From: Paenibacillus sp. sptzw28
GTDB taxonomy: Bacteria > Bacillota > Bacilli > Paenibacillales > Paenibacillaceae
NCBI RefSeq assembly: GCF_019550795.1
Contig: NZ_CP080545.1
Coordinates: 3,444,001 to 3,508,000 of the forward strand
Length of the DNA stretch: 64,000 nucleotides
Direction: 5' to 3'
The notes under the pieces are model-generated. The model was not told the origin of the DNA. It was given only the letters and a program-made list of their open reading frames with translations, and searched no databases. The position numbers were made by a program, and so were the translations under genes. Of the stretch, positions 1 to 64,000 are shown one piece after another (positions within the stretch are counted from its first letter, which is position 1; every line of letters begins with the position of its first letter).

Positions 1-3000
1 TTTGGTTCAGCGATTTTACGACTGTATCCCACTCTTTGGTACCCGTCGCCTTCAGGAATGAGTTTGTCACTGTCTTTAAGCTGTCAAACGTAACTGTCAC
101 CGTAAACGTGTGCGCAGCTGTCGTTTGATGGCCCGCCATATCCTCTGCTGTGATCGTTACAGTATTCTGACCGGCGGGCAGTGAGTAAGCCTTGGCCTGA
201 ACCAGCGGCTGGCCGCACGGCGTACCGTATACGCTCGAGATAACATCCGTCGCGCTGCATGTAATGCTCACCGTCTGATCGATCGTGTACGACGCCGAGC
301 CCATTATCTGAACGACGGGTGCGCTCCGGTCGATCTTAATCTCAAGCTTGTTCGCTTCTCCCGAATCGACCGAACGGCGGTACTGCACCTGATGCGTTCC
401 CTCTTGTGCCAGGGTGACAGGCGCGCCATAGACTGCCCAGGTGACTCCTCCGTCCAGGCTGTATTCCGCGATTGCCGCAGGAGACATGGTCACTGTGACT
501 GGGGATGTATACCAGCCGTTCTTGCCTCCCGGAGCCGCAGGGTCTACAGACACAGTAACATCCTTCCACTGCAGCCCCTTGAGTGCAGCAATCAATCTCG
601 CTGATGCCGAGTCGATCTCGGGCTGAGCTGCAGCCTCATTGCTGTAGACCTCTTGCGCTTTCTTTACTTCCGCCTGAAGCGCTTGTATGCTCTCCTCTTT
701 GTACAGCCCGGTATCGACTGCACCGGCTTCTTCCAGTAAGATCGGAAGCAATGTCTTGTCGATCGGCTTGTCATAGAACTCAAGCTCAGCGACGTTCGAG
801 TTACCGGCGGGAGAATAGAAGCGCAGATAATTGAAGGCTGTCGCATTTGTAATCGACGCTGTATTCCAAGCCGCCGCAGTGATGCCGTTAATCGTATAAA
901 GATCGGTCCAGGCCATTCCATCATTCGACCCTTGAATGATAGAGCCCTTTACCCTGGATACAAAATTGGTTCTCGGATAGAATTTGACACTTCCGATGCT
1001 TCTGGCATTGTCCGCACCTAAATCGACAAGAATCCAGCTTGGGTTGGCTGTGGTATCGGTATAGGTGCCCGTATTGCCGTCAAAAGCCCGCCAACCGTTC
1101 TGTGCAGCTGACCCCGCGTTGGCGTCAGGCCAGACTACAGTAGAAGCGGTGACCATCGAAGACGTCACGGCAACTTTCGCCGCGGGAAGTGTGGATGCAG
1201 GCACCAGCAATGATTCGGCTTGAGCGAGCTGTTGGATAAGCGCCGCTTTATCGGCGTCCGGCAGCGCAAGCGCAGCCTGGATCCGTTCCGCTTCCTTCTT
1301 ATACAGGTAGTAGCTGCCCTTGGTATAGCCGTCTGGCATCAGCAGTCCGAGACTAACCTTGAAAGCAACCGTTTGGCTGACCGTAAACAGCCCGTTGCTA
1401 ACGGTAAAGATGGCAAAGTTGTCGCCGTAATTCGCCGGAGCCGGAGTCCACGTGAAGATACCTGTGACAGGATCAAACGCCGCGCCCGAAGGCAGTTTGG
1501 CAGCGCTGTAAGTTAGAGCCGCACCGGTAGGATCCGTCGCTTTCACCTGATACGTAAACGCTTGTCTTGTCTTAAGCTCCACCGTTCCACCCGGAGCGAT
1601 GACCGGATCGCCTTTTACGGTGAGCTTGACGGTACGGGAAGTAGACCCTCCTTCCGCTGCAGCGGTTAAGGTTAACGTATAGACTCCGCCCTGCGTTCTG
1701 GCAGGCGTCCATGCGACTGTGCGCTTATCTGGATCGAAAACCGCTCCTTGCGGCAGTCCGCTTACACTGAATACGGTACCGGTTACGGAGTTCAACTGGT
1801 GAAGCTTGAAAGAGAGCTGATTGCCCGCGATGACGGTTTTGTCCGCAACGGGAGCAATCGCCGGAACGCCCGGCAGATAGACCAGACCTTCATAGGCCCC
1901 TCTTAAACGATCGGCTGCGGCGTCAACCTCAGCCTGGCTTGCGCCTGAATCGGATGCGACAGCCTGCGCCGAAGGTATTTCCTGCTGCAAAGCATGCACG
2001 CTGTCAGCCGTATAGATGCCGGCATTGCCTGCTGCAGCAGCCTGCTCCAACAAGAATTTAAGCAAGCTGTTGTCATTCCCATACCCGGTTTGATTATACA
2101 CAGCCCCGATCTCGCCATCGCTTAAAACGCGATTGTAGATACGGAATTCGTCGACCATGCCGCTAAACAGCGGATCGGAAAACTGGCTTTTGCCGATATA
2201 GTTCGTGCCAGGCTGGAAATCGCCCGGTTTGATCGTGATACCGGTCTTCGCCGCCTTCAGCACGCCGTTCACGTACAGCTTCGCCGTTCCATTCCCTAGT
2301 GTCACCGCGACATGAGACCATTGACCCACCGGCAATTGCGCCGTTTCCACAAATTGTTCGCTACCGTTCTTGATCGAGAAACGAAGTGTGTTATTGCCCG
2401 ATCTCGGCGTGAGGAACATATATTGATTTGTGTTATTGCCAAAGTCGAAGATCCTCTGCCACTGGCTGCTTCCATTCCAATACACCCAAGTGGCGAGGGT
2501 CATCTCGTTGTAGCCCGACATTGGCTGCGTCGCTGGCAGCACAACATAGCTGTCCGTGCCGTTTAAGCTGATCGCTTGCCCGACCTTTCCTGCCGGGTAA
2601 GCTGCGGCTCCAATAACGGTTCCGCCCGTGGACGTAGAGAACCCGAACGAATTATTTGCGTTTCCTTCGAATGAGTAGAGCGACGTTGTGTAAGGTACCA
2701 ACAAACTGCGGGCATCATAAATTTCATTAATCAGCTCTTGCTCGTTATAATCGGGATTGCCGACGCTGCTCTTCACATATTCCAATTCTTTCTGGAACAG
2801 GTAGTAGCTTTGTTTCGTATAGTCTTCGTCAGGCAGCTTCTCCGCTTCCGCCAGCGCTTCGGCAATCGTGCCGGGAATTTGGGTGACCATCTCATGACGC
2901 TCTCCGAAGATTCGGAATTCAGCCGGCTCAATCATCGGAGCACCTGGGAACAGTTCGGTCGCCGGCTCGATCATCTGGATTTTCAGGAAGCGGAACTGCT

Positions 3001-5602
3001 CATCTTTGAGGCTATCCTCTACGTCAAGTTTTTGCATATCTTCCGTCACTGTCGTCAGACCGGGCGTTAACCGTGTCCAATTGACTTTATTGTTCGATCC
3101 GAATACGGCAACGCCGCCGATCCGTTCGGGAAAGCTGGCTCTTACCTGGAGCCCGAACGCATTGGCCGATACTTTAAAGTCAGGCCCGAAATCCATGTAA
3201 TATGTCAAATTCTGAGCCCAACAGAAGCATACAAAACTTCCATTCCCATTATCGAGCAGATTCGGGACTGCATTACCGAATGTGGAAGAAGCGAACATAT
3301 TCAGGTAATTCATGCTTCCGTCACTTAACAGCGGCGTCAACAATTGTAGTCCCTGAACCGCATTACTCAAACCAACCAATTTCTGATAGAAAACCTCATC
3401 CGCCGAGCTATTGATCGCACTCATGACATCGGTATACACGACTTTATAACGTTCAAGAGTTGACGAAATATAATTTGTACTCGGATTATAAGGAGTAATT
3501 ACCGCGGCCACCGCCGACTCCCGGTCATCGGTTACGATTACGGTAACGTCTTTAGTTGTCACCGTGGTTCCGTCCGATGCCCCCACGACAAAGGAGTAGG
3601 TTCCGGCCTCAGTCGGCGTCCAGGAAAATACGCCGGTGCTTTCGCTTAGGACAGCACCCTCCGGTTTATTGTCGATTTGATAAGTAACGACGTCCGTCGC
3701 GTTCGGGTCTGCTGCCGTAAAATCGAATTTGACCGGTGCCTCGGAACCGACATAGGCAAATAATTTCAATGGCGCATTTCCCGCACTAAACACCGGAGGC
3801 GTCAGCTGAGCTCCCGCGTTTACATTAACGTGATCGAGGTCAACCGTTGTCCCTGAGCCTTTCACCTTGAAATAAACAAGGTCCCCAAAAAACTGGAAAT
3901 TGTTCATCGTATAGGTTACATACCGCCACTGCCCCATCGTGTCAGGCAGCGTAATGGTATCGCCAATTCCGCCTATAACCTCCAATTTGGCTGTGCCATT
4001 GGTCCGAATTCGGAATCCGATCGTTTTCGAGCCTGTGCTTGAGGCTACGAGCGCAATTTTGCTTCCCTCTTCCGTTGCGGTGAATTGGACGAAAGAAGTA
4101 TCTCCTTCCTGCTTTGTCGCGGAATTGCCGTCAAACCTGGTATATCGGTTTTCAACCTCTCTCAAATCCGGGTTCGATACCGGTTTCGGAAGATATTGCG
4201 CACCTTCGGCTTCCGCTTCTTTCGGGATAAACAGCCAATAATCGGCTCCTCCATCTGGCGACTCCCAGTAAAAGGGCAGTCTCTTCGCAAACATTTCGGT
4301 AAAATATGGGGCTGCTTCCGCCATATTTACTCCTGCCGTGTATTTATAATAATAGTATAGGTCATACACATTACCGCCGATTCTTCCTCGATAAGCCCCG
4401 GAAATGTCTTTATAAATGATGGTCGGATTTCCATTCGCATCGGTATGCGCCGCAACCGGGATCCACGGCGTATCGTAACCGATCATAAACCGGGCAAACA
4501 AGTCGGCGGCTTTCAAGATGCGGTTATCGAGAAATTCGTATGGGCCCACAGCATCCGGCGCTGTCGAAGCCGTCCCGTCTACCGGGTCTACTTTTGTTCC
4601 TTGGGCGAGCAGTAACCGCGAGATGATTTCCACATTGGTAATGTCTCCGGCGCCGTGCGCCTGGTCCCGGCCCATTTCCACATGCTGAACGACCGGGGGA
4701 TCTACCGGCTCCCCAGTCAATGCATTGGTGTCCACCAGTCTGAATAATGCTTTAATGGCACCGTTCTGCCCTTGATCCACAGCCGTCTTATTGACGGTAA
4801 ACCACTCGACCCCTTCGTTATACCGGTCTCTGTTGCCGGTAAAGATATAACCTGACATGGCTCCCAGCAGCGAATAAAGATGCTGGTTCATAAAGCGGTA
4901 ATTCGTATGCTGGAAGGTTTCGATGACCGGATTGATCAGATTGTTCGTGAAATCTGCCGTATCTTTATCCGTCCATGCCAAGCTCGGGTTTTCAGTGCTT
5001 GTATACCGCAGGATTTCTGCAGCAGTAGTCATGCGATTGAGCGGAATTCCCGTATGAATATGCGAATCGGTAAAATACACGTATTTCGCGGGGTCCATCT
5101 GTTCCCAGATCCGGATAATACGCATCGCGTTTGCCCGGTAGACTTCATCACCCGTTATGACATATAACAGAGCTTGAGTATAAGCCTTCAAACCATCGGC
5201 TATAAATCTTGAGTTAAAGCCCTGGCTGTTGAACGCATTGCTGGCCGGTTTCGTCGGATCCGCGCCGCTCTGATTGCTGGAGGTGACGTTCTTTGCAGCC
5301 GCAGCGGATAAGAGCATTTGATTGAAATAGGTATTCCAGGGCTCTTTCTGTGCCCGTACCTGTGCCCTCACATTCTCTAGAATATCCTTGGTAAGCCCAA
5401 CACCGGGATGCTTGAACCCGCTTGCATCGATGACCTCAGCAATCGTTGGTAAATAATCCGTAATTACCGACTGCACAGTTGTCTCAGCTGCAGATACCCG
5501 CGGCGATATAGGCAGGAGCGCTGCCATGAAACTAATGCAAATGACAATAGACAATATACGTTTAAACTCATTTCCGTAATTGAACCTTTTCAGAAACATC
5601 AT
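1..5602 (-). CDS. Giant secreted multidomain protein, alginate-lyase-like N-terminus (partial, 3' end outside window)
   Basis: The frame stays open from the start codon to the left edge (1,867 codons visible), so the C-terminus is missing. Residues 1-39 are a signal peptide ending VSAA. Residues about 50-370 are helical with the motifs NQHLYSLLG and MGRDQAHG, resembling the alginate lyase family (alpha/alpha barrel). Then follow Ig/He_PIG-like modules (EGAVLSESTGVFSWTP), a discoidin-like domain, a LamG domain (GQWSHVAVTLGNGTAKLYVNG, about nt 2100-2700), FIVAR-like spacers, two more He_PIG modules, an F5/8-type domain (about nt 790-1180) and an OmpL47/chitobiase-like Ig module. It is probably an extracellular or surface-attached polysaccharide-acting enzyme; S-layer anchoring would lie outside the window. 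Start: an in-frame ATG at 5620 precedes the GGAGG, so ATG 5602 fits best. Substrate not determinable. Confidence 0.85.
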   Translation of the reverse strand, partial: MMFLKRFNYGNEFKRILSIVICISFMAALLPISPRVSAAETTVQSVITDYLPTIAEVIDASGFKHPGVGLTKDILENVRAQVRAQKEPWNTYFNQMLLSAAAAKNVTSSNQSGADPTKPASNAFNSQGFNSRFIADGLKAYTQALLYVITGDEVYRANAMRIIRIWEQMDPAKYVYFTDSHIHTGIPLNRMTTAAEILRYTSTENPSLAWTDKDTADFTNNLINPVIETFQHTNYRFMNQHLYSLLGAMSGYIFTGNRDRYNEGVEWFTVNKTAVDQGQNGAIKALFRLVDTNALTGEPVDPPVVQHVEMGRDQAHGAGDITNVEIISRLLLAQGTKVDPVDGTASTAPDAVGPYEFLDNRILKAADLFARFMIGYDTPWIPVAAHTDANGNPTIIYKDISGAYRGRIGGNVYDLYYYYKYTAGVNMAEAAPYFTEMFAKRLPFYWESPDGGADYWLFIPKEAEAEGAQYLPKPVSNPDLREVENRYTRFDGNSATKQEGDTSFVQFTATEEGSKIALVASSTGSKTIGFRIRTNGTAKLEVIGGIGDTITLPDTMGQWRYVTYTMNNFQFFGDLVYFKVKGSGTTVDLDHVNVNAGAQLTPPVFSAGNAPLKLFAYVGSEAPVKFDFTAADPNATDVVTYQIDNKPEGAVLSESTGVFSWTPTEAGTYSFVVGASDGTTVTTKDVTVIVTDDRESAVAAVITPYNPSTNYISSTLERYKVVYTDVMSAINSSADEVFYQKLVGLSNAVQGLQLLTPLLSDGSMNYLNMFASSTFGNAVPNLLDNGNGSFVCFCWAQNLTYYMDFGPDFKVSANAFGLQVRASFPERIGGVAVFGSNNKVNWTRLTPGLTTVTEDMQKLDVEDSLKDEQFRFLKIQMIEPATELFPGAPMIEPAEFRIFGERHEMVTQIPGTIAEALAEAEKLPDEDYTKQSYYLFQKELEYVKSSVGNPDYNEQELINEIYDARSLLVPYTTSLYSFEGNANNSFGFSTSTGGTVIGAAAYPAGKVGQAISLNGTDSYVVLPATQPMSGYNEMTLATWVYWNGSSQWQRIFDFGNNTNQYMFLTPRSGNNTLRFSIKNGSEQFVETAQLPVGQWSHVAVTLGNGTAKLYVNGVLKAAKTGITIKPGDFQPGTNYIGKSQFSDPLFSGMVDEFRIYNRVLSDGEIGAVYNQTGYGNDNSLLKFLLEQAAAAGNAGIYTADSVHALQQEIPSAQAVASDSGASQAEVDAAADRLRGAYEGLVYLPGVPAIAPVADKTVIAGNQLSFKLHQLNSVTGTVFSVSGLPQGAVFDPDKRTVAWTPARTQGGVYTLTLTAAAEGGSTSRTVKLTVKGDPVIAPGGTVELKTRQAFTYQVKATDPTGAALTYSAAKLPSGAAFDPVTGIFTWTPAPANYGDNFAIFTVSNGLFTVSQTVAFKVSLGLLMPDGYTKGSYYLYKKEAERIQAALALPDADKAALIQQLAQAESLLVPASTLPAAKVAVTSSMVTASTVVWPDANAGSAAQNGWRAFDGNTGTYTDTTANPSWILVDLGADNARSIGSVKFYPRTNFVSRVKGSIIQGSNDGMAWTDLYTINGITAAAWNTASITNATAFNYLRFYSPAGNSNVAELEFYDKPIDKTLLPILLEEAGAVDTGLYKEESIQALQAEVKKAQEVYSNEAAAQPEIDSASARLIAALKGLQWKDVTVSVDPAAPGGKNGWYTSPVTVTMSPAAIAEYSLDGGVTWAVYGAPVTLAQEGTHQVQYRRSVDSGEANKLEIKIDRSAPVVQIMGSASYTIDQTVSITCSATDVISSVYGTPCGQPLVQAKAYSLPAGQNTVTITAEDMAGHQTTAAHTFTVTVTFDSLKTVTNSFLKATGTKEWDTVVKSLNQ

Positions 5603-5784
5603 TGTTAGTCCTCCATTCATTTAATGCGACTTGATGCACAAAATGCTTGTCTTTCTTTCGTTTTTAGTTAGTGCCGACCTTTGATAAGGACAGTTCTAAA
5701 CTCTTTAATCACCCCCACTGAACTCCATAATGACAGTAATCATATAAGCATCGTTCAGCACTCCCAGAACCAACTCTATCAAAA

Positions 5785-5798
5785 TGAAAACGCTCTAT
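5785..5798. promoter_or_regulatory. Weak cre-like site upstream of the secreted protein
   Basis: TGAAAACGCTCTAT matches the CcpA operator consensus TGWAARCGYTWNCW at 12 of 14 positions. It sits about 185 bp upstream of the giant secreted protein, where carbon catabolite repression of a polysaccharide-degrading enzyme would make sense. Two mismatches lie in the right half, so it may be chance. Confidence 0.25.
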
Positions 5799-5809
5799 CT
5801 ATTGTAATA

Positions 5810-5899
5810 TTATTCGATTTCATCAGTTTTCTTTAAATTCGACAGCACAATTCGCAAAAAAGTGAGGATGGCATGTTCACCATCCTCCGCAATATCCAT
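5810..5899 (-). other. Unassigned 29-codon frame overlapping a hairpin with T-run
   Basis: On the minus strand an ATG opens a 29-codon frame starting MDIAEDGEHAILTF. The open frame extends a few codons upstream (PLLQLFGSN before the ATG) without an obvious ribosome binding site. The same DNA holds an inverted repeat GAGGATGG/CCATCCTC (5864-5871, 5880-5887) followed on the minus strand by six T, which could be a rho-independent terminator with no obvious gene to serve. It may be the decayed 3' end of a lost gene or a terminator; I cannot assign a family. Confidence 0.25.
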
Positions 5900-5914
5900 A
5901 TTGCTTCCAAAAAG

Positions 5915-5944
5915 TTGCAGCAAAGGTTTGATTTATTTTATAAT
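5915..5944 (+). promoter_or_regulatory. SigA-type promoter of the fusB-like gene
   Basis: TTGCAG (5915-5920), an 18-bp spacer and a perfect TATAAT (5939-5944). Transcription would start near 5951, leaving a leader of roughly 200 nt before the resistance-type gene. Confidence 0.7.
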
Positions 5945-5970
5945 GTCCAATACAAGGGGGGGCGGTAGGG

Positions 5971-6018
5971 ATGGCAAATCATTTTGTCAGAAGAAGTAAC
6001 GACCCATGCAAAGCCTAA
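5971..6018 (+). CDS. Leader peptide 1 of the fusB-like attenuator (15 aa)
   Basis: The ATG at 5971 is preceded by a G-rich Shine-Dalgarno (AAGGGGGGG, 8 nt upstream) and reads MANHFVRRSNDPCKA before TAA at 6016. Its last codons form the 5' arm of the 6004-6041 hairpin, so a ribosome stalled here would melt that hairpin. The role as sensing peptide is inferred from position. Confidence 0.6.
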   Translation: MANHFVRRSNDPCKA

Positions 6019-6098
6019 TACTAGGGCGATACTTTGCGTGGGGCTAAGGCAATTAAAGTTAACATTGTCGCCCGAATAAGCTTATATCGATTCTAATA

Positions 6099-6143
6099 AT
6101 GGCTTTGCACCTTATTTGGATTTCATTAATAATAAGGGGCTGA
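6099..6143 (+). CDS. Possible second leader peptide (14 aa)
   Basis: The ATG at 6099 reads MALHLIWISLIIRG and stops at TGA 6141-6143, immediately after the Shine-Dalgarno of the main gene. It spans both arms of the 6110-6137 helix, so translating it would open the hairpin and couple to the downstream gene. It has no convincing ribosome binding site of its own, so it may be chance. Confidence 0.35.
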   Translation: MALHLIWISLIIRG

Positions 6144-6148
6144 AAAGC

Positions 6149-6808
6149 ATGGACAAACCATTTATTAGAAACCATCAATATAACTTGATTAAGAAGCAGG
6201 CCGACCTGCTGCGGAATGCCTGCAATACCGTTTCCGACCGAAAAGTGGTGGACGCGGTAAGATATAGCGTGCAGCTTAAAATTAACGAGGCGCTGCCGGA
6301 TTTGAGCGAGCTTCAAAAACAAATGCTGGAGAAGATTTCGACATTAAATACTGCGCGGGAATTTCAGTATTATATGCTTTCACTGGAGCCTTATTTGGCT
6401 GAGTTTGAGCACGTAACGGATAAACACATCAAGAAGCTGTTTCCCAAAATCAAGAAACTGAAGGTTCCCGACTTAGCGGCAATCGATTACCGCTATGTGA
6501 CCTACCTTGGTTGGACTGATATCGCAACGAATAAATTGTTTCTCGTTTATCATCTGAGCGGGCAGCTCATCGGTGTAGAAGGAAGATATACCCCGGTGAA
6601 TAAGAAAAGCATTTGCTTTTTGTGCAACCGCCATGAAGAGGTTGCATTATTCTCCGCGATTACGAAATCGAAACCGGTTAACGCTTCGCCTGACTACTAT
6701 AAGGCACTCGGCAACTATATGTGCGTGAACAGCGACACATGCAACAAGAACATCACGGATGTTTCCGCATTGGAGAAATTTATTTACGACGTCTGTGAAG
6801 CACCGTGA
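6149..6808 (+). CDS. FusB/FusC-type EF-G-binding protein
   Basis: The 219-residue product resembles FusB-family proteins, which bind elongation factor G and release it from fusidic-acid-stalled ribosomes. The N-terminal half is helical. The C-terminal half carries the family zinc finger: Cys156, Cys159, Cys192 and Cys198 (ICFLCNRH and YMCVNSDTC). Length matches the family (about 213 residues). A start at 6116 would add 11 residues, but the AAGGGG ribosome binding site (6134-6139) lies downstream of it, so 6149 is preferred. The gene is monocistronic, with its own promoter, attenuator leader and terminator. Whether it gives fusidic acid tolerance here is unproven; chromosomal homologues may have housekeeping ribosome-rescue roles. 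Confidence 0.88.
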   Translation: MDKPFIRNHQYNLIKKQADLLRNACNTVSDRKVVDAVRYSVQLKINEALPDLSELQKQMLEKISTLNTAREFQYYMLSLEPYLAEFEHVTDKHIKKLFPKIKKLKVPDLAAIDYRYVTYLGWTDIATNKLFLVYHLSGQLIGVEGRYTPVNKKSICFLCNRHEEVALFSAITKSKPVNASPDYYKALGNYMCVNSDTCNKNITDVSALEKFIYDVCEAP

Positions 6809-6847
6809 ATCGTAAATCACAACTCTTCTTCCAATAAGACAACTGGA

Positions 6848-6876
6848 GCCCGCCTTAATGGCGGGCCTCTCGTTTT
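6848..6876 (+). terminator. Rho-independent terminator after the fusB-like gene
   Basis: GCCCGCC / GGCGGGC stem with a 5-nt loop (6848-6866), followed by CTCTCGTTTT. Confidence 0.8.
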
Positions 6877-6907
6877 AACCGAAATTATTGATTAGGGGGA
6901 ATGCTAA

Positions 6908-7453
6908 TTGGTTTATACAGCACTGCTGCGGGGGATCAATGTTGGCGGAAACAATAAAATTGACATGAAGCTGCTTAAGAAAGCTTTTGAACAAGCTGGT
7001 ATGAACTCTGTTGTGACATATATCAATTCGGGAAATATTATATTTACATATCATGGACAATCAAAAACGGAAATATCTCTGATTCTTCAAGAAGTTATAC
7101 ATTTAAATTTCGGATTGCAAATCAAAGTTGTGGTCCTTAATTTTGATGATATGAATACAGTCGCGAACTCCATTCCGGAGTCATGGACTAACGACCAGCA
7201 GATGAGAACTGAAGTGATGTTTTTATGGGATGAGGTCAATAGTGAGTCAGTTCTTGAAGAGCTTGTTATTAAACCGGATATTGATACGGTGAAATACGTT
7301 GGCGGAGCGATTCTATGGTCGGTTGAGAGAAAGAATGTTACACGAAGCGGTATGAATAAACTGATCGGCTCAAAGATATATCGACAAATGACAATCAGGA
7401 ATGTAAATACAACCCGCAAAATATTCGAACTTATGCAAGCTGCAATGAAGTAA
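6908..7453 (+). CDS. DUF1697 family protein
   Basis: A 181-residue cytoplasmic protein with the DUF1697 signature: N-terminal YTALLRGINVGGNNKI, then NSGNIIF, and a C-terminal MTIRNVNTTRKI. The family is widespread in soil bacteria and has no established biochemical function. The start is TTG at 6908, seven nt after AGGGGGA; the nearby ATG at 6901 is out of frame. It stands alone between a terminator and a convergent small membrane gene. Confidence 0.85.
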   Translation: MVYTALLRGINVGGNNKIDMKLLKKAFEQAGMNSVVTYINSGNIIFTYHGQSKTEISLILQEVIHLNFGLQIKVVVLNFDDMNTVANSIPESWTNDQQMRTEVMFLWDEVNSESVLEELVIKPDIDTVKYVGGAILWSVERKNVTRSGMNKLIGSKIYRQMTIRNVNTTRKIFELMQAAMK

Positions 7454-7505
7454 AATCAGAGATATGCCCGATTAAGTAAAAGCTGCAAACCCGAGAGACA
7501 AGACA

Positions 7506-7537
7506 CAGGGCACCGGCGAGATAACGCTGGTGCCCTG
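7506..7537 (-). terminator. Hairpin between convergent genes
   Basis: CAGGGCACCGGCG / CGCTGGTGCCCTG with a 6-nt loop, one mismatch in each arm. It lies between the ends of the DUF1697 gene and the small membrane gene and could serve both. The T-tract is weak on both strands. Confidence 0.55.
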
Positions 7538-7542
7538 CTCCC

Positions 7543-7719
7543 TCAAAGACGTCTGTTTCTCTTTTCATCCAGATATATATCCAGAGCCTGTATACCGCGA
7601 ATCGCGAGTTTAATGAATAGGAATAAAGCATATATTCCAAGCAGCATAAATAACCCGTTGAAAATAAACATCAACGTCGGTAACACTTCAAACATCGAAT
7701 AGCCGGAAGTAACTGTCAT
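7543..7719 (-). CDS. Small membrane protein, unknown function
   Basis: A 58-residue protein with one or two hydrophobic segments (about residues 13-38, FIFNGLFMLLGIYALFLF) and a basic C-terminus ending DEKRNRRL, suggesting an N-out/C-in anchor. The ATG at 7719 has AGGTGG eight nt upstream; a GTG at 7731 would add MGER and is less well placed. I do not recognise a family. Such short membrane proteins are common in Paenibacillus genomes. Confidence 0.6.
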   Translation of the reverse strand: MTVTSGYSMFEVLPTLMFIFNGLFMLLGIYALFLFIKLAIRGIQALDIYLDEKRNRRL

Positions 7720-7829
7720 CCTTTCACCCACCTTTTCTGTTCAATTAGGTCTATTTTACCATTTTTAAACAGCTGTGTGATGGGGCAGGTCAAAATTTTA
7801 GTAAGATTTAAGATAACAGCATGCAACGC

Positions 7830-8765
7830 TTATCTTTTTTGTATAAGCTTTTGCTCCATACTGTATTTCACGTCCCTGACTAATTGTATGGAGGCTTCAA
7901 TTTCTACCTTTCTTGTCGACACGCTTTCTATACTGCACCCGATTGGGATACCCTTCTCTAATCCGAAATCCATTAATTCTTCAAATACTTCCTGTGATAA
8001 ACGGATTGATTTATCTAGTATATCATTCGAATATATTAATTCATTTTCCAGCCATCTGGGAATGCTTATTCCGAGCCATTTCATAAATTCCAACGTTTTT
8101 TGCGAACCGCAAGGCGCGATATTAAACAGGATCGGAACCATCTCTATTTCGTTGTTCTGACAGTAGTAGTAATAATCTGACAGAAAGTTCTTTGACGCCT
8201 CGACATTGTAAGTCGCCTGAGAAACAAAAAACCGGCATCCATTTCTTACTTTATTCGCAATCCGAAGATGCTCGTCATTATTCTTTAAATGTCTCTCCGG
8301 TATGACGACGCCGCCGAACACTAGCTCGTTGTTCAACCTCTTGCTTAAACTGTAAGCTTCCGGCAAACCAAGCCGTACTTCCTGCTTGCTTGAGGAGGCC
8401 CCTACGAATACCGAGAATCTGTCTTGCTCTGCGTCAGAAGTGAGCCATTCCGACAACTGCGTCTCCGTATATTTGCCGACGCAACGATAAATAATCTTAG
8501 GTACCTCGAGCTCGCTCAAGTACTCCTTGCTGTATGCAGTCGGATCAATCGTTTGGAGATAAGGAAACGGCCTTTCTTGAGTTGTTCTTTCCGCCTCGTC
8601 CTGAACATCGTAAATAATTAAACCGTCAATGTCCAAATCCTTTAGTCTTTCAATCAGTTTTTGCGAAATTTCCGCTAGTTTCTCGGGAGTGTTGCTTTGT
8701 TTCGGGGGTGTTATGCCATATGTTATAATTCCTGTTTCTTTGTTGACTATTTTTTCTTTTAGCAT
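7830..8765 (-). CDS. Methylenetetrahydrofolate reductase-like protein, stand-alone
   Basis: About 311 residues with a TIM-barrel MTHFR-like pattern: the opening GIITYGITPPK, DGLIIYDVQDE, FFVSQATYNVEA (flavin/folate region), and PILFNIAPCGSQKTLEFMKWLGI. It lies outside any methionine or C1 operon. The start at 8765 is chosen over 8798, although both lie downstream of the promoter at 8827-8855; neither has a strong ribosome binding site. Members of this divergent group may reduce methylenetetrahydrofolate or act on other C1 substrates; the true substrate is unknown. Confidence 0.7.
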   Translation of the reverse strand: MLKEKIVNKETGIITYGITPPKQSNTPEKLAEISQKLIERLKDLDIDGLIIYDVQDEAERTTQERPFPYLQTIDPTAYSKEYLSELEVPKIIYRCVGKYTETQLSEWLTSDAEQDRFSVFVGASSSKQEVRLGLPEAYSLSKRLNNELVFGGVVIPERHLKNNDEHLRIANKVRNGCRFFVSQATYNVEASKNFLSDYYYYCQNNEIEMVPILFNIAPCGSQKTLEFMKWLGISIPRWLENELIYSNDILDKSIRLSQEVFEELMDFGLEKGIPIGCSIESVSTRKVEIEASIQLVRDVKYSMEQKLIQKR

Positions 8766-8826
8766 CAATCTCTTTCCATCCCCAATCCGCAAGTGCATTT
8801 TTATTCATCACTAAGTAATTTAATAC

Positions 8827-8855
8827 AATATAGTAGGTTGGGAGAATATTGTCAA
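8827..8855 (-). promoter_or_regulatory. SigA-type promoter of the MTHFR-like gene
   Basis: On the minus strand TTGACA (8850-8855), a 17-bp spacer and TATATT (8827-8832). This is nearly consensus and sits about 60 bp upstream of the chosen start codon. Confidence 0.75.
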
Positions 8856-8892
8856 TAGCCGGATAACTCTGCAGATACGGTCATTGTTAAAC

Positions 8893-9108
8893 TCAAGCGA
8901 GGTTAATCTCTACCGACCTCCGCAATATGGATATACTTTTCACCAGAAAGTCTTTATGCTGTTCTATTCCTCTTCTTTCACACCAATATACGGTTTCTCC
9001 GCTAGCGAGAGTAAACTTGTATACCTGTGAACTGAACGATTCGGGAACATTATCTATGCATGTTGCATGAAGGTTGAATATTTTTATGATCATTTGTATT
9101 AAATTCAA
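8893..9108 (-). pseudogene. Short ORF, possible 5' fragment of a phosphotransferase-type gene
   Basis: A 71-codon frame from TTG 9108, preceded by GGGGGG at six nt. Its first 40 residues, with SFSSQVYKFTLASGETVYW, resemble the ATP-binding start of aminoglycoside phosphotransferase-like kinases, where a Lys-containing strand should follow. Instead the frame continues CERRGIEQHKDF and stops, with no kinase catalytic loop. I read it as a truncated or decayed gene. A genuine short protein cannot be excluded. Confidence 0.35.
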
Positions 9109-9194
9109 ATTCTGCCCCCCGTAGACTGACCTTTTAACAGTTTAACTTAGGGCTTCGACTTATTGCACTTAAATAATTAAATCAGCACTCACTA

Positions 9195-9232
9195 ATATAA
9201 TTCTTTACTTATATAGCAGTGTGTGTTTTAAT
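9195..9232 (+). promoter_or_regulatory. Candidate ars promoter/operator
   Basis: An inverted repeat ATATAA-N8-TTATAT (9195-9214) overlaps a possible -35 (TTTACT, 9204-9209), followed at 17 bp by TTTAAT (9227-9232). ArsR-family repressors bind AT-rich dyads of this kind over their own promoter. The promoter elements are imperfect. Confidence 0.35.
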
Positions 9233-9298
9233 CATAATAGCCTAACGCTTTGATACTCATATAAAGGGGAACAATAACCGGAAAGAGGTGAATGTTGA

Positions 9299-9610
9299 AT
9301 GATATCCTTTGACGCCATGGCCGAAACCCTTAAGCTCCTTTCAGATAAAACGCGTTTAACGATCCTTGCCATGCTGAAAGAAAAAGAAATGTGCGTATGC
9401 GATATAGTTGAGATTTTACAAACGACACAGCCGAACGTAAGCCAGCATTTAAGGAAATTGAAAACGGGCGGCCTTGTGGGCGAAACACGCCGCAGTCAAT
9501 GGATTTATTATTCACTGAACATTGAAGATAAGCCTTATTTGCAAGGCATTTTGGATCAATTACCTTCTATGGACGAACAAATCAATGCAGTTAAAATGAG
9601 CTGCAATTAA
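9299..9610 (+). CDS. arsR: ArsR-family arsenite-responsive repressor
   Basis: A 103-residue winged-helix protein. The metalloid-sensing motif CVCDIVEIL places Cys32 and Cys34 at the start of the recognition helix region, as in classical ArsR; Cys102 near the C-terminus is a possible third ligand. The DNA-contacting helix is TTQPNVSQHLRKL. It is the first gene of the ars operon, with an AGAGGTG ribosome binding site eight nt before ATG, and ends 12 bp before arsB. By family behaviour it represses the operon until As(III) or Sb(III) binds. Confidence 0.93.
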   Translation: MISFDAMAETLKLLSDKTRLTILAMLKEKEMCVCDIVEILQTTQPNVSQHLRKLKTGGLVGETRRSQWIYYSLNIEDKPYLQGILDQLPSMDEQINAVKMSCN

Positions 9611-9622
9611 TCAGGAGGCTTT

Positions 9623-10915
9623 ATGCTGGCGGTCGCTTCACTTATTTTCTTAATCACATTAATCTTTGTCATTTGGCAGCCAAAAGGATTAAACATCGGT
9701 TGGTCCGCTTCGGGCGGAGCGGTACTTGCACTGCTTGCAGGCGTAGTCAGCTTCCACGATGTGTGGGACGTCACGCTTATCGTCTGGAATGCGACTCTTG
9801 CGTTCGTCGCCGTAATACTGATTTCACTTATTCTCGATGAAATCGGTTTTTTCGAATGGGCTGCGCTGCATATGGCGCGTATCGCACGAGGAAACGGAAA
9901 CCTGATGTTCGTCTATGTCATCCTCTTAGGCGCGGCGGTAGCCGCTTTCTTCGCCAACGACGGGGCTGCGCTTATTTTGACGCCTATCGTCCTAGCGATG
10001 GTGAGAGCATTAAAGTTTGATGAGCGAATGGTGCTGCCTTTCGTTATTGCCAGCGGATTTATTTCGGATACGGCCTCTCTTCCTCTTGTTGTTAGCAACT
10101 TAGTCAACATCGTTTCATCTGATTTCTTCAATATCGGATTCGTCGAGTATGCAAGCCGGATGGTTATACCCAATCTATTCTCCGTCGGGTCCAGTTTGCT
10201 GGTACTTTACCTCTTATTCGGACGCAGCATACCGAAGCAATATGATTTAACGCAATTGAAAACGCCGAATGAAGCGATTAAGGATCCATACCTGTTCAAG
10301 GTTTCCTGGATCATCCTTGCAGTGCTGCTGGCCGCATATTTGACAAGCGAGTACATCAGGGTTCCCGTATCCATCATTGCGGGAATCGCTGCAATCGCCT
10401 TTATTCTAATCGCCAGACGAAGCCCCGATATCAAGACCGGGAAGCTCATTAAAGAAGCGCCTTGGGCAGTTGTTGTTTTTTCCATCGGTATGTATGTCGT
10501 CGTCTACGGCTTGCGTAATGTCGGTCTGACCGATGAGCTCGGTAAAGTCTTTCACTGGGTTGGGGGTCAAGGATTGTTCGCAGCAACCATCGGAACAGGC
10601 TTTATCGCCGCGATCCTGTCCTCAATCATGAACAATATGCCTACTGTGATGATTGACGCACTCGCGATTCACGGAACCAACCCAACCGGCGCGCTCCGCG
10701 AAGCTTTCATTTATGCCAATGTCATCGGCTCCGATCTGGGACCCAAAATTACGCCGATCGGCTCTTTGGCCACTCTGCTCTGGCTGCACGTCCTCTCCCG
10801 CAAGGGAGTGAAGATTACATGGGGCGCTTATTTTAAAACCGGCATCGTGCTGACACTTCCTGTCCTCTTTATCACGCTGACCGGCCTATACTTATGGCTT
10901 AAAATCATTAATTAA
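9623..10915 (+). CDS. arsB: Arsenite efflux permease
   Basis: A 430-residue polytopic inner-membrane protein with about 12 hydrophobic segments. It carries the ArsB/NhaD superfamily signatures [15 protein letters not shown] in the first half and [11 protein letters not shown] followed by [19 protein letters not shown] in the second. Full length for ArsB (about 430). It exports As(OH)3/Sb(OH)3, driven by membrane potential, or by ATP where ArsA is present; no arsA is seen here. AGGAGG lies just upstream of the ATG. Confidence 0.93.
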
Positions 10916-10951
10916 AATAAAACAACTTGATTAAAAAGGAGATCGAAAAAT

Positions 10952-11374
10952 ATGGAAAAGAAACTCGTTTATTTCTTGTGTACCGGCAACTCCTGCCGCA
11001 GCCAAATTGCGGATGGCTTCCTGAACGCCATCGGAGGCGATACTTACGAGGTAAAAAGCGCGGGACTCGAAGCGCATGGGCTTAATCCGCGGGCCGTCCA
11101 GATTATGAAAGAAGCCGGCGTGGATATTTCGAACAATACATCGAATGTAATTGATCCCGAGATTCTAAACCGGGCAACTTATGTCATTACACTTTGCGGC
11201 CATGCCGACGAACACTGCCCTGTCATTTCGAACCCGGACGTTATCAAATGGCACTGGGGCTTCGAAGACCCGGCCAAAGCGACCGGTACGGAAGAAGAAA
11301 TCCTGACCCAGTTCCGTACCGTCCGTGACGCTATCAGGCAGCGGATCGAGTCGTTCGTCAAGGAGGGTAAATAA
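10952..11374 (+). CDS. arsC: Thioredoxin-coupled arsenate reductase
   Basis: A 140-residue low-molecular-weight-phosphatase-fold reductase. The P-loop is CTGNSCRS (Cys10, Cys15), and the redox relay cysteines Cys82 and Cys89 in [11 protein letters not shown] sit exactly where they do in Bacillus subtilis ArsC. It reduces As(V) to As(III) for export by ArsB, with thioredoxin regenerating the enzyme. Its stop codon directly abuts the start of the next gene, whose AAGGAGGG ribosome binding site lies inside arsC, indicating tight coupling. Confidence 0.95.
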
Positions 11375-11857
11375 ATGGCTGCTGCCGTCAAACGCATGCA
11401 TGTAGCTGTTAATTGTTCGGATCTTGAGAAGTCCCTCTCATTCTACCGCAGCTTCTTTGGAGCTGAACCGGCAAAAGTCAAAGACAATTATGCGAAGTTC
11501 GAATTGGACAGTCCTGCCCTGCATTTCTCATTGAACGTACGGCCGTTCGAGAAAGACGGTGTTCTCAACCACCTTGGATTCCAAGTCGATAATACGGAAG
11601 ACGTTCTCGCCATGGGCGAGCGGCTGCGTCAGTCTGATCTGATCCTCATCGACGAAATGAATACGACCTGCTGTTATGCCGTACAAGACAAAGTATGGGT
11701 GTATGACCCGGACGGGAATGCGTGGGAAATCTTCTATACGAAAGAGGACTCCGAATTCGAATCCGCGGGCGACGCAAGGGATCTTTCTCTATGCTGCGCT
11801 CCTCCGTCTGCTCCGGTGCCTGTTCAGATCAAATCGTTTAAGCGGATGAAAATTTAA
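11375..11857 (+). CDS. arsI: ArsI/CadI-type VOC metalloenzyme, probable C-As lyase
   Basis: A 160-residue vicinal-oxygen-chelate protein. His9, His66 (LNHLGFQ) and Glu118 (WEIFY) are positioned as Fe(II) ligands. The vicinal pair Cys99-Cys100 (TTCCYAVQ) is the hallmark that binds trivalent organoarsenicals in ArsI, which cleaves the carbon-arsenic bond of methylarsenite and related aromatics. An extra LCC near residue 140 is present. The ars context supports arsenic rather than cadmium. Activity on methylarsenite is inferred from the family. Confidence 0.85.
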   Translation: MAAAVKRMHVAVNCSDLEKSLSFYRSFFGAEPAKVKDNYAKFELDSPALHFSLNVRPFEKDGVLNHLGFQVDNTEDVLAMGERLRQSDLILIDEMNTTCCYAVQDKVWVYDPDGNAWEIFYTKEDSEFESAGDARDLSLCCAPPSAPVPVQIKSFKRMKI

Positions 11858-11873
11858 CTTACAGGAGATACTT

Positions 11874-12308
11874 ATGACCAGAAATTATCAAGCGCTTGTC
11901 GGCGACCGAATCTATCTTGGCGGCGCTGCCGATGTGAAAGAAATGATTTCCGAAGCGGGCTGCGAGGTTATTATAGATTTGCGGGAAGAAGCTGAAGACT
12001 CCGGCAATTTAAGCGAACATGTAACGAGGATTCAAGTTCCGATCGGTGATCAATCGGATACTCCGCAAGCTGAGTTGATCGGTCAAGCAATCAAGCACGT
12101 TGTTGATGCTTACAATAACGGCCGGAGGGTCGGTTTTCATTGCGGCGGAGGCAAAGGCAGGACGGGCGCCGTAGCGATTGGGACATTAATTACACTCGGG
12201 TTAGCCGAATCCATAGAAGACGCCGAACGGCAGGCCAAGAGTACCCGTCCGGTTATCAATATAAGGCCGCCTCAGCGCGAGGCATTAGAGAATTTGTTCG
12301 AAAAATAA
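11874..12308 (+). CDS. Dual-specificity phosphatase-like protein in the ars operon
   Basis: A 144-residue protein with the Cys-phosphatase loop HCGGGKGRTG (nucleophile Cys90, Arg96) and an upstream Asp-containing segment (VPIGDQSD) that may hold the general acid. It belongs to the protein-tyrosine/dual-specificity phosphatase superfamily. It follows the arsI-like gene by 16 bp with its own AGGAGATA ribosome binding site and precedes the operon terminator, so it is co-transcribed with ars genes. A P-loop thiol could also act on arsenic oxyanions, but the substrate is unknown. Confidence 0.8.
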   Translation: MTRNYQALVGDRIYLGGAADVKEMISEAGCEVIIDLREEAEDSGNLSEHVTRIQVPIGDQSDTPQAELIGQAIKHVVDAYNNGRRVGFHCGGGKGRTGAVAIGTLITLGLAESIEDAERQAKSTRPVINIRPPQREALENLFEK

Positions 12309-12312
12309 TAGC

Positions 12313-12336
12313 GAAGCCGCCTGTCAAGGCGGCTTC
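12313..12336. terminator. Bidirectional terminator between ars operon and kinase gene
   Basis: GAAGCCGCCT / AGGCGGCTTC with a 4-nt loop. On the plus strand it is followed by TTCGATATT; on the minus strand by CGCTATTATTTTT, so it can end both convergent transcripts. Confidence 0.8.
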
Positions 12337-12363
12337 TTCGATATTGCTAATCCTCGGCAGGTG

Positions 12364-13773
12364 TTAAGCTTTCATAAGTGGAATATTCAAATATACGGAT
12401 GTGCCTTTACCTTCCATACTATCGAGGGTAATTGTGCTCTCATAAAGGGCTGTCAATTTTTGAGCGATGGACAATCCCAGCCCGTTCCCTCCCCTCTCCC
12501 TGCTTCGCGCTTTGTCCACCCTGTAAAACCGCTCAAACACAAAAGGAACATCCGATTCGGGTATACCTATACCGTAGTCCCTCACTCTTAGTTTCAACTC
12601 TCCATCTTCTATTCTGCCTGCAACCTCAATTCGTTTCAGATCTTCTGAATACTTGACCGCATTATCCAATAAAATAAGCATTATTTGCTCAAAATGATTC
12701 GGATTAAAGGATATATGAGCATCCATAATATCATTCAGATCCAGATCGAATTCATATTCCGGATAAACGGCCGACAAATGATGGATAGATTCGGTTACGA
12801 TCTCATATGGGCAAATGTCCTCCCGAATAATGGTTTGTTCTTCTCTTTCCGTCCGGCTTAGAAGGAGTAATTCCTCGACGAGCAGCTTCAATCGTCTGAT
12901 CTCCTGCTTGAAAATGGAAAGGGATTCATCCAATACAGCGGGGTCATGCTTGCCCCAACGATTCAGGACCGACAAATGCCCTTCAAGAATAGTCAGCGGC
13001 GTTCGCAATTCGTGCGATGCGTCCTCCACAAACTGTTTTTGCTGTCTAAACGACTGCTCCAATTGCTCCATCATTTCGTTAAAAATACGGGTAAGCTCGG
13101 ATATTTCATCGCCGTTATTGGAAACTGCGGCTCTTTCATGGATACCTTCGTTCTTGACCTTGATTATCGTATCCCGCAGGGATTGAACCGGCCGAAGCAT
13201 TTTTCGCGCGATCATCATCCCGCCCCAAGCGCTTAATAGAACGGCTCCTAATGCGGCGCATATCATCACAAGCAATATCAGATTGATCAAATTATCATTG
13301 GTCTCAAGATTTCTTACGACCTCGAGCGTACCTTTGAAGCCAGGGTTCATGATCGGCGATCTGACGGCAAGGTAAAGATCCCCATCATGACTAAACTGTT
13401 CTGTTTGAACCGTTTTCACTAGTCGGGGCTTCACCCACTGATCAGGAAAGGAGCCGGCAATGGACAGAATAGGGTCGCCATTTTGATTTAAAATGCGGAT
13501 AAATTGATCTCTTTCATTCAATTTTCCCAGAAATCCCCTGCTTGCAACGATCTCCGCTTCACTCATTTTCCTGTCATCCTGCAGGTAACTCAGAATTTGG
13601 TTGGCATTCTTCCCGACAGTGGTTATATCTTGTTTGAGAAGCCACTTCTCTATTACAACATATTGAAGACCGTTATAAGCAACAAACAGGAATAAAATGA
13701 ACGCGGAGGACCATAAGGTTAATTTCCATTTGATCGGCATAGATGACAGAGCTTCCATATAACGCTTTATCAT
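12364..13773 (-). CDS. Membrane sensor histidine kinase (HAMP type)
   Basis: A 469-residue kinase with a transmembrane helix near residues 15-37, an extracytoplasmic loop, a second helix near 170-195 and a HAMP linker. The phospho-acceptor box is DASHELRTPLTILEGHL, followed by an HATPase domain (LLDNAVKYS, VRDYGIGIPESD, GGNGLGLSIAQ). The architecture resembles ArlS/YkoH. It overlaps the upstream regulator gene by ATGA. As the last gene after an ABC/MacB-type export operon, it probably senses envelope stress or a peptide handled by that transporter; the ligand is unknown. Confidence 0.9.
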   Translation of the reverse strand: MIKRYMEALSSMPIKWKLTLWSSAFILFLFVAYNGLQYVVIEKWLLKQDITTVGKNANQILSYLQDDRKMSEAEIVASRGFLGKLNERDQFIRILNQNGDPILSIAGSFPDQWVKPRLVKTVQTEQFSHDGDLYLAVRSPIMNPGFKGTLEVVRNLETNDNLINLILLVMICAALGAVLLSAWGGMMIARKMLRPVQSLRDTIIKVKNEGIHERAAVSNNGDEISELTRIFNEMMEQLEQSFRQQKQFVEDASHELRTPLTILEGHLSVLNRWGKHDPAVLDESLSIFKQEIRRLKLLVEELLLLSRTEREEQTIIREDICPYEIVTESIHHLSAVYPEYEFDLDLNDIMDAHISFNPNHFEQIMLILLDNAVKYSEDLKRIEVAGRIEDGELKLRVRDYGIGIPESDVPFVFERFYRVDKARSRERGGNGLGLSIAQKLTALYESTITLDSMEGKGTSVYLNIPLMKA

Positions 13774-14435
13774 CGCATCACATATCCCGTGCCGCGTATT
13801 GTCCGAATATATTCATCCTCACCCTCTTGAAGCTTCGTTCGCAAATATCTTACATACACATCGACCACATTGGTTTCAACGACAGTGTTGTAGCCCCAAA
13901 CCTGATCCAAAATGATATCACGGGTCAGCACCCGATTGATATTGCGCATAAAGAATAACAACAAATCATACTCCCTTTTGGTTAAATCGATTGTCTCGCC
14001 ATTACAGCGAACGATCTGCGATACCTGGTCAACAACGATATCCTTGAATGTTAATATTTCTTTATCCTCTTGCTGCATGCTTCTGCGAAAAATGACCCGC
14101 AGACGCGCCAGCAGCTCTTCAACCGCAAACGGCTTGGGTATATAATCGTCCGCTCCGCTGTCCAAACCGGATACTTTATCAATGATGCTGTCGCGTGCGG
14201 TTAACATAATAATCGGCGTTGCTTTGACATTACGAATTCGGCGGCAAACCTCAATTCCGTTTAATCCCGGGAGCATGATATCGAGCAGAATAACATCCCA
14301 CTCCTTGCCCAGCGCCATCTCCAAGCCTTGCCTGCCGTCATGAGCCACAGCCACTTCCATACCTTCATGCTGTAGTTCCATTTCGATAAAACGGGACAAA
14401 TTCTTTTCGTCTTCAATTACCAAAACTTGCCGCAT
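13770..14435 (-). CDS. OmpR-family response regulator
   Basis: 221 residues: a receiver domain (VLVIEDEK, phospho-acceptor Asp52 in VILLDIMLPG, Lys in PKPFAVEELLARL) and a C-terminal winged helix (LTKREYDLLLFF, VVDVYVRYLRTKL, IRTIRGTGYVMR). The start at 14435 follows GGAAGGGG; the longer frame from 14537 is not supported. It partners the overlapping kinase gene. A 131-bp gap separates it from the permease gene, so it could be read through from the ABC operon or have its own promoter. Confidence 0.9.
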   Translation of the reverse strand: MRQVLVIEDEKNLSRFIEMELQHEGMEVAVAHDGRQGLEMALGKEWDVILLDIMLPGLNGIEVCRRIRNVKATPIIMLTARDSIIDKVSGLDSGADDYIPKPFAVEELLARLRVIFRRSMQQEDKEILTFKDIVVDQVSQIVRCNGETIDLTKREYDLLLFFMRNINRVLTRDIILDQVWGYNTVVETNVVDVYVRYLRTKLQEGEDEYIRTIRGTGYVMR

Positions 14436-14566
14436 GGCAGAATTCCCCTTCCGTTCAGAAGAAATATGAGTAACCAGTTCGATAGCGCCGGAAGGGGAGC
14501 GCCAATTTGACTCCCCCGTTCTCATAATGCTGGACACTACTTTTATATTATAACCTGTTCACACAG

Positions 14567-17236
14567 CTAGAAAGATAGATTTGTATTTCTTAACGCTTTG
14601 ACTACTCCCTGCCGGGCCATTCGTATAGCTCCCCACACCGCCGTCATTGTCGACAGGACAGCAAATATGATTAATGTCATTAAATATGACCAGGGAATTT
14701 GCAAATAGTCTGGAGGCGGGTCAAACACACCCGTGAGTACCTTTACAAACATTTGCGCTTCGCCAAAACCAAGTGCGCAGCCGAATATAGCCCCGAGAGA
14801 AAGAATCAAGATGCCTTCACTCCAAATGAAGGAGCCTAGCTGCTTCTTCTTGGCGCCAAGCGCCGTCAAGATCGAGTAGGTTCGTCTTCGTTCTGCCATT
14901 CCCAGCGCGAGAATGACTCCCGTTGACCAAGCAATCATCAGAAGGGCGAATCCAAGCTCCAATTTGGTAAGGCCGCTGACATTAACAGCCGTCAAGCTGG
15001 AGCTGATCGTATTCTGCACGGACCCGACATCGGTTACCTTTGCTCCCGGTAAATCTGATACTGCTTTAACCGCCTCACGGGCAAGATCGATCGGTGCCCC
15101 ATTTGCTTTCATCATGACAATTTCTTGAGCCGTGTTCCCCGTTTGTGCGGCAATATAAGAAGCATTGGCAACAAGAAATGAATCCTTCGGGGCGGTCGGA
15201 AATTCCTTGACCATTCCCACCAAATGAAAGGGGACTACATGATATTGATGGTCCTTGGCGGTTTGCAGACGAAGATGAATCGTATCTCCAGGCTGCAGCT
15301 GGTAATCGTCTATCGTTTCCTGAGAGACCAGCAAGCCGTCAGGCGTATTAGCCAGTGCCTTCAAAGTGGTTTTGGCACTGCCGCTGCCGAAGTAGGAATC
15401 GGATAAGGTGCTGACATCCGTAATACGATTCGGGTCAATACCGTACAAATCCTGCAGGTCACTGCCGACGTAGGCAAACCGGTGCTGCATCGTTTCAATG
15501 GCGGATACGCCTGAAAGCTTTTTCAATTGACCGACTTTATTCCCGGGAGGATACGCGGTTGAGCCCGTAATCATTACGTCCGAACCGTTCGTTAATTCCG
15601 CGTCCACTTGGGACTGCGAATTGTAGGTTGTATTGAAAACGGATGTCGAAACTGCAAATGAGAATGCCAGGACAACCAGCATGATCCCTTTGATTAAAGT
15701 GCCGCGCTGCCGGAAATAAGACTGCGAGACGACATGAGATAAATTTCCTGCAATCGGATGAAATAACACATTAAGAATGCCGCTCCCCCGTTCCAGCAAT
15801 AAGTTCCCTACCCGCATCAGGAGAAGTGTCCCTCCGAGCCACAAGCTGAGCGGCGCGATGAAGGCTTCGTAATTGACTGAGGTTTTCACCACCCCTTCAG
15901 GCGCCAATACGAGCTGATAACCGGTGCTGGACGCCCGCCAGAAGAAGATGACCGATAGAATGAGGAATAAATAGTCCAAATAAAGCCTACGCCATAACGG
16001 CTTGCGAATCCGTCCCACGCTTGTTTTCGATATCGAAACCGATACCGTTCTTGCATCGCGCCATGCCGGGAGCACTATCGAACATGCCGATACCAGCAAC
16101 CCGGCCGCCGCACCAATAAACGACCATTGAACCGTAGTCCGGTCCCAGCCCATATGAATTGACTTTAGAAATAAAGACATTGCAATGGCAAGAAGGATAC
16201 CTGCCGCAATACCGCCGATACCGATAACGACCGCTTCCATACTTTGAAGCGTGACGATTTGCTTCATGGATGCTCCGCGAATCCTGAGCAAAGCCTGTTC
16301 CTGCCGTCTTCGCTGCGATCCGGAAGCCGTAACGGCCAAAGTAAGAAAAATGGCGAGCAGCACGCCGGGTAATCCAAGAATAATGAATAAAACCCTGGTA
16401 TAAAGTGAATCCTCTCGCACCCCGTCCAAACGTGCGGCTAAATTGTCACCAACCACCGCGCTTCCTGCGACAGCTGCCTCGAAGTGATTTGCAAGCTTCT
16501 GCGCCTGGACAAAAGCCTCAGAAGGACTGGGCGATAACTGTTCGGCCAGCTTGACATGAATTTGCGTGCGAACCGTATCCGGCCTGACCTTCGCCTGCGG
16601 ATCGAACAGATGATGGTATACAGGGGCGGGAAGCAGGATAAGGTTGTCCGGCGGAGCTTGCGGGGATGTGCCCGCAGGTGCCCCGACCGCTTGAAAGAAG
16701 GAATCCGCCTGCGGAAGATCAACTACTCCGTCCACCTTGACCTGGACCGGCGGAAGGCCGATCCGACTGATGGTGACAATATCTCCTATAGAAACCTGCA
16801 AATTAGAGGCCGTCTGTTGAGCGATCAACACTCCGGCGGGCGGCCCCAGCAAGGAACGAACCTCTGCCGGAAACAAATGCCGATAGTCTGCCGGTAATCC
16901 GACAACTTTCCCCGGTCCGGTTGTTTGTGTTGTATTTCCGGTCTTGGCTGCAAACCCGGCTGCGTCCGCATATCCGACTTCTGCCGCGGCTTGGACTTTT
17001 CCCGCTTCGCTGATTGCATTGTTAATAGCCTTAATATCCGCTCCGGGCGTAAGCAGTACCTGCCAATCAACCGGAATGTTCCGGATGGTCTGCTTAGTCA
17101 TCGACGCATCGCTGGAGGCGATAAAGCCACCGAGTAATGTCAGGAGGGCGACAGTTATAGCCACGCCCGTCATTACACCGAACAGCCTGGACTTGCGGCG
17201 TTTGAGCAGCGCTTTTAACCACATTAATTGAATCAT
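14567..17236 (-). CDS. FtsX/MacB-type ABC permease
   Basis: About 889 residues with an N-terminal membrane helix, a large extracytoplasmic domain, a three-helix FtsX block (about residues 285-400), a second extracytoplasmic region and a C-terminal FtsX block with WSEGILILSLGAIFGCALG. This duplicated layout is typical of permeases that move lipoproteins or peptides, or act as mechanotransmitters, rather than importing solutes. The start at 17236 overlaps the ATPase stop by ATGA; the longer frame is rejected. It pairs with one or both ATPases upstream. Confidence 0.85.
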   Translation of the reverse strand: MIQLMWLKALLKRRKSRLFGVMTGVAITVALLTLLGGFIASSDASMTKQTIRNIPVDWQVLLTPGADIKAINNAISEAGKVQAAAEVGYADAAGFAAKTGNTTQTTGPGKVVGLPADYRHLFPAEVRSLLGPPAGVLIAQQTASNLQVSIGDIVTISRIGLPPVQVKVDGVVDLPQADSFFQAVGAPAGTSPQAPPDNLILLPAPVYHHLFDPQAKVRPDTVRTQIHVKLAEQLSPSPSEAFVQAQKLANHFEAAVAGSAVVGDNLAARLDGVREDSLYTRVLFIILGLPGVLLAIFLTLAVTASGSQRRRQEQALLRIRGASMKQIVTLQSMEAVVIGIGGIAAGILLAIAMSLFLKSIHMGWDRTTVQWSFIGAAAGLLVSACSIVLPAWRDARTVSVSISKTSVGRIRKPLWRRLYLDYLFLILSVIFFWRASSTGYQLVLAPEGVVKTSVNYEAFIAPLSLWLGGTLLLMRVGNLLLERGSGILNVLFHPIAGNLSHVVSQSYFRQRGTLIKGIMLVVLAFSFAVSTSVFNTTYNSQSQVDAELTNGSDVMITGSTAYPPGNKVGQLKKLSGVSAIETMQHRFAYVGSDLQDLYGIDPNRITDVSTLSDSYFGSGSAKTTLKALANTPDGLLVSQETIDDYQLQPGDTIHLRLQTAKDHQYHVVPFHLVGMVKEFPTAPKDSFLVANASYIAAQTGNTAQEIVMMKANGAPIDLAREAVKAVSDLPGAKVTDVGSVQNTISSSLTAVNVSGLTKLELGFALLMIAWSTGVILALGMAERRRTYSILTALGAKKKQLGSFIWSEGILILSLGAIFGCALGFGEAQMFVKVLTGVFDPPPDYLQIPWSYLMTLIIFAVLSTMTAVWGAIRMARQGVVKALRNTNLSF

Positions 17237-17907
17237 CGGGTTGGCACATCCAATCTTCCGTTTCTCATTGTCCAGACCGTGTCCATTCGCTCCGCTACCT
17301 TCAAATCGTGCGTGGCAACGAGCAGAGAACACTCGGACTGACCCAGCGCGGACAACAATACATCCAACATGGATTGCGCTGTCGCGTGATCCAGTTGGCC
17401 CGTCGGTTCGTCAGCGAGAATAAGCTTGGGCCTGCAAGCCAGCACCCGGGCAACGGCAGCGCGCTGGGCTTGACCGCCCGAACATTCCTCTGGAAGCTTA
17501 TCGGCAAGCATTTGCAAATCCAACTGTTCCAAGGCCTCTTCAGCCCGCTTCCTTGCCTCGGTGCGCCCCGTGTGATTTAACAAGAGCGGAAGCTCCACAT
17601 TCTCAATGACGGACAATGGCGCCAGTAAGCTCTGTGCTTGAAAGATGATTCCGACATGCTGAGGGCGCAAAGCATTGCGGTCTCCCATAGCAGGCCATGA
17701 GATCAAACCGGAAGTTGGTATTTCCAATCCGCCGATACATTGCAGCAGTGTTGATTTACCGCTGCCCGACGGCCCCATCAGGGCAATGCGGGCACGAGGT
17801 TTAATTTGACAGGATGCGGATTCAAGAGCTGTAACGGTTGTTTGCCCATTATGATACACGCAGCCGACTCCCACGGCGTCAACCAGTATTTCATTAATCT
17901 GTTCCAT
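17233..17907 (-). CDS. ABC transporter ATPase (LolD/MacB-type)
   Basis: 224 residues from ATG 17907, chosen for the ideal GGGAGGG ribosome binding site six nt upstream; the ATG overlaps the preceding ATPase gene by 14 bp. Walker A GPSGSGKS, signature ECSGGQAQR (Cys in place of the usual Leu/Ser), Walker B LILADEPTG, H-loop ATHD. This ATPase group powers FtsX-fold permeases such as the product of the next gene. Confidence 0.88.
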   Translation of the reverse strand: MEQINEILVDAVGVGCVYHNGQTTVTALESASCQIKPRARIALMGPSGSGKSTLLQCIGGLEIPTSGLISWPAMGDRNALRPQHVGIIFQAQSLLAPLSVIENVELPLLLNHTGRTEARKRAEEALEQLDLQMLADKLPEECSGGQAQRAAVARVLACRPKLILADEPTGQLDHATAQSMLDVLLSALGQSECSLLVATHDLKVAERMDTVWTMRNGRLDVPTR

Positions 17908-18562
17908 GCAGCACCCTCCCATCCTCCAAACGCACGATCCGGTCCGCGTTCCTCGCCACCTGCTCACTGTGCGTCACCATCACGATTGCAGTTCCTTGAT
18001 TACGCAGCTGATGGAACAAAGCAATAATATGTCGTTCTGTTTCCCCATCGACTTCGCCTGTCGGTTCATCGGCGAGCAATATATCCGGTTCTGCGGATAA
18101 GGCAACGGCCAGTCCAGCCCTAGCCGCCTCTCCGCCTGACAGCTCTGAGGCATAGGCATTCCTGCGCAAGCCTAAACCGACGCGACTTAGAAGTTCACCC
18201 ACCCGCTCTTTATTCCCCTTCCGGGCAAGCTCGATTTGCAGCAGCATGTTCTCCTCCACCGTCAGGTGAGAAAATAAATTGCCGGATTGAAGCATTATGC
18301 CCATATTATTGGCCCGGGCTGCCGAGCGTTCCGTTTCGGGCAGCCGGGTAATGTGCTGCTTCCTTAAGGTCACATGTCCGCCGTCCGGAATATCAAGTCC
18401 TGCGAGAATCGATATAAGCGAGGATTTACCGCTGCCCGAAGGACCCATTACGGCGACCCATTCACCTTGGCCGACTTCGATATTTACTCCCTTAAGAGCA
18501 AGCGTTTCCTCTTCCCCGGCATGGTAAAACCGGTATATTTCTTTCCCCTGCAGCACCGTCAT
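17894..18562 (-). CDS. ABC transporter ATPase (LolD/MacB-type), second copy
   Basis: About 222 residues. Walker A GPSGSGKS, signature ELSGGEAAR, Walker B ILLADEPTG, H-loop VTHSE. ATG 18562 overlaps the lipoprotein stop (ATGA) with GGTGG upstream; an in-frame start at 18601 lies inside the lipoprotein gene and is less likely. Two different ATPases serving one fused permease suggests a heterodimer, one per FtsX half; this is inference. Confidence 0.87.
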   Translation of the reverse strand: MTVLQGKEIYRFYHAGEEETLALKGVNIEVGQGEWVAVMGPSGSGKSSLISILAGLDIPDGGHVTLRKQHITRLPETERSAARANNMGIMLQSGNLFSHLTVEENMLLQIELARKGNKERVGELLSRVGLGLRRNAYASELSGGEAARAGLAVALSAEPDILLADEPTGEVDGETERHIIALFHQLRNQGTAIVMVTHSEQVARNADRIVRLEDGRVLHGTD

Positions 18563-19299
18563 TGTCCCGTCCACCTGAAGCTTTCCGACATTCTCTTCCA
18601 TTGATCCACATTATCGGCACCGAGCGGGGCCCATAATGTCAGTACGGCAAGCTTCTTGTTGTTATAGTAATAATAATTTTCATTTTCCTGGCGTACCTGC
18701 TTGCCCGTTACGGAATCCGGATCCGAATTGGAGCTGTAGGCAATGACAACAGCTTTACCTTTTGGAAGCGAGACCTCTTTCACGGAATTGATCTTAACGG
18801 CCCTTCCGTTCTTGACCAAAGCCGCCGCCAACGATTTTTTAATGCTGTCAGCCGTAGGCGCTTCGGCGGGGCTATTGATTTGTACGCTTAAACCGTCAAG
18901 TTTACTGACAAATTGCACATCAGCTCCATTGTCCGTCCTTGCCCACCCCTCCGGGACATCCAAGCTGTATCCCCCTTCAGCTGATGTGAATGCAACAAAT
19001 GCCTGCGTATCGGGAATATCACCGAGCGGATTTTTCTCCGGCGCCAGCGGCTTCTCTCCGGCGGCGGCAGCAGGTTTTGCAATTTCCGCGGATGAACCGG
19101 AAGCGGTTGAGCCGGCAGGCGTCGTCGATTGAGCGGTTGAGTCTGAGACTGCCGCCGGCGAAGGGGCGGGCGCGGCAGGATTTTGCTTCTGCGCTGACCC
19201 CGAGCTTGAGCTTTGCATTATGCCCCCGCATCCTCCCAATATGGCGGTTAAGCTTAGCACTAATAGGGTTGCGATTGTTTGATTCCTTCGTTTTTTCAT
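18559..19299 (-). CDS. Lipoprotein of the ABC/two-component operon
   Basis: 246 residues. Signal sequence with lipobox LGGC (Cys24), then a low-complexity Ala/Ser/Pro linker (about 30-95), then a globular domain starting AFTSAEGGYSLDVPEGW. That domain resembles PsbP-like or stress-type lipoprotein domains in which a beta-sheet fold follows a Tyr-Ser-hydrophobic strand. It is the first gene of the operon and ends exactly at the start of the first ATPase gene. It may be a substrate-capture or sensing partner of the MacB-like system; no specific function can be given. Confidence 0.75.
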   Translation of the reverse strand: MKKRRNQTIATLLVLSLTAILGGCGGIMQSSSSGSAQKQNPAAPAPSPAAVSDSTAQSTTPAGSTASGSSAEIAKPAAAAGEKPLAPEKNPLGDIPDTQAFVAFTSAEGGYSLDVPEGWARTDNGADVQFVSKLDGLSVQINSPAEAPTADSIKKSLAAALVKNGRAVKINSVKEVSLPKGKAVVIAYSSNSDPDSVTGKQVRQENENYYYYNNKKLAVLTLWAPLGADNVDQWKRMSESFRWTGQ

Positions 19300-19324
19300 T
19301 TCGTTTGTCAGTCCTTTCTGCAGC

Positions 19325-19352
19325 TGAATTATAGTACTGTAATGAATTATAG
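19325..19352. repeat. Direct repeat TGAATTATAG upstream of the lipoprotein operon
   Basis: Two perfect copies of TGAATTATAG (19325-19334 and 19343-19352) separated by 8 bp, 26-53 bp upstream of the lipoprotein start. On the coding strand each copy contains TATAAT, so they may be tandem -10 elements or a binding site for the operon's OmpR-type regulator. Confidence 0.45.
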
Positions 19353-19422
19353 AGAAAGTTTTTAATAACGGATTTAGACGGAAGTGAGAGCAGCATTAGA
19401 ATTAAATGAGAAAACCAAAAAA

Positions 19423-19458
19423 AGAGCCCCTATAACAAGTGATGTTATAAAGGACTCT
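19423..19458. terminator. Bidirectional terminator
   Basis: AGAGCCCCTATAACA / TGTTATAAAGGACTCT imperfect stem, flanked by A7 on the left and ATTTTTT on the right. On the minus strand it ends the BTAD regulator/hybrid kinase transcript, about 90 nt after its stop codon. Confidence 0.75.
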
Positions 19459-19547
19459 AATTTTTTGTTCAGCCTGTAACCGGTCACTAAGAAAAAAGAA
19501 CATCTCCCGCAAATTCTCCAGGCGATGTCCAATAATAAGTGCAATAT

Positions 19548-20693
19548 TTATTCAGGTTGGGTCCGCTTCCCTAAAGATAGAAAGTCCCGGATTTCGGCGC
19601 GCGGCTCCCGGCCTGTTTCGTCGGACATTTCAGCAACCAGCTTAAGATACTGATTCTCCACAGCAAACTCGTGGCCCGTTTGCCGATAAAGCTTCATAAT
19701 GTCAAAATGAACATCTTCCAAATGCGGAAATTTGACCGCAATCCGGGAGTATAAAGCAATTGCTTCGGACAACCGGCCTTCATCGGCCAGAAATCTCGCA
19801 AGATTCCGTGTATGCTCGAGCCATTTCAGCCGAAGCCGCTCGCGCTCACCCTCCGCCCAAACATAATCATAATCGCATAAATAGTCATCCCGGTACAGCT
19901 TGACCAGGTTGATATGAAGTCCGACCGTTGTTCCCGAAAGCGGCGGTGCTTCGAATATTCCCCGCTCCCACAATTCAGTATCCAATGAGACTTCGTCAAG
20001 CTCGAGTTTATACCCGTTTTCACTGCTGTTCAGACGAAACGGGATTCCGGCTGAGCCGAGTGTTTGACGTATCTGATAGATTGCTGTATACAGGTGCGTG
20101 TAGCCTTTCTTATACTCCATATCCGGCCAAAGCAGGTCAACCAGCAGGTCCTTGCGGATCTGGCGGTCTTTATGCAGTAGAAGATATGCAAACAATTCCT
20201 GGGCTTTCAAGGTACGCCAACGTACCGTTCCTGACCGCCCCGTTTCAAATTCCATATGCTTAAAGCATCTAAGCAAAGGGACTTTGGCTTCCTGCGGCAG
20301 CTCCTCGGCAGGTTTGGGCAAAGCGGCACGAAGCCTGCGGCGTTCGCGCAGCTTGTCTATCGTAAGTTTCAACCTCTTTTGCGAAAATGGCTTGAGCAGA
20401 TAGTCAACCGCATTCAATTCAAAGGCCTTGACGGCATAATCGTCGAATGCCGTTACAAATACAATTTCCGCCTCAGGGAGCAGCGGGTAAATAGCTTCCG
20501 CCACCGCGATGCCATTCAGAATAGGCATATCAATATCAAGAAAGATCACGTCCGGACTGATCTTCGCCGCCGCCGCCGCCGCATCTTCCGGATTATCCAA
20601 TGCGGCCGCAATCTCAATATCCCCGATAAATATTAGCTGCCTGCTTAAATCGCGAAGCGCAAGCGGTTCGTCGTCAACCAGCATCGCTTTCAC
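19548..20693 (-). CDS. Response regulator with BTAD/SARP-type output domain
   Basis: 381 residues: receiver domain (MLVDDEPLALRDL, phospho-acceptor Asp53 in FLDIDMP, Lys in LKPFSQKRL), a winged-helix DNA-binding segment (about 150-240, RKDLLVDLLWPD) and a bacterial transcriptional activation (BTAD, TPR-like) domain to the end. The start is GTG 20693 with GAGGTGA six nt upstream, overlapping the kinase gene by 20 bp. This receiver-first SARP-like architecture is seen in Paenibacillus beside 7TMR-DISM hybrid kinases. The target genes are not identifiable from the window. Confidence 0.85.
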   Translation of the reverse strand: MKAMLVDDEPLALRDLSRQLIFIGDIEIAAALDNPEDAAAAAAKISPDVIFLDIDMPILNGIAVAEAIYPLLPEAEIVFVTAFDDYAVKAFELNAVDYLLKPFSQKRLKLTIDKLRERRRLRAALPKPAEELPQEAKVPLLRCFKHMEFETGRSGTVRWRTLKAQELFAYLLLHKDRQIRKDLLVDLLWPDMEYKKGYTHLYTAIYQIRQTLGSAGIPFRLNSSENGYKLELDEVSLDTELWERGIFEAPPLSGTTVGLHINLVKLYRDDYLCDYDYVWAEGERERLRLKWLEHTRNLARFLADEGRLSEAIALYSRIAVKFPHLEDVHFDIMKLYRQTGHEFAVENQYLKLVAEMSDETGREPRAEIRDFLSLGKRTQPE

Positions 20694-23600
20694 GCATATT
20701 CACCTCGATTAAAGGAATTTTGAAAGAGACGACCGTACCTTTGCCCATCTCGCTTTGCAGCTCGATGTCCACGCCGAACAGCTGCCCCAATCTTTTGCGC
20801 ACGTTTCGCACGCCGATACCGGAAGTGCCGCGGTTGCTCGCCGCCCCTGCCTTTCCAAGCTCCGACACATCGAACCCGGCTCCGTCGTCCCGAATGCGAA
20901 CGGTAAGCCTTCCGTCTTCCGGGTGAACGGATACGTCAACCGTTCCGCTCCCCCTCTTATTCAGCACGCCATGACGGACCGCGTTTTCCACAAATGGCTG
21001 GATCGATAACGGGGGCAGCATTGCGTTTAATCCTTCATCCGCTTCAATGGAATATTTCAACCGCCCACTAAATCGGATTCTTTCAATTTCTAAATAGGCT
21101 TTCACCAGAGTAAGCTCCCTTTCCAAGGAAACAAGGGGCTCCGTATTGGTGAAGCGGAAGCTTTCGCGCAAATAATCACCGAACTCGACTAGAAGCTCCC
21201 GCATCCGCTGCGGCTCTTCTTCGCTCAGTGAAGCGATTGAGTTTAACGTGTTAAGCATAAAATGGGGCTTGATTTGCGCTTGCAGGAAGGCCGCTTCCAT
21301 CCGCAAATGATTAGCTATAGAGCGTTTCATTTCCAGAAGCGTCCTCACCCTGGAGCGCAGCTCGGCTGCGCCGGCTGCTTTCATGACAAAGTCATTGGCA
21401 CCGGCATCGAAGGAGGCCGTAATGTCTTCTTGTCTGCCGCATGCGGTGATCATCAGAATCGGCAGTTCATAGAGCGGATGTTTTCTTCGGATTTGTCTGC
21501 ATAACTCCAAACCTGTCATATCAGGCATTATGAGGTCCATTATTACCAGATCCCAGCTGCGTCCGCACCGCAGCATCCTGAGCGCCTCTTCACCGCTATG
21601 AACGGCTTCGGTCTCGATACCTCCGGCGCGAAGCATGTTCTGCATTACCTTGAGTCCAACCGGTTCATTGTCGACGACCAATACGGAATACTTCTCCCCG
21701 GACTGCCGTTTCGGAGCGTTCCTCTCTCCCCGCTTGGCAACAACCGTTTCCGTTTCACCCGTCATTCGGCCGCCAGCGAGTGCATCATCCATAACAGCTT
21801 CTCGCGAATCGCGATGTTCGCGCTCCTCTCCTCCTGCAGCCGGAAGCCGAACCGTAAAGGTCGAGCCTTCGCTTAAGCGGGATTCCGCTTCAATCGTACC
21901 GTTCATCAGCTCGGCAAGCCTTCTCGCTACTGCTAAACCAAGACCGATCCCCGGCATAGAACCGGATGCAGGCCGGATTCGCTCGAACGGTTCGAAAATA
22001 GCGCCCAGTTTACCATCAGGAATACCGATCCCCGTATCGGACACTTTGATATTCAGCATCTCACCGGAATGTTCAGCGCTTACCGTTACCCGTCCCTTCG
22101 AGGTATACTTAATCGCATTATGTATAAGATTAATAAGTATTTGCAGAAGCCTGTGCTCGTCCGCCAGAGCGTAAGTAAGGCCGGGTTCAATTTTATTTAC
22201 CAGCAGCACATGGTCGGAGGATGTTAAATACCGCATCATCTCTAACGAAAGCTGAACGGTTTGCCGGACGTCAACCTGCTGCAGCCGGATGTCAAGAGTC
22301 CCTTCCCGCAGCTTGGACCAATCGAGCAAATCGTCCAGCAGTCTCTCTGCCTGCCCGCCTACCGAAACCAGTGTTCTAAGCTGTTCCTGCGAGCCGTCTG
22401 TATTCTGTGGGCCGTTGTCGAGCAGCGTCTGGGCAATATTAGTCATCACATGAAGCGGCGTTCTGAACTCATGCGAAGTCTGCGCGAGAAACTCTTCTCT
22501 TTTCCGGAACAATCTGCCCAATTCGCGCGAGAGCGAGGCGTTTTTGGTGTAAGAGACAACGTAACGCTGAGCCAACATAACGGACAGAACGACGATGAAC
22601 AGCAGAAACTCTACCGACCAAACGTTGCCTAGATCAGACTTCGCATAAACGATGCTTTTTCGTAGAAATGCAAACGAAATATAAGTAAAAACCATCGCGA
22701 ACTCGAACGGCGAATTTTTATCCCCGTGAATGGCACTGCGGCACAAAACAAAAGCGCTGTACAAAAACAGCAGAAAGATAAAAACCGTCCAAAACGGGAT
22801 AAGAAACGTTACATGCCGGATATCGCCAAAGATCGAGAATAAACCGAATGTCGCCGATGTAACAAGCAGCAGCTTGGTCATGAGCGGAATGGCATGTGAG
22901 CGATAACGCCTTGCGACAAATAGAAGCATACAAATACCCGACAAAACAGTACTGACAATCGTCGATTTTATTTGCCAAGAAAGAGGCAGGCCGGGAAAGA
23001 GAATATAGTTCCATTTCTCGTTCATCATTGCAGTGTTATAAGCCGAAAACAAGCAAAACCAGGCAAAATAACCGGTACCGGACATTCGCTGTATTCCGCT
23101 TTTAGCCAAAATAAGATATACAAAGCCGATAAATATAAATGCAAGAAAAATCCCAAATTCAAGCGACAGCGACAATTGCCGCTGTCTTTCCATCAGGGAA
23201 GCCGGCCCCAGAGTGACCGTCGTCGTTATTCCGCCTTGCGACAGATGATCGAAATTTGCCACCTGTACGAACAAATCTACGGTACCGGAGACTGGCTCAA
23301 AATATACGTTGAGTGGACTGTTTACGGGCTTGTAGCCCACTTTGTCAGCGGCAGGAATTCCGCTTCCCGCCAGAAGCTTGCCATCAATAAACACGCGGCT
23401 GGAGCTGAAGACTGAACGAAAATTAAGCGCCATCAAACCTGCTTCATTCTTTTTGCCAAGCAGAATGGTCAGCCTATAAGTGCCATAGCCGATTAGTCCC
23501 ATCCCCGAATCATCAGTCCCACTTATCGACCACTTGCCTGGTACGTTGATATCGACCGCCTTGGCGTCGAAGGCGTCCGAATCCGATGTGAGAAGCTGTC

Positions 23601-23790
23601 CCGGATAAAACAACCAACCACCGTTTAAAGGTAGTCGTCCCTGCCCATCGATTCGCCAATTCCGAAGATCGATAACACCGTGTTCGGCTGACGGGCCTTC
23701 ATGTTTCATATAGTAAGAATATCCTAAGACAAACAGATATACGCCTAGATTCAGCATGACTACGATCGTAATGATCCTTTTAGGGTTCAT
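20674..23790 (-). CDS. Hybrid sensor kinase: 7TMR-DISM, HisKA/HATPase, receiver, second LytS-type kinase
   Basis: 1,038 residues from ATG 23790 (GAGAGG upstream; the longer start at 23820 is rejected). Order: an N-terminal membrane helix, an extracytoplasmic jelly-roll-like sensor (7TMR-DISMED), seven membrane helices (about 190-400), HisKA (TSHEFRTPLHVMTNIAQ), HATPase (DTGIGIPDG), receiver (VMDLIMPDMTG), then a second kinase module of LytS type (QIKPHFMLNTLNSIASL) with its own HATPase (RDDGAGF). Two catalytic modules around one receiver imply internal phosphorelay. The extracellular fold suggests a carbohydrate ligand. Co-transcribed with the BTAD regulator. Confidence 0.88.
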   Translation of the reverse strand: MNPKRIITIVVMLNLGVYLFVLGYSYYMKHEGPSAEHGVIDLRNWRIDGQGRLPLNGGWLFYPGQLLTSDSDAFDAKAVDINVPGKWSISGTDDSGMGLIGYGTYRLTILLGKKNEAGLMALNFRSVFSSSRVFIDGKLLAGSGIPAADKVGYKPVNSPLNVYFEPVSGTVDLFVQVANFDHLSQGGITTTVTLGPASLMERQRQLSLSLEFGIFLAFIFIGFVYLILAKSGIQRMSGTGYFAWFCLFSAYNTAMMNEKWNYILFPGLPLSWQIKSTIVSTVLSGICMLLFVARRYRSHAIPLMTKLLLVTSATFGLFSIFGDIRHVTFLIPFWTVFIFLLFLYSAFVLCRSAIHGDKNSPFEFAMVFTYISFAFLRKSIVYAKSDLGNVWSVEFLLFIVVLSVMLAQRYVVSYTKNASLSRELGRLFRKREEFLAQTSHEFRTPLHVMTNIAQTLLDNGPQNTDGSQEQLRTLVSVGGQAERLLDDLLDWSKLREGTLDIRLQQVDVRQTVQLSLEMMRYLTSSDHVLLVNKIEPGLTYALADEHRLLQILINLIHNAIKYTSKGRVTVSAEHSGEMLNIKVSDTGIGIPDGKLGAIFEPFERIRPASGSMPGIGLGLAVARRLAELMNGTIEAESRLSEGSTFTVRLPAAGGEEREHRDSREAVMDDALAGGRMTGETETVVAKRGERNAPKRQSGEKYSVLVVDNEPVGLKVMQNMLRAGGIETEAVHSGEEALRMLRCGRSWDLVIMDLIMPDMTGLELCRQIRRKHPLYELPILMITACGRQEDITASFDAGANDFVMKAAGAAELRSRVRTLLEMKRSIANHLRMEAAFLQAQIKPHFMLNTLNSIASLSEEEPQRMRELLVEFGDYLRESFRFTNTEPLVSLERELTLVKAYLEIERIRFSGRLKYSIEADEGLNAMLPPLSIQPFVENAVRHGVLNKRGSGTVDVSVHPEDGRLTVRIRDDGAGFDVSELGKAGAASNRGTSGIGVRNVRKRLGQLFGVDIELQSEMGKGTVVSFKIPLIEVNMRESDAG

Positions 23791-23919
23791 CTGTTTCCCT
23801 CTCAATTTTTCCAGTTTCAACTATTTATTATAAGCGATTATTTGCCGAAATTAAACAGATTTTGTAATATCAACACGAAATACTTCATTTTTAGTAGCAG
23901 ATGGATTTGGTGATCATGC

Positions 23920-23948
23920 AAAAAGGCGCCGGTATAAATACCGGAGCC
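23920..23948 (-). terminator. Terminator of the MFS transporter gene
   Basis: GGCGCCGGTAT / ATACCGGAGCC stem (23925-23948), followed on the minus strand by TTTTT. Confidence 0.8.
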
Positions 23949-24025
23949 TGCTGGCACGGACGATTTTGATTTTTGACTAAATATCACTAACTCCCAATGG
24001 GACTTGCGGCATCCTGTACGAGTCA

Positions 24026-25261
24026 TCAATTAAGGAAATTGGGCCCATGATCCGGTTTTATCATTAACAAGATCAGTATTACCGTTAACGCAGACACTGC
24101 GCTAACCGTATAGAACAATGGACCGATTCCTTTCCCAATCAGCAGTGAAGCCGCAGGCGGACCTACGGCGACGCCCAAAAAGCGCATGCTGCTGTAAAGT
24201 GAGGTAACGGTGCCGCGCTCTTCTTTGGGAATCCCCTCCGTAATCAAAGCATCCATGCAGGGCAGTAATACCCCGATTCCTGCGGCACCTATACCTATTA
24301 ATGAAAGCAGTACGGCCAGACCGCTTGGAGTAAGCATTCCGCACAGGAACAATACAAGTGTCAGCCCAGCCATGCCGGAAACAGACAGCCATTTCATCAG
24401 CACTTTGCGTTCGCCGATGCATTTGCCTGTCAAGTACGAGGCAAGGCAGAGCGCTGAAAGCGGAATGGCCAGCAGCCCTCCCTTTGCCACGCCTTTAAAA
24501 TCATACCTCTGCTCCAATGATTCCGACAAATAAAACAAAATGGCGAATATCGCGAACATACCTGCCCCGCCGGAAATAAAAACTGCCGATAGCCATTTGC
24601 CTTCACGCTTGAGAATGGTTAAGATATTTGCTCGAAATTGCTGGAACGGAACAGGTTTAGGTTGTTTATCATTTTTCTGCCCGCGCTGCTTTGGAATTCG
24701 GATAAAGTACAATATAAGCAGCAACGACATCAAACTGAACACGGGAATCGCATAGAAGGGCATGTCCCAGGCGATTAAGGCGATGAGTGACCCGAGAACA
24801 GGGCTTAACACCTTGCCGAATGTATTTGAGGTCTCGACAAGACCGAGCACTGCGCTCACTTCATCCTCCTCCTTGAACAGGTCTCCGGTCAACGGGAATA
24901 CAATTGGAGCGGCACCTGCCGCCCCCGCACCCTGAAGAAAACGGCCAACCAGCACGAATAGATATGATCCGCTTCCAAGCGAGGAGGCTAGTGCCGAGAC
25001 AAGACCTCCGATTGCTACGAGGATAAGTGCTGGAATGATAACTTTTTTGCGGCCGATTCGATCGGAGAGGTATCCTGCCAGCGGGATGAGGATAATCGCC
25101 ACGACGGAATAGACCGTAATAATCAGGCTCACTTGAAACGAGTTAACTCTTAGCTCCTTGCTGAGCTCGGGTAAAATAGGGATAAGCATGGAATTGCCCA
25201 GCGTCATCATTAATGGAACGGAAGCCAGCGCTGCGATTGATGCACGTTTACGCAAGACCAT
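24026..25261 (-). CDS. MFS transporter, 12-TM drug/siderophore exporter type
   Basis: 411 residues with 12 hydrophobic segments. Motif A DRIGRKK after helix 2 and the helix-5 motif C-like GKVLSPVLG mark the DHA1 antiporter group. It resembles Bacillus exporters such as YmfD, but assignment to a substrate is not possible. Ribosome binding site GGGAGGG. Monocistronic, with a terminator downstream. Confidence 0.85.
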   Translation of the reverse strand: MVLRKRASIAALASVPLMMTLGNSMLIPILPELSKELRVNSFQVSLIITVYSVVAIILIPLAGYLSDRIGRKKVIIPALILVAIGGLVSALASSLGSGSYLFVLVGRFLQGAGAAGAAPIVFPLTGDLFKEEDEVSAVLGLVETSNTFGKVLSPVLGSLIALIAWDMPFYAIPVFSLMSLLLILYFIRIPKQRGQKNDKQPKPVPFQQFRANILTILKREGKWLSAVFISGGAGMFAIFAILFYLSESLEQRYDFKGVAKGGLLAIPLSALCLASYLTGKCIGERKVLMKWLSVSGMAGLTLVLFLCGMLTPSGLAVLLSLIGIGAAGIGVLLPCMDALITEGIPKEERGTVTSLYSSMRFLGVAVGPPAASLLIGKGIGPLFYTVSAVSALTVILILLMIKPDHGPNFLN

Positions 25262-25291
25262 TTACTGCCCTCCCTTAACCATTTGCAGGTT

Positions 25292-25441
25292 TCATTCACG
25301 ATTGGAGCTATTGCTGTCCTTGTCTTGTCCAACCTTCTTGGCGACCTGCTCCAAGGGGTTTTCAGCCATATATCTTTCATAGGTATCGGTAAGGTTTGAT
25401 CCGCGTTGCTGAACCTGTTTCGGTTTATTGTCGTTCGTCAT
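25292..25441 (-). CDS. Small hydrophilic protein (49 aa), unknown
   Basis: ATG 25441 is preceded by AGGAGG at nine nt. The product MTNDNKPKQVQQRGSNLTD... is charged, lacks membrane segments and contains YERYMAENPLEQV. It lies 30 bp upstream of the MFS gene on the same strand and may be co-transcribed. No family recognised. Confidence 0.55.
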   Translation of the reverse strand: MTNDNKPKQVQQRGSNLTDTYERYMAENPLEQVAKKVGQDKDSNSSNRE

Positions 25442-25474
25442 TATTAAACCTCCTGTCTTTTTCAAGTAAGGCGG

Positions 25475-25633
25475 TTATTCTTGATCCATCAATCCTATGG
25501 TCTCTTGTGATGAGATTTGTTTCTGTGCTTTGGCGACACCATTGGTCAAATGGAAAACTTCAGAACCACTGCCGGGTTTTCCGCTTACGCCCCGCAGTAC
25601 CTTTTTCCCTAATACGTTTTTTTGCTCCAGCAC
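25475..25633 (-). CDS. Small hydrophilic protein (52 aa), unknown
   Basis: GTG 25633 follows GAGGTGA at five nt. The product begins MLEQKNVLGKKVLRGVSGKP and ends GLMDQE. It is basic in the first half and neutral to acidic in the second, without cysteines or membrane segments. It lies between the LysE-type gene and the 49-aa gene on the same strand. An upstream in-frame GTG (25642) is an alternative start. Confidence 0.45.
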   Translation of the reverse strand: MLEQKNVLGKKVLRGVSGKPGSGSEVFHLTNGVAKAQKQISSQETIGLMDQE

Positions 25634-25742
25634 TTCCTTCACCTCGTTACGAATTGGCGTACTGCTCTTTATTTGCTCGGCAGAACCCTCACCTTATAAT
25701 GATCTTAAAGACAGAATTTATCCTCACTTTGCACGCGATGCG

Positions 25743-26372
25743 TCAATTTTGAACCAGCATCCGAAAGGCTTCATAACCGAAAAAACCTCCGAAGCCGATT
25801 AGTGATAACCCGGAAAGTATGCAGATACCCTTAAGAAGCCTGTCCGATAAAAAACTGCGGAAAGAGCTTGCGACTACCGCCATGAAAATATCCCAAAGCA
25901 AAATACCGGTAACAATTGCTGCACTGTTGATAATAAGCTGCAGGGGGCTGGACTTCGCCGCCGTCTCCGCTAGAACAGAGCCGTAAATGCCTAACCAGAA
26001 TAAGATGGTCATCGGGTTCGTCAACGACATAAGAAATCCTGAGAATAGCGATCTAAGTGGAGTCTCAACGGAACCGGCCGAGCGGGTGGAAATTTGCCGC
26101 ACGCCGAGGAGGCTTTCAATTCCGGTATAAACAAGAACAAAAAAACCGAATAACCATAGAAAGGTCTTAAGAAATGGAATGGTAAGAAAATGCACTAATC
26201 CCATATACACCATCAGCATATAAAGGACGTCGGCTGTCATCGCTCCCAGACCGATTAACCATGCATGCAGGAAACCTTTCTTAATGCCGGTATCCAATTG
26301 AGCGGCGTTTATTGGTCCGATAGGAGCTGATAACGAGAGGCCAAGAAAGATGTAGCTGAACCAGATATTCAT
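25743..26372 (-). CDS. LysE/RhtB-family amino acid exporter
   Basis: 209 residues with six hydrophobic segments and the family opening GLSLSAPIGPINAAQLDTGIKKGF, here quoted in part as APIGPINAAQL, followed later by SLTNPMTILFWLGIYG. LysE proteins export basic or small neutral amino acids and homoserine lactones; the substrate here is unknown. Ribosome binding site CAGGAGG. It is followed by two small orphan genes on the same strand. Confidence 0.88.
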   Translation of the reverse strand: MNIWFSYIFLGLSLSAPIGPINAAQLDTGIKKGFLHAWLIGLGAMTADVLYMLMVYMGLVHFLTIPFLKTFLWLFGFFVLVYTGIESLLGVRQISTRSAGSVETPLRSLFSGFLMSLTNPMTILFWLGIYGSVLAETAAKSSPLQLIINSAAIVTGILLWDIFMAVVASSFRSFLSDRLLKGICILSGLSLIGFGGFFGYEAFRMLVQN

Positions 26373-26496
26373 CGTTCATGCAAACCTCCTGAATAGATAG
26401 TAAATGGGACTTGTACCAATCTATTCAGATAAGCCGGCTTGTACGACATAATATTGAGGCTCATTCAGGAAAATTCGCGTTATGCGCTGGCAACAA

Positions 26497-26521
26497 AACA
26501 GCCTGAACTCGCCAGGCTGTT
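26497..26521 (-). terminator. Terminator after the 54-aa gene
   Basis: AACAGCCTG / CAGGCTGTT stem with a 7-nt loop, followed on the minus strand by TTGTTG. The same core stem (ACAGCCTG/CAGGCTGT) is used after the Ku gene at 33234-33256. Confidence 0.65.
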
Positions 26522-26530
26522 TATCCCGCA

Positions 26531-26695
26531 CTATGACTTGGGCCGGTCGTTCCCTTGTGAGACCTGCCCGGGCTTACGGCCAGGCTCGATCTTCATCGGC
26601 CGGGCTGTCGTCCGCGTCTCATGCAGCCGTACGTCTCCCGCCATATGCGTACTCAGGTCGCGCAGCTCCGGATTCTCTTGGCTGTTCTCGTTCAA
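26531..26695 (-). CDS. Small hydrophilic protein (54 aa), unknown
   Basis: TTG 26695 with GGAGGTGA upstream. The product MNENSQENPELRDLSTHMAG... continues to RPMKIEPGRKPG and ends RPKS. It is very hydrophilic and probably disordered. It lies downstream of the 60-aa gene (55 bp apart) and ends at a terminator. No family recognised. Confidence 0.5.
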   Translation of the reverse strand: MNENSQENPELRDLSTHMAGDVRLHETRTTARPMKIEPGRKPGQVSQGNDRPKS

Positions 26696-26749
26696 CGTCT
26701 CTCACCTCCAGTGTATGTGTCGAATTTTTGTTTGTTTGAGGTGTCTGTT

Positions 26750-26932
26750 TTATAAAGACGCGGTAAATTGTTTAAGGTCGTCAAGCAGTTCTTTAGGCAG
26801 TTCCTTGTCCTCACCGAAACCGCCGGTCAGGGTGCTGGCTACGAATTCGGCACTGACGCCGTAATGCTTCAATATCACGTTAATCGTATCCAAATGATCA
26901 TGGTTTTCGATAAACTCGTTCAGCCTGCTCAT
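26750..26932 (-). CDS. Small acidic protein (60 aa), unknown
   Basis: The ATG follows AGGAGGGATTCC. The product is mostly helical in appearance (FIENHDHLDTINVILKHYGV) with an acidic C-terminal half (ELPKELLDDLKQF). Small soluble orphan; similar short proteins occur across Paenibacillus, but no function is known to me. Confidence 0.6.
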   Translation of the reverse strand: MSRLNEFIENHDHLDTINVILKHYGVSAEFVASTLTGGFGEDKELPKELLDDLKQFTASL

Positions 26933-27062
26933 GGAATCCCTCCTTGTCTTCGGCAGTTAGTTTTACTCATCCGTGAAAATTTATCCCTTGGTACATATTT
27001 GTCGCTCCGCTCACCCACCCTATACGATAGCGACATCCCACAAGACAGGAGTTTATTAGACA

Positions 27063-28529
27063 ATGAGTCAAAAGAAGCCGGCAGCAGCCCTGCATACCCG
27101 TAATTCCGACGCGAAAAACGCCAAGGACGAGAATAAATTGCACTGGTGGCAATTATCACTGCTGGGGGTTGCTTTCACGATCGGGACGGGATATTTTTTG
27201 GGCTCGGGACTCGCGATACGGATCGGAGGTCCTGGTGCGGTTCTTTCCTTCGCAGTGGCCGCTTTCGGCACATATATCGTGTTTGACGTTCTTGCCCGAA
27301 TGACCTCGAATGATCCTATTGAGGGTTCTTTCCGTTCCTACGCCAAAAAAGCCTATGGAAGCTGGGCGGGCTTCAGCAGCGGGTGGGTTTACTGGGCTTC
27401 AGAGCTCCTCATAATGGGAAGCCAAATGACGGCTTTGTCGCTCTTTTCAAGGTTTTGGTTTCCGGAAGTACCGTTATGGATCTTCGCCGCCGGCTACGGT
27501 ATGCTCGGACTCATCATTGTCCTTCTCGGAACAAAAGGCTTCGAAAGATTCGAGAATATCTTCGCTTTGATCAAAATATCGGCGATCATCATGTTCATCA
27601 TCATTGGAGCGGCTGCATTGTTCGGCGTTTTTGGAGCCGGTACGAACAATCCGGCATTGCCGTTTGCGTTCAGGGAATACATACCCCACGGGGCCACCGG
27701 TTTATGGTCTTCTCTTCTGTTCGCCTTTTACGCGTTCGGCGGAATCGAAATTATGGGTATAATGGCCCTTCAGCTTCGAAATCCCGCTGATGCCTCCAAG
27801 GCCGGAAAAATGATGCTCCTTCTACTGGCGGTAATCTACATCTCTTCACTCATTCTGGCGATTACGCTGGTGCCGTGGAGAACCTTCGATCCGGATAAAA
27901 GTCCGTTCCTCACCGCTCTGACTCCTTATAAACTGCCATTCGTACCGCATATTTTCAACGCGATCCTCATCATCGCCGGCTTCTCTACGATGGTCGCATC
28001 GCTGTTCGCGGTTACGAAAATGCTGGTAACGCTTGCCCACGATCATGACGCACCTGTATTTTTTGCACGAAGAATGTTACGTGATTGTCCGCTTCCGGCA
28101 ATCGGTCTCACAACAATCGGGCTTATCGCGTCTGTCGTATTCTCGCTGCTTGTCCCGGGGCGCTTATATGAATATATAACTACCGCGGCAGGACTTATGC
28201 TGCTTTACAATTGGTTTTTCATTCTCATGACCGGCGGACGATTGCTCAAACTAAGCGGCTGGGGCCGCATGAAACGTTTTGTCGGGATGGGAATCATCTT
28301 GACCGCCGTTACAGGTTCGTTGTTCCACGCGACAAGCCGTCCCGGCTTCTACGTAAGCTTCGGATTTCTTACGGTCATTGGCGGGATTACGCTGCTGAAG
28401 CTGCCGCACTGGCGTGAAGTGAAGGCGGGAGCAGAGAGCCTCGCACCGAAAATCATCGGGATGGAGTACCGTTTGTCCGAAGAGAAGGTGCAGCGCTTTA
28501 AAACAAAAAAGCGCGGAAAATCCGATTGA
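27063..28529 (+). CDS. APC-superfamily amino acid permease
   Basis: 488 residues, 12 predicted membrane helices after a 25-residue hydrophilic N-terminus. Signature GVAFTIGTGYFLGSGLAI in helix 1 matches the APC substrate-binding loop, and FAFYAFGGIEIMG in helix 6 is typical. It is an H+-coupled amino acid importer of the AnsP/GabP class; the substrate cannot be assigned. AGGAG lies 11 nt before the ATG. Monocistronic. Confidence 0.88.
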   Translation: MSQKKPAAALHTRNSDAKNAKDENKLHWWQLSLLGVAFTIGTGYFLGSGLAIRIGGPGAVLSFAVAAFGTYIVFDVLARMTSNDPIEGSFRSYAKKAYGSWAGFSSGWVYWASELLIMGSQMTALSLFSRFWFPEVPLWIFAAGYGMLGLIIVLLGTKGFERFENIFALIKISAIIMFIIIGAAALFGVFGAGTNNPALPFAFREYIPHGATGLWSSLLFAFYAFGGIEIMGIMALQLRNPADASKAGKMMLLLLAVIYISSLILAITLVPWRTFDPDKSPFLTALTPYKLPFVPHIFNAILIIAGFSTMVASLFAVTKMLVTLAHDHDAPVFFARRMLRDCPLPAIGLTTIGLIASVVFSLLVPGRLYEYITTAAGLMLLYNWFFILMTGGRLLKLSGWGRMKRFVGMGIILTAVTGSLFHATSRPGFYVSFGFLTVIGGITLLKLPHWREVKAGAESLAPKIIGMEYRLSEEKVQRFKTKKRGKSD

Positions 28530-28603
28530 AGGGCACCGACCGCTCCCAAGCGCGTCTACCTTTTTACAATTTAAATCGCTTCGTTCGGGTGAATTTGAAG
28601 ATG

Positions 28604-28629
28604 AACAACCCCGCCATTGCGGGGTTGTT
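28604..28629. terminator. Hairpin between convergent genes
   Basis: AACAACCCCGC / GCGGGGTTGTT with a 4-nt loop, a strong perfect stem between the permease gene and the convergent YhcN-like gene. It lacks a long T-tract (CATAAATTAT follows on the plus strand). Confidence 0.6.
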
Positions 28630-28695
28630 CATAAATTATATGCACCAAATCTATAGCCCGCAGCAAATCTGCCTTAATGTTAATTCGCTAGCGGA

Positions 28696-29592
28696 TTATC
28701 GTATAGAGCCGCCCATTTGTCCAGGCCCGAACTGTGTTCCGGCATTACTCATACCTGTTCCTTGCCCCGTCCCTTGACCCGTGCCTTGACCCGTGCCTTG
28801 GTCCGTTGACTTAACATGCTTCAATACAAACCCAAGGTCGCGTCCGATTGCAGACGCCTTTGTTTTAGGATTCAGGCTGCTCAGATTGGCCTGTAACCGG
28901 TTCAGTGCCTTAATTGCGTTTTTATCAGTCACCTGCCATACCCGGTTTGCGCCTCCGGCCATTCCATTAGTCGCACCCATAGTCCCGGTGCCGCCGCCGT
29001 AGCCGGTGGTTCCACCCATCATATTAGATCTGCCGCCGTTGCCGGTTCCACCCATCATACCTGATATCCCGCCAAGGCCGGTCATTCCATTCCCGTTAGT
29101 CATACCGAGCGCCCCGCCAAGGCCGTTTGTTCCGCCAAGGCCGGCTGTTCCATTTGTCATACCCATAGCCCCGGTGCGGCCTCTGTTACCGGCTGCTCCA
29201 TTCGTCATGCCCATGGCGCCGCTGCGCCCTCCGTTGAATCCTCCTTCGCCTGCAACGATCAACACGTCACCGATTAACAAGGCGTTCGCCGTACTTGTCA
29301 TCTGCATGCGATTTCCGGTATCGCCGGGTCCGGCATCGGGACCTCTGTTATAATTGTTAGTGTTCATGGTGCCAAGCCCGGTGCCGCGCAAGTGCCGCAT
29401 GCGCGCGTCTTCCGCCGTATTGCTGATGCGGTTGCGATCTGCGAGTAAGTTGCCTTGATTCGTTGAGTGGGTTCTTACCCCGTTATTGTTCCCTGTCACC
29501 GCATTCCTGTTAGTATCAGTTGTGCCGCAACCGGAAAGCAGCATTGTCGACAAGCCAATTGCACATGCAAGCGAGAGCACCTTTTTTTTCAA
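28696..29592 (-). CDS. YhcN/YlaJ-like sporulation lipoprotein with Gly-rich repeat insert
   Basis: 298 residues from TTG 29592 (GGGGAGG upstream). Lipobox LLSGC (Cys22), then an Asn-rich linker, then the YhcN-like strand STANALLIGDVLIVA. A long Gly/Met/Asn insert (about residues 117-225) made of repeats of the type GAMGMTNG and GLGG interrupts the domain, which resumes with VWQVTDKNAIKALNRL. The tail carries four GTGQ repeats. YhcN/YlaJ proteins are lipoproteins of the spore inner membrane or forespore involved in outgrowth. Confidence 0.75.
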   Translation of the reverse strand: MKKKVLSLACAIGLSTMLLSGCGTTDTNRNAVTGNNNGVRTHSTNQGNLLADRNRISNTAEDARMRHLRGTGLGTMNTNNYNRGPDAGPGDTGNRMQMTSTANALLIGDVLIVAGEGGFNGGRSGAMGMTNGAAGNRGRTGAMGMTNGTAGLGGTNGLGGALGMTNGNGMTGLGGISGMMGGTGNGGRSNMMGGTTGYGGGTGTMGATNGMAGGANRVWQVTDKNAIKALNRLQANLSSLNPKTKASAIGRDLGFVLKHVKSTDQGTGQGTGQGTGQGTGMSNAGTQFGPGQMGGSIR

Positions 29593-29646
29593 ATCGTTAT
29601 CCTCCCCTGGTCTGTTATTCTTGAACTATCGGCATTGCGCCTTGCT

Positions 29647-29784
29647 TCACCCCTTCAGTGAAAGCAGCCAATCGGCATGACAATCACTGCAGAGCACCTC
29701 GAACCGCTCTTCGGTCCCATCCTTGCCATAAACGGTAAAAGTGTGGACGATTTCGGAAATCCGATCACAGTAGAAACACTTCAT
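29647..29784 (-). CDS. Small zinc-ribbon-like protein (45 aa)
   Basis: ATG 29784 follows GAGGTGA. The product begins MKCFYCDR and ends with LCSDCHADWLLSLKG, giving two CxxC knuckles 29 residues apart, consistent with one structural zinc. It is about 55 bp upstream of the YhcN-like gene. No named family recognised. Confidence 0.6.
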   Translation of the reverse strand: MKCFYCDRISEIVHTFTVYGKDGTEERFEVLCSDCHADWLLSLKG

Positions 29785-30009
29785 CGAACGTTCACCTCGC
29801 CAGTTTTCCGGATTACCCCTCCGGGTCGGATCCAGTACGGATTTTAAGCCGCAACTCTAGAATCCCGCCGCAAATTACGGTTTATTCAACTGCAAAGGGC
29901 AGATATTTACCAGAACAGTCAACTGGTTTCGGCGCTTCCACCTATTCGGCTTACAACTGGCGAAACATAGAAATCATAGCCTGAGTTACTTATCAATACC
30001 GCGAACGAA

Positions 30010-30039
30010 CAAAATAAGACACCCCAGTACAGGGGTGCC
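30010..30039 (-). terminator. Terminator of the manganese catalase gene
   Basis: GACACCCC / GGGGTGCC stem (30018-30039), then TTATTTTGTT on the minus strand, starting five nt after the stop codon. The 260 bp between here and 29784 show no other convincing gene or element. Confidence 0.75.
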
Positions 30040-30044
30040 AATTG

Positions 30045-30899
30045 TTACGCATTCAAATCATACAATCCGGGGCTGTGCTCATTAGGCAATTCCGGCATAA
30101 ACGGCAGTGGAAAGCCTTCCGGCGGCTGAACAACCTCCAAGGTGCCGCCGTTTCGGCTCGGCGATTGACCACTGAAGATTTCTCCGATCCGCGTATCGTC
30201 CATGCGAAAATTAAATTGGGCGTTGTGGAAGCCCATTTCCACATATTTACGGCACTCAGGATACTTATTAATATCGTAGTTTGGTACAGGGAACAGCTTA
30301 CCCCAGTTTACGCCCAGGGTCTCCAATGCCTTAGCAAAAGCGTTTTGATGCGCGTTATCCCGAACAATAAGGAATGCGAGCGTTTCTCTGAACGTTTTGT
30401 TAGTGCTCATCTCGTAAATCCGGGACTTCTGAAGAACACCGGTCGACTCGAGAACCAGATTGTCGAGCAGATTACCGATCAGGTTCCCATGGTCGTACAC
30501 ATAGCTGCCAAGCCATGGATTGCCGGTAGCATCGACAGGCAGAGAGCTCTGAGCGCCGATGATGAAATGGTGCGGATTGGCATGCCTGACCGCATCATCC
30601 AATGGAGCGCCATCCGACCCGGCGTTTCCGGGTACTTGTACCCCGGAGCCGGTAAGCAGCTGGTTGATCGTATGTTGGACGAGCTCCACATGGCTCAGTT
30701 CTTCGAGGAAAATACCGCGCAGCAAGTCGCGGTACTGAATCTCTTTCCCGCGAAAATTATTGCTCTGGAAGAAGAACTGCATCATGGTGCGCATTTCGCC
30801 GAAACGACCGCCAAGTATCTCTTGGATCACTTTGGCTGCCTCGGGGTCGGCCTTGTCCGGGACAATCATGTTTATTAAATCCTCTTTGTAAAAGTACAA
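30045..30899 (-). CDS. Manganese catalase
   Basis: 284 residues. The di-manganese ligands are in place: Glu35 (FGEMRTMMQ), Glu67 and His70 (EELSHVELV), Glu151 (LVLESTGV) and His184 (RDNAHQNAF), with the spacing of known Mn catalases. It dismutates hydrogen peroxide. In Bacillales such proteins are often spore-coat-associated (CotJC, YdbD). TTG 30899 is the start, eight nt after AGGAGG. Confidence 0.93.
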   Translation of the reverse strand: MYFYKEDLINMIVPDKADPEAAKVIQEILGGRFGEMRTMMQFFFQSNNFRGKEIQYRDLLRGIFLEELSHVELVQHTINQLLTGSGVQVPGNAGSDGAPLDDAVRHANPHHFIIGAQSSLPVDATGNPWLGSYVYDHGNLIGNLLDNLVLESTGVLQKSRIYEMSTNKTFRETLAFLIVRDNAHQNAFAKALETLGVNWGKLFPVPNYDINKYPECRKYVEMGFHNAQFNFRMDDTRIGEIFSGQSPSRNGGTLEVVQPPEGFPLPFMPELPNEHSPGLYDLNA

Positions 30900-31102
30900 A
30901 TTGACAACCTCCTGCGGATTGGGGTTAAGGTTCGCTTTAGTTTGGTTTGCGGTGTTGAAATTTATAACTTAATTGATGTCCAGAATAGGCCCGACCATCG
31001 TTTTGTCGGCAGTCTTACGACTAGGTAGAATGGGGTCACCGTATTTTTAGAGCGGAAATGGTTATAACTGTCCTATTGAGAATAATTAAAGGAGAATGCG
31101 AA

Positions 31103-31558
31103 TTGAACCAATATCTTCGTGATATGAGATCCCATCCGACCTTATTAGGCTCCTTCCTGCTCGGTATCGGGGCGATCGGTATGCTGGACGGCATCATCTT
31201 TCACCAGATTCTCCAGTGGCACAGTGTTTATATGGAGACTGACCGTCATAATCAAATCGTAAGCGATGGCCTGTTTCATTTAGTCGTCACGATAATCATT
31301 ATGTGGGGGGCCGTGGTGCTGTGGAACAGCGGCAGACGTAAGGAAGTCGGGCGCCAAAGGCTATTTCTGTCCGGATTACTTACTGGCGCAGGCTTTTTTA
31401 ACTTTATGGAAGGGATTGTAAATCATCATCTTCTGCAAATTCATCATGTGAAGCCGGGACCTTATGAGGCAGCATATGATCTCGCCTTCGATGCTGCAGG
31501 GTTGCTTCTGCTGCTGGTCGGGTTATTGATTTATAGAAACAGGACGGGGAGAGTATAG
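31103..31558 (+). CDS. DUF2243 membrane protein
   Basis: 152 residues from TTG 31103, seven to eight nt after AAAGGAGA; the longer frame from 31058 precedes that ribosome binding site. Four hydrophobic segments. Conserved His-rich motifs DGIIFHQILQWHS, DGLFH and FMEGIVNHHLLQIHHV suggest metal or haem coordination in the membrane. The family has no established function. It is divergent from the manganese catalase gene. Confidence 0.8.
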   Translation: MNQYLRDMRSHPTLLGSFLLGIGAIGMLDGIIFHQILQWHSVYMETDRHNQIVSDGLFHLVVTIIIMWGAVVLWNSGRRKEVGRQRLFLSGLLTGAGFFNFMEGIVNHHLLQIHHVKPGPYEAAYDLAFDAAGLLLLLVGLLIYRNRTGRV

Positions 31559-31685
31559 AACCTTAACAGGCTGAATTTAATACTGCTCCTGCACCGCAAA
31601 CGTAAAAAAGAGGAACTGAGCTTTTGCAGCCAGTACCTTTTCTCTTAGGATATTTTTTTTCATAGCTCATAACACATACGCAAGA

Positions 31686-31726
31686 AAGAAGTCCCCGCCA
31701 AGAAACTAAGCGGGGACTTCTTTTTT
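31686..31726. terminator. Strong bidirectional terminator
   Basis: AAGAAGTCCCCGC / GCGGGGACTTCTT with an 11-nt loop, followed by T6 on the plus strand. It lies just before the convergent coat-protein gene end. Confidence 0.85.
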
Positions 31727-32216
31727 ACATTTTTAATGCCACCTGCGCATTTTTGATATCGTTCGCGATCAGCTTTTCTAAATCGTATGAAGGATATAAC
31801 CCGCGCCCAAGCATGAAGTAAAATACTTTTGCGTGAAGCTGTATGGCGTTATTAATATGTTTTTGGAGAGTTTCGCGCAAGGCAGGTGTTGCCGTTTCGG
31901 TTATGGCGATAGCGTAAGTCCGCACGGAAGTTTTTGCAAAAGCAAGCAGGTGACCGGCATAATAAGCGGTTAGGTCCTGTGAAGAAACAGCCCTTGCCGC
32001 AACCGGCGCAAATTTAAAGTATGGCAGAAGGTCTTTCAAATTCAGCTCCAGCGCCTGAATCGTCTCAGCGTATAATGCCTTTAACGCCGGGTCTTTAACA
32101 TTGGATATATCCATTTTGAAGCCCATCAAATGATTGGCTTGGAAAGCCACTAATTCGTGTGTTTCCAGTGTCTCATGCCAGGCTAAATGTTGGGGCTGTC
32201 TCTCGTCGTTATACAT
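31725..32216 (-). CDS. CotF-like spore coat protein
   Basis: 163 residues, all-helical. The pattern LAWHETLETHELVAFQANHLMGFK followed by KDPALKALYAETIQ (first quoted in part as ETLETHELVAFQ) is typical of the CotF/ferritin-like coat family. CotF-type proteins are found in the spore coat. It lies 34 bp downstream of the phosphosulfolactate synthase gene, on the same strand, with GGAGGG before its ATG. Confidence 0.75.
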   Translation of the reverse strand: MYNDERQPQHLAWHETLETHELVAFQANHLMGFKMDISNVKDPALKALYAETIQALELNLKDLLPYFKFAPVAARAVSSQDLTAYYAGHLLAFAKTSVRTYAIAITETATPALRETLQKHINNAIQLHAKVFYFMLGRGLYPSYDLEKLIANDIKNAQVALKM

Positions 32217-32250
32217 TCAGGTTCCCTCCAGGTGCTTTACTTGATTTATA

Positions 32251-33099
32251 TCAAATCACATAATGAACCGAAGCTTTCCCGAGCCCAAAGCTGAATGTAT
32301 CGGAACGCAAGCCGCGGCGCATCGTTTCAAGCGCAGTCGTCTCGTCCGGCGGGATATTGCCGAGGTGGACTTGCGGTCCGAATGTCTTCAGCAGATGAAC
32401 CTGCTGCTGCTTGAGCGGAGCCTCCCACATTATTGGAGTCGTACTGCCGAGAGTTTGACATACAGTCTCCAGGACATTATTGCGGCATTCCCCATTTTCG
32501 TCGAAAAGACCGACACCCACACCAGATTCGCGTGCCTCCACAATAATTAGCTCCGCTCCTGCATTCAGATCCGTTTCCGCCGTTACAGCAAGAGCACTGG
32601 CATCAATAAGCGATCCGGTCAGCTTTTTACCATACTCGGTTACCACGCAGAGTCCTCTTCGGACACCTTCCTTGATTAATTCGGTCCGACGGTTTCGGGG
32701 CAGCTCGATTGTACCGTCCGAAACCTCGATACCGTTAAAGCCCAGCCTGCACACGGTGTCGAAGAAAGCCGGCACTACATTTTGCTTCACCGCCGTCTCC
32801 AGCAGTGTCCCTCCAGGCATCATTATAATATTACGGCGCTTTGCAAGCTCGATCTTGCTAACCAACAACTCGAGCGGATACAGAGGAGCGGTGCCGAAGC
32901 CCAGTTTAATCATATCGATATAATCTCCGGACGTTTCGATTAAGTCGCTGAAAGCATTGCGGCCGAGACCTTTATCGATAACCATCGTTTGTCCACGTTC
33001 GCTTCTCAAGTTCTCCGAATCGTTCGCATTGAGACTGCAGCGGATGTCGCCGGGATCCTCAAGTTCCCTTGGCCATACCGGTTGAGGAAAGAACTTCAT
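32251..33099 (-). CDS. Phosphosulfolactate synthase (ComA/YitD family)
   Basis: 282 residues, TIM-barrel. Signatures: YIDMIKLGFGTAPLYP, NIIMMPGGTLLE, GFNGIEVSDGTIELP, and LIIVEARESGVGVGLFDENG (quoted as EARESGVGVGLFD). The enzyme adds sulfite to phosphoenolpyruvate to give (R)-phosphosulfolactate. In Bacillus the YitCDE-type pathway makes 3-sulfolactic acid for spores. ATG 33099 with GAGGAG upstream is preferred over TTG 33102. Confidence 0.85.
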   Translation of the reverse strand: MKFFPQPVWPRELEDPGDIRCSLNANDSENLRSERGQTMVIDKGLGRNAFSDLIETSGDYIDMIKLGFGTAPLYPLELLVSKIELAKRRNIIMMPGGTLLETAVKQNVVPAFFDTVCRLGFNGIEVSDGTIELPRNRRTELIKEGVRRGLCVVTEYGKKLTGSLIDASALAVTAETDLNAGAELIIVEARESGVGVGLFDENGECRNNVLETVCQTLGSTTPIMWEAPLKQQQVHLLKTFGPQVHLGNIPPDETTALETMRRGLRSDTFSFGLGKASVHYVI

Positions 33100-33226
33100 C
33101 AATTAATCTCCTCGCTTATCGATTGATTGTTTGGAAGCATTCTGAAAATCCTGTACCAAAGCAATGTATTCGAATAGGCGAGGGCAGGTGCCTGCACTTC
33201 AAAAAAAATAGCATCTTAAAAACCGA

Positions 33227-33256
33227 CAAAAAAACAGCCTGTTTGAACCAGGCTGT
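33227..33256 (-). terminator. Terminator of the Ku gene
   Basis: ACAGCCTG / CAGGCTGT stem with a 7-nt loop (33234-33256), then T7 on the minus strand. Confidence 0.85.
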
Positions 33257-33282
33257 ACTTTGACGATTATGCGCTTCACCTG

Positions 33283-34107
33283 TTATCTCCTTCGCCTTGG
33301 TCTCGGTGCCGGGAATGGAGCCGGAGACCCGTCGGGAACCATAGCGACTGGTTCTCGGACCGTTCTGAGACTTCTGGTTAAAGCCTCCATCAGATCGACC
33401 ACATGTGGAATTGCCGGCTGCTCGATCTCCACGTTGTGCATCTTGGCCTGAATAAGCTGTTGGAGCGCCGCTTCATAGTCGCTGTGATAATCGGATCGAA
33501 AATCACCGCTGATTTGCTCGATGAGCTGAATCGCCATCTGAAACTCAGCCTCGCTGATCTGCGCTGCCCCTTCAAGTCCAGGTACTCCCCGTACCGGCCT
33601 AACTTCAGCAGGATAATAGATCATGTTCATGACAAGACAGTTCTGATGCAGACGAATAACAGACAAATGCTCGCTTGTTCGGAATGCGATTTTGGCAATA
33701 GCTACTTTGCCGGTTTGATTCATTGCCGCATGCAGAAGCTTATACGGTCTCGCACCGTATTCACTGGGACCTAAATAATAAGCGTTTTCATAATATATAG
33801 GATCTATATTATCCTTATCAGTAAAGTGAAGAATTTCAATTGTCCGCAAAGTGGGAAGCGGCAGCTTATCCATCTCATTGTCTGAGAACGTGATGAAATT
33901 TCCCGGAGCAAACTCATACCCGCGGATGATTTCTTGGTGCTGAACCTCCCGGTTGCACACCGGGCACCATTTTTTGTACTGAATTGGCTGCTGACATTGA
34001 TCATGTAGACTGCGGAAACTGGTTTTATGTTCCTCTGTCGCTTTGAATAAACTGACAGGAATATTCACCAGTCCAAAGCTGATCGTACCTTTCCACATCG
34101 CCCGCAT
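33283..34107 (-). CDS. ku: Bacterial Ku, NHEJ DNA-end-binding protein
   Basis: 274 residues, normal length for bacterial Ku. N-terminal MWKGTISFGLVNIPVSLF is the family hallmark. A CPVCNREV zinc-ribbon-like turn, the ring-forming core (YLGPSEYGARPYKLL) and a basic C-terminus (PRPRRRR) follow. Ku binds double-strand ends and recruits LigD; no ligD is in the window. In Bacillus, Ku acts mainly in germinating spores. Ribosome binding site AAAGGAG. Confidence 0.93.
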   Translation of the reverse strand: MRAMWKGTISFGLVNIPVSLFKATEEHKTSFRSLHDQCQQPIQYKKWCPVCNREVQHQEIIRGYEFAPGNFITFSDNEMDKLPLPTLRTIEILHFTDKDNIDPIYYENAYYLGPSEYGARPYKLLHAAMNQTGKVAIAKIAFRTSEHLSVIRLHQNCLVMNMIYYPAEVRPVRGVPGLEGAAQISEAEFQMAIQLIEQISGDFRSDYHSDYEAALQQLIQAKMHNVEIEQPAIPHVVDLMEALTRSLRTVREPVAMVPDGSPAPFPAPRPRRRR

Positions 34108-34282
34108 ACATATACTCCTTTGCCTTTTTTCCTCCTTACAGTTCCCGAAATGGTTATAGTTAATACTAATAGTTGGTTAATCATGAAACAATGGAATTAA
34201 AGGAGTCTCCTAAGCCTTTTTCTCTTTCATATCAGAATTGACTAAGATTGTGCGTTATACGCGGCAGTTTCTGAGCTTATAT

Positions 34283-35011
34283 CTACTCGGTAATAAATAC
34301 GGTATCTCCAATGCCGGCATTCCCTTGTGCCAGAACCGACGCATAAACGCCGAAATTAAGATTCATCTCCTCGTTCAATTTTTTGAGAATAGAGATATCC
34401 CGATTATAAGTATCGGGGTCTATCGTAATCATCGAACAACGTTCGCATTCCTGGGTAACATGGAGTCGGGTACTGCCTATAGATAATCGCTTACCCACCA
34501 GCTGAGTTTCATCAGTAATGCACCCATTCATCAGTGATATAACGAGATTTGCTCTAAATCGGCGCTTGTCTACACCTCTGCCCAGGATAGTCTCAAGCTT
34601 GTTAAGAGAACGATCGTTGATGATCAATATCCCTTCCGTGTCCACTGCCAATAATTTTTCGTTATCCGGGCTATGGCGCAGCAAGGAGATCGTGCGATTG
34701 GAGAACTTCTGAATTTCTTGAAGCAACCTGTCATCCCAGTAGAAAACCTCGCCGCCAGGAGACGTTATTTGCAGACCAGGAAACTCATCCGGACAAGAGC
34801 CTTCAGTGAATGCTGCCTTGTAACCAAGTAAATCAGGGATTTCACGTGCCGTGAAATAACGCTCCCATCCTTCCAGTGACTCATCTATTAAAGCATGACT
34901 GCGGTCTCCGTAAAGTCCATAAGCCGCAAATTGAGCTTGATTTAAATGTTCCCCGGCCATTGATTTCACAGGATATCTCGTTATTAGTGTAACTCGTCCA
35001 ATAGATTGCAT
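34283..35011 (-). CDS. MOSC-domain protein (mARC/YcbX-like)
   Basis: 242 residues from ATG 35011 (GGTGA six nt upstream; GTG 35017 is an alternative). A MOSC N-terminal beta-barrel (RVTLITRYPVKSMAGE) is followed by the MOSC core with FRANLVIS and the conserved Cys in VTQECERCSMITIDPDT (molybdopterin-sulfur ligand in mARC/YcbX). No ferredoxin domain. It probably handles molybdenum cofactor sulfur or reduces N-hydroxylated compounds. Monocistronic. Confidence 0.82.
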   Translation of the reverse strand: MQSIGRVTLITRYPVKSMAGEHLNQAQFAAYGLYGDRSHALIDESLEGWERYFTAREIPDLLGYKAAFTEGSCPDEFPGLQITSPGGEVFYWDDRLLQEIQKFSNRTISLLRHSPDNEKLLAVDTEGILIINDRSLNKLETILGRGVDKRRFRANLVISLMNGCITDETQLVGKRLSIGSTRLHVTQECERCSMITIDPDTYNRDISILKKLNEEMNLNFGVYASVLAQGNAGIGDTVFITE

Positions 35012-35140
35012 ATACACTCACCACTCACTTTCGCCTTAAATGACTCACGTCGTAACCTCCTGACAAGTATAGCACAGGCAGTTTATTCTAACGTTTTTGT
35101 TTCTAACTAACGCTATTAATAATTAAGCAAGCGGTGTTCT

Positions 35141-35545
35141 TGGTATGTAGTGAAATACCGGGACGAAACCCCGATCGGAACAATGGTGTTACAGGTGTAT
35201 CATTCACACAGGAGTTTTTACGTACCGCTTGCCCACATTTAATCACCTTGGACGTTGTAGAACGAGAGGAGATCATTTCAGCGCTTTCCAATGTGGGTGG
35301 CCGGGTAAGGTGGGATATTAAGATGAGCGGCTGCCTTCCAAGGCCGATATCCCAACCGTGGACATTCGTTGGGAGTACGCAACAGATGCTGCGATCGCGG
35401 ATAGCTTCCGTAGTGAAGATGTTCAAACGAACAGCTGGACATTGGATGAAGCGCTGTCCCACTGGGGACGATACGGCTGGGAGTTGGTTTCCGTCCTGCC
35501 AAAGGCCGGACAAGTGGTCGCTTTCTTCAAACGGCCGCTTCCCTG
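35141..35545 (+). pseudogene. Frameshifted remnant of a small Paenibacillus-type protein (DUF6022-like)
   Basis: Three successive frames read as one protein: from 35147 VVKYRDETPIGTMVLQVYHS, then from about 35238 LITLDVVEREEIISAL, then from 35358 DIRWEYATDAAIADSF through GWELVSVLPKAGQVVAFFKR. Each lies in a different frame, so at least two frameshifts occurred and the N-terminal half is missing. The C-terminal segment resembles what I recall of the DUF6022 family. No good start or ribosome binding site. The last frame runs on to a stop at 35648. Confidence 0.55.
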
Positions 35546-35584
35546 CTGTTTCACGTTCCGGTCATATCACAGCTTTAAGCACAG

Positions 35585-35622
35585 ACGGCCTCTTTCCCCT
35601 GTTTCGCGTGGGAAGAGGCCGT
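35585..35622. terminator. Bidirectional terminator
   Basis: ACGGCCTCTTTCCC / GGGAAGAGGCCGT stem with one bulge, followed by TTCTCTCG on the plus strand. It lies 44 bp beyond the stop of the convergent MFS gene. Confidence 0.65.
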
Positions 35623-35665
35623 TTCTCTCGTGTACGTTCCGTAACTAATCAGGACAGCCGCGCAA

Positions 35666-37069
35666 TTAAACCGGCTCATTAACTGTCTGCGAGACTTTTT
35701 TACCGAACGAGACCAGATACAACAATGCGCTTGCTGCAACAACGATGCTTAGTATTAAAATGAGATTGCCGTATAAGTATGCATGCGAATTAGTAATGAA
35801 CGGATGAAACGAAAAATCAAACACATTTTGTTCCAGCGATTTGGCAACCAATGCGGTGACCACGGCCCCGGAAATGGTCGATGTCATATTAAACATTCCC
35901 ATACCGACGCCAATCTGGTGAACAGGTAAAATTTGCGTGACACTTTCCGTTAGTGCCGTCTGCATGAAAGAGAACCCGATGTACATCATTATTAAAGCTA
36001 TTCCGATGTACCATACCCAGAACCCGATAAGGGAAGATTGCAGCAGAAGACTTGCTGTTATCAAGGTCAAACCAAGATACACCACAAAATGGCTTCCTCG
36101 CGAGACGGTCATATTACCGGCGACTCTTCCGAAAACCACTGCGCTAATTGCACCGGGAAACATAATGAGCCCGATATTCTCCGTATCCAAACCGTATATT
36201 TTGCTCAGCATAAGCGGGATTACAAACATCACCGACATAACGGTTCCGAATATTAGAAAACCAATGATTAGCGCGTTCCGATACAGGGGGTTCTTGAACA
36301 GGGCCGGATCGACAAACGGTTCCTTCGCTCTGCGAATATGAAGAATGAATAATATTAGAGCGATGAAGGCTATGATCAAATAAACCAGGCTCACTTGAGT
36401 TGTAAATAAGATTACCATCGTTACTACGATGCCGAGCAGTACTGCGCCAAGAACATCAAGCTTACCTTTACCGGGCTGCTCCTTAGGCAAATACTTTTGA
36501 AAAAAAGGAATAGCGAGGAGTACCGGCAGCGGAACGAGAAATAAATATGACCAGTGGAACGATCCAGCGATATATCCGCCGAGTACCGGACCAATTCCAA
36601 CCGCGAAAGAGACGGTGGACGTTATGATTCCGAACATCTTCCCCCGTTCTTTCACAGTAAAGAACCGGGCTACCATGATAAAGATCAGTGCAGGGATTGC
36701 GGACCCTCCGGCCCCTTGAATGGCCCTGGACATGATGACAGCCGGATACCAGGATTGAAGCACAAAGCCAAAAATTGATCCAAGGCTGTAAAGCAATATT
36801 CCGATCGTTATCAATTTTTTGATACTGTGCATATCGGAAAGCTTGCCGAAGATGACCATCCCCATGCCGAAGACAATAAAAAAGATCGTCACCACCCAGC
36901 TGACTCCGGAAGCTTCCAGATTGAACTGCTCGGCGATATCCGGTGTAGACACATTAAATACCGATTCGTTCAGAACGGCAAAGAAGATAACGAAATAAAT
37001 CCACGGCACACTTTTCTTAATCTCGGAAAAGTCTGAAACAGATATAGTATTATTCTCCACTTCTCTCAT
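35666..37069 (-). CDS. 14-TM MFS exporter, Tet(L)/Tet(K)-like
   Basis: 467 residues with 14 hydrophobic segments. Several blocks resemble Tet(L)/Tet(K): VLNESVFNVSTPDIAEQFN (motif D), GKLSDMHSIKKL (motif A), RAIQGAGGSAIPALI (motif C region) and HIRRAKEPFVDPALFKNP. This is the DHA2 drug:H+ antiporter family. It may export tetracyclines or act as a monovalent cation antiporter, as Tet(L) does, but overall divergence leaves the substrate open. It follows the AraC-type gene by 95 bp on the same strand. Confidence 0.85.
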   Translation of the reverse strand: MREVENNTISVSDFSEIKKSVPWIYFVIFFAVLNESVFNVSTPDIAEQFNLEASGVSWVVTIFFIVFGMGMVIFGKLSDMHSIKKLITIGILLYSLGSIFGFVLQSWYPAVIMSRAIQGAGGSAIPALIFIMVARFFTVKERGKMFGIITSTVSFAVGIGPVLGGYIAGSFHWSYLFLVPLPVLLAIPFFQKYLPKEQPGKGKLDVLGAVLLGIVVTMVILFTTQVSLVYLIIAFIALILFILHIRRAKEPFVDPALFKNPLYRNALIIGFLIFGTVMSVMFVIPLMLSKIYGLDTENIGLIMFPGAISAVVFGRVAGNMTVSRGSHFVVYLGLTLITASLLLQSSLIGFWVWYIGIALIMMYIGFSFMQTALTESVTQILPVHQIGVGMGMFNMTSTISGAVVTALVAKSLEQNVFDFSFHPFITNSHAYLYGNLILILSIVVAASALLYLVSFGKKVSQTVNEPV

Positions 37070-37164
37070 TTATAAATCTTCTCCATTCTCGGTGAAATTT
37101 GGTTGATCCCCTACTCGGATGTTCAACCTCCCCTATTCTAGCATGGATCATGCGGTGCCATTTC

Positions 37165-37959
37165 TTATCGATTGCTGTATTGAAGTACCTGATTGATGAA
37201 ATTGTCCATCAGCAGGGAGAGGGAGACCAGAATCGGAGGATCATCCGGCTGAGGAACATTCAGTCTTACTTGCTGTTGCGGTACGGGAGAATTAGGTTCC
37301 ACGATAATCGGCTCGAGCGAACGAAAGCGCAAGATTGTGTGCGGAAGCAGGAAATCTATGGCCTTCATCCCCCAGGGAACCGACGTAGCCATCAGGTAAT
37401 ATATGCCCGGTTTGACATCGGTAATGCAGAATTCCCCTACCGATGGAACAAGCGTTCCGTGCAGGGGGAGTCCCTCAGGAATCGGTTTGGCAAACAGACC
37501 GATTAGGATGATTCCCTCGAAAGGAATCGTCGACTGGATTGTTCCTTCTACTCTTGAGTGCCGGTTTAGGGAAGGAAACGACGTTCGCCAACCGTTAAGT
37601 TCCTGCAAAGACCGCAAACGGATATCCGCCTGCAGAGCCGAGTTGCGAAAGTCGGATGGCGTTACTCCTACCCGCTCGGTGAATCGGGTAGTAAAGGTCC
37701 CCAGACTCTGTTGGCCGATTTCCAATCCGATATCGCGGACACTTAAATTCGTCTGCAGCAGCAAATCTTTTGCCTTCTGCAGCCGAAGAGAAGAAACATA
37801 ATAAAGTGGCGGCAGGCCGACTTTTTCTTTGAAAATACGCGCAAAATGGTACGGACTGTAAGATATGTAGGCAGCTAATCGGGAAAGGGGAAGCGGTTCG
37901 AAAATATTTTGATGGATATATGAGATCACCTCGTTTATTTCCGAATACCGATCAGCCAT
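37165..37959 (-). CDS. AraC-family regulator with C-terminal effector domain
   Basis: 264 residues. N-terminal AraC double helix-turn-helix (LPLSRLAAYISYSPYHFARIF, quoted from LSRLAAYISYSPYHFARIF; second helix IGQQSLGTFTTRFTERVG), then a C-terminal domain of about 150 residues with SIPFEGIILIGLF-like strands (here TIPFEGIILIGLF). That order (HTH first) is the Rob/MarA-fusion style used by multidrug-responsive activators such as those with GyrI-like domains. It probably controls the adjacent Tet(L)-like exporter gene. Confidence 0.8.
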   Translation of the reverse strand: MADRYSEINEVISYIHQNIFEPLPLSRLAAYISYSPYHFARIFKEKVGLPPLYYVSSLRLQKAKDLLLQTNLSVRDIGLEIGQQSLGTFTTRFTERVGVTPSDFRNSALQADIRLRSLQELNGWRTSFPSLNRHSRVEGTIQSTIPFEGIILIGLFAKPIPEGLPLHGTLVPSVGEFCITDVKPGIYYLMATSVPWGMKAIDFLLPHTILRFRSLEPIIVEPNSPVPQQQVRLNVPQPDDPPILVSLSLLMDNFINQVLQYSNR

Positions 37960-38157
37960 TTTTCACACCTTCCTTCAATGCGGTGCCTTGCATCAATACA
38001 GAACAACAGTTCGCATTAATAATACCACATATTTCTAATCGATGGAATGGATTTTACCAAATCTTTTGTAATTTCAAAGGCCAGGTGCCGAGCGCATTTA
38101 TCTTGGGCTAATAGCTAACTCATTCGGGAGCTCAAGAGGATATGCGGCCTTGAAAAT

Positions 38158-38181
38158 CAAAAAGCTGCCTAAACGGCAGCT
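38158..38181 (-). terminator. Terminator of the glyoxalase-fold gene
   Basis: AGCTGCC / GGCAGCT stem with a 5-nt loop (38163-38181), then TTTTTGATTTTC on the minus strand. Confidence 0.75.
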
Positions 38182-38264
38182 GAAGGACACTTTTAAACTT
38201 TACAGCTTTGTGAGAAATAGAGATTTCACCTTCTGCTGTCTTTACGGTGAGAGCGTTGATTGGG

Positions 38265-38627
38265 TCAAGATTGCTTCTGCGAAATATGCCAACAAACACC
38301 GGCTGGATCTATTAAGTGGATTTCACGCTTTCCCCACGGGTATAAGTCCGGCTCTTTCAGTTTAATGGGATATTTCTTCTCAAGCTCAGCTGCCTGAATA
38401 TGCATCCACCAGTCGTCAAGATCCTCTACAAGCAGATCTATCATGAAATTGTTCTGGAACTCCTGATTATGGAAGTTCTGAAGAAAAAACTCCAGTTCCC
38501 CCATTTGAAAGATACTCACTCCATTGTCGGAGTACAATTTCTTAAAGCCAAGTTCTTCGAAAAAGCTCTGCGCAAGAGAATAATCCTCGCCTGACGGGAT
38601 GAATGGCCGAAGTTTAATAGCTTTCAT
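38265..38627 (-). CDS. Glyoxalase/bleomycin-resistance-fold (VOC) protein
   Basis: 120 residues from ATG 38627 (GGGGGAA six nt upstream; the longer frame is rejected). VOC signatures: AIKLRPFIPSGEDYSLAQSF at the start, FFLQNFHNQEFQNNFMIDLL (as ELEFFLQNFH) in the middle, and the closing REIHLIDPAGVCWHISQ. Members bind small toxic ligands or act as metalloenzymes. The substrate is unknown. Confidence 0.8.
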   Translation of the reverse strand: MKAIKLRPFIPSGEDYSLAQSFFEELGFKKLYSDNGVSIFQMGELEFFLQNFHNQEFQNNFMIDLLVEDLDDWWMHIQAAELEKKYPIKLKEPDLYPWGKREIHLIDPAGVCWHISQKQS

Positions 38628-38698
38628 GTATGTTTCCCCCATACTCAAATTAATTAAACAGTACCTCACCTCAACAAGCCCGACTTACGACTATTCGC

Positions 38699-39070
38699 TC
38701 ATTTTGCATCGTGGAAAATAATACCCAAACTATATCTCGTTCCCGAAGTGACCGTACTGACACCATGCCGAAGCGTGGTCTTATAATAACCCCGAGTCCC
38801 CGGAACAGGGCGGTGATTAGTCGGGAAGATTAGACCGGCACCTTGTTCCAAAGTAATCACATGGCCCCTGCTCTGCGCTCGCGGCCGCTGCTCTACGAGA
38901 AGAAATTCGCCTCCCGTGTAGTCAAGCTCCTGTCCGTAAGTGTCAATAAGTTCCTCGCACTGCTCTTTATTCAATAAAGAAGGAATCTCGGCATACCCCT
39001 GCTCGTCCAACTTCCGCTGAAGCGTATTCCAATCCAAGCCCAATATAAGATCCCGGAGACGATCAGGCAT
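38699..39070 (-). CDS. 2OG-Fe(II) oxygenase-like protein with an internal in-frame deletion
   Basis: 123 residues. The N-terminus (DWNTLQRKLDEQGYAEIPSLL) and C-terminus (GGEFLLVEQRPRAQSRGHVI, then GTRGYYKTTLRHGVSTVTSG) match a 2OG-Fe(II) oxygenase found with alkylation-repair genes, usually about 200 residues. The central stretch containing the HxD iron ligands is absent: EELIDTYGQELD runs directly into the C-terminal strands. The downstream His and Arg ligands (LRHGVS, TRYSLGIIFHDAK) remain. The frame is preserved. It is probably inactive as an oxygenase. It overlaps the ogt stop by 8 bp. Confidence 0.7.
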   Translation of the reverse strand: MPDRLRDLILGLDWNTLQRKLDEQGYAEIPSLLNKEQCEELIDTYGQELDYTGGEFLLVEQRPRAQSRGHVITLEQGAGLIFPTNHRPVPGTRGYYKTTLRHGVSTVTSGTRYSLGIIFHDAK

Positions 39071-39611
39071 GAAGAATACTCCCTTCAAACACCGAGCTTT
39101 CCTTCTCGAGCGTCAGAAGCCGGGTTTTCATTTCCAATCCTCCGCGATAGCCGGTGAGCGCACCATTCTTACCGATTACCCGGTGGCATGGTACTGTGAT
39201 TAAAAGCGGATTTGCTCCGATAGCAGCTCCAACAGCACGTACCGCAGCCGGTTTTCGGATATGACCGGCAATGTCCGAATACGACCGGGTTTGCCCATAT
39301 GGTATCTGGCAAAGAGCATTCCACACCGCGAGCTGGAACGGCGTTCCGCGGAAATCGACGGAAATGGTGAAGCAAGTGAGTTTTCCTTGTAAATACTCGA
39401 TTAATTCCGCCTTATAAGGCTGCAGAATTTCATCGTTCCGGGCCAGGACTGTCCCCGGAAACCGGCTTTCAACCCATTTGGCCAATTCGTCAAACGATTT
39501 ACTCTGAGATCCAATGTAACAGAGCCCACTGGACGTTGCCGCAATGTACATATTCCAATCCTCATGATTCAGCAATGTCCAATAGATCTGCGGATCAGTA
39601 TTTGGATGCAT
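39063..39611 (-). CDS. ogt: Methylated-DNA-protein-cysteine methyltransferase
   Basis: 182 residues. The acceptor motif ITVPCHRVIGKNG contains Cys142; GTPFQLAVWNAL and the helix-turn-helix RAVGAAIGANPLLI complete the O6-alkylguanine transferase fold. It removes alkyl groups from O6-methylguanine and O4-methylthymine irreversibly. It overlaps adaA by 17 bp and the oxygenase-like gene by 8 bp, forming one adaptive-response operon. It could equally be called adaB. Confidence 0.93.
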   Translation of the reverse strand: MHPNTDPQIYWTLLNHEDWNMYIAATSSGLCYIGSQSKSFDELAKWVESRFPGTVLARNDEILQPYKAELIEYLQGKLTCFTISVDFRGTPFQLAVWNALCQIPYGQTRSYSDIAGHIRKPAAVRAVGAAIGANPLLITVPCHRVIGKNGALTGYRGGLEMKTRLLTLEKESSVFEGSILHA

Positions 39612-40194
39612 GGTTCAGAACCCCCTTAATCGATTTATTCCTTATTAACTGACGGTACTCTGCAGGCGTATGTCCGTTAATTTTCTTGAACAGGGTTATG
39701 AAATAAGGTGTATTCGGCATGCCTACGGACAATGCGATTTCGGCAATCGATTTATCCGACCGTTCCAGATACTCCATAGCTTTGGCCATTCTCGTTTGCT
39801 GAACATATTCCAACGGCGTTATTCCCTTGACCCTCTTGAAAGTACGGTGCAAATGATAAGGGCTTCCGTGACACATATCGGCCAAGGTTGCAAGTGTAAT
39901 CGTTTCGCTGAAGTTTAATTCAATGAATTTGGCGATCTGTGCCGCCCATTCCATATCAGGCAGCTTCAAACCGGTCGGCCTGCACCGTTTGCACGGTCGG
40001 TAATCGGCTGAAACCGCTTGATCGGCACTTTGAAATATGCGTACGTTTTCCCTTTTGGGCGCTCTGGACTTGCAGGACGGTCTGCAAAAAATACCGGTAG
40101 TTTTGACCGCGTATAGAAACTTGCCGTCGTACGAGGCGTCGTTTCGAATAATCGCTTGCCAACGTTCATCGGTAAACCGTTCACTTTCCGTCAT
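39595..40194 (-). CDS. adaA: Methylphosphotriester acceptor and transcriptional activator AdaA
   Basis: 199 residues from ATG 40194 (GGAGGTG upstream). The N-terminal Ada zinc domain carries Cys37, Cys41, Cys68 and Cys71 (GIFCRPSCKSR, RPCKRC); Cys37 accepts methyl from phosphotriesters. The C-terminal AraC helix-turn-helix pair (SPYHLHRTFKRVKGITPLEY) binds DNA once methylated and activates the regulon. Divergent from the Ada-AlkA fusion gene, with 142 bp between start codons. Confidence 0.93.
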   Translation of the reverse strand: MTESERFTDERWQAIIRNDASYDGKFLYAVKTTGIFCRPSCKSRAPKRENVRIFQSADQAVSADYRPCKRCRPTGLKLPDMEWAAQIAKFIELNFSETITLATLADMCHGSPYHLHRTFKRVKGITPLEYVQQTRMAKAMEYLERSDKSIAEIALSVGMPNTPYFITLFKKINGHTPAEYRQLIRNKSIKGVLNHASKY

Positions 40195-40336
40195 TTGCTT
40201 CACCTCCAACCACAGTATACCCGCTATTTATTCACTAATGTACGCAATCGGAATGTAATAGCAAGATATCGAAATTATTTGCCGCTGATTTATGATAAAA
40301 CTATAGATGAACTGTGGGGATGAATGGAGGATTTAT

Positions 40337-41443
40337 ATGGTGAATAAAAAAGGCTGTCCAGAGTGGGATGCTCCTTATTTTACAGGTGTTACGACGATGA
40401 AGATTTATTGTTTCCCTTGGTGTTCGGGACAACCTAAGCCTGAGAATGTAATCCGGTTTGAGTCGCGGGCGGAAGCGGAATCAGCAGGCTACCGGCCATG
40501 CAAAAACTGCTGTTCCGCCCTCCCTCACGGCTCCTGGGAGGATCATAAGCTGCAGCTGAGATTATTGGTTCCAAGAGAATTCAGCTTTGCCGAAAACCTG
40601 CGGTACTTGGCCGACGCCCAGAACGAATGCCTGTTCCATATTAAGGGCGGGCGGGTCTGCAAAGCCTTATCGATCGAAGATGAAACGCCCGTAGTGGAAG
40701 TCAGCGGCGATGACGGCAGCGGGATCGTGATACGTTTTTTGGGAGAGACGGCCCCTTCACGCAAATGGGTTCGAGCGGCAGTGGCCCGTTATGTAAGGGA
40801 TTGGTTTGATTTGGATACGGACTTACTGCCATTTTACAATCTTGCTGGTACCGACGAGCTGCTTGGCAGAGTGGTGAGCCGGTTCAATGGACTGCGTAAT
40901 ATCGGCATCCCCGATTTATTCGAGGCGATCTGCTGGGGAATCATCGGACAGCAAATAAACCTTACCTATGCCTTTACATTGAAAAGACGGCTCGTGGAAA
41001 GCTTTGGCCGCCGCGTCGAATGCGATGGGGAACTTTACTGGATCTTCCCCGCCCCCGGGGATATCGCAGCATTGACGGTTGAAGACCTGAGCGGCCTGCG
41101 CATGACGGTTAAGAAATGCGAGTATCTCATCGATACCGCCAGGCTCATCGCCCAAGGTAAGCTGACCAAGGAGCTCCTGCTTGCTGAACGGGATTATAAA
41201 AAAGCGGAAAAGATGCTCGTGAAAATCCGCGGAATCGGGCCGTGGACGGCAAACTATGTTCTAATGCGCTGTCTGAGAATCCCTTCGGCCTTCCCTATCG
41301 ACGATGTCGGTCTGCATAACGCAATCAAGCATCTTTCAGGCAGCGAAAGCAAACCGACGAAAGAAGAGATATTGCACCTCTCTGCAAAGTGGATAAATTG
41401 GGAATCTTATGCCACCTTTTATCTTTGGAGGGTGCTTTACTAG
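40337..41443 (+). CDS. Ada-type zinc domain fused to AlkA-type 3-methyladenine glycosylase
   Basis: 368 residues from ATG 40337 (GGAGG six nt upstream). Residues 1-60 are a partial Ada zinc domain retaining four cysteines (Cys25, Cys29 in YCFPWCSG; Cys55, Cys58 in RPCKNC). The rest is AlkA: an N-terminal domain, then the HhH-GPD core (GIIGQQINLTYAF, KIRGIGPWTANYVLM, catalytic Asp in FPIDDVGL). It excises alkylated purines. The zinc domain may sense or bind methylated DNA, but no helix-turn-helix is present. Transcribed divergently from adaA. Confidence 0.88.
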   Translation: MVNKKGCPEWDAPYFTGVTTMKIYCFPWCSGQPKPENVIRFESRAEAESAGYRPCKNCCSALPHGSWEDHKLQLRLLVPREFSFAENLRYLADAQNECLFHIKGGRVCKALSIEDETPVVEVSGDDGSGIVIRFLGETAPSRKWVRAAVARYVRDWFDLDTDLLPFYNLAGTDELLGRVVSRFNGLRNIGIPDLFEAICWGIIGQQINLTYAFTLKRRLVESFGRRVECDGELYWIFPAPGDIAALTVEDLSGLRMTVKKCEYLIDTARLIAQGKLTKELLLAERDYKKAEKMLVKIRGIGPWTANYVLMRCLRIPSAFPIDDVGLHNAIKHLSGSESKPTKEEILHLSAKWINWESYATFYLWRVLY

Positions 41444-41450
41444 ATTTCCA

Positions 41451-42581
41451 TTAAACCGATCTATTAAAAAATATTTTCATCATGGGTGGAGTGACAATCG
41501 TAGTAATCAATACGACCACAACAATAACCGCGAACATTTCTTTACTAAGGAGACTTGCTTCCAGCCCGATTGCCGCAATAATTAGAGCCACTTCACCGCG
41601 AGATACCATAGCTGCTCCTATTCCGAATGAGCTCATCCATTTAAACCCGGCCAACCTTGCTCCCAGAGCAGAGCCAATGAGTTTTGAAAGAACGGCTAAT
41701 ATCGTTAACCAGGTAATTAACAGCAGGTTTTCAGAGATGCCCGTAAATTCAGCACTTACACCGATCGATGTAAAGAACACGGGAACGAAGATCGAATAGC
41801 TTATCGTTTCCACCTTTTCAAAAACCTCATGTTTATATGCAGTAAGACTAATTGCGACTCCGGCGATATAAGCCCCAATAATGGCTGCAACACCTGCATA
41901 TTCGGCTAAATAGGCATAAATGAAACAAATAATAAGGGCTGCTGAAATGACCGACTCTGTGATGCGCAGCGGCGCGAATTTTTTCAACAGCCAAGGAACC
42001 GCCTTCCAGGCAAGAAGACCTGCTGCAGCAAAGAATAAGAATTTCTTCAGCACGACAATTCCCAAATTCACATCTCCGCCTGCAAAACTCATGACAAATG
42101 CCAGTGCGATTATGACAAGAATATCATCGATGACGGCAGCTCCTAATATAGTGGTGCCCTCTTTTGATTTTAGCTTGCCCATCTCTTTCAGGGCTTGAAC
42201 CGAGATGCTGACACTTGTAGCTGAAAGCAGCAGCCCGAGGAATACGGACTCGATTGGAGGCAGACCTATCATTGCTCCGGCTAAATATCCCAGACCGAAG
42301 GGGGCGATAATCCCTGCGATTCCTACATAGGTTGAAGCCTTCCCTGTTCGCTTAAATTCCTTTGTATCTGTCTCTAAGCCAGCAATAAACATTAATAGGA
42401 TTACACCGATTTGACTTAATTCTTGAAGAATTTCCGTGTTGCTTATAATACCTAGAATCGAAGGTCCCAGTACAATACCAATGAGCAGCTTGCCCAGAAC
42501 GGAAGGTTGACCCAGTCTGACACTGATATCTCCGGCAATTTTTGAAGCAATTAATATGATGGCTAATTGGAATACAAGCAT
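41451..42581 (-). CDS. CPA2-family cation/proton antiporter
   Basis: 376 residues, about 12 membrane helices, from ATG 42581 with AGGTGG six nt upstream. A longer frame to 42767 begins inside the -35 box of the promoter and is rejected. Signatures: GKLLIGIVLGPSILG, FIAGLETD, LSATSVSISVQAL, AAVIDDILVIIALAF (the Asp pair of the transport site) and MVSRGEVALIIA. KefB/GerN-type proteins exchange K+ or Na+ for H+. No KTN nucleotide-binding domain is attached. It has its own promoter and structured leader. Confidence 0.9.
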   Translation of the reverse strand: MLVFQLAIILIASKIAGDISVRLGQPSVLGKLLIGIVLGPSILGIISNTEILQELSQIGVILLMFIAGLETDTKEFKRTGKASTYVGIAGIIAPFGLGYLAGAMIGLPPIESVFLGLLLSATSVSISVQALKEMGKLKSKEGTTILGAAVIDDILVIIALAFVMSFAGGDVNLGIVVLKKFLFFAAAGLLAWKAVPWLLKKFAPLRITESVISAALIICFIYAYLAEYAGVAAIIGAYIAGVAISLTAYKHEVFEKVETISYSIFVPVFFTSIGVSAEFTGISENLLLITWLTILAVLSKLIGSALGARLAGFKWMSSFGIGAAMVSRGEVALIIAAIGLEASLLSKEMFAVIVVVVLITTIVTPPMMKIFFNRSV

Positions 42582-42621
42582 ACTTCTCCACCTTTTCTCA
42601 TTCTGATTGTCTTTATAACCG

Positions 42622-42732
42622 GCAAAAACTACAAAAAGAAGCCTGTCGTACCAATAACCCGCTATGCATAAAAATAAGCATAGTGAACCCTTGGTGACAG
42701 GCTCCTCCAAAAACAATAATCGATCAATATCT
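42622..42732 (-). promoter_or_regulatory. Structured leader RNA of the antiporter gene
   Basis: Read on the minus strand from about 42732: a 62-nt symmetric stem-loop (42641-42702) with outer arms GCCTGTC/GACAGGC, an ACCAA/TTGGT helix, an internal loop with GGGTT on both strands, and a GCATAGT/GCTATGC apical helix. It is followed by TTCTTTTTGTAGTTTTT, so it could work as a terminator. About 60 nt remain before the start codon. The symmetric GGGTT internal loop suggests a ligand- or protein-binding element. No named riboswitch class is confidently matched. Confidence 0.5.
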
Positions 42733-42738
42733 AAACCA

Positions 42739-42767
42739 ACTATACAGTAAAATACCAATGTGTTCAA
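42739..42767 (-). promoter_or_regulatory. SigA-type promoter of the antiporter gene
   Basis: On the minus strand TTGAAC (42762-42767), a 17-bp spacer and TATAGT (42739-42744). It sets a leader of about 150 nt. Confidence 0.75.
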
Positions 42768-42843
42768 GTAAACTGAAGTGCGGCGGCATAAGTCCCCCCC
42801 GAAGCGGACACATTATAATTGTGTAATTGTGGGAAGGAAGTGT

Positions 42844-43038
42844 GTGAAACCTGTGACATCCGGTAACGACAATTTAAACGATTTACCGTCTCCTTCTGCG
42901 GAAGAAATCAATGAGAATCGACTTCCACTAAGATCGGAGAAAAAAGCTCATTCGAAGCCTCACGATGAACCTACGGTAGCTTCCGAGGCTTTGCGGTACG
43001 AGCATGCCGATCGTATTTACCCTGATCTGGACAAGTAG
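42844..43038 (+). CDS. Small hydrophilic protein (64 aa), unknown
   Basis: GTG 42844 after GGAAGGAAG, with TATAAT at 42814-42819. The product MKPVTSGNDNLNDLPSPSAE... is rich in Asn, Pro and charged residues, without cysteines or membrane segments, and ends DRIYPDLDK. Probably disordered. It ends at a strong terminator shared with a convergent small gene. Confidence 0.55.
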   Translation: MKPVTSGNDNLNDLPSPSAEEINENRLPLRSEKKAHSKPHDEPTVASEALRYEHADRIYPDLDK

Positions 43039-43056
43039 CACATTACTCAAGCAGAG

Positions 43057-43102
43057 AATAAGCCTTTGTATCTCTTTCTTTCAAAAGAGACAAAGGCTTA
43101 TT
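43057..43102. terminator. Bidirectional terminator between two small genes
   Basis: AATAAGCCTTTGT / ACAAAGGCTTATT long stem with an extended inner TCTCTTT/AAAAGAGA helix. TTTG follows on the plus strand, TTCTCTGC on the minus strand. Confidence 0.8.
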
Positions 43103-43122
43103 TGTACTTCATCATTCACTTT

Positions 43123-43305
43123 TCATTCCTCATCCATCTCGGCGGCCTCGAACACCGAATCCAGCGGCACATTCGTTATGTCATGCTTTCTTCGTACCTG
43201 CTCCCTGGTCATGTTCATGAAATCATCCAACGAACGGTCCAGCATTATCTCGCGTTTCGGGTCTTCATTCACATCTGAATCCACTTCATCATGAAGGTCA
43301 GGCAT
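43123..43305 (-). CDS. Small acidic protein (60 aa), unknown
   Basis: ATG 43305 follows GAGGAGGAGC. The product is strongly acidic and contains DRSLDDFMNMTREQVRRKHD and FEAAEMDEE at the end. It is soluble and probably helical. No family recognised. Confidence 0.6.
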   Translation of the reverse strand: MPDLHDEVDSDVNEDPKREIMLDRSLDDFMNMTREQVRRKHDITNVPLDSVFEAAEMDEE

Positions 43306-43371
43306 ACCGCTCCTCCTCTTAAGTTGATGAAGTTAATATGATGCTAATGTACCATATTTATACAACCATTG

Positions 43372-43560
43372 TTATTGAAAGTACTTCGTCAAATGCTGCT
43401 ACGCTTTCGAGATTCCCCGCCTTTACGCTTCCAATGTTTCCAAGAACTGATGATCCTCAAGCTCAATGCTGATCGCCCCTTGATAGCCAGTACGGTCCAG
43501 TCGAACCGCGACCTTGATGGATTCCTTCCCCGCCCATTTTCGGCGGTATCCGCTTCCCAA
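43372..43560 (-). pseudogene. 3' remnant of a sugar phosphate isomerase/epimerase gene
   Basis: Directly downstream of the oxidoreductase stop, one minus-strand frame reads KVAVRLDRTGYQGAISIELE then DHQFLETLEA, a TAA, RRGISKA, a second stop, and QHLTKYFQ. The segment GYQGAISIELED is typical of the last strands of xylose-isomerase-like TIM barrels, and the text after the in-frame stops still looks like the family's C-terminal helix. The N-terminal 200 or so residues are missing. A deleted partner gene of the Gfo/Idh operon is the simplest reading. Confidence 0.55.
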
Positions 43561-43563
43561 TCT

Positions 43564-44559
43564 TCATGCCGTTTGCTCACCTTCCAACAGGACAATGGAA
43601 CCGGGTGCATAATCGGCCGCCCGGTAAATCATTTCCGACAGCTTGACGACTTTGAGCGCAAACTCACCGGGAACGAGCACCTCGTGCCGTCCGAGAATCG
43701 CATCGATAAAGCTTTTATCCTGATTGGTCGTTTGCTTGGGAAGTACCGGTGTGACAGGTTCTTGACGCAGTCTGCGCAGCGTTATCTGTCCGTTCTCATA
43801 GAAGATTCCGCCGTTCTCGCCGCAGAAAATATAGGTTTCATGCCAGCAAGGAGCGAAGCCGATCAGATTCAAACCGGCGACTGCTCCCTCGGCAAACCGG
43901 ATCGAAGTGAAGGTGTCGATCTCAACGGGTGCTCCGTGCATATGCAGCTGCGGCTTGACCTCAAGCGGGGTAAGGCCCGTCGTCCACAAGAGCACATCGA
44001 TGATATGACTTCCTGAATCCATCAGGAAGCCGCCCCCTGACAATGTCGGGTCCTGCCGCCATGAACCCGGCGTCCCCTGTCTCCACTCTTGATACAAGGA
44101 AGCCGTAATGGAGGTAAGTTGGCCGATTTCTCCTCTGGCAATCACATCCCGGATATATAGAAATTCCGGTTGAAAATGTCGCTGGTACGATACCTGCATG
44201 ACCTTGCCGGCGTTATTCGCAATTTGAATAAGCGCCTCGGCCTCGGCGGAAGAGCAGGTCATCGGTTTTTCGATGAGGACATGAAGCCCTTTGCCCAACA
44301 CATCCACCGCTTGCTGGAAATGCAGGGAATGCGGGGAGCAGATGACTACCGCGTCCAACTCGGACTGATCCAGCATCTCGCTGTAATTCGAGAACGGGAC
44401 TGCATCCCTCAGGCTGAATTTTTCAGCGAACAATTGTCTGTTCTCTTCGCTTGTATCGGCGTATGCTGTAAGGTCCACTTCGGGCAATTCCAGCAGCTGA
44501 CGGGCATGCAGCCGGGCGATGCCTCCTGTACCGACCATTCCGATGCGAATTTTACTCAT
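43564..44559 (-). CDS. Gfo/Idh/MocA-family oxidoreductase
   Basis: 331 residues from ATG 44559 (AGGAGG ten nt upstream; the longer frame is rejected). Rossmann motif GMVGTGGIARLHA binds NAD(P); LHVLIEKPMTCS is the conserved EKP catalytic segment; SGGGFLMDSGSHIIDVLLW carries the His of the active site. It probably oxidises or epimerises a sugar or inositol derivative taken up by the adjacent ABC transporter. It is the last intact gene of that operon. Confidence 0.9.
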   Translation of the reverse strand: MSKIRIGMVGTGGIARLHARQLLELPEVDLTAYADTSEENRQLFAEKFSLRDAVPFSNYSEMLDQSELDAVVICSPHSLHFQQAVDVLGKGLHVLIEKPMTCSSAEAEALIQIANNAGKVMQVSYQRHFQPEFLYIRDVIARGEIGQLTSITASLYQEWRQGTPGSWRQDPTLSGGGFLMDSGSHIIDVLLWTTGLTPLEVKPQLHMHGAPVEIDTFTSIRFAEGAVAGLNLIGFAPCWHETYIFCGENGGIFYENGQITLRRLRQEPVTPVLPKQTTNQDKSFIDAILGRHEVLVPGEFALKVVKLSEMIYRAADYAPGSIVLLEGEQTA

Positions 44560-44576
44560 CAAGCATCCGCCTCCTA

Positions 44577-45413
44577 TTATTTGATTCCGGAGAATGTGAT
44601 TCCCCGTATAAAAGCTTTCTGCACTAAGAAATATATGATAATAATCGGCAGCGTAATCATAACAAGGGTGGCCATCATCATCTGCCACTCTGCTCCATGC
44701 TGGGATTTGAACGCCTGCATGCCGAGCATCAACGTATACTGAGACTCCTCCGACAAATAAATGAGCGGTCCTTGATAGTCCGTCCAGCTGCCCATAAATT
44801 GGAACAACGCTATTGTCAGCAATGCCGGCTTGCATAATGGAAGCATGATCTGCCAATAAATTCTCAGCTCGGCAGCACCGTCGATCCGCGCTGCGTCTTC
44901 AAGCTCCTTCGGCAAGCCCATGAAAAATTGGCGCAGCAGAAAAATAAAGAACGGCGCTCCGAAAAAAGCAGGAAGCCAGAGCGGAATATTCGTGCCGACC
45001 CAGCCGAAATTTTTGAAGGCGATGAAGATGGGAATCATGGTCACTTGGTAGGGCATCATCATAACCATAAGAGTCACCGCGAACAGCGGCTTTGCCCCCT
45101 TCCATGGAACCCTTGCGAGACTGTATGCGACAAGAGGGCAGGAGAACAGTACCCCAAGCGTTGCGAGTCCGGCAATTGCCAGAGTGTTGTAGAGATACAT
45201 AAAGAAAGGAATATAATTGATTGCGTCCGGATAATTGCTCCAATGCATGACGTCCGGTATCCATTTGGGCGGCCATACGAACAACTCATTGTTCGCTTTA
45301 AGCGAAGTGGACAGCATCCATAAGAAAGGAGATAGGAAAAAGGCACCGACGATAATCAGAAAAAAGTGCGCGGACATTTTTTGCATTCTGCCCGCTGATT
45401 GGCTTCCATCCAT
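44577..45413 (-). CDS. Sugar ABC transporter permease (MalG type)
   Basis: 278 residues, six membrane helices, with the EAA loop ELEDAARIDGAAELRIYWQI (from KELEDAARIDGA) that contacts the ATPase. C-terminal VQKAFIRGITFSGIK is typical of MalG-type carbohydrate permeases. No ATPase gene is encoded here, so a shared MsmK-type ATPase is expected. 12 bp after the MalF-type gene. Confidence 0.93.
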   Translation of the reverse strand: MDGSQSAGRMQKMSAHFFLIIVGAFFLSPFLWMLSTSLKANNELFVWPPKWIPDVMHWSNYPDAINYIPFFMYLYNTLAIAGLATLGVLFSCPLVAYSLARVPWKGAKPLFAVTLMVMMMPYQVTMIPIFIAFKNFGWVGTNIPLWLPAFFGAPFFIFLLRQFFMGLPKELEDAARIDGAAELRIYWQIMLPLCKPALLTIALFQFMGSWTDYQGPLIYLSEESQYTLMLGMQAFKSQHGAEWQMMMATLVMITLPIIIIYFLVQKAFIRGITFSGIK

Positions 45414-45425
45414 GTTATTATCCTC

Positions 45426-46379
45426 CTATTCCTTTCCTTGATAATGAACCCAGCGTTTCTGCGAAAGGAAGATTACGGCGGTTAGAACGACCACAAGCAG
45501 GAAGAGAATCCAAGCCATTGCGGAAGCATAGCCCATCTTCAAGTAACTGAACCCGTTTGTATACAGGTACATCACATAAAACATCATCGAGTTAGCCGGC
45601 GTACCCTGACCGTTCGTGAGCGTGAAGGGCAGTACGAAGTTCTGCAGCGCTCCTATCGTCCCCATTATCAAATTGAAGAAAATAACCGGTGTTAAGAGGG
45701 GGAGCGTAATATGCCGCACTCGCTGCCATGTATTTGCGCCGTCCACATGGGAAGCGTCATAGTAGTCCTGGGGAATATCCTGAAGCCCCGCCAAATATAT
45801 AACAACCGCCTGTCCGGTGCCCCACAAGCTCATCAGAATAAGCGACGGCTTGGACCACGCTTCGCTTCCGATCCAGGCAGGCCCACTGATACCGAGTTCA
45901 CCGAGCCAATAGTTTACGAGTCCATACTGCGGATTCAGCAGCCACATCCAAATAATGGTCGTTGCAACCGGCGGCACGAGGCTCGGGATAAAAAACAAAG
46001 TCCTGTAAAAACCTTGTCCGCGGATTTTCATATTAAGCAGCAGTGCAAGACTAACGCCGAACACGATGCTGAGCGGAACATAGATAAAGGTGAAATATAA
46101 AGTATTGTAAATACTGATCCAGAAAACTTCATCTTTGAAGAGCGTTTGGTAGTTTTGCAATCCCACCCAGGAACCCTTCTCCAGAATGCTGTAACTCGTG
46201 AAGCTGTAATAAGCCGACATGAACAGCGGATAGACGTTGAAGAGGATCAAACCAAGAATCCATGGAAGGGCAAAAATCATACCGAAAAGGCTGATTTTCC
46301 TCTCAAACCGGGTCTTTCCCCGCCGCAGCTGGATTGCGGTTGACGTATCCTCGTTTAAGGACGTTTCGATTGCAGCCAC
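45426..46379 (-). CDS. Sugar ABC transporter permease (MalF type)
   Basis: 317 residues, six membrane helices, with the EAA loop DASHVDGANTWQRVRHITLP. GTG 46379 is eight nt after AGGAGG; TTG 46385 is too close to it. It forms the heterodimeric channel with the MalG-type permease. A hairpin at 46467-46490 separates it from the binding-protein gene. Confidence 0.9.
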   Translation of the reverse strand: MAAIETSLNEDTSTAIQLRRGKTRFERKISLFGMIFALPWILGLILFNVYPLFMSAYYSFTSYSILEKGSWVGLQNYQTLFKDEVFWISIYNTLYFTFIYVPLSIVFGVSLALLLNMKIRGQGFYRTLFFIPSLVPPVATTIIWMWLLNPQYGLVNYWLGELGISGPAWIGSEAWSKPSLILMSLWGTGQAVVIYLAGLQDIPQDYYDASHVDGANTWQRVRHITLPLLTPVIFFNLIMGTIGALQNFVLPFTLTNGQGTPANSMMFYVMYLYTNGFSYLKMGYASAMAWILFLLVVVLTAVIFLSQKRWVHYQGKE

Positions 46380-46466
46380 TTTCAAAACCTCCTTCGGCTG
46401 TATGTGAAAGTGCGCGAGTATAAACGCGCTTGGTTCTTGTGTCTAGGCGGCGCATCAAGTTTGAAG

Positions 46467-46490
46467 AAAGGGCAGTCGAGACTGCCCTTT
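46467..46490 (-). terminator. Intercistronic hairpin between binding protein and permease genes
   Basis: AAAGGGCAGT / ACTGCCCTTT with a 4-nt loop. The T-tract on the minus strand is weak (TTTCTTC). Such partial terminators or RNA-stabilising hairpins commonly raise binding-protein expression over that of the permeases. Confidence 0.65.
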
Positions 46491-46516
46491 TCTCCGCGAG
46501 GAGCAGTATGCATTAT

Positions 46517-47914
46517 TTATTTGCTGTTCAGCTTGGCCAGCTCGTTGTCGACATTCTTCTTGACTTCATCAAGCAGCTGCTGACCGGTTCCTTTACCGTG
46601 TATGGCCAAATCCTGCACCCTCATCGTCTCATTCCAGAGGAAGGAGCCTACCGGTGTAACCGGCCTTGTATGACCTGTTTTCACCCCGTCGATGAAAATC
46701 TTCAGGTTCGGAATATCCTGCAGCTTCAGTTCGTCGTTAACGGAAGGCATCGCCGTTATATCGTTGCCTGCAGTCGGACGTTTTGCCCACAGCATAGTTC
46801 CCTCTTTGCCAGCAACGAATTTAACGAACTCCCATGCAGCATCCACCTTCTTTGAGCCTTTTGGAATAATGTAGGACCATCCGCCGGCCCATGTAGTCGG
46901 TTGATACCCTTCGGCGGGCGGCATATACGTGACGCCCCAGTTAAACTTGATATCATACTTCTTCAAGTCGTTCAGGATCCAGTTTCCGTCCATTACGAAG
47001 CCAACCTCACCTGTCCAGAACGGGTTCATACCGGTTTGACCGACCGCATCGGAGAAGCTGGTCAGGGTTGCCACATCATACTTCTTCGCGTAACCGGCCA
47101 TCCAATCCAGCGCCTTCACATTTTGCGGGTCGTTAGGCGTCAGGTTTCCGTTCGCGTCCTCCCACTTGCCTCCCCAGTTCCAGGCTTGAGTGTAGAGGAA
47201 GCCCTGGTTCATCCACGGAATGAAGCCCACCGATTCATATTTGCCGTTCTTGCCTTTCTTGAACATCTTCTCGGCCATTTGATCCAGCTCCTGAATCGTC
47301 TTCGGAGGCGAGTCCGGATCTAGTCCCGCCGCTTTCATCAAATCTTTGTTGTAGTAGAGAGCACGGGTGTCGGTAGCCCAGGGAAGCGCGTATACTTTAT
47401 CCTTATATACCGCTTCTTTCCAGATCGGCGCGTAATAATCATTCGGCGAGATCCCCGAAGCTTCGATGTAAGGGGTCAAGTCTTCCAGGGAACCCTTGTC
47501 CGCCCACGAGCCGATCAGGAAACGGTCGAATAGAGCGACATCGGGCGGATTACCGCCCGCAATCGCGGTCAGCAGTTTGTCCGAGGCCTGGGTGGAACCG
47601 GAGGTCTCGACAAACGTCATTTTCACCTTGATCTCCGGATGCTTTTTCTCAAATTCATCGACAACATATTTTTTGAAGTCCCTCTGATAATCGCCGGCCC
47701 ACGGGAACCAGAAATCAATGGTTGTCACCTTCGCGTCCGCATCCGATCCCGAGCCCGTGCCCGTGCCCGAGCCTGCATTGCCGCCTGTACCGGCTGTGCC
47801 GCTCTTCGAGCAGCCCGTAACCGCCATGGCGATGACAAGACATAACACAAAAGTTACCGGGAGAAGCCTTCCGACCCGCTTTCCTGACTTCTTGTTTCTA
47901 TGAACGATGACCAT
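46517..47914 (-). CDS. Extracellular sugar-binding lipoprotein
   Basis: 465 residues. Basic N-terminus, hydrophobic core and lipobox VTGC (Cys35), a Gly/Ser/Thr-rich linker, then a family 1 solute-binding fold (TTIDFWFPWAGDYQRDFKKY, ALYYNKDLMKAAGLDP, AWEFVKFVAGKEG). It captures a mono- or oligosaccharide for the MalF/MalG-type permeases. AAGGAGG ribosome binding site. A candidate cre site overlaps its promoter. Confidence 0.93.
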   Translation of the reverse strand: MVIVHRNKKSGKRVGRLLPVTFVLCLVIAMAVTGCSKSGTAGTGGNAGSGTGTGSGSDADAKVTTIDFWFPWAGDYQRDFKKYVVDEFEKKHPEIKVKMTFVETSGSTQASDKLLTAIAGGNPPDVALFDRFLIGSWADKGSLEDLTPYIEASGISPNDYYAPIWKEAVYKDKVYALPWATDTRALYYNKDLMKAAGLDPDSPPKTIQELDQMAEKMFKKGKNGKYESVGFIPWMNQGFLYTQAWNWGGKWEDANGNLTPNDPQNVKALDWMAGYAKKYDVATLTSFSDAVGQTGMNPFWTGEVGFVMDGNWILNDLKKYDIKFNWGVTYMPPAEGYQPTTWAGGWSYIIPKGSKKVDAAWEFVKFVAGKEGTMLWAKRPTAGNDITAMPSVNDELKLQDIPNLKIFIDGVKTGHTRPVTPVGSFLWNETMRVQDLAIHGKGTGQQLLDEVKKNVDNELAKLNSK

Positions 47915-47955
47915 TTTCCAGCCTCCTTCTTAATCTTGCTTTCGGTTACAACCTC

Positions 47956-47984
47956 ATTGTATCCGCTTACAAACCTTCCGGAAA
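47956..47984 (-). promoter_or_regulatory. Promoter with cre-like operator before the binding-protein gene
   Basis: On the minus strand TTTCCG (47979-47984), 17 bp, TACAAT (47956-47961). Between and overlapping them lies TTGTAAGCGGATACA (47958-47972), which fits the relaxed CcpA consensus WTGNAANCGNWNNCW. A cre at this position would block transcription when preferred sugars are present. Confidence 0.5.
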
Positions 47985-48028
47985 TGCGGCTCCTTTTGTA
48001 TTTTGTGGCTTATTTTTGTTTCTTTCAC

Positions 48029-49807
48029 TCACTTTAACGGGATAGTAAGCGATACCTTGGTGCTGCGTCCGTATTCGCTTTCTATCGTCAAACCGTATTC
48101 TTTGCCGTAAGCCAATTTAATTTGACTGTTGATATTCTTGAGTGCGAAGTTATGTTCGCCCAGCATTTCTTCGTTTTCCAATACCTCCCGGATCTCTTCC
48201 AGCTTACCGGGATGAATGCCGATTCCGTCATCCGTAATCTCGAAGCAGGAGGCAGCGCTGCCTTTTCTCCTCCATACGATATCCAGCCGTCCCTTCTCTT
48301 TCTTCTTCTCAATTCCGTGGTAAATGGCGTTCTCAACCAGCGGCTGAAAAATATATTTGAGTACTCTGTCATAATGCAGCGACGGATCGATTTCCATATG
48401 AACGGTGAACTTATCCTGGTAGCGGACCTTTTGAATTTGCAGATAGCTCTCCAGCAGTTCGGAAACTTCTTTAACCGTCACAAACTCTTTGCCTTCGCTT
48501 AAACTGATGCGCAAATATTTCGACAGACCGAATATCATGGTGCTGATTTCATCCGCCTTGTAGATACGCGAAATCCAGTGAATCGAATCCAGCGTATTGT
48601 AAAGAAAATGCGCGTTGATTTGGGAGGACATCATCTTTAATTGCGTTTCTTTCTTCAATAACTTTTGAATATACACTTCATCTATAAGGCTCTTGATCCT
48701 GGATACCATGACATTGAAGCCCAGAAAGAGGATGCCGAATTCATCCTTCCTCCCTTCACTAATCTGCACCTCGAAGTCTCCTTCCCTTACTCTGCGCATG
48801 GACTGGAGCAGCATCTTCACAGGCTTGTACATTTGTCTAGCGACGATCAGAGCAAGCAGTATCGATACCGCCATAAAACCAAGCACCAGGTAGAGGGTGT
48901 ATAATCCGATTTCCCCGCTGTCCTTCACAAGCTCTTTGACCGGCGCCATGCCCACGAGCTTCCAATCGTTCACTCGCGACCGGTCGAACACCGTGAGCAT
49001 CTCTTTTCCGCCGAGCATGTTGTGCAGTACTCCGTGTGCCTGATCCGGAAGCGTCAAGCTTGAACGAAATTGGTTACGTTGATTGAAATCCGAGACGACG
49101 GCATTCCCGGAATCGACCAGAAGCGTGCTGCCATTCACTTGAAAATCGATGTCCGATAAGAAGCTTTGAATTGTCACCGGGTCGAACTCCATAATGAGCA
49201 CCCCGATTATATCGTTTCTCCCGTCCAGGTCTTTGATTGCCCTCCCAAGCATGAACACCTGCCCATTGCCGGTTTCGTTCATCTGCTGAATAAAGGACGG
49301 CCGAATGCCATACCAGACAATTTGTCCGCCCGCCTGCTCAATTTCTTTATACCAGGCTTGTGAACGCTGGCTTTGGGTAGCTGGCGGAAGCTCCGCAAAT
49401 CCATTATTCGAATAGCGGTAAGAAGCCGCATACTCCCCCAAAATGTAAATATTCAGCATGTCGTTCTTGACATTGACGAGATTGGACATAAAGCTCATGA
49501 TTTGTTTCATATTGCTCCCTTGCTCATAAGTGTCCTGGAAATCCCCGAGAATTCCTTTCTGTATGTTCTTATAGCCGAAAACAAGGTTCGACCGGTTGGC
49601 GTAATCCTCCAAAAGCAGATCAAGGTGCCTGTTTGCCTGATCGATCGTTTGCAGTGCTGACAGCGAGACTTTGGTACGGATGATTTCCTTGGATTTCTCG
49701 TAGGAGAAATATCCCATGATAATCAGCGAGATGGACATACTGACAAAATAGAGGGCGAAGAGCTTAAAGCCTAATGAGGACAGCTTGAAATAGGATTTCA
49801 TCTCCAT
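48029..49807 (-). CDS. YesM-type sensor histidine kinase
   Basis: 592 residues: membrane helix near residues 13-32, a large extracytoplasmic dCache-like domain, a second helix near 300-320, HAMP, then the His_kinase box SQINAHFLYNTLDSIHWIS and an HATPase domain (ITDDGIGIHPGKL). YesM kinases sense extracellular sugars or the loaded binding protein. It follows its regulator gene by 18 bp. Confidence 0.92.
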   Translation of the reverse strand: MEMKSYFKLSSLGFKLFALYFVSMSISLIIMGYFSYEKSKEIIRTKVSLSALQTIDQANRHLDLLLEDYANRSNLVFGYKNIQKGILGDFQDTYEQGSNMKQIMSFMSNLVNVKNDMLNIYILGEYAASYRYSNNGFAELPPATQSQRSQAWYKEIEQAGGQIVWYGIRPSFIQQMNETGNGQVFMLGRAIKDLDGRNDIIGVLIMEFDPVTIQSFLSDIDFQVNGSTLLVDSGNAVVSDFNQRNQFRSSLTLPDQAHGVLHNMLGGKEMLTVFDRSRVNDWKLVGMAPVKELVKDSGEIGLYTLYLVLGFMAVSILLALIVARQMYKPVKMLLQSMRRVREGDFEVQISEGRKDEFGILFLGFNVMVSRIKSLIDEVYIQKLLKKETQLKMMSSQINAHFLYNTLDSIHWISRIYKADEISTMIFGLSKYLRISLSEGKEFVTVKEVSELLESYLQIQKVRYQDKFTVHMEIDPSLHYDRVLKYIFQPLVENAIYHGIEKKKEKGRLDIVWRRKGSAASCFEITDDGIGIHPGKLEEIREVLENEEMLGEHNFALKNINSQIKLAYGKEYGLTIESEYGRSTKVSLTIPLK

Positions 49808-49825
49808 TAAATCTCCCCCACTATG

Positions 49826-51454
49826 TTATTGGATGCCTGAATTCCTGTATTGAGCGGGCGTCATGCCTTCCTGTTCCTTGAACATTTTGGCAAAATGCCG
49901 AAAATCGTTGTATCCGACCTGCTCGGCGATTTCGTATATTTTCAAATTCGTTTCGTTCAACAGCTTCTTTGCTTTTTTCAGCCGAAGCCACAGCAGATAT
50001 TTGCTGAACGTTACATTCATTTCCTCGTGGAAGATTTTGCTGAAATAAGAAGGGTTAATGTAGAGGTGTTCGGCAACCGTGTTCATCGAAATCCCTTCGG
50101 AGTAATGAGCTTCGATATAGGTAAGCGCCAGTTCGATTACTCTCTTGCGGTTGCCAAGGCTGCAGTATGCCTGCCGGAATGGAAGCAGCACAGCCATAAG
50201 CTCTTCTTGGAGCTGAGCCAGGGAACAATATGGAATGGATAATCGTGTGCGCATCGCATCATTGGAGTCCGGTACGGTCAGATAGCTTTCCTTCACCCTC
50301 AATGCCGCCTCATCCAGCAATGCTATCAATCCTTCACGCAGAACAAGAGGCTGATAGGAATCACTGCTCTCCGCCATATGCCTGATGAGCTCCTCGACTA
50401 CTTCCCGCAGAGTGTCTTCCTTGGCAGCCTTGATCGCCTGTACGAACCGGACGCTCCAGCCTGCCGGTCCTTGATATGGCCGCTGCAGGCGGGAGTCGTC
50501 GGATGCTGCCGGCAGCTTGGAGGCATCGTAAGCTTTGCCGTAACCGAAATAAAAGGCATACCCGCCGGACCAAATCGCTTCTTGAAATGACTTCGGGAGC
50601 ATAGTTCCTGTTCTTTCCCTGCTTATGCCGATATTAATGCCAATTCCCAAGTAGAGCCGGGCCGATTCGATCAATTTATTCAGGAAATCGGTTAACAAGA
50701 TATCATTCTCAATATCCGCTTGGGATGAAGGGGAGTAAATGACGACCGCATCCACGCAGTCGAATTTGTCCAGGGGGCATGCCAGCGACTTCCCGGCTTG
50801 AAGGCTCAATTCCTGAGCAATATTACTAAGCGCATAACGGATTATAGAACGGTCCTTCGGTTCTTTTATTACGGAGCCCCAATGGTAAACCTGTATGCAA
50901 ATGACCTTCAATCGGGCGGGGTTAAGGTCGATATTCAATGCTTCCCACATCGTCTCTATAGTTCCAATGGAAGACTTATCCCCAGATAACAGCTTTTCGA
51001 GATAAAGCTGGCGAGCAAGCGGCAAGCTTTCCCTGATCCTGTGCGACATCTGCTCGATTTGGCGATGCTTGATGTTCTCGTTTCCGAGCCTCTCCACACA
51101 TTTGCGCACGCTGGCAAGTAATAGAGTCTCCTCGATAGGTTTTAACACATAATCGCAGGCGCCATACCTGAGAGCCTTATGCGCATAGCTGAAATCGCTG
51201 TATCCGCTTATCATGATGACTTTCGTATGAAGATTACGCGTTTGGATCCACTCGAGCAGATCCATGCCGTCCATTCCCGGCATTCGAATGTCCGTGATGA
51301 TAATATCGGGCGTTTCTTCCTCGATCATCTTTAATGCTTGCTCGCCGTCTTCCGCATCACCCAATACTTTAATACCTTCGGAGAGCCAATCCACAGAGGA
51401 GCGCAATCCCTGGCGAACCCATTTTTCATCATCGACAATGAGCAAGGAATACAT
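49826..51454 (-). CDS. YesN-type AraC response regulator
   Basis: 542 residues from ATG 51454 (GGAGG nine nt upstream; the longer frame is rejected). Receiver domain (LLIVDDEKWVRQGL, phospho-Asp in IIITDIRMPGMDG, VLKPIEE), a linker of about 270 residues, then the C-terminal AraC helix-turn-helix pair (INPSYFSKIFHEEMNVTFSKY, read as NPSYFSKIFHEEMNVTFS; GYNDFRHFAKMFKEQEG). It activates the adjacent sugar-uptake genes in this gene arrangement. Confidence 0.92.
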   Translation of the reverse strand: MYSLLIVDDEKWVRQGLRSSVDWLSEGIKVLGDAEDGEQALKMIEEETPDIIITDIRMPGMDGMDLLEWIQTRNLHTKVIMISGYSDFSYAHKALRYGACDYVLKPIEETLLLASVRKCVERLGNENIKHRQIEQMSHRIRESLPLARQLYLEKLLSGDKSSIGTIETMWEALNIDLNPARLKVICIQVYHWGSVIKEPKDRSIIRYALSNIAQELSLQAGKSLACPLDKFDCVDAVVIYSPSSQADIENDILLTDFLNKLIESARLYLGIGINIGISRERTGTMLPKSFQEAIWSGGYAFYFGYGKAYDASKLPAASDDSRLQRPYQGPAGWSVRFVQAIKAAKEDTLREVVEELIRHMAESSDSYQPLVLREGLIALLDEAALRVKESYLTVPDSNDAMRTRLSIPYCSLAQLQEELMAVLLPFRQAYCSLGNRKRVIELALTYIEAHYSEGISMNTVAEHLYINPSYFSKIFHEEMNVTFSKYLLWLRLKKAKKLLNETNLKIYEIAEQVGYNDFRHFAKMFKEQEGMTPAQYRNSGIQ

Positions 51455-51863
51455 TTCTTTTCGCCTCCTTATATGTAAATAATCCCCAACAGTTGCCACT
51501 GATGGGGACGGTTTACTCATGCATTAGACAGTAGTAAAGCATAACCTTCACCACACTTTCTTCACGAATTGGTTGAAAGACTAACGCTTCGCCGACAAAC
51601 AGCATATACCATGGACTAGCGTGCCCAGCCCCCTTTCAAGCTTCAGGCAGGTAAGCGATTTACTTTATAATAATCCGTCACTTTTTATCTGTATACGTCA
51701 ATTTTGCGCCATGTAATACCGACAGTCTTCACCTGTGAAGGAGGCTAACATTTTGAAAACTTATCAGAATATGCGAGAATGATAGAATAGAGTTCAACCT
51801 TATACTTCACTTATGAACACACTGATGGACCCATCTCACTTACCTTCAGGAGGTAGATAGCCT
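51455..51863. other. Intergenic region, no convincing gene
   Basis: About 410 bp between the divergent YesN and old yellow enzyme genes. It should hold both promoters. A palindrome CTTCACCTGTGAAG (51730-51743) precedes GGAGG and a nine-codon TTG frame, which is too short to support as a gene. AGGAGGT at 51849-51855 serves the downstream ATG. Confidence 0.5.
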
Positions 51864-52994
51864 ATGAAAAATGAAAATTCTTCAAAGCATGAATCGGCGG
51901 TACTCTCTTTGTTTGAACCTTTTGAATTGGGAAGCATGAAATTGGAGAGCCGCATTGTGATGGCGCCTATGACCCGCGGCTTCTCTCCGAACGGAGTTCC
52001 GGGCCAGGATGTAGCCGATTATTACCGCCGCAGGGCGGAGAATGGCGTAGGCCTGATCATTACCGAGGGAACGCTGATTGATCATCCGGCTGCCGGAGCC
52101 AACCCGAATTGGCCGAATTTCCACGGCAAGGACGCGCTGAGCGGTTGGGAACAGGTTGCTGCTGCCGTTCATGAGGCCGGCGGTAAAATTATCCCGCAGC
52201 TGTGGCATGTAGGTACGACCCGCAAGATCGGCAGTTTACCGAATCCAGGCTCGCTTCCCGTCGGTCCTTCCGGCCTTGACCCGTTGGGCGATAAGGTCTC
52301 GGAGCCTTTAACCGAACAGGAAATAACCCATCTTGTCGATGCTTACGCTCGGGCTGCAGCCGACGCCAAGCGAATCGGCTTTGACGGGATTGAACTTCAC
52401 GGCGCTCACGGTTACTTGATCGACCAATTTTTCTGGGACAAAACGAACCGCCGAACAGATCGTTATGGAGGCGGTATCGTCGAACGCACCCGTTTCGCGG
52501 TGGAAATCATACAGGCCTGCAGGCAGGCAGTGGGTCCGGATTTCCCAATCGTCTTCCGGTTTTCGCAGTGGAAGGGGACCGATTACACGGCTAAATTGGT
52601 TGAAACGCCTGAAGAGCTGTCCCTGTTCCTCGCTCCGCTTGCCGAGGCCGGCGTTGATGTATTTCACTGTTCAACCAGGCGTTTCTGGGAGCCTGAGTTT
52701 GAAGGCTCCGATCTGAATCTTGCGGGGTGGACCAAGAAGCTCACGGGTAAGCCCACAATTACGGTAGGCTCCGTCGGACTTGATGCCGAATTTACGAGTC
52801 TATTTAAGGGAGGCGGAGGTTCAAATACAGTTAATCTCGATGGTTTGATCGATAGATTCGAGAAAGGCGAGTTCGATTTGGTTGCGGTAGGACGGGCCCT
52901 TCTCAATGACCCCGAATGGGCTAGAAAAATTCAAGAAGGCCGAACCGATGAATTGGCTGCTTTTATGCCGGAATCGATCAAAACCTTGGTATAG
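51864..52994 (+). CDS. Old yellow enzyme-family NADH:flavin oxidoreductase
   Basis: 376 residues, FMN-binding TIM barrel. Signatures RIVMAPMTRGFSPNGVPG, LIITEGTLIDHPAA, PQLWHVGT, IGFDGIELHGAHGYLIDQFF (quoted as FDGIELHGAHGYL) and NRRTDRYGG. The phosphate-binding end VGRALLNDPEW is intact. Family members reduce enones, nitroesters or quinones. Monocistronic with its own terminator. Confidence 0.9.
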   Translation: MKNENSSKHESAVLSLFEPFELGSMKLESRIVMAPMTRGFSPNGVPGQDVADYYRRRAENGVGLIITEGTLIDHPAAGANPNWPNFHGKDALSGWEQVAAAVHEAGGKIIPQLWHVGTTRKIGSLPNPGSLPVGPSGLDPLGDKVSEPLTEQEITHLVDAYARAAADAKRIGFDGIELHGAHGYLIDQFFWDKTNRRTDRYGGGIVERTRFAVEIIQACRQAVGPDFPIVFRFSQWKGTDYTAKLVETPEELSLFLAPLAEAGVDVFHCSTRRFWEPEFEGSDLNLAGWTKKLTGKPTITVGSVGLDAEFTSLFKGGGGSNTVNLDGLIDRFEKGEFDLVAVGRALLNDPEWARKIQEGRTDELAAFMPESIKTLV

Positions 52995-53016
52995 ATCTGC
53001 TTAAGACAAGAACACA

Positions 53017-53054
53017 AACGGCTGCCTCCTGGATTTCACCGGGCTGCAGCCGTT
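53017..53054. terminator. Terminator between convergent genes
   Basis: AACGGCTGC / GCAGCCGTT outer stem with a 20-nt inner region that also contains CCTGG/CCGGG; TTAATTAAT follows on the plus strand. Confidence 0.65.
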
Positions 53055-53056
53055 AA

Positions 53057-53905
53057 TTAATATCCCTTCAGAACATGCTTATTCAGGAAGTTAACTGTAA
53101 GTTCTATCGCCGAATTCAAATGATCAGTTGGGCCAATGAATGGATGAACCGTTCCGAAAGTATGATTTGCCCCGCTGATGACGAAGTGCTCTTGATTGGG
53201 AGAAGCCTCCCGAAGCCTTTCATGCCCCTTCACGAGACGTTCTGAATCTCGGTCTCCCTGCACGGTCAGTACGGGAATCGGCAGCTTCGCTATCGCATCA
53301 ATGATGTTGAACCGCTCCGCATTAAAGTCCAAATCCTCGAAGAATGACGATTCAATCGGCATCTCCTGTTTAGTTCTGGCATTCGTCACATAGCCTACTC
53401 CACTACTAATCACTTCCTTGCGGAACGTCTCATCAAACAAATCCGCATCGGCTATACCGTTCCAGGTAACGACAGCTTTGAATTCCGGATGTTCGGACGC
53501 ATACAGAATGCTGTTTCCCCCTCCCCTGCTGTGGCCAAGCAGAGCTATTCGTTCGCGGTCGAACCGGCCTGATAAAGGCAGCTCGCCAGCGCGCAATTGA
53601 GACATCAGAAAGTGAAGATCCGCCTGCTCGCGGGAATATGTGTTCTTCCCGAACTTGACCAATTCGTCAAAGTCCCGTTGCCCGACACCGCTGCATGAGA
53701 AATTAAACGATATAGCTGCATATCCTCTGAGAGCCAGTTGCTCAGAAAGGTAAGGAAAGAATCCCCAATCCTTGAACCCTTTAAAGCCGTGAACCAGCAT
53801 AACTACAGGCTTTTCCCGGTCATGATCAAGCATAGTGACGTCCCCGTGAAGGACCAGATCCTTGTCAATTTCCAGTTTAAACGGCAGTTTTAAAATTTGT
53901 TCCAT
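53057..53905 (-). CDS. Alpha/beta hydrolase
   Basis: 282 residues. Oxyanion-hole segment MLVHGFKGFKDWGFFPYLS, nucleophile elbow LLGHSRGGGNS, acid QGDRDSERLV and His in SGANHTFG. The fold matches dienelactone-hydrolase- or esterase-like enzymes. No signal peptide, so it is cytoplasmic. Substrate unknown. It is separated from the biosynthetic operon upstream by a strong terminator. Confidence 0.85.
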   Translation of the reverse strand: MEQILKLPFKLEIDKDLVLHGDVTMLDHDREKPVVMLVHGFKGFKDWGFFPYLSEQLALRGYAAISFNFSCSGVGQRDFDELVKFGKNTYSREQADLHFLMSQLRAGELPLSGRFDRERIALLGHSRGGGNSILYASEHPEFKAVVTWNGIADADLFDETFRKEVISSGVGYVTNARTKQEMPIESSFFEDLDFNAERFNIIDAIAKLPIPVLTVQGDRDSERLVKGHERLREASPNQEHFVISGANHTFGTVHPFIGPTDHLNSAIELTVNFLNKHVLKGY

Positions 53906-53934
53906 TCTGCTATCCCCTTTCTCAGCTGTTCTGC

Positions 53935-53964
53935 AAAAAAGAGATTAGCGCAGTTGCTAATCTC
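53935..53964 (-). terminator. Terminator of the biosynthetic operon
   Basis: GAGATTAGC / GCTAATCTC perfect stem with a 6-nt loop (53941-53964), then T6 on the minus strand, 43 nt after the last operon gene. Confidence 0.85.
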
Positions 53965-54006
53965 CGGCGGCCACCGATATAATTTGAACCTATTATAGCA
54001 TACAAA

Positions 54007-55167
54007 CTAAATAGTGGTGATGAAGCTGTTCGCGGCAGGCTGCTCCAAAATCTCTTTTACTCGTATGGGCCAATTATTATAATCATTCCCGTAACAGGCG
54101 AGCAAAGCATATACCCAGCGGTCAATTCCGAATGCAATGCAGCCCGAATGCATGGGTTTATAATCGGTGCCAACCACATGAAACGGCCTGCACAATGAAT
54201 CTTCCATATTGTTGAAGGACGCAATGGAAAACGAGCCGCTTGTTGCGCCGGTATTCACGACAAGCTCATATTTCATGTTCCCCATGATCTGAAGCTGTCC
54301 TTTCGCGCTTTCCTCCGAGAAGTAGAACGGATCGCTTGCCGTCTCGATTCTGCCTTTGAGGCCAAGCGATTCGAACAGCATCCAAACCTCTTCCATAAAT
54401 TGTTTACGCTTCGTTTCGATAAACTGAGAATCTCCAAACAGCACGATTTCCCTCATACTGAACTCGTTCAGCCGATGTTTGCCGAGTCTCCACGAAGCTT
54501 CATGACGGAAGCATGTACCACGCGCCGTTAGAACGAGCGGACCGGTTAGACGGCTTTCCGAGAGCTCCGCATAGCAATGAAAGCATACTGCAGGCGATAG
54601 TGCATAAGCGCTTAATCGGGCGGTGCTTTCATAATCCCCCGTTTCCCTGATTTTCTCCAGTGCTTGCAGGGAATGCGGAAATTCGGATACGAAATGAATA
54701 TTCTGGGGAAACGCGGAAATATAACTGCATTTTTGCAGAACGGGGATCGGAATCATAGACGGGTAGCTGCGCAGCTTGGCACTATGGCGAACGGACAATT
54801 CGGCAAGAATGCGATCGATCTGCTGATTCAGCGTAACCGCAAAATCTCTTCTGACAGAGCCGTCGTCAGCGAACAAATCGCTGATTTGTTTCATCTCTCC
54901 GTCGTCTCCGTCACCCGACCCCGATTCGTTATCAATATAGGTTCGGCTGCCGATAATTCGGTTGTTCCGCTCCTTCATGATCAAAGCCTCGATCGTTTTG
55001 TCAATTGTAAAGAGCTTTGCGACGGGGAGCAGCTCCACGACGATTTCTTGCGTCTGCGGATCGAGACGGCATCCGGAAATTCCCTCGATGCTGTAAATCA
55101 ATTTCGACAGCATGGATTGAGCTTGCTTGGTACTCAGAATGCCTTCGGTTGGATACGTTTTTATCAC
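54007..55167 (-). CDS. Class II aaRS-like amino acid:carrier-protein ligase
   Basis: 386 residues. No tRNA anticodon domain. The class II motif 2 is GTCFRHEASWRL followed by HRLNEFSMREIVLFG, closely resembling seryl-tRNA-synthetase-derived amino acid:[carrier protein] ligases. Candidate zinc ligands are Cys147, Glu223 and Cys343 (HSGCIAFGIDRW, motif 3), as in those enzymes, which activate small amino acids (Gly, Ala) and load them on a phosphopantetheine carrier. An acidic insert (SGSGDGDDG) lies near residue 85. GTG start, overlapping the dehydratase stop, with AAAGGAGA upstream. Last gene of the operon. Amino acid specificity unknown. Confidence 0.82.
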   Translation of the reverse strand: MIKTYPTEGILSTKQAQSMLSKLIYSIEGISGCRLDPQTQEIVVELLPVAKLFTIDKTIEALIMKERNNRIIGSRTYIDNESGSGDGDDGEMKQISDLFADDGSVRRDFAVTLNQQIDRILAELSVRHSAKLRSYPSMIPIPVLQKCSYISAFPQNIHFVSEFPHSLQALEKIRETGDYESTARLSAYALSPAVCFHCYAELSESRLTGPLVLTARGTCFRHEASWRLGKHRLNEFSMREIVLFGDSQFIETKRKQFMEEVWMLFESLGLKGRIETASDPFYFSEESAKGQLQIMGNMKYELVVNTGATSGSFSIASFNNMEDSLCRPFHVVGTDYKPMHSGCIAFGIDRWVYALLACYGNDYNNWPIRVKEILEQPAANSFITTI

Positions 55168-56072
55168 AAATAGCTCTCCTTTACCTCCAACAATTTACGA
55201 CCGTGAACATCGCTGCGGAACTTCCTCTCCTTCAGCCAGGAGAGCTCTGTCTGCAGATGAAGATGCGGCTGATCGCCAAACCACTCAATTGCGACGGGAT
55301 GCTGGCATTGATCGCGTTCCAGCTGGCCGATAACCGGCGAATAATCGATTAATCCATCGGAGAGTGCCGTCATTCCCATCCGGCTGCCGGTTGGCGAATA
55401 TACGTTCCCCGGTGCGAAAATGCCAAGCATTTCGCGTCCCGCTATATTTTTCAGATGATAATTTACGGTCCAGGTCTTTAAACCATTGTAGGCTTCAAGC
55501 GGATTGGTGCCGGATTCCCACAAATGCAGAAAATCGAGATTGATCCTCACATGGGCATGTCCCACATCTTTCAGAAGACGTAAAGTAGATTGGAGAGTAT
55601 CTGCGAAAGTGTCCGGATGGGTCTCAATGACGAGGTAAACACCATAATCGAAGGATATTTGCGCAAGCTCCCGGAGCCGACCGACGCAGTGTTCCCAGTC
55701 ACCTGGACTTGCAGAAGCGCTTGGCTTATTCCCTGCGAAAATTCGAATTTTATCGGTACGAAACGAATGGGACAGTGCAATAAGGGACTTCCATTTGCCG
55801 GTAAGCACCTGAGTCGGGCCGTTCCCGCGACTAATGTCAATATAGTCGCTGATCATTGAAATTCGAATGCTTCTGGAATCCATACTATCGAGCAGCCTTG
55901 AGACATCCTGTGAATAACGGCGTATCAAAGCCTTCGCATGCACTCCCCATAATTCGATTCCGGCGAAGCCCCTTTCATCTGCATAGCTGACAAGTTCACT
56001 GAATGAAACCAGCTCATGGCGGAAAGAAATCGAGCATAAATAATAGTTCAAGCTGCACACATCCAATCCCAA
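55164..56072 (-). CDS. AsbF-like 3-dehydroshikimate dehydratase
   Basis: 302 residues, AP-endonuclease-type TIM barrel. It strongly resembles AsbF of petrobactin biosynthesis: YLCSISFRHELVSF near the start, GFAGIELWGVHA, ISMISDYIDIS, then metal-ligand segments VIETHPDTFADTL, INLDFLHLWESG, NYHLKNI and AIEWFGD. AsbF converts 3-dehydroshikimate to 3,4-dihydroxybenzoate. TTG 56072 gives an N-terminus about seven residues longer than AsbF and has no strong ribosome binding site, so the start is uncertain. It lies 27 bp after the second ligase gene. Confidence 0.85.
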   Translation of the reverse strand: MGLDVCSLNYYLCSISFRHELVSFSELVSYADERGFAGIELWGVHAKALIRRYSQDVSRLLDSMDSRSIRISMISDYIDISRGNGPTQVLTGKWKSLIALSHSFRTDKIRIFAGNKPSASASPGDWEHCVGRLRELAQISFDYGVYLVIETHPDTFADTLQSTLRLLKDVGHAHVRINLDFLHLWESGTNPLEAYNGLKTWTVNYHLKNIAGREMLGIFAPGNVYSPTGSRMGMTALSDGLIDYSPVIGQLERDQCQHPVAIEWFGDQPHLHLQTELSWLKERKFRSDVHGRKLLEVKESYL

Positions 56073-56099
56073 TGGTATTAAAGTCTGCGCGGGGATAAA

Positions 56100-57437
56100 T
56101 TATTTTCGCAATTTCTTATACCGTTCGGAGAACAGCTCGCCCTCTTCGATATAGACCTTAACCGGAATTTGAAAATCCTCCAGCCTTCCCCGGCAAAAGT
56201 CCTTAACTCTTGACTTTAATTCCTTTGAATCCATCGGTCTGTTCACATTGACTACGGCAGTTACAATGCTGCCCAGTATAGTATTCGGCTCTCCTTTGAC
56301 CGTCACGTCCCTAAGCTCCGGCATTTGAAGCAGTACTTGTTCGACTTCGACAGGGTACACCTTTCTTCCGCCTACATTAATGATCTCGGATCGCCGGCCG
56401 AATATTCTGATATACTCCCCTTCCTCGCTTACTTGGTCCTCAGTATTGAACCACCCTTCATCATCAAACGGGTTCGGAGCGTTAAGATACCCGAGCATCG
56501 CCGACTTGGAACGGATATGCAGGACTCCGTCGACAACTTTGGTATCCACCCCTTCCCCGCCGATCTTCAGCCAGGGAGAGCCGGGCCCCTTAGACTTCGC
56601 GCGAAGTATGCCAAGCTCGGACAATCCGTATGTTTGTCTCAGCTGGACGTCGGGAAATCGGCTGTGAAGAAGCCGCAGCGTAATATCGGGCATCACTTCG
56701 GTGCCATAGGTTATGATCTTTAGCGACGACATATCGTAGTACTTATAAGCTTCCGTCATCAGCAGCATATTCAGAAAGCTTGGCGAGGCGGGCAGCAGCT
56801 CGACTTGGTGCTTTTCAATTAGAGCGCATATATCCGCAGGCGACCGGTTTGGGGGACAAATAATCGAACCGCCGTTTGAGAGCGTATGGAGCAGGGTATT
56901 AATCCCTCCGATATGGTCGAAAAGAAGGAACGAGAGCGTACGCAAAGTGTCCCTCGGGTATTTATATCTATCGATGAATGGTTCAAAATCATGAAGAATC
57001 GCCTTCGGCGCCCCGGTGGAACCGGACGTGAAGAGGATCATTCCCGCCCGGCCGCTCAGCGTAAAATCCTTCAGCAGTCCCGTCTTCGGAGCTCTGCTGT
57101 TAGTGACGACCTGAGAATTCCGCCCCTCAAAATGTACCGATTTATCGACTTGTGCAATCTCCATCAGACCCTCACGGTTATGACGGACGGCTGCAGACAA
57201 AGGAACAATAACATTATTGTTGGCGATGAACGCCAGTAACGCTCCGCAAACTTCAGGTGAATAATCTCCCTCAAGAAGAATGACTTCTCCGGGCTTTATT
57301 CGCTGATCGCCGATTATACCGGTCCAGCTGCGATAAAATCCCAGCAGGTCTCCATAGCTGACTGAATTGCCGGCGATAACCATAGCTTGGCGGTAAGCAA
57401 ATCCGGACATTTTACCCAAGAGCCAATCAATAACCAC
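56100..57437 (-). CDS. Adenylate-forming ligase, candidate aryl-carrier-protein ligase (AsbC-like)
   Basis: 445 residues of the ANL superfamily. P-loop FTSGSTGAPK (136-145), QTYGLSELG (A5), GWFNTEDQV and IFGRRSEIINVGGRKVYPVE (A7-A8), and a C-terminal Lys in ERYKKLRK (A10). Length is shorter than NRPS A-domains plus carriers and fits stand-alone aryl-activating enzymes such as AsbC. It lies between a carrier gene and the dehydratase gene, so 3,4-dihydroxybenzoate is the likely substrate. GTG start. Confidence 0.85.
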   Translation of the reverse strand: MVIDWLLGKMSGFAYRQAMVIAGNSVSYGDLLGFYRSWTGIIGDQRIKPGEVILLEGDYSPEVCGALLAFIANNNVIVPLSAAVRHNREGLMEIAQVDKSVHFEGRNSQVVTNSRAPKTGLLKDFTLSGRAGMILFTSGSTGAPKAILHDFEPFIDRYKYPRDTLRTLSFLLFDHIGGINTLLHTLSNGGSIICPPNRSPADICALIEKHQVELLPASPSFLNMLLMTEAYKYYDMSSLKIITYGTEVMPDITLRLLHSRFPDVQLRQTYGLSELGILRAKSKGPGSPWLKIGGEGVDTKVVDGVLHIRSKSAMLGYLNAPNPFDDEGWFNTEDQVSEEGEYIRIFGRRSEIINVGGRKVYPVEVEQVLLQMPELRDVTVKGEPNTILGSIVTAVVNVNRPMDSKELKSRVKDFCRGRLEDFQIPVKVYIEEGELFSERYKKLRK

Positions 57438-57469
57438 CTGATCCTCCTCCTCACTATCCGGCAGGCAGA

Positions 57470-57736
57470 CTATAATTTATATGATATAGCCGTTTGTTCC
57501 TGCAGGTATTCTTTAAAAAGCTGATACTTGCTTAAAATCGGAGTATTGATCTCGTGAACATTGATTTGAATATTGAATTCTTCTTCAAGATCGGCGAACA
57601 GATTGACTATAAGAATGGAATCAAGGGCCAAGTCATTGACAAGGTCCGTTTCAGCATCTATTTGGTCTTCCGCCGGTTGTATTCTCGTATTGCGCAGAAT
57701 GATTTCTTTTATCCGTTTATCCATGCTCAGGTCCAT
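57470..57736 (-). CDS. Acyl/aryl carrier protein (third carrier)
   Basis: 88 residues with a phosphopantetheine site at Ser40 in DLALDSILIVNLF and acidic helix 2. ATG 57736 with GGGAGA upstream overlaps the preceding acyltransferase-like gene by 20 bp. Adjacent to the AsbC-like ligase, so likely the aryl carrier (AsbD-like role). A start at Met5 (57724) is possible. Confidence 0.85.
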   Translation of the reverse strand: MDLSMDKRIKEIILRNTRIQPAEDQIDAETDLVNDLALDSILIVNLFADLEEEFNIQINVHEINTPILSKYQLFKEYLQEQTAISYKL

Positions 57737-58790
57737 GGTACTCTCCCTTCCCTGCCGCCAAATGGAGCCATTCGAGAAACTGCAGCTCAGCGTGTTTTAG
57801 CTTCTCGAGCTGTTTGGATATGGCAGGAATAACAATTTGACCGCTCTTATATTTAAGCAGGTGCAAGCTGACGGCGTTCCACATGGCAAGTATGGAATCG
57901 ATCTGACGCTGCCCTTCATGGTACTGTGATTCCTCAAGGGAAGCCGATTCGCGGTAAGCATTCCACACCATGGCCCGGATACGTTTTATCGAGGAAATTG
58001 TCATCGTGTTGCGGCTGACCCAGTCGGCCCTTCGCGGAGGCGCCCACTCCTGAGACTTTACCAGGTCCTCCTCGAAAATTTCCAGCGACCGATAGCCGCC
58101 GTGACGATTGCTGAACCACTCCCGCCAAGCTGACTTTCTCTGCTCCTGGCTTTGATCCGGAACTGACGCTAACGGTTCCGTCTTCGAACCCCCCCGGTTC
58201 TTATAGAAAGACAGATTGCGGTAAGAACAATAAGCCAGGCACGACTCGAGATCGGGCTCCTCGAAGGGGGAGTTTGATTCTTCCAGGATAAAATAGTGCA
58301 GCTCTTGGCGGCCGGCTCTTACCTCACACGCATGCACGATTTCCTTCGGACTTATATTAACGACCGCATCTACCATCGGATCGGTAACAAGATACTCAAG
58401 GTGCTCTTCATTCCACCCATAAATCAATATGGAATGCTGAAAGCCGGAAGATTCCATTCCAAGGTATTCGCGGGGAAAATACCGGAGCTTGGATGCCGCG
58501 CCTAAACATATCGCGCTGCTGCCGTCCTGTACGCAGCGTCTTAGCGATTCCACATCTCCTTTGAAGAACTTGAGCTTGATTCCGTACAGAAACTCGAGAG
58601 GCAACTGCCTGGCATCCTTTCCCGAAAGCAGCGTTTTATATTGATAGCTTAAATTCCAATAATCCAATAATACCCGCCTGTAGTCTTTTCCGTTGATGTT
58701 AAGATAGGTCAGCACGCAGGAAGTGAAGCATTCCATAAATGCCAGGTTGATATTGTGCCCGCTCTTCGTTACCGTTAATTGATGAGTCAT
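57717..58790 (-). CDS. BtrH/AsbE-like acyltransferase, copy 2
   Basis: 357 residues. The N-terminal domain has a papain-like pattern: Cys25 in FTSCVLTYLNING, His in GFQHSILIYGWNEEHLEYLV (as GFQHSILIYGWN) and Asp in LVTDPM. This Cys-His-Asp order is that of BtrH-N-type acyltransferases, which move acyl groups from a carrier protein to an amine (butirosin). The C-terminal 150 residues are helical. ATG with GAGGG upstream. Between the first acyltransferase-like gene and the third carrier. Family assignment is by pattern only. Confidence 0.6.
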   Translation of the reverse strand: MTHQLTVTKSGHNINLAFMECFTSCVLTYLNINGKDYRRVLLDYWNLSYQYKTLLSGKDARQLPLEFLYGIKLKFFKGDVESLRRCVQDGSSAICLGAASKLRYFPREYLGMESSGFQHSILIYGWNEEHLEYLVTDPMVDAVVNISPKEIVHACEVRAGRQELHYFILEESNSPFEEPDLESCLAYCSYRNLSFYKNRGGSKTEPLASVPDQSQEQRKSAWREWFSNRHGGYRSLEIFEEDLVKSQEWAPPRRADWVSRNTMTISSIKRIRAMVWNAYRESASLEESQYHEGQRQIDSILAMWNAVSLHLLKYKSGQIVIPAISKQLEKLKHAELQFLEWLHLAAGKGEYHGPEHG

Positions 58791-58799
58791 TGCCCGCCC

Positions 58800-59846
58800 T
58801 CATTTCATTTCCGCACCCGGAATTGCAGTTAACTTGGCTGCGCGATCTGCTGCAGAAGCTCCCGACTTTTCATAATCCGCTTCATTGTTCCTTGAACCTG
58901 TTTCGCTTCGAGAAAGTCTGCTCTTCCATACAGTGAAAGCCTGGCTCAGCTCCTCTTTCACTGCTCGCTCCAATTTGTGAAGATGGTCCAGCCTTTCTGT
59001 AAATGCTTGCAGATCGACTTTTCTTTGCAAAATCCCATAACGGGCAATTGTCAGCATGAGATTTTCCCATCCCTTTACGAGATCCGATACCGCCGGGTTC
59101 AGTTCCGTACCAATATTGCCTCTACAATACTGAAGGGCGTAATCATAACTGCCGTAACGTTTCGCGATTACGCCTGCATCTTGTATCGAAGCAAACAGCG
59201 TTCTGGGCGCATAACCGCCATTCTTCTCTACGGACTGCCGGACATAGCCTTCGACTTGCACGAGCAATCTGCCGGGAGACGGATTCAGCTCTTTCGCAAA
59301 CAAATGGCTTACCAATTGCTTATCGGCATCCCGGATCGCCCGGATATCCATGACCCGGCCCATTCCGAATTCCATGAAACCGAATGCGCTGTACATATCC
59401 ACGTCAGCTATAGTTTCCTCCCACCCGAAGTAAGGATCTTTAATCAGCCATTCGGTTCCCTGCCTGTTCTTCACAATCAGGAAATGCGGCGAGTGTTTGG
59501 AGCCATATTGATAGGAATATGGAAGAAAAAACAAATCGACCATAATAATAACGGTTTCATATGCTTCTTTGCTCAATATAAGGTCTGTGAATATCGCAAA
59601 GTTCCGGTCTTTAGCGGCATTATAATTAAACCAATTGCTTATCGGGGCTCCATAAAGCAGCGTAAACCGGTTATGCCAATCCTTGGGGTCGGCCACCTCG
59701 TCCGTGTGATAGAAAATGCCTTCATCATTTGATTCAAAATAAGCGTCCCATGCCCCAAGGTAGAGAGGTCTGAAATCAACTTCTTTCTCCTCAAGAATCG
59801 AGGCATAGCAGTCGAGCAAACAGTGGACTTGTCTGGTCTTGTTCAC
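58800..59846 (-). CDS. BtrH/AsbE-like acyltransferase, copy 1
   Basis: 348 residues. N-terminal VHCLLDCYASIL supplies Cys9/Cys13; His in KHSPHFLIVKNRQG and Asp in LIKDPYFGWEE complete a Cys-His-Asp pattern shared with the next gene and with BtrH-type acyltransferases. The C-terminal region is helical with a disordered, charged tail. GTG start overlaps the second carrier stop (GTGA), so stoichiometric translation with that carrier is likely. The two copies have the same layout but differ strongly, suggesting different acyl donors or acceptors. Function is inferred. Confidence 0.6.
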   Translation of the reverse strand: MNKTRQVHCLLDCYASILEEKEVDFRPLYLGAWDAYFESNDEGIFYHTDEVADPKDWHNRFTLLYGAPISNWFNYNAAKDRNFAIFTDLILSKEAYETVIIMVDLFFLPYSYQYGSKHSPHFLIVKNRQGTEWLIKDPYFGWEETIADVDMYSAFGFMEFGMGRVMDIRAIRDADKQLVSHLFAKELNPSPGRLLVQVEGYVRQSVEKNGGYAPRTLFASIQDAGVIAKRYGSYDYALQYCRGNIGTELNPAVSDLVKGWENLMLTIARYGILQRKVDLQAFTERLDHLHKLERAVKEELSQAFTVWKSRLSRSETGSRNNEADYEKSGASAADRAAKLTAIPGAEMK

Positions 59847-60112
59847 GGCTGTACGCCTAATTTTTGTCCAATCTGCCTTGCGATCGCTTTAATGGTGGCG
59901 AAATTCTCGATCAAGAGCTCCTCATCATCAAAAACGACGTCGTACTGCAGCTCGATTTGAACAACCATGTTGATGATTCGTATAGAGTCCATCCCGGCGT
60001 CCTGAATCTGCTCATCGTCTTTGAGCTGCTGCTCGAGAAGCGGGTTTTCGGTTAAGCCGGCAATTGTCCGGCGCAGAAATTCCATTACATCTTCTGTTTT
60101 CGTAACCTGCAT
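59843..60112 (-). CDS. Acyl carrier protein (second carrier)
   Basis: 89 residues with the phosphopantetheine site Ser43 in DAGMDSIRIINMVV. GGGGGA eight nt before ATG. It follows the aminotransferase gene by 14 bp and overlaps the first acyltransferase-like gene by 4 bp. Confidence 0.87.
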   Translation of the reverse strand: MQVTKTEDVMEFLRRTIAGLTENPLLEQQLKDDEQIQDAGMDSIRIINMVVQIELQYDVVFDDEELLIENFATIKAIARQIGQKLGVQP

Positions 60113-60126
60113 GAACCTGATCCCCC

Positions 60127-61254
60127 TTAGACCAACATCTTCTTATTTACATTTAAAAACGACTTGATTTCAGATGCCACCGCCGCCGTTTCTTCTTCAG
60201 AGAGTGCGATGTGCATCGGAAGGGAGAGAATTTCTCCCGCGAATTTCTCACTGTTAGGGAAGGCGCCTTCCGCATAGGCCAGGGACGAATAAGCCGGTGT
60301 AAGATGAATCGGCACAGGGTACTGTACCGCTGTCAAAATTCCCTTCTTTTGAAGATGTTTCTTCAGTTCATCGCGCCTGCCATTGTCAATTCTAATAACA
60401 TACAAATGGTAAACATGACTTGCGTTGCTGTCTTTCGGCAAAATAACGGAATCGGTATCTTGTAAGTACTTGTCATACCACCCGGCGATTTCCCGCCGCC
60501 TTTGCGACCATTCTTCCAGATAACGCAGCTTGATTTGCAGTGCAGCCGCTTGAATCGGGTCCAACCGGCTGTTGAAGCCGGGCATTTCATGCTGATAACG
60601 GGCTTCTCCGCCGTGGTTTCTAAGTTTGCGCAGCTTGGTCAGAATTTCCGGGGAAGACGAAATAATGGCTCCGCCGTCGCCCAGTGCACCCAGATTTTTG
60701 TCCGGGTAAAAGCTGAAGCACCCCATTATGCCCCAGCTCCCCGCCGCTTTGCCGAATAATCTTGCTCCGGCGGCCTGCGCGCAATCTTCAATAACAGCAA
60801 TCCCTTGTGCCTCAGCCCATGGCGCCAATTCACGCAAGTCCGTCATTTGTCCGTAAAGGTGAACGGGAATTATCGCTTTGGTCCGGGATGTCACACATGC
60901 TTTAACTTGTTCGAGGTCAATCAAATAGCTGGAGCGGTCGCAATCGACCAGAACCGGCCTGGCACCGGTATGATTAATGGCATTAACCGTTGCAATAAAA
61001 GTGTTCGAGACGGTAATGACCTCGTCACCCGGTCCGATGCCCAGAGCCTTCAGCGCCAGAAACAACGCATCCGTTCCGCTGCCTACTCCGACCGCGCCCG
61101 CCGACCCGGTATAGGATGCGAATGACGATTCGAAGCCGGAAACCGCGGGCCCTCCAACAAAGACACCGTTTTTGGCGATCTGCTGGACGGATTTCAGCCA
61201 TTCCTCTCGAATGATGTCAAATTCATACTGTGGAGCCGAGAATAAGATTCCCAT
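60127..61254 (-). CDS. DegT/DnrJ/EryC1/StrS-family PLP aminotransferase
   Basis: 375 residues from ATG 61254 (AGGGGA six nt upstream). Signatures: GGPAVSGFESSFASYTG, GSGTDALFLALKALGIGPGD (as GSGTDALFLALKALG), VIEDCAQAAGA, and the PLP Lys in SFYPDKNLGALGDGG. This group transaminates keto-sugar nucleotides (for example dTDP-3-amino-3,6-dideoxyhexose formation) or related cyclic ketones. In this operon it would supply the amine acceptor for carrier-bound acyl groups. A 127-bp gap without visible features separates it from the first carrier gene. Confidence 0.88.
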   Translation of the reverse strand: MGILFSAPQYEFDIIREEWLKSVQQIAKNGVFVGGPAVSGFESSFASYTGSAGAVGVGSGTDALFLALKALGIGPGDEVITVSNTFIATVNAINHTGARPVLVDCDRSSYLIDLEQVKACVTSRTKAIIPVHLYGQMTDLRELAPWAEAQGIAVIEDCAQAAGARLFGKAAGSWGIMGCFSFYPDKNLGALGDGGAIISSSPEILTKLRKLRNHGGEARYQHEMPGFNSRLDPIQAAALQIKLRYLEEWSQRRREIAGWYDKYLQDTDSVILPKDSNASHVYHLYVIRIDNGRRDELKKHLQKKGILTAVQYPVPIHLTPAYSSLAYAEGAFPNSEKFAGEILSLPMHIALSEEETAAVASEIKSFLNVNKKMLV

Positions 61255-61381
61255 CGTTAGTCCCCTTCCCGCAGCGCCGAGGCGCGAATGAGGTCCATAA
61301 TCTTCATTGTGTAACCGCTTCATCCAATGTCACTGCAAGCTCTATTACACCGAAGGAAGCCCCGAAACCGAACCTATGAGG

Positions 61382-61645
61382 TTATACCGCGGTTTTTTGG
61401 AGATTAATGATGAAATCTACGAGTGATCCTACGGTTAGAAATGTATCCGGGTCGATCCCTTCTTCAGGAACATACACCTTAAACGTTTCTTCAATGTAAA
61501 CGGTTAATTGCAGCACCATAATGGAATCGATGTGTAAATCTTCATACAGCCTGTCCGATTCCTCAAGTGGTTCGCGGACCCGCAGCTCCAAATTCTCCAC
61601 CATTAACGTCCTCAGCTCATTCATAATTTCTTGTTTTTGCTCCAT
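61382..61645 (-). CDS. Acyl carrier protein (first carrier)
   Basis: 87 residues, phosphopantetheine site Ser41 in DLHIDSIMVLQL. AGGAGA upstream; starts 3 bp after the first ligase stop, so it is the probable partner of that ligase. Confidence 0.87.
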   Translation of the reverse strand: MEQKQEIMNELRTLMVENLELRVREPLEESDRLYEDLHIDSIMVLQLTVYIEETFKVYVPEEGIDPDTFLTVGSLVDFIINLQKTAV

Positions 61646-61648
61646 CCT

Positions 61649-62902
61649 CTATCTCTCCTGTTCCTGTAGATGTTTTCGGCTTACTTTACCCGAAGACATT
61701 CTTGGAATTGCATCTGCAAACTCGATGATGCTGGGTACTTTATATGCCGGCAGATGCTTGATACACCATGAACGAATATCCTGCTCGCTGACGGAAGAAG
61801 CTGCGACCACTATGGCTCTGACCGCTTCCCCCCATACTTTATGACTGGTTCTCACAACGACCGATTCTCTGATGCCCGGCATACACCCGATTACCGATTC
61901 GACTTCCGACGGTATGACCTTCAAACCGGAGACATTAATAAGATCATCCAGTCTTCCAAGAACATGGATTCGTCCGGTTACGGGGTCCAGATAGCCCAAA
62001 TCCCGGGTTGATACGGCCTTTGAATCCGAGGTAACGATAATTTCCCCCTTACCTTCACCGGCACTGGAATTATCGGGCTGAATGGATACATGAAGATGAT
62101 TCAATGCCATACCTGCGTCCGTCGGTGAGGACGGTCCTTTGCCAACCGATATACATCCCACCTCCGTACAGCCATACTGCTGCCATATCTCAATCAACTG
62201 CATATTCATGCGATCAAGCAGAGCTTGAGTTGGCGGCGACCCCGAAATGACCGCCTTATTCAAATGCAATTTCCCTTTCTCCAGGGAATCCAGCACATTA
62301 AGAATGAAGGGCACCGTGTACACGATATGATGGTTTAAATTCTTTAGCGCTTGCAGGGCGAATCTGGGGTTTTTGTCTTGTATAATTATCGGTTCGGTAC
62401 CCCGCGCGATGCTTGCAAGCACACCCGTAATAAGACCGAACGAATGCGAGACCGGCACAAGAATGACAGGCTTAATTCCTTCTATTGCTTGAAACAGCCG
62501 ATTATAGTTTTCGATTTCCGTCTCGACCAAGGCCCATGCGCGCTCTATCAATGCCGGGTTCCCCGTCGTTCCCGAGCTGTATTGCAGTAATGCAGGTTGA
62601 TAGTGTACGGACGGTATACCTATGCTCAGCACAGTATCCCAGCTGCCGTAAAGCAGGTACGAGCAATCCGCATTACCGGCCATTGCCTTGGCTGACTCAA
62701 GCGGAGTATCGGCGTGCATAAGCAGGACCGAGCCGCCGCGCTGCCTAAGGTACATTACGGCTGCTAATAAGGGGAAGGCGTGTTTAAGGCAAACTGCATA
62801 TCTCTTCCCTTCCGGATTTCGATAGCCGTCGAGCCGCTTCATCTGTTCAAACAAAGCTTGAAGCTGATTTTTGTCGAATATTTGGTCATCGACTGTGAGC
62901 AT
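61649..62902 (-). CDS. Adenylate-forming ligase, first gene of the biosynthetic operon
   Basis: 417 residues, ANL superfamily. P-loop YSSGTTGNPA (108-117), QQYGCTEVG (A5), STRDLGYLD and LGRLDDLINVSGLKVIPSE (A7-A8), and the A10 Lys in MSSGKVSRKHL. The N-terminal subdomain is short (the P-loop is about 30 residues earlier than in the second ligase). It probably activates an acyl or aryl acid and loads the adjacent carrier. AAGAGGTGA precedes the ATG and lies within an inverted-repeat arm shared with the divergent promoter. Confidence 0.83.
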   Translation of the reverse strand: MLTVDDQIFDKNQLQALFEQMKRLDGYRNPEGKRYAVCLKHAFPLLAAVMYLRQRGGSVLLMHADTPLESAKAMAGNADCSYLLYGSWDTVLSIGIPSVHYQPALLQYSSGTTGNPALIERAWALVETEIENYNRLFQAIEGIKPVILVPVSHSFGLITGVLASIARGTEPIIIQDKNPRFALQALKNLNHHIVYTVPFILNVLDSLEKGKLHLNKAVISGSPPTQALLDRMNMQLIEIWQQYGCTEVGCISVGKGPSSPTDAGMALNHLHVSIQPDNSSAGEGKGEIIVTSDSKAVSTRDLGYLDPVTGRIHVLGRLDDLINVSGLKVIPSEVESVIGCMPGIRESVVVRTSHKVWGEAVRAIVVAASSVSEQDIRSWCIKHLPAYKVPSIIEFADAIPRMSSGKVSRKHLQEQER

Positions 62903-62909
62903 TATTCAC

Positions 62910-63041
62910 CTCTTAACAAACGGATTGTATAGTGGTACATTAATGACAAATGCCTTACCATTATTTTACTCAGGCTCCGAAAAGCCGACAATATGCGATT
63001 CTTCAGAACATGGATGATTATTCAGAAGATTTTGTTAAGAG
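62910..63041. repeat. Inverted repeat flanking the divergent promoter region
   Basis: CTCTTAACAAA (62910-62920) and its exact reverse complement TTTGTTAAGAG (63031-63041) lie about 110 bp apart between the biosynthetic operon and the AraC-type regulator gene. Each arm is read as TTTGTTAAGAG in the direction of the gene it precedes. A regulator-binding pair is likely; the left arm also overlaps the ribosome binding site of the first ligase gene. Confidence 0.5.
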
Positions 63042-63071
63042 TAAAAGACTATTAAAATTAGGCGAGGTTAT

Positions 63072-63875
63072 ATGATTCGACAATTTGAAGAAGTACTGCC
63101 GGTTAAGTTTATCGCGCTTGACTCCCGGCAGACGGAGGAATGGGTCAGCCCGTATTTCCAGATTATTTGGTCCGCTGCTTCCGAGCGCGCTCCTAATGAA
63201 AATGATTTCCTATTTGTTCCTCCGAATGTCCCTGTCCGCAGGTTTGTTTATCCTACCCCCTTCAAGTGCATCCAGTTTTTATGCCCTATTCTGGAAACGT
63301 CGAATTCTGTAGCGAGATTTAAAATGCCGGTGGAAATTCCATCCTCCCTGTATGCAAGCAGCAGTTTTACAATGATTTCTGCCGCTGCAGCCGCACCCTC
63401 ATCCGAATACCGGGAGTTCAGGCTTTCTTGCTCCATAACTAGTCTGGTCATCGAAATTATGGAGTATCTGGAAAGACAGCATAAACTGCGGACAGAACCG
63501 ACTAAGAAAAGCAATTCCGACTTTTTCAAAAACGGCAGAGCACTTATTTACTCAACCCGCTATATGAGAAAAAATATGAGCAACCCGCATTTGTCTTTAA
63601 CGGATATAGCAGGCGCCATTGGATACAATTCCAATTATTTCTGCCATGAATTCAGCAAAATATTTACGGTATCTCCCATTCGGTTCTTAAATAACCTCAG
63701 ACTGAATCGCGCGCTGCAGCTTCTGGAACATTCGGAATTGAATGTGAAAACAATCAGTAAATTAGTAGGAGTAACCAGCTCCAGCAGACTGAGCAGCATG
63801 GTAAAGGCCGCCTCAGGTATGACTCCAATCAAGTATAAGCGTTCCAAGCGGACCCAATTTAACCAGGTAAGGTGA
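63072..63875 (+). CDS. AraC-family regulator of the biosynthetic locus
   Basis: 267 residues. N-terminal cupin-like sensing domain (about 1-130, weakly conserved), then the AraC DNA-binding domain: LSLTDIAGAIGYNSNYFCHEF and SRLSSMVKAASGMTPIKYKR (from SSSRLSSMVKAASGMTP). Divergent from the operon and six bp upstream of the glycosyltransferase gene, which it probably co-regulates. GAGG sits four nt before ATG. Confidence 0.82.
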   Translation: MIRQFEEVLPVKFIALDSRQTEEWVSPYFQIIWSAASERAPNENDFLFVPPNVPVRRFVYPTPFKCIQFLCPILETSNSVARFKMPVEIPSSLYASSSFTMISAAAAAPSSEYREFRLSCSITSLVIEIMEYLERQHKLRTEPTKKSNSDFFKNGRALIYSTRYMRKNMSNPHLSLTDIAGAIGYNSNYFCHEFSKIFTVSPIRFLNNLRLNRALQLLEHSELNVKTISKLVGVTSSSRLSSMVKAASGMTPIKYKRSKRTQFNQVR

Positions 63876-63881
63876 ACAGTC

Positions 63882-64000
63882 ATGTCCAACGTGTTATTTA
63901 TAAACGGGCCGGCCAGCGGCCACGTGTACCCGACCCTGGGATTAGTAGAAGAACTAATAGCCATGGGCGAGAAAGTGTTTTACGTATCAAGCGAAGAGTT
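63882..64000 (+). CDS. Glycosyltransferase, MGT/GT-B type (partial, runs off window)
   Basis: The first 39 codons are visible. MSNVLFINGPASGHVYPTLG matches the N-terminal Rossmann strand and acceptor-binding loop of macrolide/UDP-glycosyltransferases (GT1, YjiC/OleD-like). AAGGTGA six nt upstream of ATG. It starts six bp after the regulator gene, so it is probably a tailoring enzyme of the cluster. Sugar donor unknown. Confidence 0.7.
   Translation, partial: MSNVLFINGPASGHVYPTLGLVEELIAMGEKVFYVSSEE

Follow-up and report, generated by a model that had tools for sequence, protein, structure and literature searches.

The petrobactin catechol module is shown here in operons that lack NIS synthetases. 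We describe one in a stretch of 64,000 nt from Paenibacillus sp. sptzw28 (assembly GCF_019550795.1, contig NZ_CP080545.1, positions 3,444,001 to 3,508,000, forward strand), hereafter the window. There, a single operon on the minus strand (54007-62902) comprises ten genes, each with an open frame, with intergenic gaps of -20 to +58 bases. It encodes two AMP-forming ligases, three free carriers, a SerRS-like ligase, a DegT aminotransferase and two papain-type proteins; its products include homologues of AsbC, AsbD, AsbE and AsbF. Next to it lie a regulator gene of the AraC family and a gene for a macrolide-type glycosyltransferase. Significant family matches confirm this gene set, all ten genes lying at the coordinates given in the initial annotation. 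The three carriers match PF00550 at E 7e-7, 2.9e-8 and 1.9e-9 (Pfam).

53940..53965, minus strand: terminator-like stem-loop (10-pair stem, T tail) 3' of the last operon gene, from a scan that overall gave 10 sites versus 10.5 in shuffles, i.e., no enrichment
54007..55167, minus strand: aaRSL, SerRS-like amino acid:carrier ligase (3mey, E 5.8e-27)
55164..56072, minus strand: AsbF homologue, predicted 3-dehydroshikimate dehydratase yielding 3,4-dihydroxybenzoate (3dx5, E 8.1e-72)
56100..57437, minus strand: AMP2, second AMP-forming ligase, predicted loader of ACP3 (PF00501, E 1.4e-27)
57470..57736, minus strand: ACP3, third carrier (PF00550, E 1.9e-9)
57717..58790, minus strand: BtrHL, unannotated protein of papain type, predicted to be a carrier-dependent amide synthase
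58800..59846, minus strand: papain-like DUF6005 protein (AsbE family), also predicted to be a carrier-dependent amide synthase
59843..60112, minus strand: ACP2, carrier, predicted partner of aaRSL and DUF6005 (PF00550)
60127..61323, minus strand: DegT/DnrJ/EryC1/StrS aminotransferase, predicted to act on a ketosugar (PF01041, E 1.6e-115)
61382..61645, minus strand: ACP1, AsbD-like aryl carrier (Ser at DSI)
61649..62902, minus strand: AMP1, AMP-forming ligase of AsbC type, predicted to charge ACP1 with 3,4-dihydroxybenzoate (PF00501/PF13193)
63072..63875, plus strand: AraC-family regulator, divergent from the operon (PF12833), with a 45% identical gene in the same position in related locus L061
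63882..64000, plus strand: GT1 macrolide-family glycosyltransferase, first 119 bases (TIGR01426)

We lean towards reading this operon as a thiotemplated amide line of free parts, one that would build amides on an amino sugar from three carrier-borne units: 3,4-dihydroxybenzoate, an amino acid and one further acid. Its product is most likely an aryl/aminoacyl amide on an aminosugar and not petrobactin.

As for the aromatic unit, the match to PDB entry 3dx5 (AsbF) makes the prediction of an AsbF homologue at 55164..56072 a firm one. The protein also matches AP_endonuc_2 (E 1.9e-26, Pfam), and its active site is conserved: E150, D180, H206, K208 and E263, which presumably include the metal ligands, are invariant in 11 sequences. 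Homology and these conserved residues suggest that AsbF would perform the first step, conversion of 3-dehydroshikimate into 3,4-dihydroxybenzoate, with which AMP1 would charge ACP1 in the second, these two being AsbC and AsbD homologues. AMP1 matches PF00501 (E 1.4e-19) and scores 446.9 bits with NCBIfam PRK08308, under the cut-off of 513; it has no match among PDB sequences at E 1e-25. ACP1 falls below the AsbD equivalog cut-off (PRK07639, 92.3 versus 100 bits), but AsbD is still its nearest family.

Since the operon encodes homologues of AsbC, AsbD, the AsbE family and AsbF (41, 50, 25 and 41%, respectively, to the asbABCDEF-type locus L130), catechols bind iron, and the genome has three NIS synthetases, it could contribute to a petrobactin-like siderophore. 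The operon would supply 3,4-dihydroxybenzoyl-ACP1, and DUF6005 would transfer the aryl group to a polyamine, or to citrate units made by those NIS synthetases. We consider this decidedly unlikely. The NIS genes, matched at 3,572-3,579 kb, about 65 kb from the operon, belong to a staphyloferrin-B-like set of their own, with decarboxylase, aldolase and OCD-family genes and perfect Fur boxes; two of the three proteins score best with the SbnF and SbnC models, below those cut-offs. We rejected this cluster as a user of the operon's products, as it has its own Fur boxes and its own precursor genes. In contrast to petrobactin asb loci, the window operon has neither AsbA nor AsbB among its ten genes (Pfam) and no Fur box nearby, the nearest matches with three or fewer mismatches being ~18 kb to the left (44636) and ~17 kb to the right (in L003, the sequence beyond the window). 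Positive controls for the Fur box were the boxes of L009, a perfect box before asbA in L132 and two overlapping 3-mismatch boxes before asbA in L130. Moreover, the window has extras relative to asb (two carriers, two ligases, DegT, BtrHL and GT1), and DegT, the third carrier and the SerRS-like gene are unmatched in the two asbABCDEF-type loci read, L130 and L132. Finally, no NIS gene is seen in 13 related clusters, in the stretches read. The absence of NIS synthetases claimed in the initial annotation holds for the operon but not for the genome. No NRPS condensation domain reaches its cut-off anywhere in the genome: PF00668 yields two weak matches (20.4 and 20.2 bits, cut-off 30.6), none of them in the window. 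Genome-wide searches also place no NIS gene, asbA/asbB included, and no NRPS condensation domain above cut-off near the operon.

Two other Fur-box observations count against our main reading. The stretch upstream in L103 contains one perfect box, ~6 kb from its cluster, and L068 contains one 2-mismatch box.

For the amino acid, we firmly predict from the match to 3mey, an amino acid:carrier ligase, that aaRSL is a SerRS-like ligase; it also matches tRNA-synt_2b (E 4e-8, Pfam). Its putative zinc ligands C195, E240 and C343 are invariant in 9 sequences and were matched, via the 3mey alignment and assuming a 20-residue tag, to those of Bll0957, which we take to be C131, E176 and C279. aaRSL has the class II core and zinc ligands in common with Bll0957-type ligases but differs from them in sharing an operon with AsbF. 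It scores under the PRK07080 equivalog cut-off (140.4 of 357 bits) and has ~60 extra residues ahead of the shared core relative to that profile. In the third step, aaRSL would activate an amino acid, probably a small one, and transfer it to ACP2. Of 48 aaRSL loci, 22 have an ACP2-type carrier no more than two genes away from aaRSL; in the other 26, no carrier was found at that distance, which counts against our main reading, although the ORF filter of this survey overlooked two or more carriers at other places. Resolution of the aaRSL tree is poor. Also counting against our main reading is an aaRSL homologue (36% identity) in L082, where the surrounding stretch carries three NIS genes but neither AsbC nor AsbD. 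SerRS-like amino acid:carrier ligases are known biochemically, but the portions of the literature examined hold no settled pathway for them. The operon gives them a concrete biosynthetic setting with a probable acceptor, which opens their role to testing.

Amide formation would fall to the two papain-type proteins. DUF6005 clearly belongs to its Pfam family (E 3.7e-51, 174.6 bits versus a cut-off of 25), which serves as the asbE model in PMC11317620; it has no meaningful match among PDB sequences. BtrHL matches nothing in Pfam or NCBIfam at E 0.001, and neither protein matches Pfam BtrH_N. Predicted models of both show a two-domain architecture, papain plus helical, like that of CtaG and CcbD. 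The BtrHL triad C21/H119/D137 is invariant in 25 of 25 sequences, which together with the predicted structure supports the earlier proposal of a Cys-His-Asp acyltransferase. In DUF6005, H121 and D137 are each invariant (17/17) and C9 is present in 16 of 17 sequences, with one gap; we tentatively take C9, not C13, as the Cys of the triad because it aligns opposite C11 of CtaG at the beginning of the alignment.

These folds point to parallels that the initial annotation had not named and that, mechanistically, are the best: the closthioamide and lincosamide condensations. Butirosin is a further comparison, and we know of no AsbF in its pathway. Its papain-like BtrH transfers a carrier-bound acyl chain to an aminoglycoside (PMC10318531). 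In closthioamide biosynthesis (cta, Ruminiclostridium cellulolyticum), an aromatic acid and an amino acid are held on separate free carriers, and CtaG is the proposed joiner (PMC6772006). Both window proteins are predicted to share the CtaG fold; however, the ATP-grasp loader and AANH thioamide synthetase are absent from the ten operon genes (Pfam), and a SerRS-like loader, AsbF, DegT and a glycosyltransferase stand in place of cta parts. In the lincosamide system (CcbD/LmbD with the CcbZ/LmbN carrier), CcbD of celesticetin, whose fold both window models resemble, joins an amino acid to an aminosugar. The differences are a Cys-His-Glu triad versus Cys-His-Asp in the window, an identity of 13%, and lincosamine/alkylproline genes, absent from the ten operon genes (Pfam).

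From here we infer the order of the remaining steps. AMP2, whose nearest PDB entries are FadD13 and 4-chlorobenzoate ligase, would charge ACP3 with a third acid (step four); the gene order BtrHL-ACP3-AMP2 is found in all six AMP2-bearing clusters, the window counted. DUF6005 would then move the aryl group from ACP1, via a Cys acyl-enzyme, to the amine of aminoacyl-ACP2, as proposed for CtaG (step five); ACP2 immediately precedes DUF6005 in 13 of 14 clusters. In step six, BtrHL would transfer a carrier-bound acyl group to an amine placed on a ketosugar by DegT, as CcbD does in celesticetin. Sugar aminotransferases are numerous among the PDB matches of DegT, whose K209 is invariant in 13 sequences; its tree has only moderate resolution.

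The 13 related Paenibacillaceae clusters have the AsbC/AsbD/DUF6005 core in common, while their aromatic source, loader and acceptor genes differ in a cassette-like manner. AsbF is missing from L068 and L069, an observation that counts against our main reading. A ~600 aa gene in the relatives, at first NIS-like by its length, proved to be an MsbA-like ABC exporter, present in 11 of the 13, and a Gfo/Idh/MocA oxidoreductase accompanies DegT in all 12 DegT-bearing relatives. That oxidoreductase and the CtaG/CcbD folds support an aminosugar-type acceptor for the modular, carrier-based amide pathway using 3,4-dihydroxybenzoate proposed in the initial annotation. The window operon itself has neither oxidoreductase nor exporter and is therefore an unusual, compact and reduced variant among its sisters.

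This reduction, together with the failure to find a close copy of either gene elsewhere in the genome, would also fit a decaying remnant of a fuller cluster without a mature product. We regard this as improbable: none of the ten frames is interrupted, the catalytic residues are intact, and the junctions at the missing genes (58 and 9 bases) are tight, as in a working operon. Because these gaps are too small, we rejected degraded remnants of either gene inside the operon; relocated copies were rejected as well, the top-scoring genomic matches reaching 36% and 28%. For the aminosugar amide line that we prefer, a ketosugar maker and an exporter, as present in the sisters, would be needed from elsewhere in the genome.

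We found no described cluster of this gene make-up in the open-access literature searched. More broadly, we tentatively propose, as a possibility somewhat short of probable, that Paenibacillaceae make undescribed aryl-aminoacyl aminosugars on a line resembling those of lincosamides and closthioamide, with the petrobactin catechol module freed from siderophore making and built into an aminosugar pathway. Cassettes would be the loader (SerRS-like or ATP-grasp), the aromatic source (AsbF or alternatives) and the acceptor (aminosugar or decarboxylated amine). The thirteen sisters with their swapped parts represent a natural series for studying carrier and acceptor specificity in CtaG/CcbD-type amide synthases, and the group would open unexplored natural products. 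Rules that detect clusters by NRPS condensation domains or NIS synthetases would probably overlook these, as they bear neither signature.

As for the flanking GT1 gene, it starts at 63882, ends 1,075 bases past the window (L003:1076) and encodes 397 aa; the part at L003:3-1076 passes the TIGR01426 cut-off (276.7 versus 260 bits). It adjoins the operon also in L013, L014, L061 and L065, and a GT1 or GT4 lies in or beside all 13 related clusters, which makes the glycosyltransferase part of the set. Glycosyltransferases with every relative and MsbA-like exporters with most might instead indicate decoration of the cell surface or an exopolysaccharide, with aryl/aminoacyl groups put on a sugar that is later polymerized or anchored, as predicted for other SerRS-like systems (PMC2922099). 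This, too, we judge unlikely, as the window GT1 is a macrolide-type small-molecule enzyme, the window has no exporter, and no flippase, polymerase or anchoring gene is among the cluster genes scanned, a scan covering part of the flanking ORFs. In the aminosugar amide pathway, glycosylation by GT1 would be a seventh step, serving in tailoring or self-protection. A macrolide-type GT1 may protect the producer from its own product, which would point to an antibiotic.

The genome is a single contig of 6.10 Mb, in which the window lies at 3,444,001-3,508,000. The carrier-protein genes and their immediate neighbors are arranged as follows.

62902 to 54007, minus strand: operon of ten genes separated by gaps of -20 to +58 bases
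After the last stop of the operon, minus strand: terminator-like stem
57717-58790, within the operon: gene for the papain-like protein BtrHL
63072-63875, divergent from the operon: AraC regulator
From 63882 to beyond the window, divergent from the operon: glycosyltransferase matching a macrolide-family model

Family and structure-database matches account for two AMP ligases (AMP1, which is AsbC-like, and AMP2), three carriers (AsbD-like ACP1, ACP2, and ACP3), a DegT aminotransferase, a DUF6005 protein of the AsbE family, an AsbF homologue, and a SerRS-like ligase (aaRSL), while BtrHL has no match in family profile searches. Each carrier has the DS attachment-site motif, and the glycosyltransferase scores above its macrolide-family cut-off (276.7 vs. 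260 bits).

As for the enzymes, their putative active sites are conserved. In the AsbF homologue, the expected catalytic residues E150, D180, H206, K208, and E263 do not vary across 11 sequences; their counterparts in 3dx5 are E142, D172, H198, K200, and E253. C195, E240, and C343 of aaRSL are invariant in nine sequences and lie opposite the zinc ligands of Bll0957. BtrHL shows an invariant C21, H119, and D137 (25 sequences). In DUF6005, 14 sequences all keep C9, C13, H118, H121, and D137; in a wider set of 17, H121 and D137 are found in all, C9 (the miss being a gap) and C13 in 16 each, and H118 in 15. We infer a C9/H121/D137 triad because C9 is opposite C11 of CtaG, the proposed amide-forming enzyme of the closthioamide pathway, where the structural alignment begins, and H121/D137 have the spacing of the H128-D144 pair named in CtaG entries.

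Relatives were sampled mainly through aaRSL. A scan of genome contigs gave nine loci, and aaRSL matches (E-value of 1e-20 or better) were found in 50 of 394 genomes of a family survey and in 13 of 398 of a class survey. Of 58 matches listed in the family survey, 41 were read (as 40 stretches), one was the window, and 16 weaker ones were left out; for the class survey, five of the nine genomes outside the family were read. Adding L013, L014, and L016 brings the total to 48 aaRSL loci, other named loci being duplicates of genomes already counted. An AsbC-AsbD-DUF6005 core is present in at least 12 of the 48 (L013, L014, L061, L062, L063, L064, L065, L066, L068, L069, L071, and L075), a lower bound since most stretches span only 20 kb. 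The presence of aaRSL in all 12 results from selection. A thirteenth core cluster, L131, was reached via AsbD and comes from a Paenibacillaceae genome without an aaRSL match.

All 13 relatives have AsbC, AsbD, and DUF6005, and all are accompanied by a GT1 or GT4 glycosyltransferase, just outside the first stretch in L013 and L014. DegT occurs in 12, a Gfo/Idh/MocA oxidoreductase (Gfo) in exactly the same 12, and an ABC exporter and AsbF in 11 each. L068 and L069 lack AsbF, with a single 28% partial match in the rest of their genomes. The window's cluster has DegT, AsbF, and GT1 and lacks both Gfo and the exporter, without a close copy of either elsewhere in the genome (36% and 28% matches). 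The top-scoring Gfo match, over part of the protein, is a nonorthologous Gfo/Idh/MocA oxidoreductase at 43564-44856 of the window. In a tree of DegT proteins, that of the window falls together with those of L013, L014, L061, and L065, although support is not strong (87/93). Since these four clusters have both genes, it is simpler to suppose that the window's line lost Gfo and the exporter.

Gene order is also conserved. ACP2 is directly followed by DUF6005 (first copy) in 13 of 14 clusters including the window, the exception being L069, and BtrHL-ACP3-AMP2 stay together in all six clusters with AMP2. Two carriers overlooked by the ORF filter were read from frames, resembling ACP2 in L065 (48%) and ACP3 in L061 (63%). 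In 22 of the 48 loci, moreover, aaRSL has an ACP2-type carrier no more than two genes away, and in L077 an ACP1-type carrier as well. These adjacencies suggest two partner sets, one of aaRSL, ACP2, and DUF6005 and the other of AMP2, ACP3, and BtrHL. The clusters also swap cassettes. Two other ligases replace AMP2 in six of them (L062, L063, L064, L066, L071, and L131). L068, without AsbF, encodes (at about 8.5-12 and 16.5-18.2 kb) an HPPD-like protein, two pieces of FAD oxidase, a carbamoyltransferase, and an aminotransferase of class IV, L075 has an extra chorismate-using synthase, and the L131/L137 sister cluster combines AsbC/D/E/F homologues with an ATP-grasp protein and a PLP decarboxylase, with no aaRSL, DegT, or Gfo in the 37 kb read. 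At the cluster edges in L061 (378-1472, minus strand, 364 aa) and L137 (16185-17237, minus strand, 350 aa), proteins sharing the start motif PYNDIWLDC are possibly another papain-type member.

The operon is best read as a carrier-based pathway that would assemble an aryl/aminoacyl amide on an aminosugar, for which we infer substrates, order, product, and role. DUF6005 would act in the manner of CtaG and BtrHL in that of CcbD, the celesticetin amide-forming enzyme. DegT/Gfo-type pairs oxidize and aminate sugars in known pathways. DegT may make the aminosugar, as its relatives and its pairing with Gfo suggest. The prediction that SerRS-like ligases attach an amino acid to a sugar amine (PMC2922099) fits such assembly. 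The initial annotation knew of no described cluster with this gene set, and we found none of such make-up in searches of an open-access library.

Could the operon instead serve iron acquisition, as asb genes do in asbABCDEF-type loci? Two such loci, L130 and L132, have two siderophore synthetase (NIS) genes each and Fur boxes before asbA (two overlapping with three mismatches in L130, a perfect one in L132), whereas NIS genes are absent from the cluster stretches of all 13 relatives. The window's genome has three NIS genes about 65 kb from the operon (L009, 3,566,000-3,585,999), accompanied by decarboxylase, aldolase, and OCD-family genes in a staphyloferrin-B-like set, SbnC and SbnF models matching below cut-off. 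L009 shows nine Fur-box matches vs. 0.7 expected over 20 kb, three of them perfect; the window shows five vs. 3.7 expected, none nearer to the operon than 44636, and to the right of the operon the nearest lies 17 kb away, beyond the window. Across the relatives' 13 cluster stretches and upstream stretches (L101-L107, L133, and L134), there are two boxes with at most two mismatches, one with two in L068 and a perfect one in L103, about 6 kb from the cluster. Iron regulation of the operon is therefore unsupported, a missing box alone being no proof.

In L082, an aaRSL homologue (36%) shares its stretch with three NIS genes, AsbC/AsbD being absent. In L115 (9992-18097), one gene separates a homologue (32%) from a protein of 1,899 aa that matches AMP ligases repeatedly and may be an NRPS. 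L113 and L114, from two other families of the class, share a further, uncharacterized aaRSL pathway (about 4-18.3 kb) with, as scanned in L113, a carrier, a luciferase-like monooxygenase, an aldehyde dehydrogenase, a TPP enzyme, a weak BtrH_N protein, and an AMP ligase. Elsewhere in the window, 12364-25261 is a signaling/export block encoding histidine kinases and response regulators, one of the latter with a BTAD domain, along with an FtsX/MacB-type permease, an ABC ATPase, and an MFS transporter.
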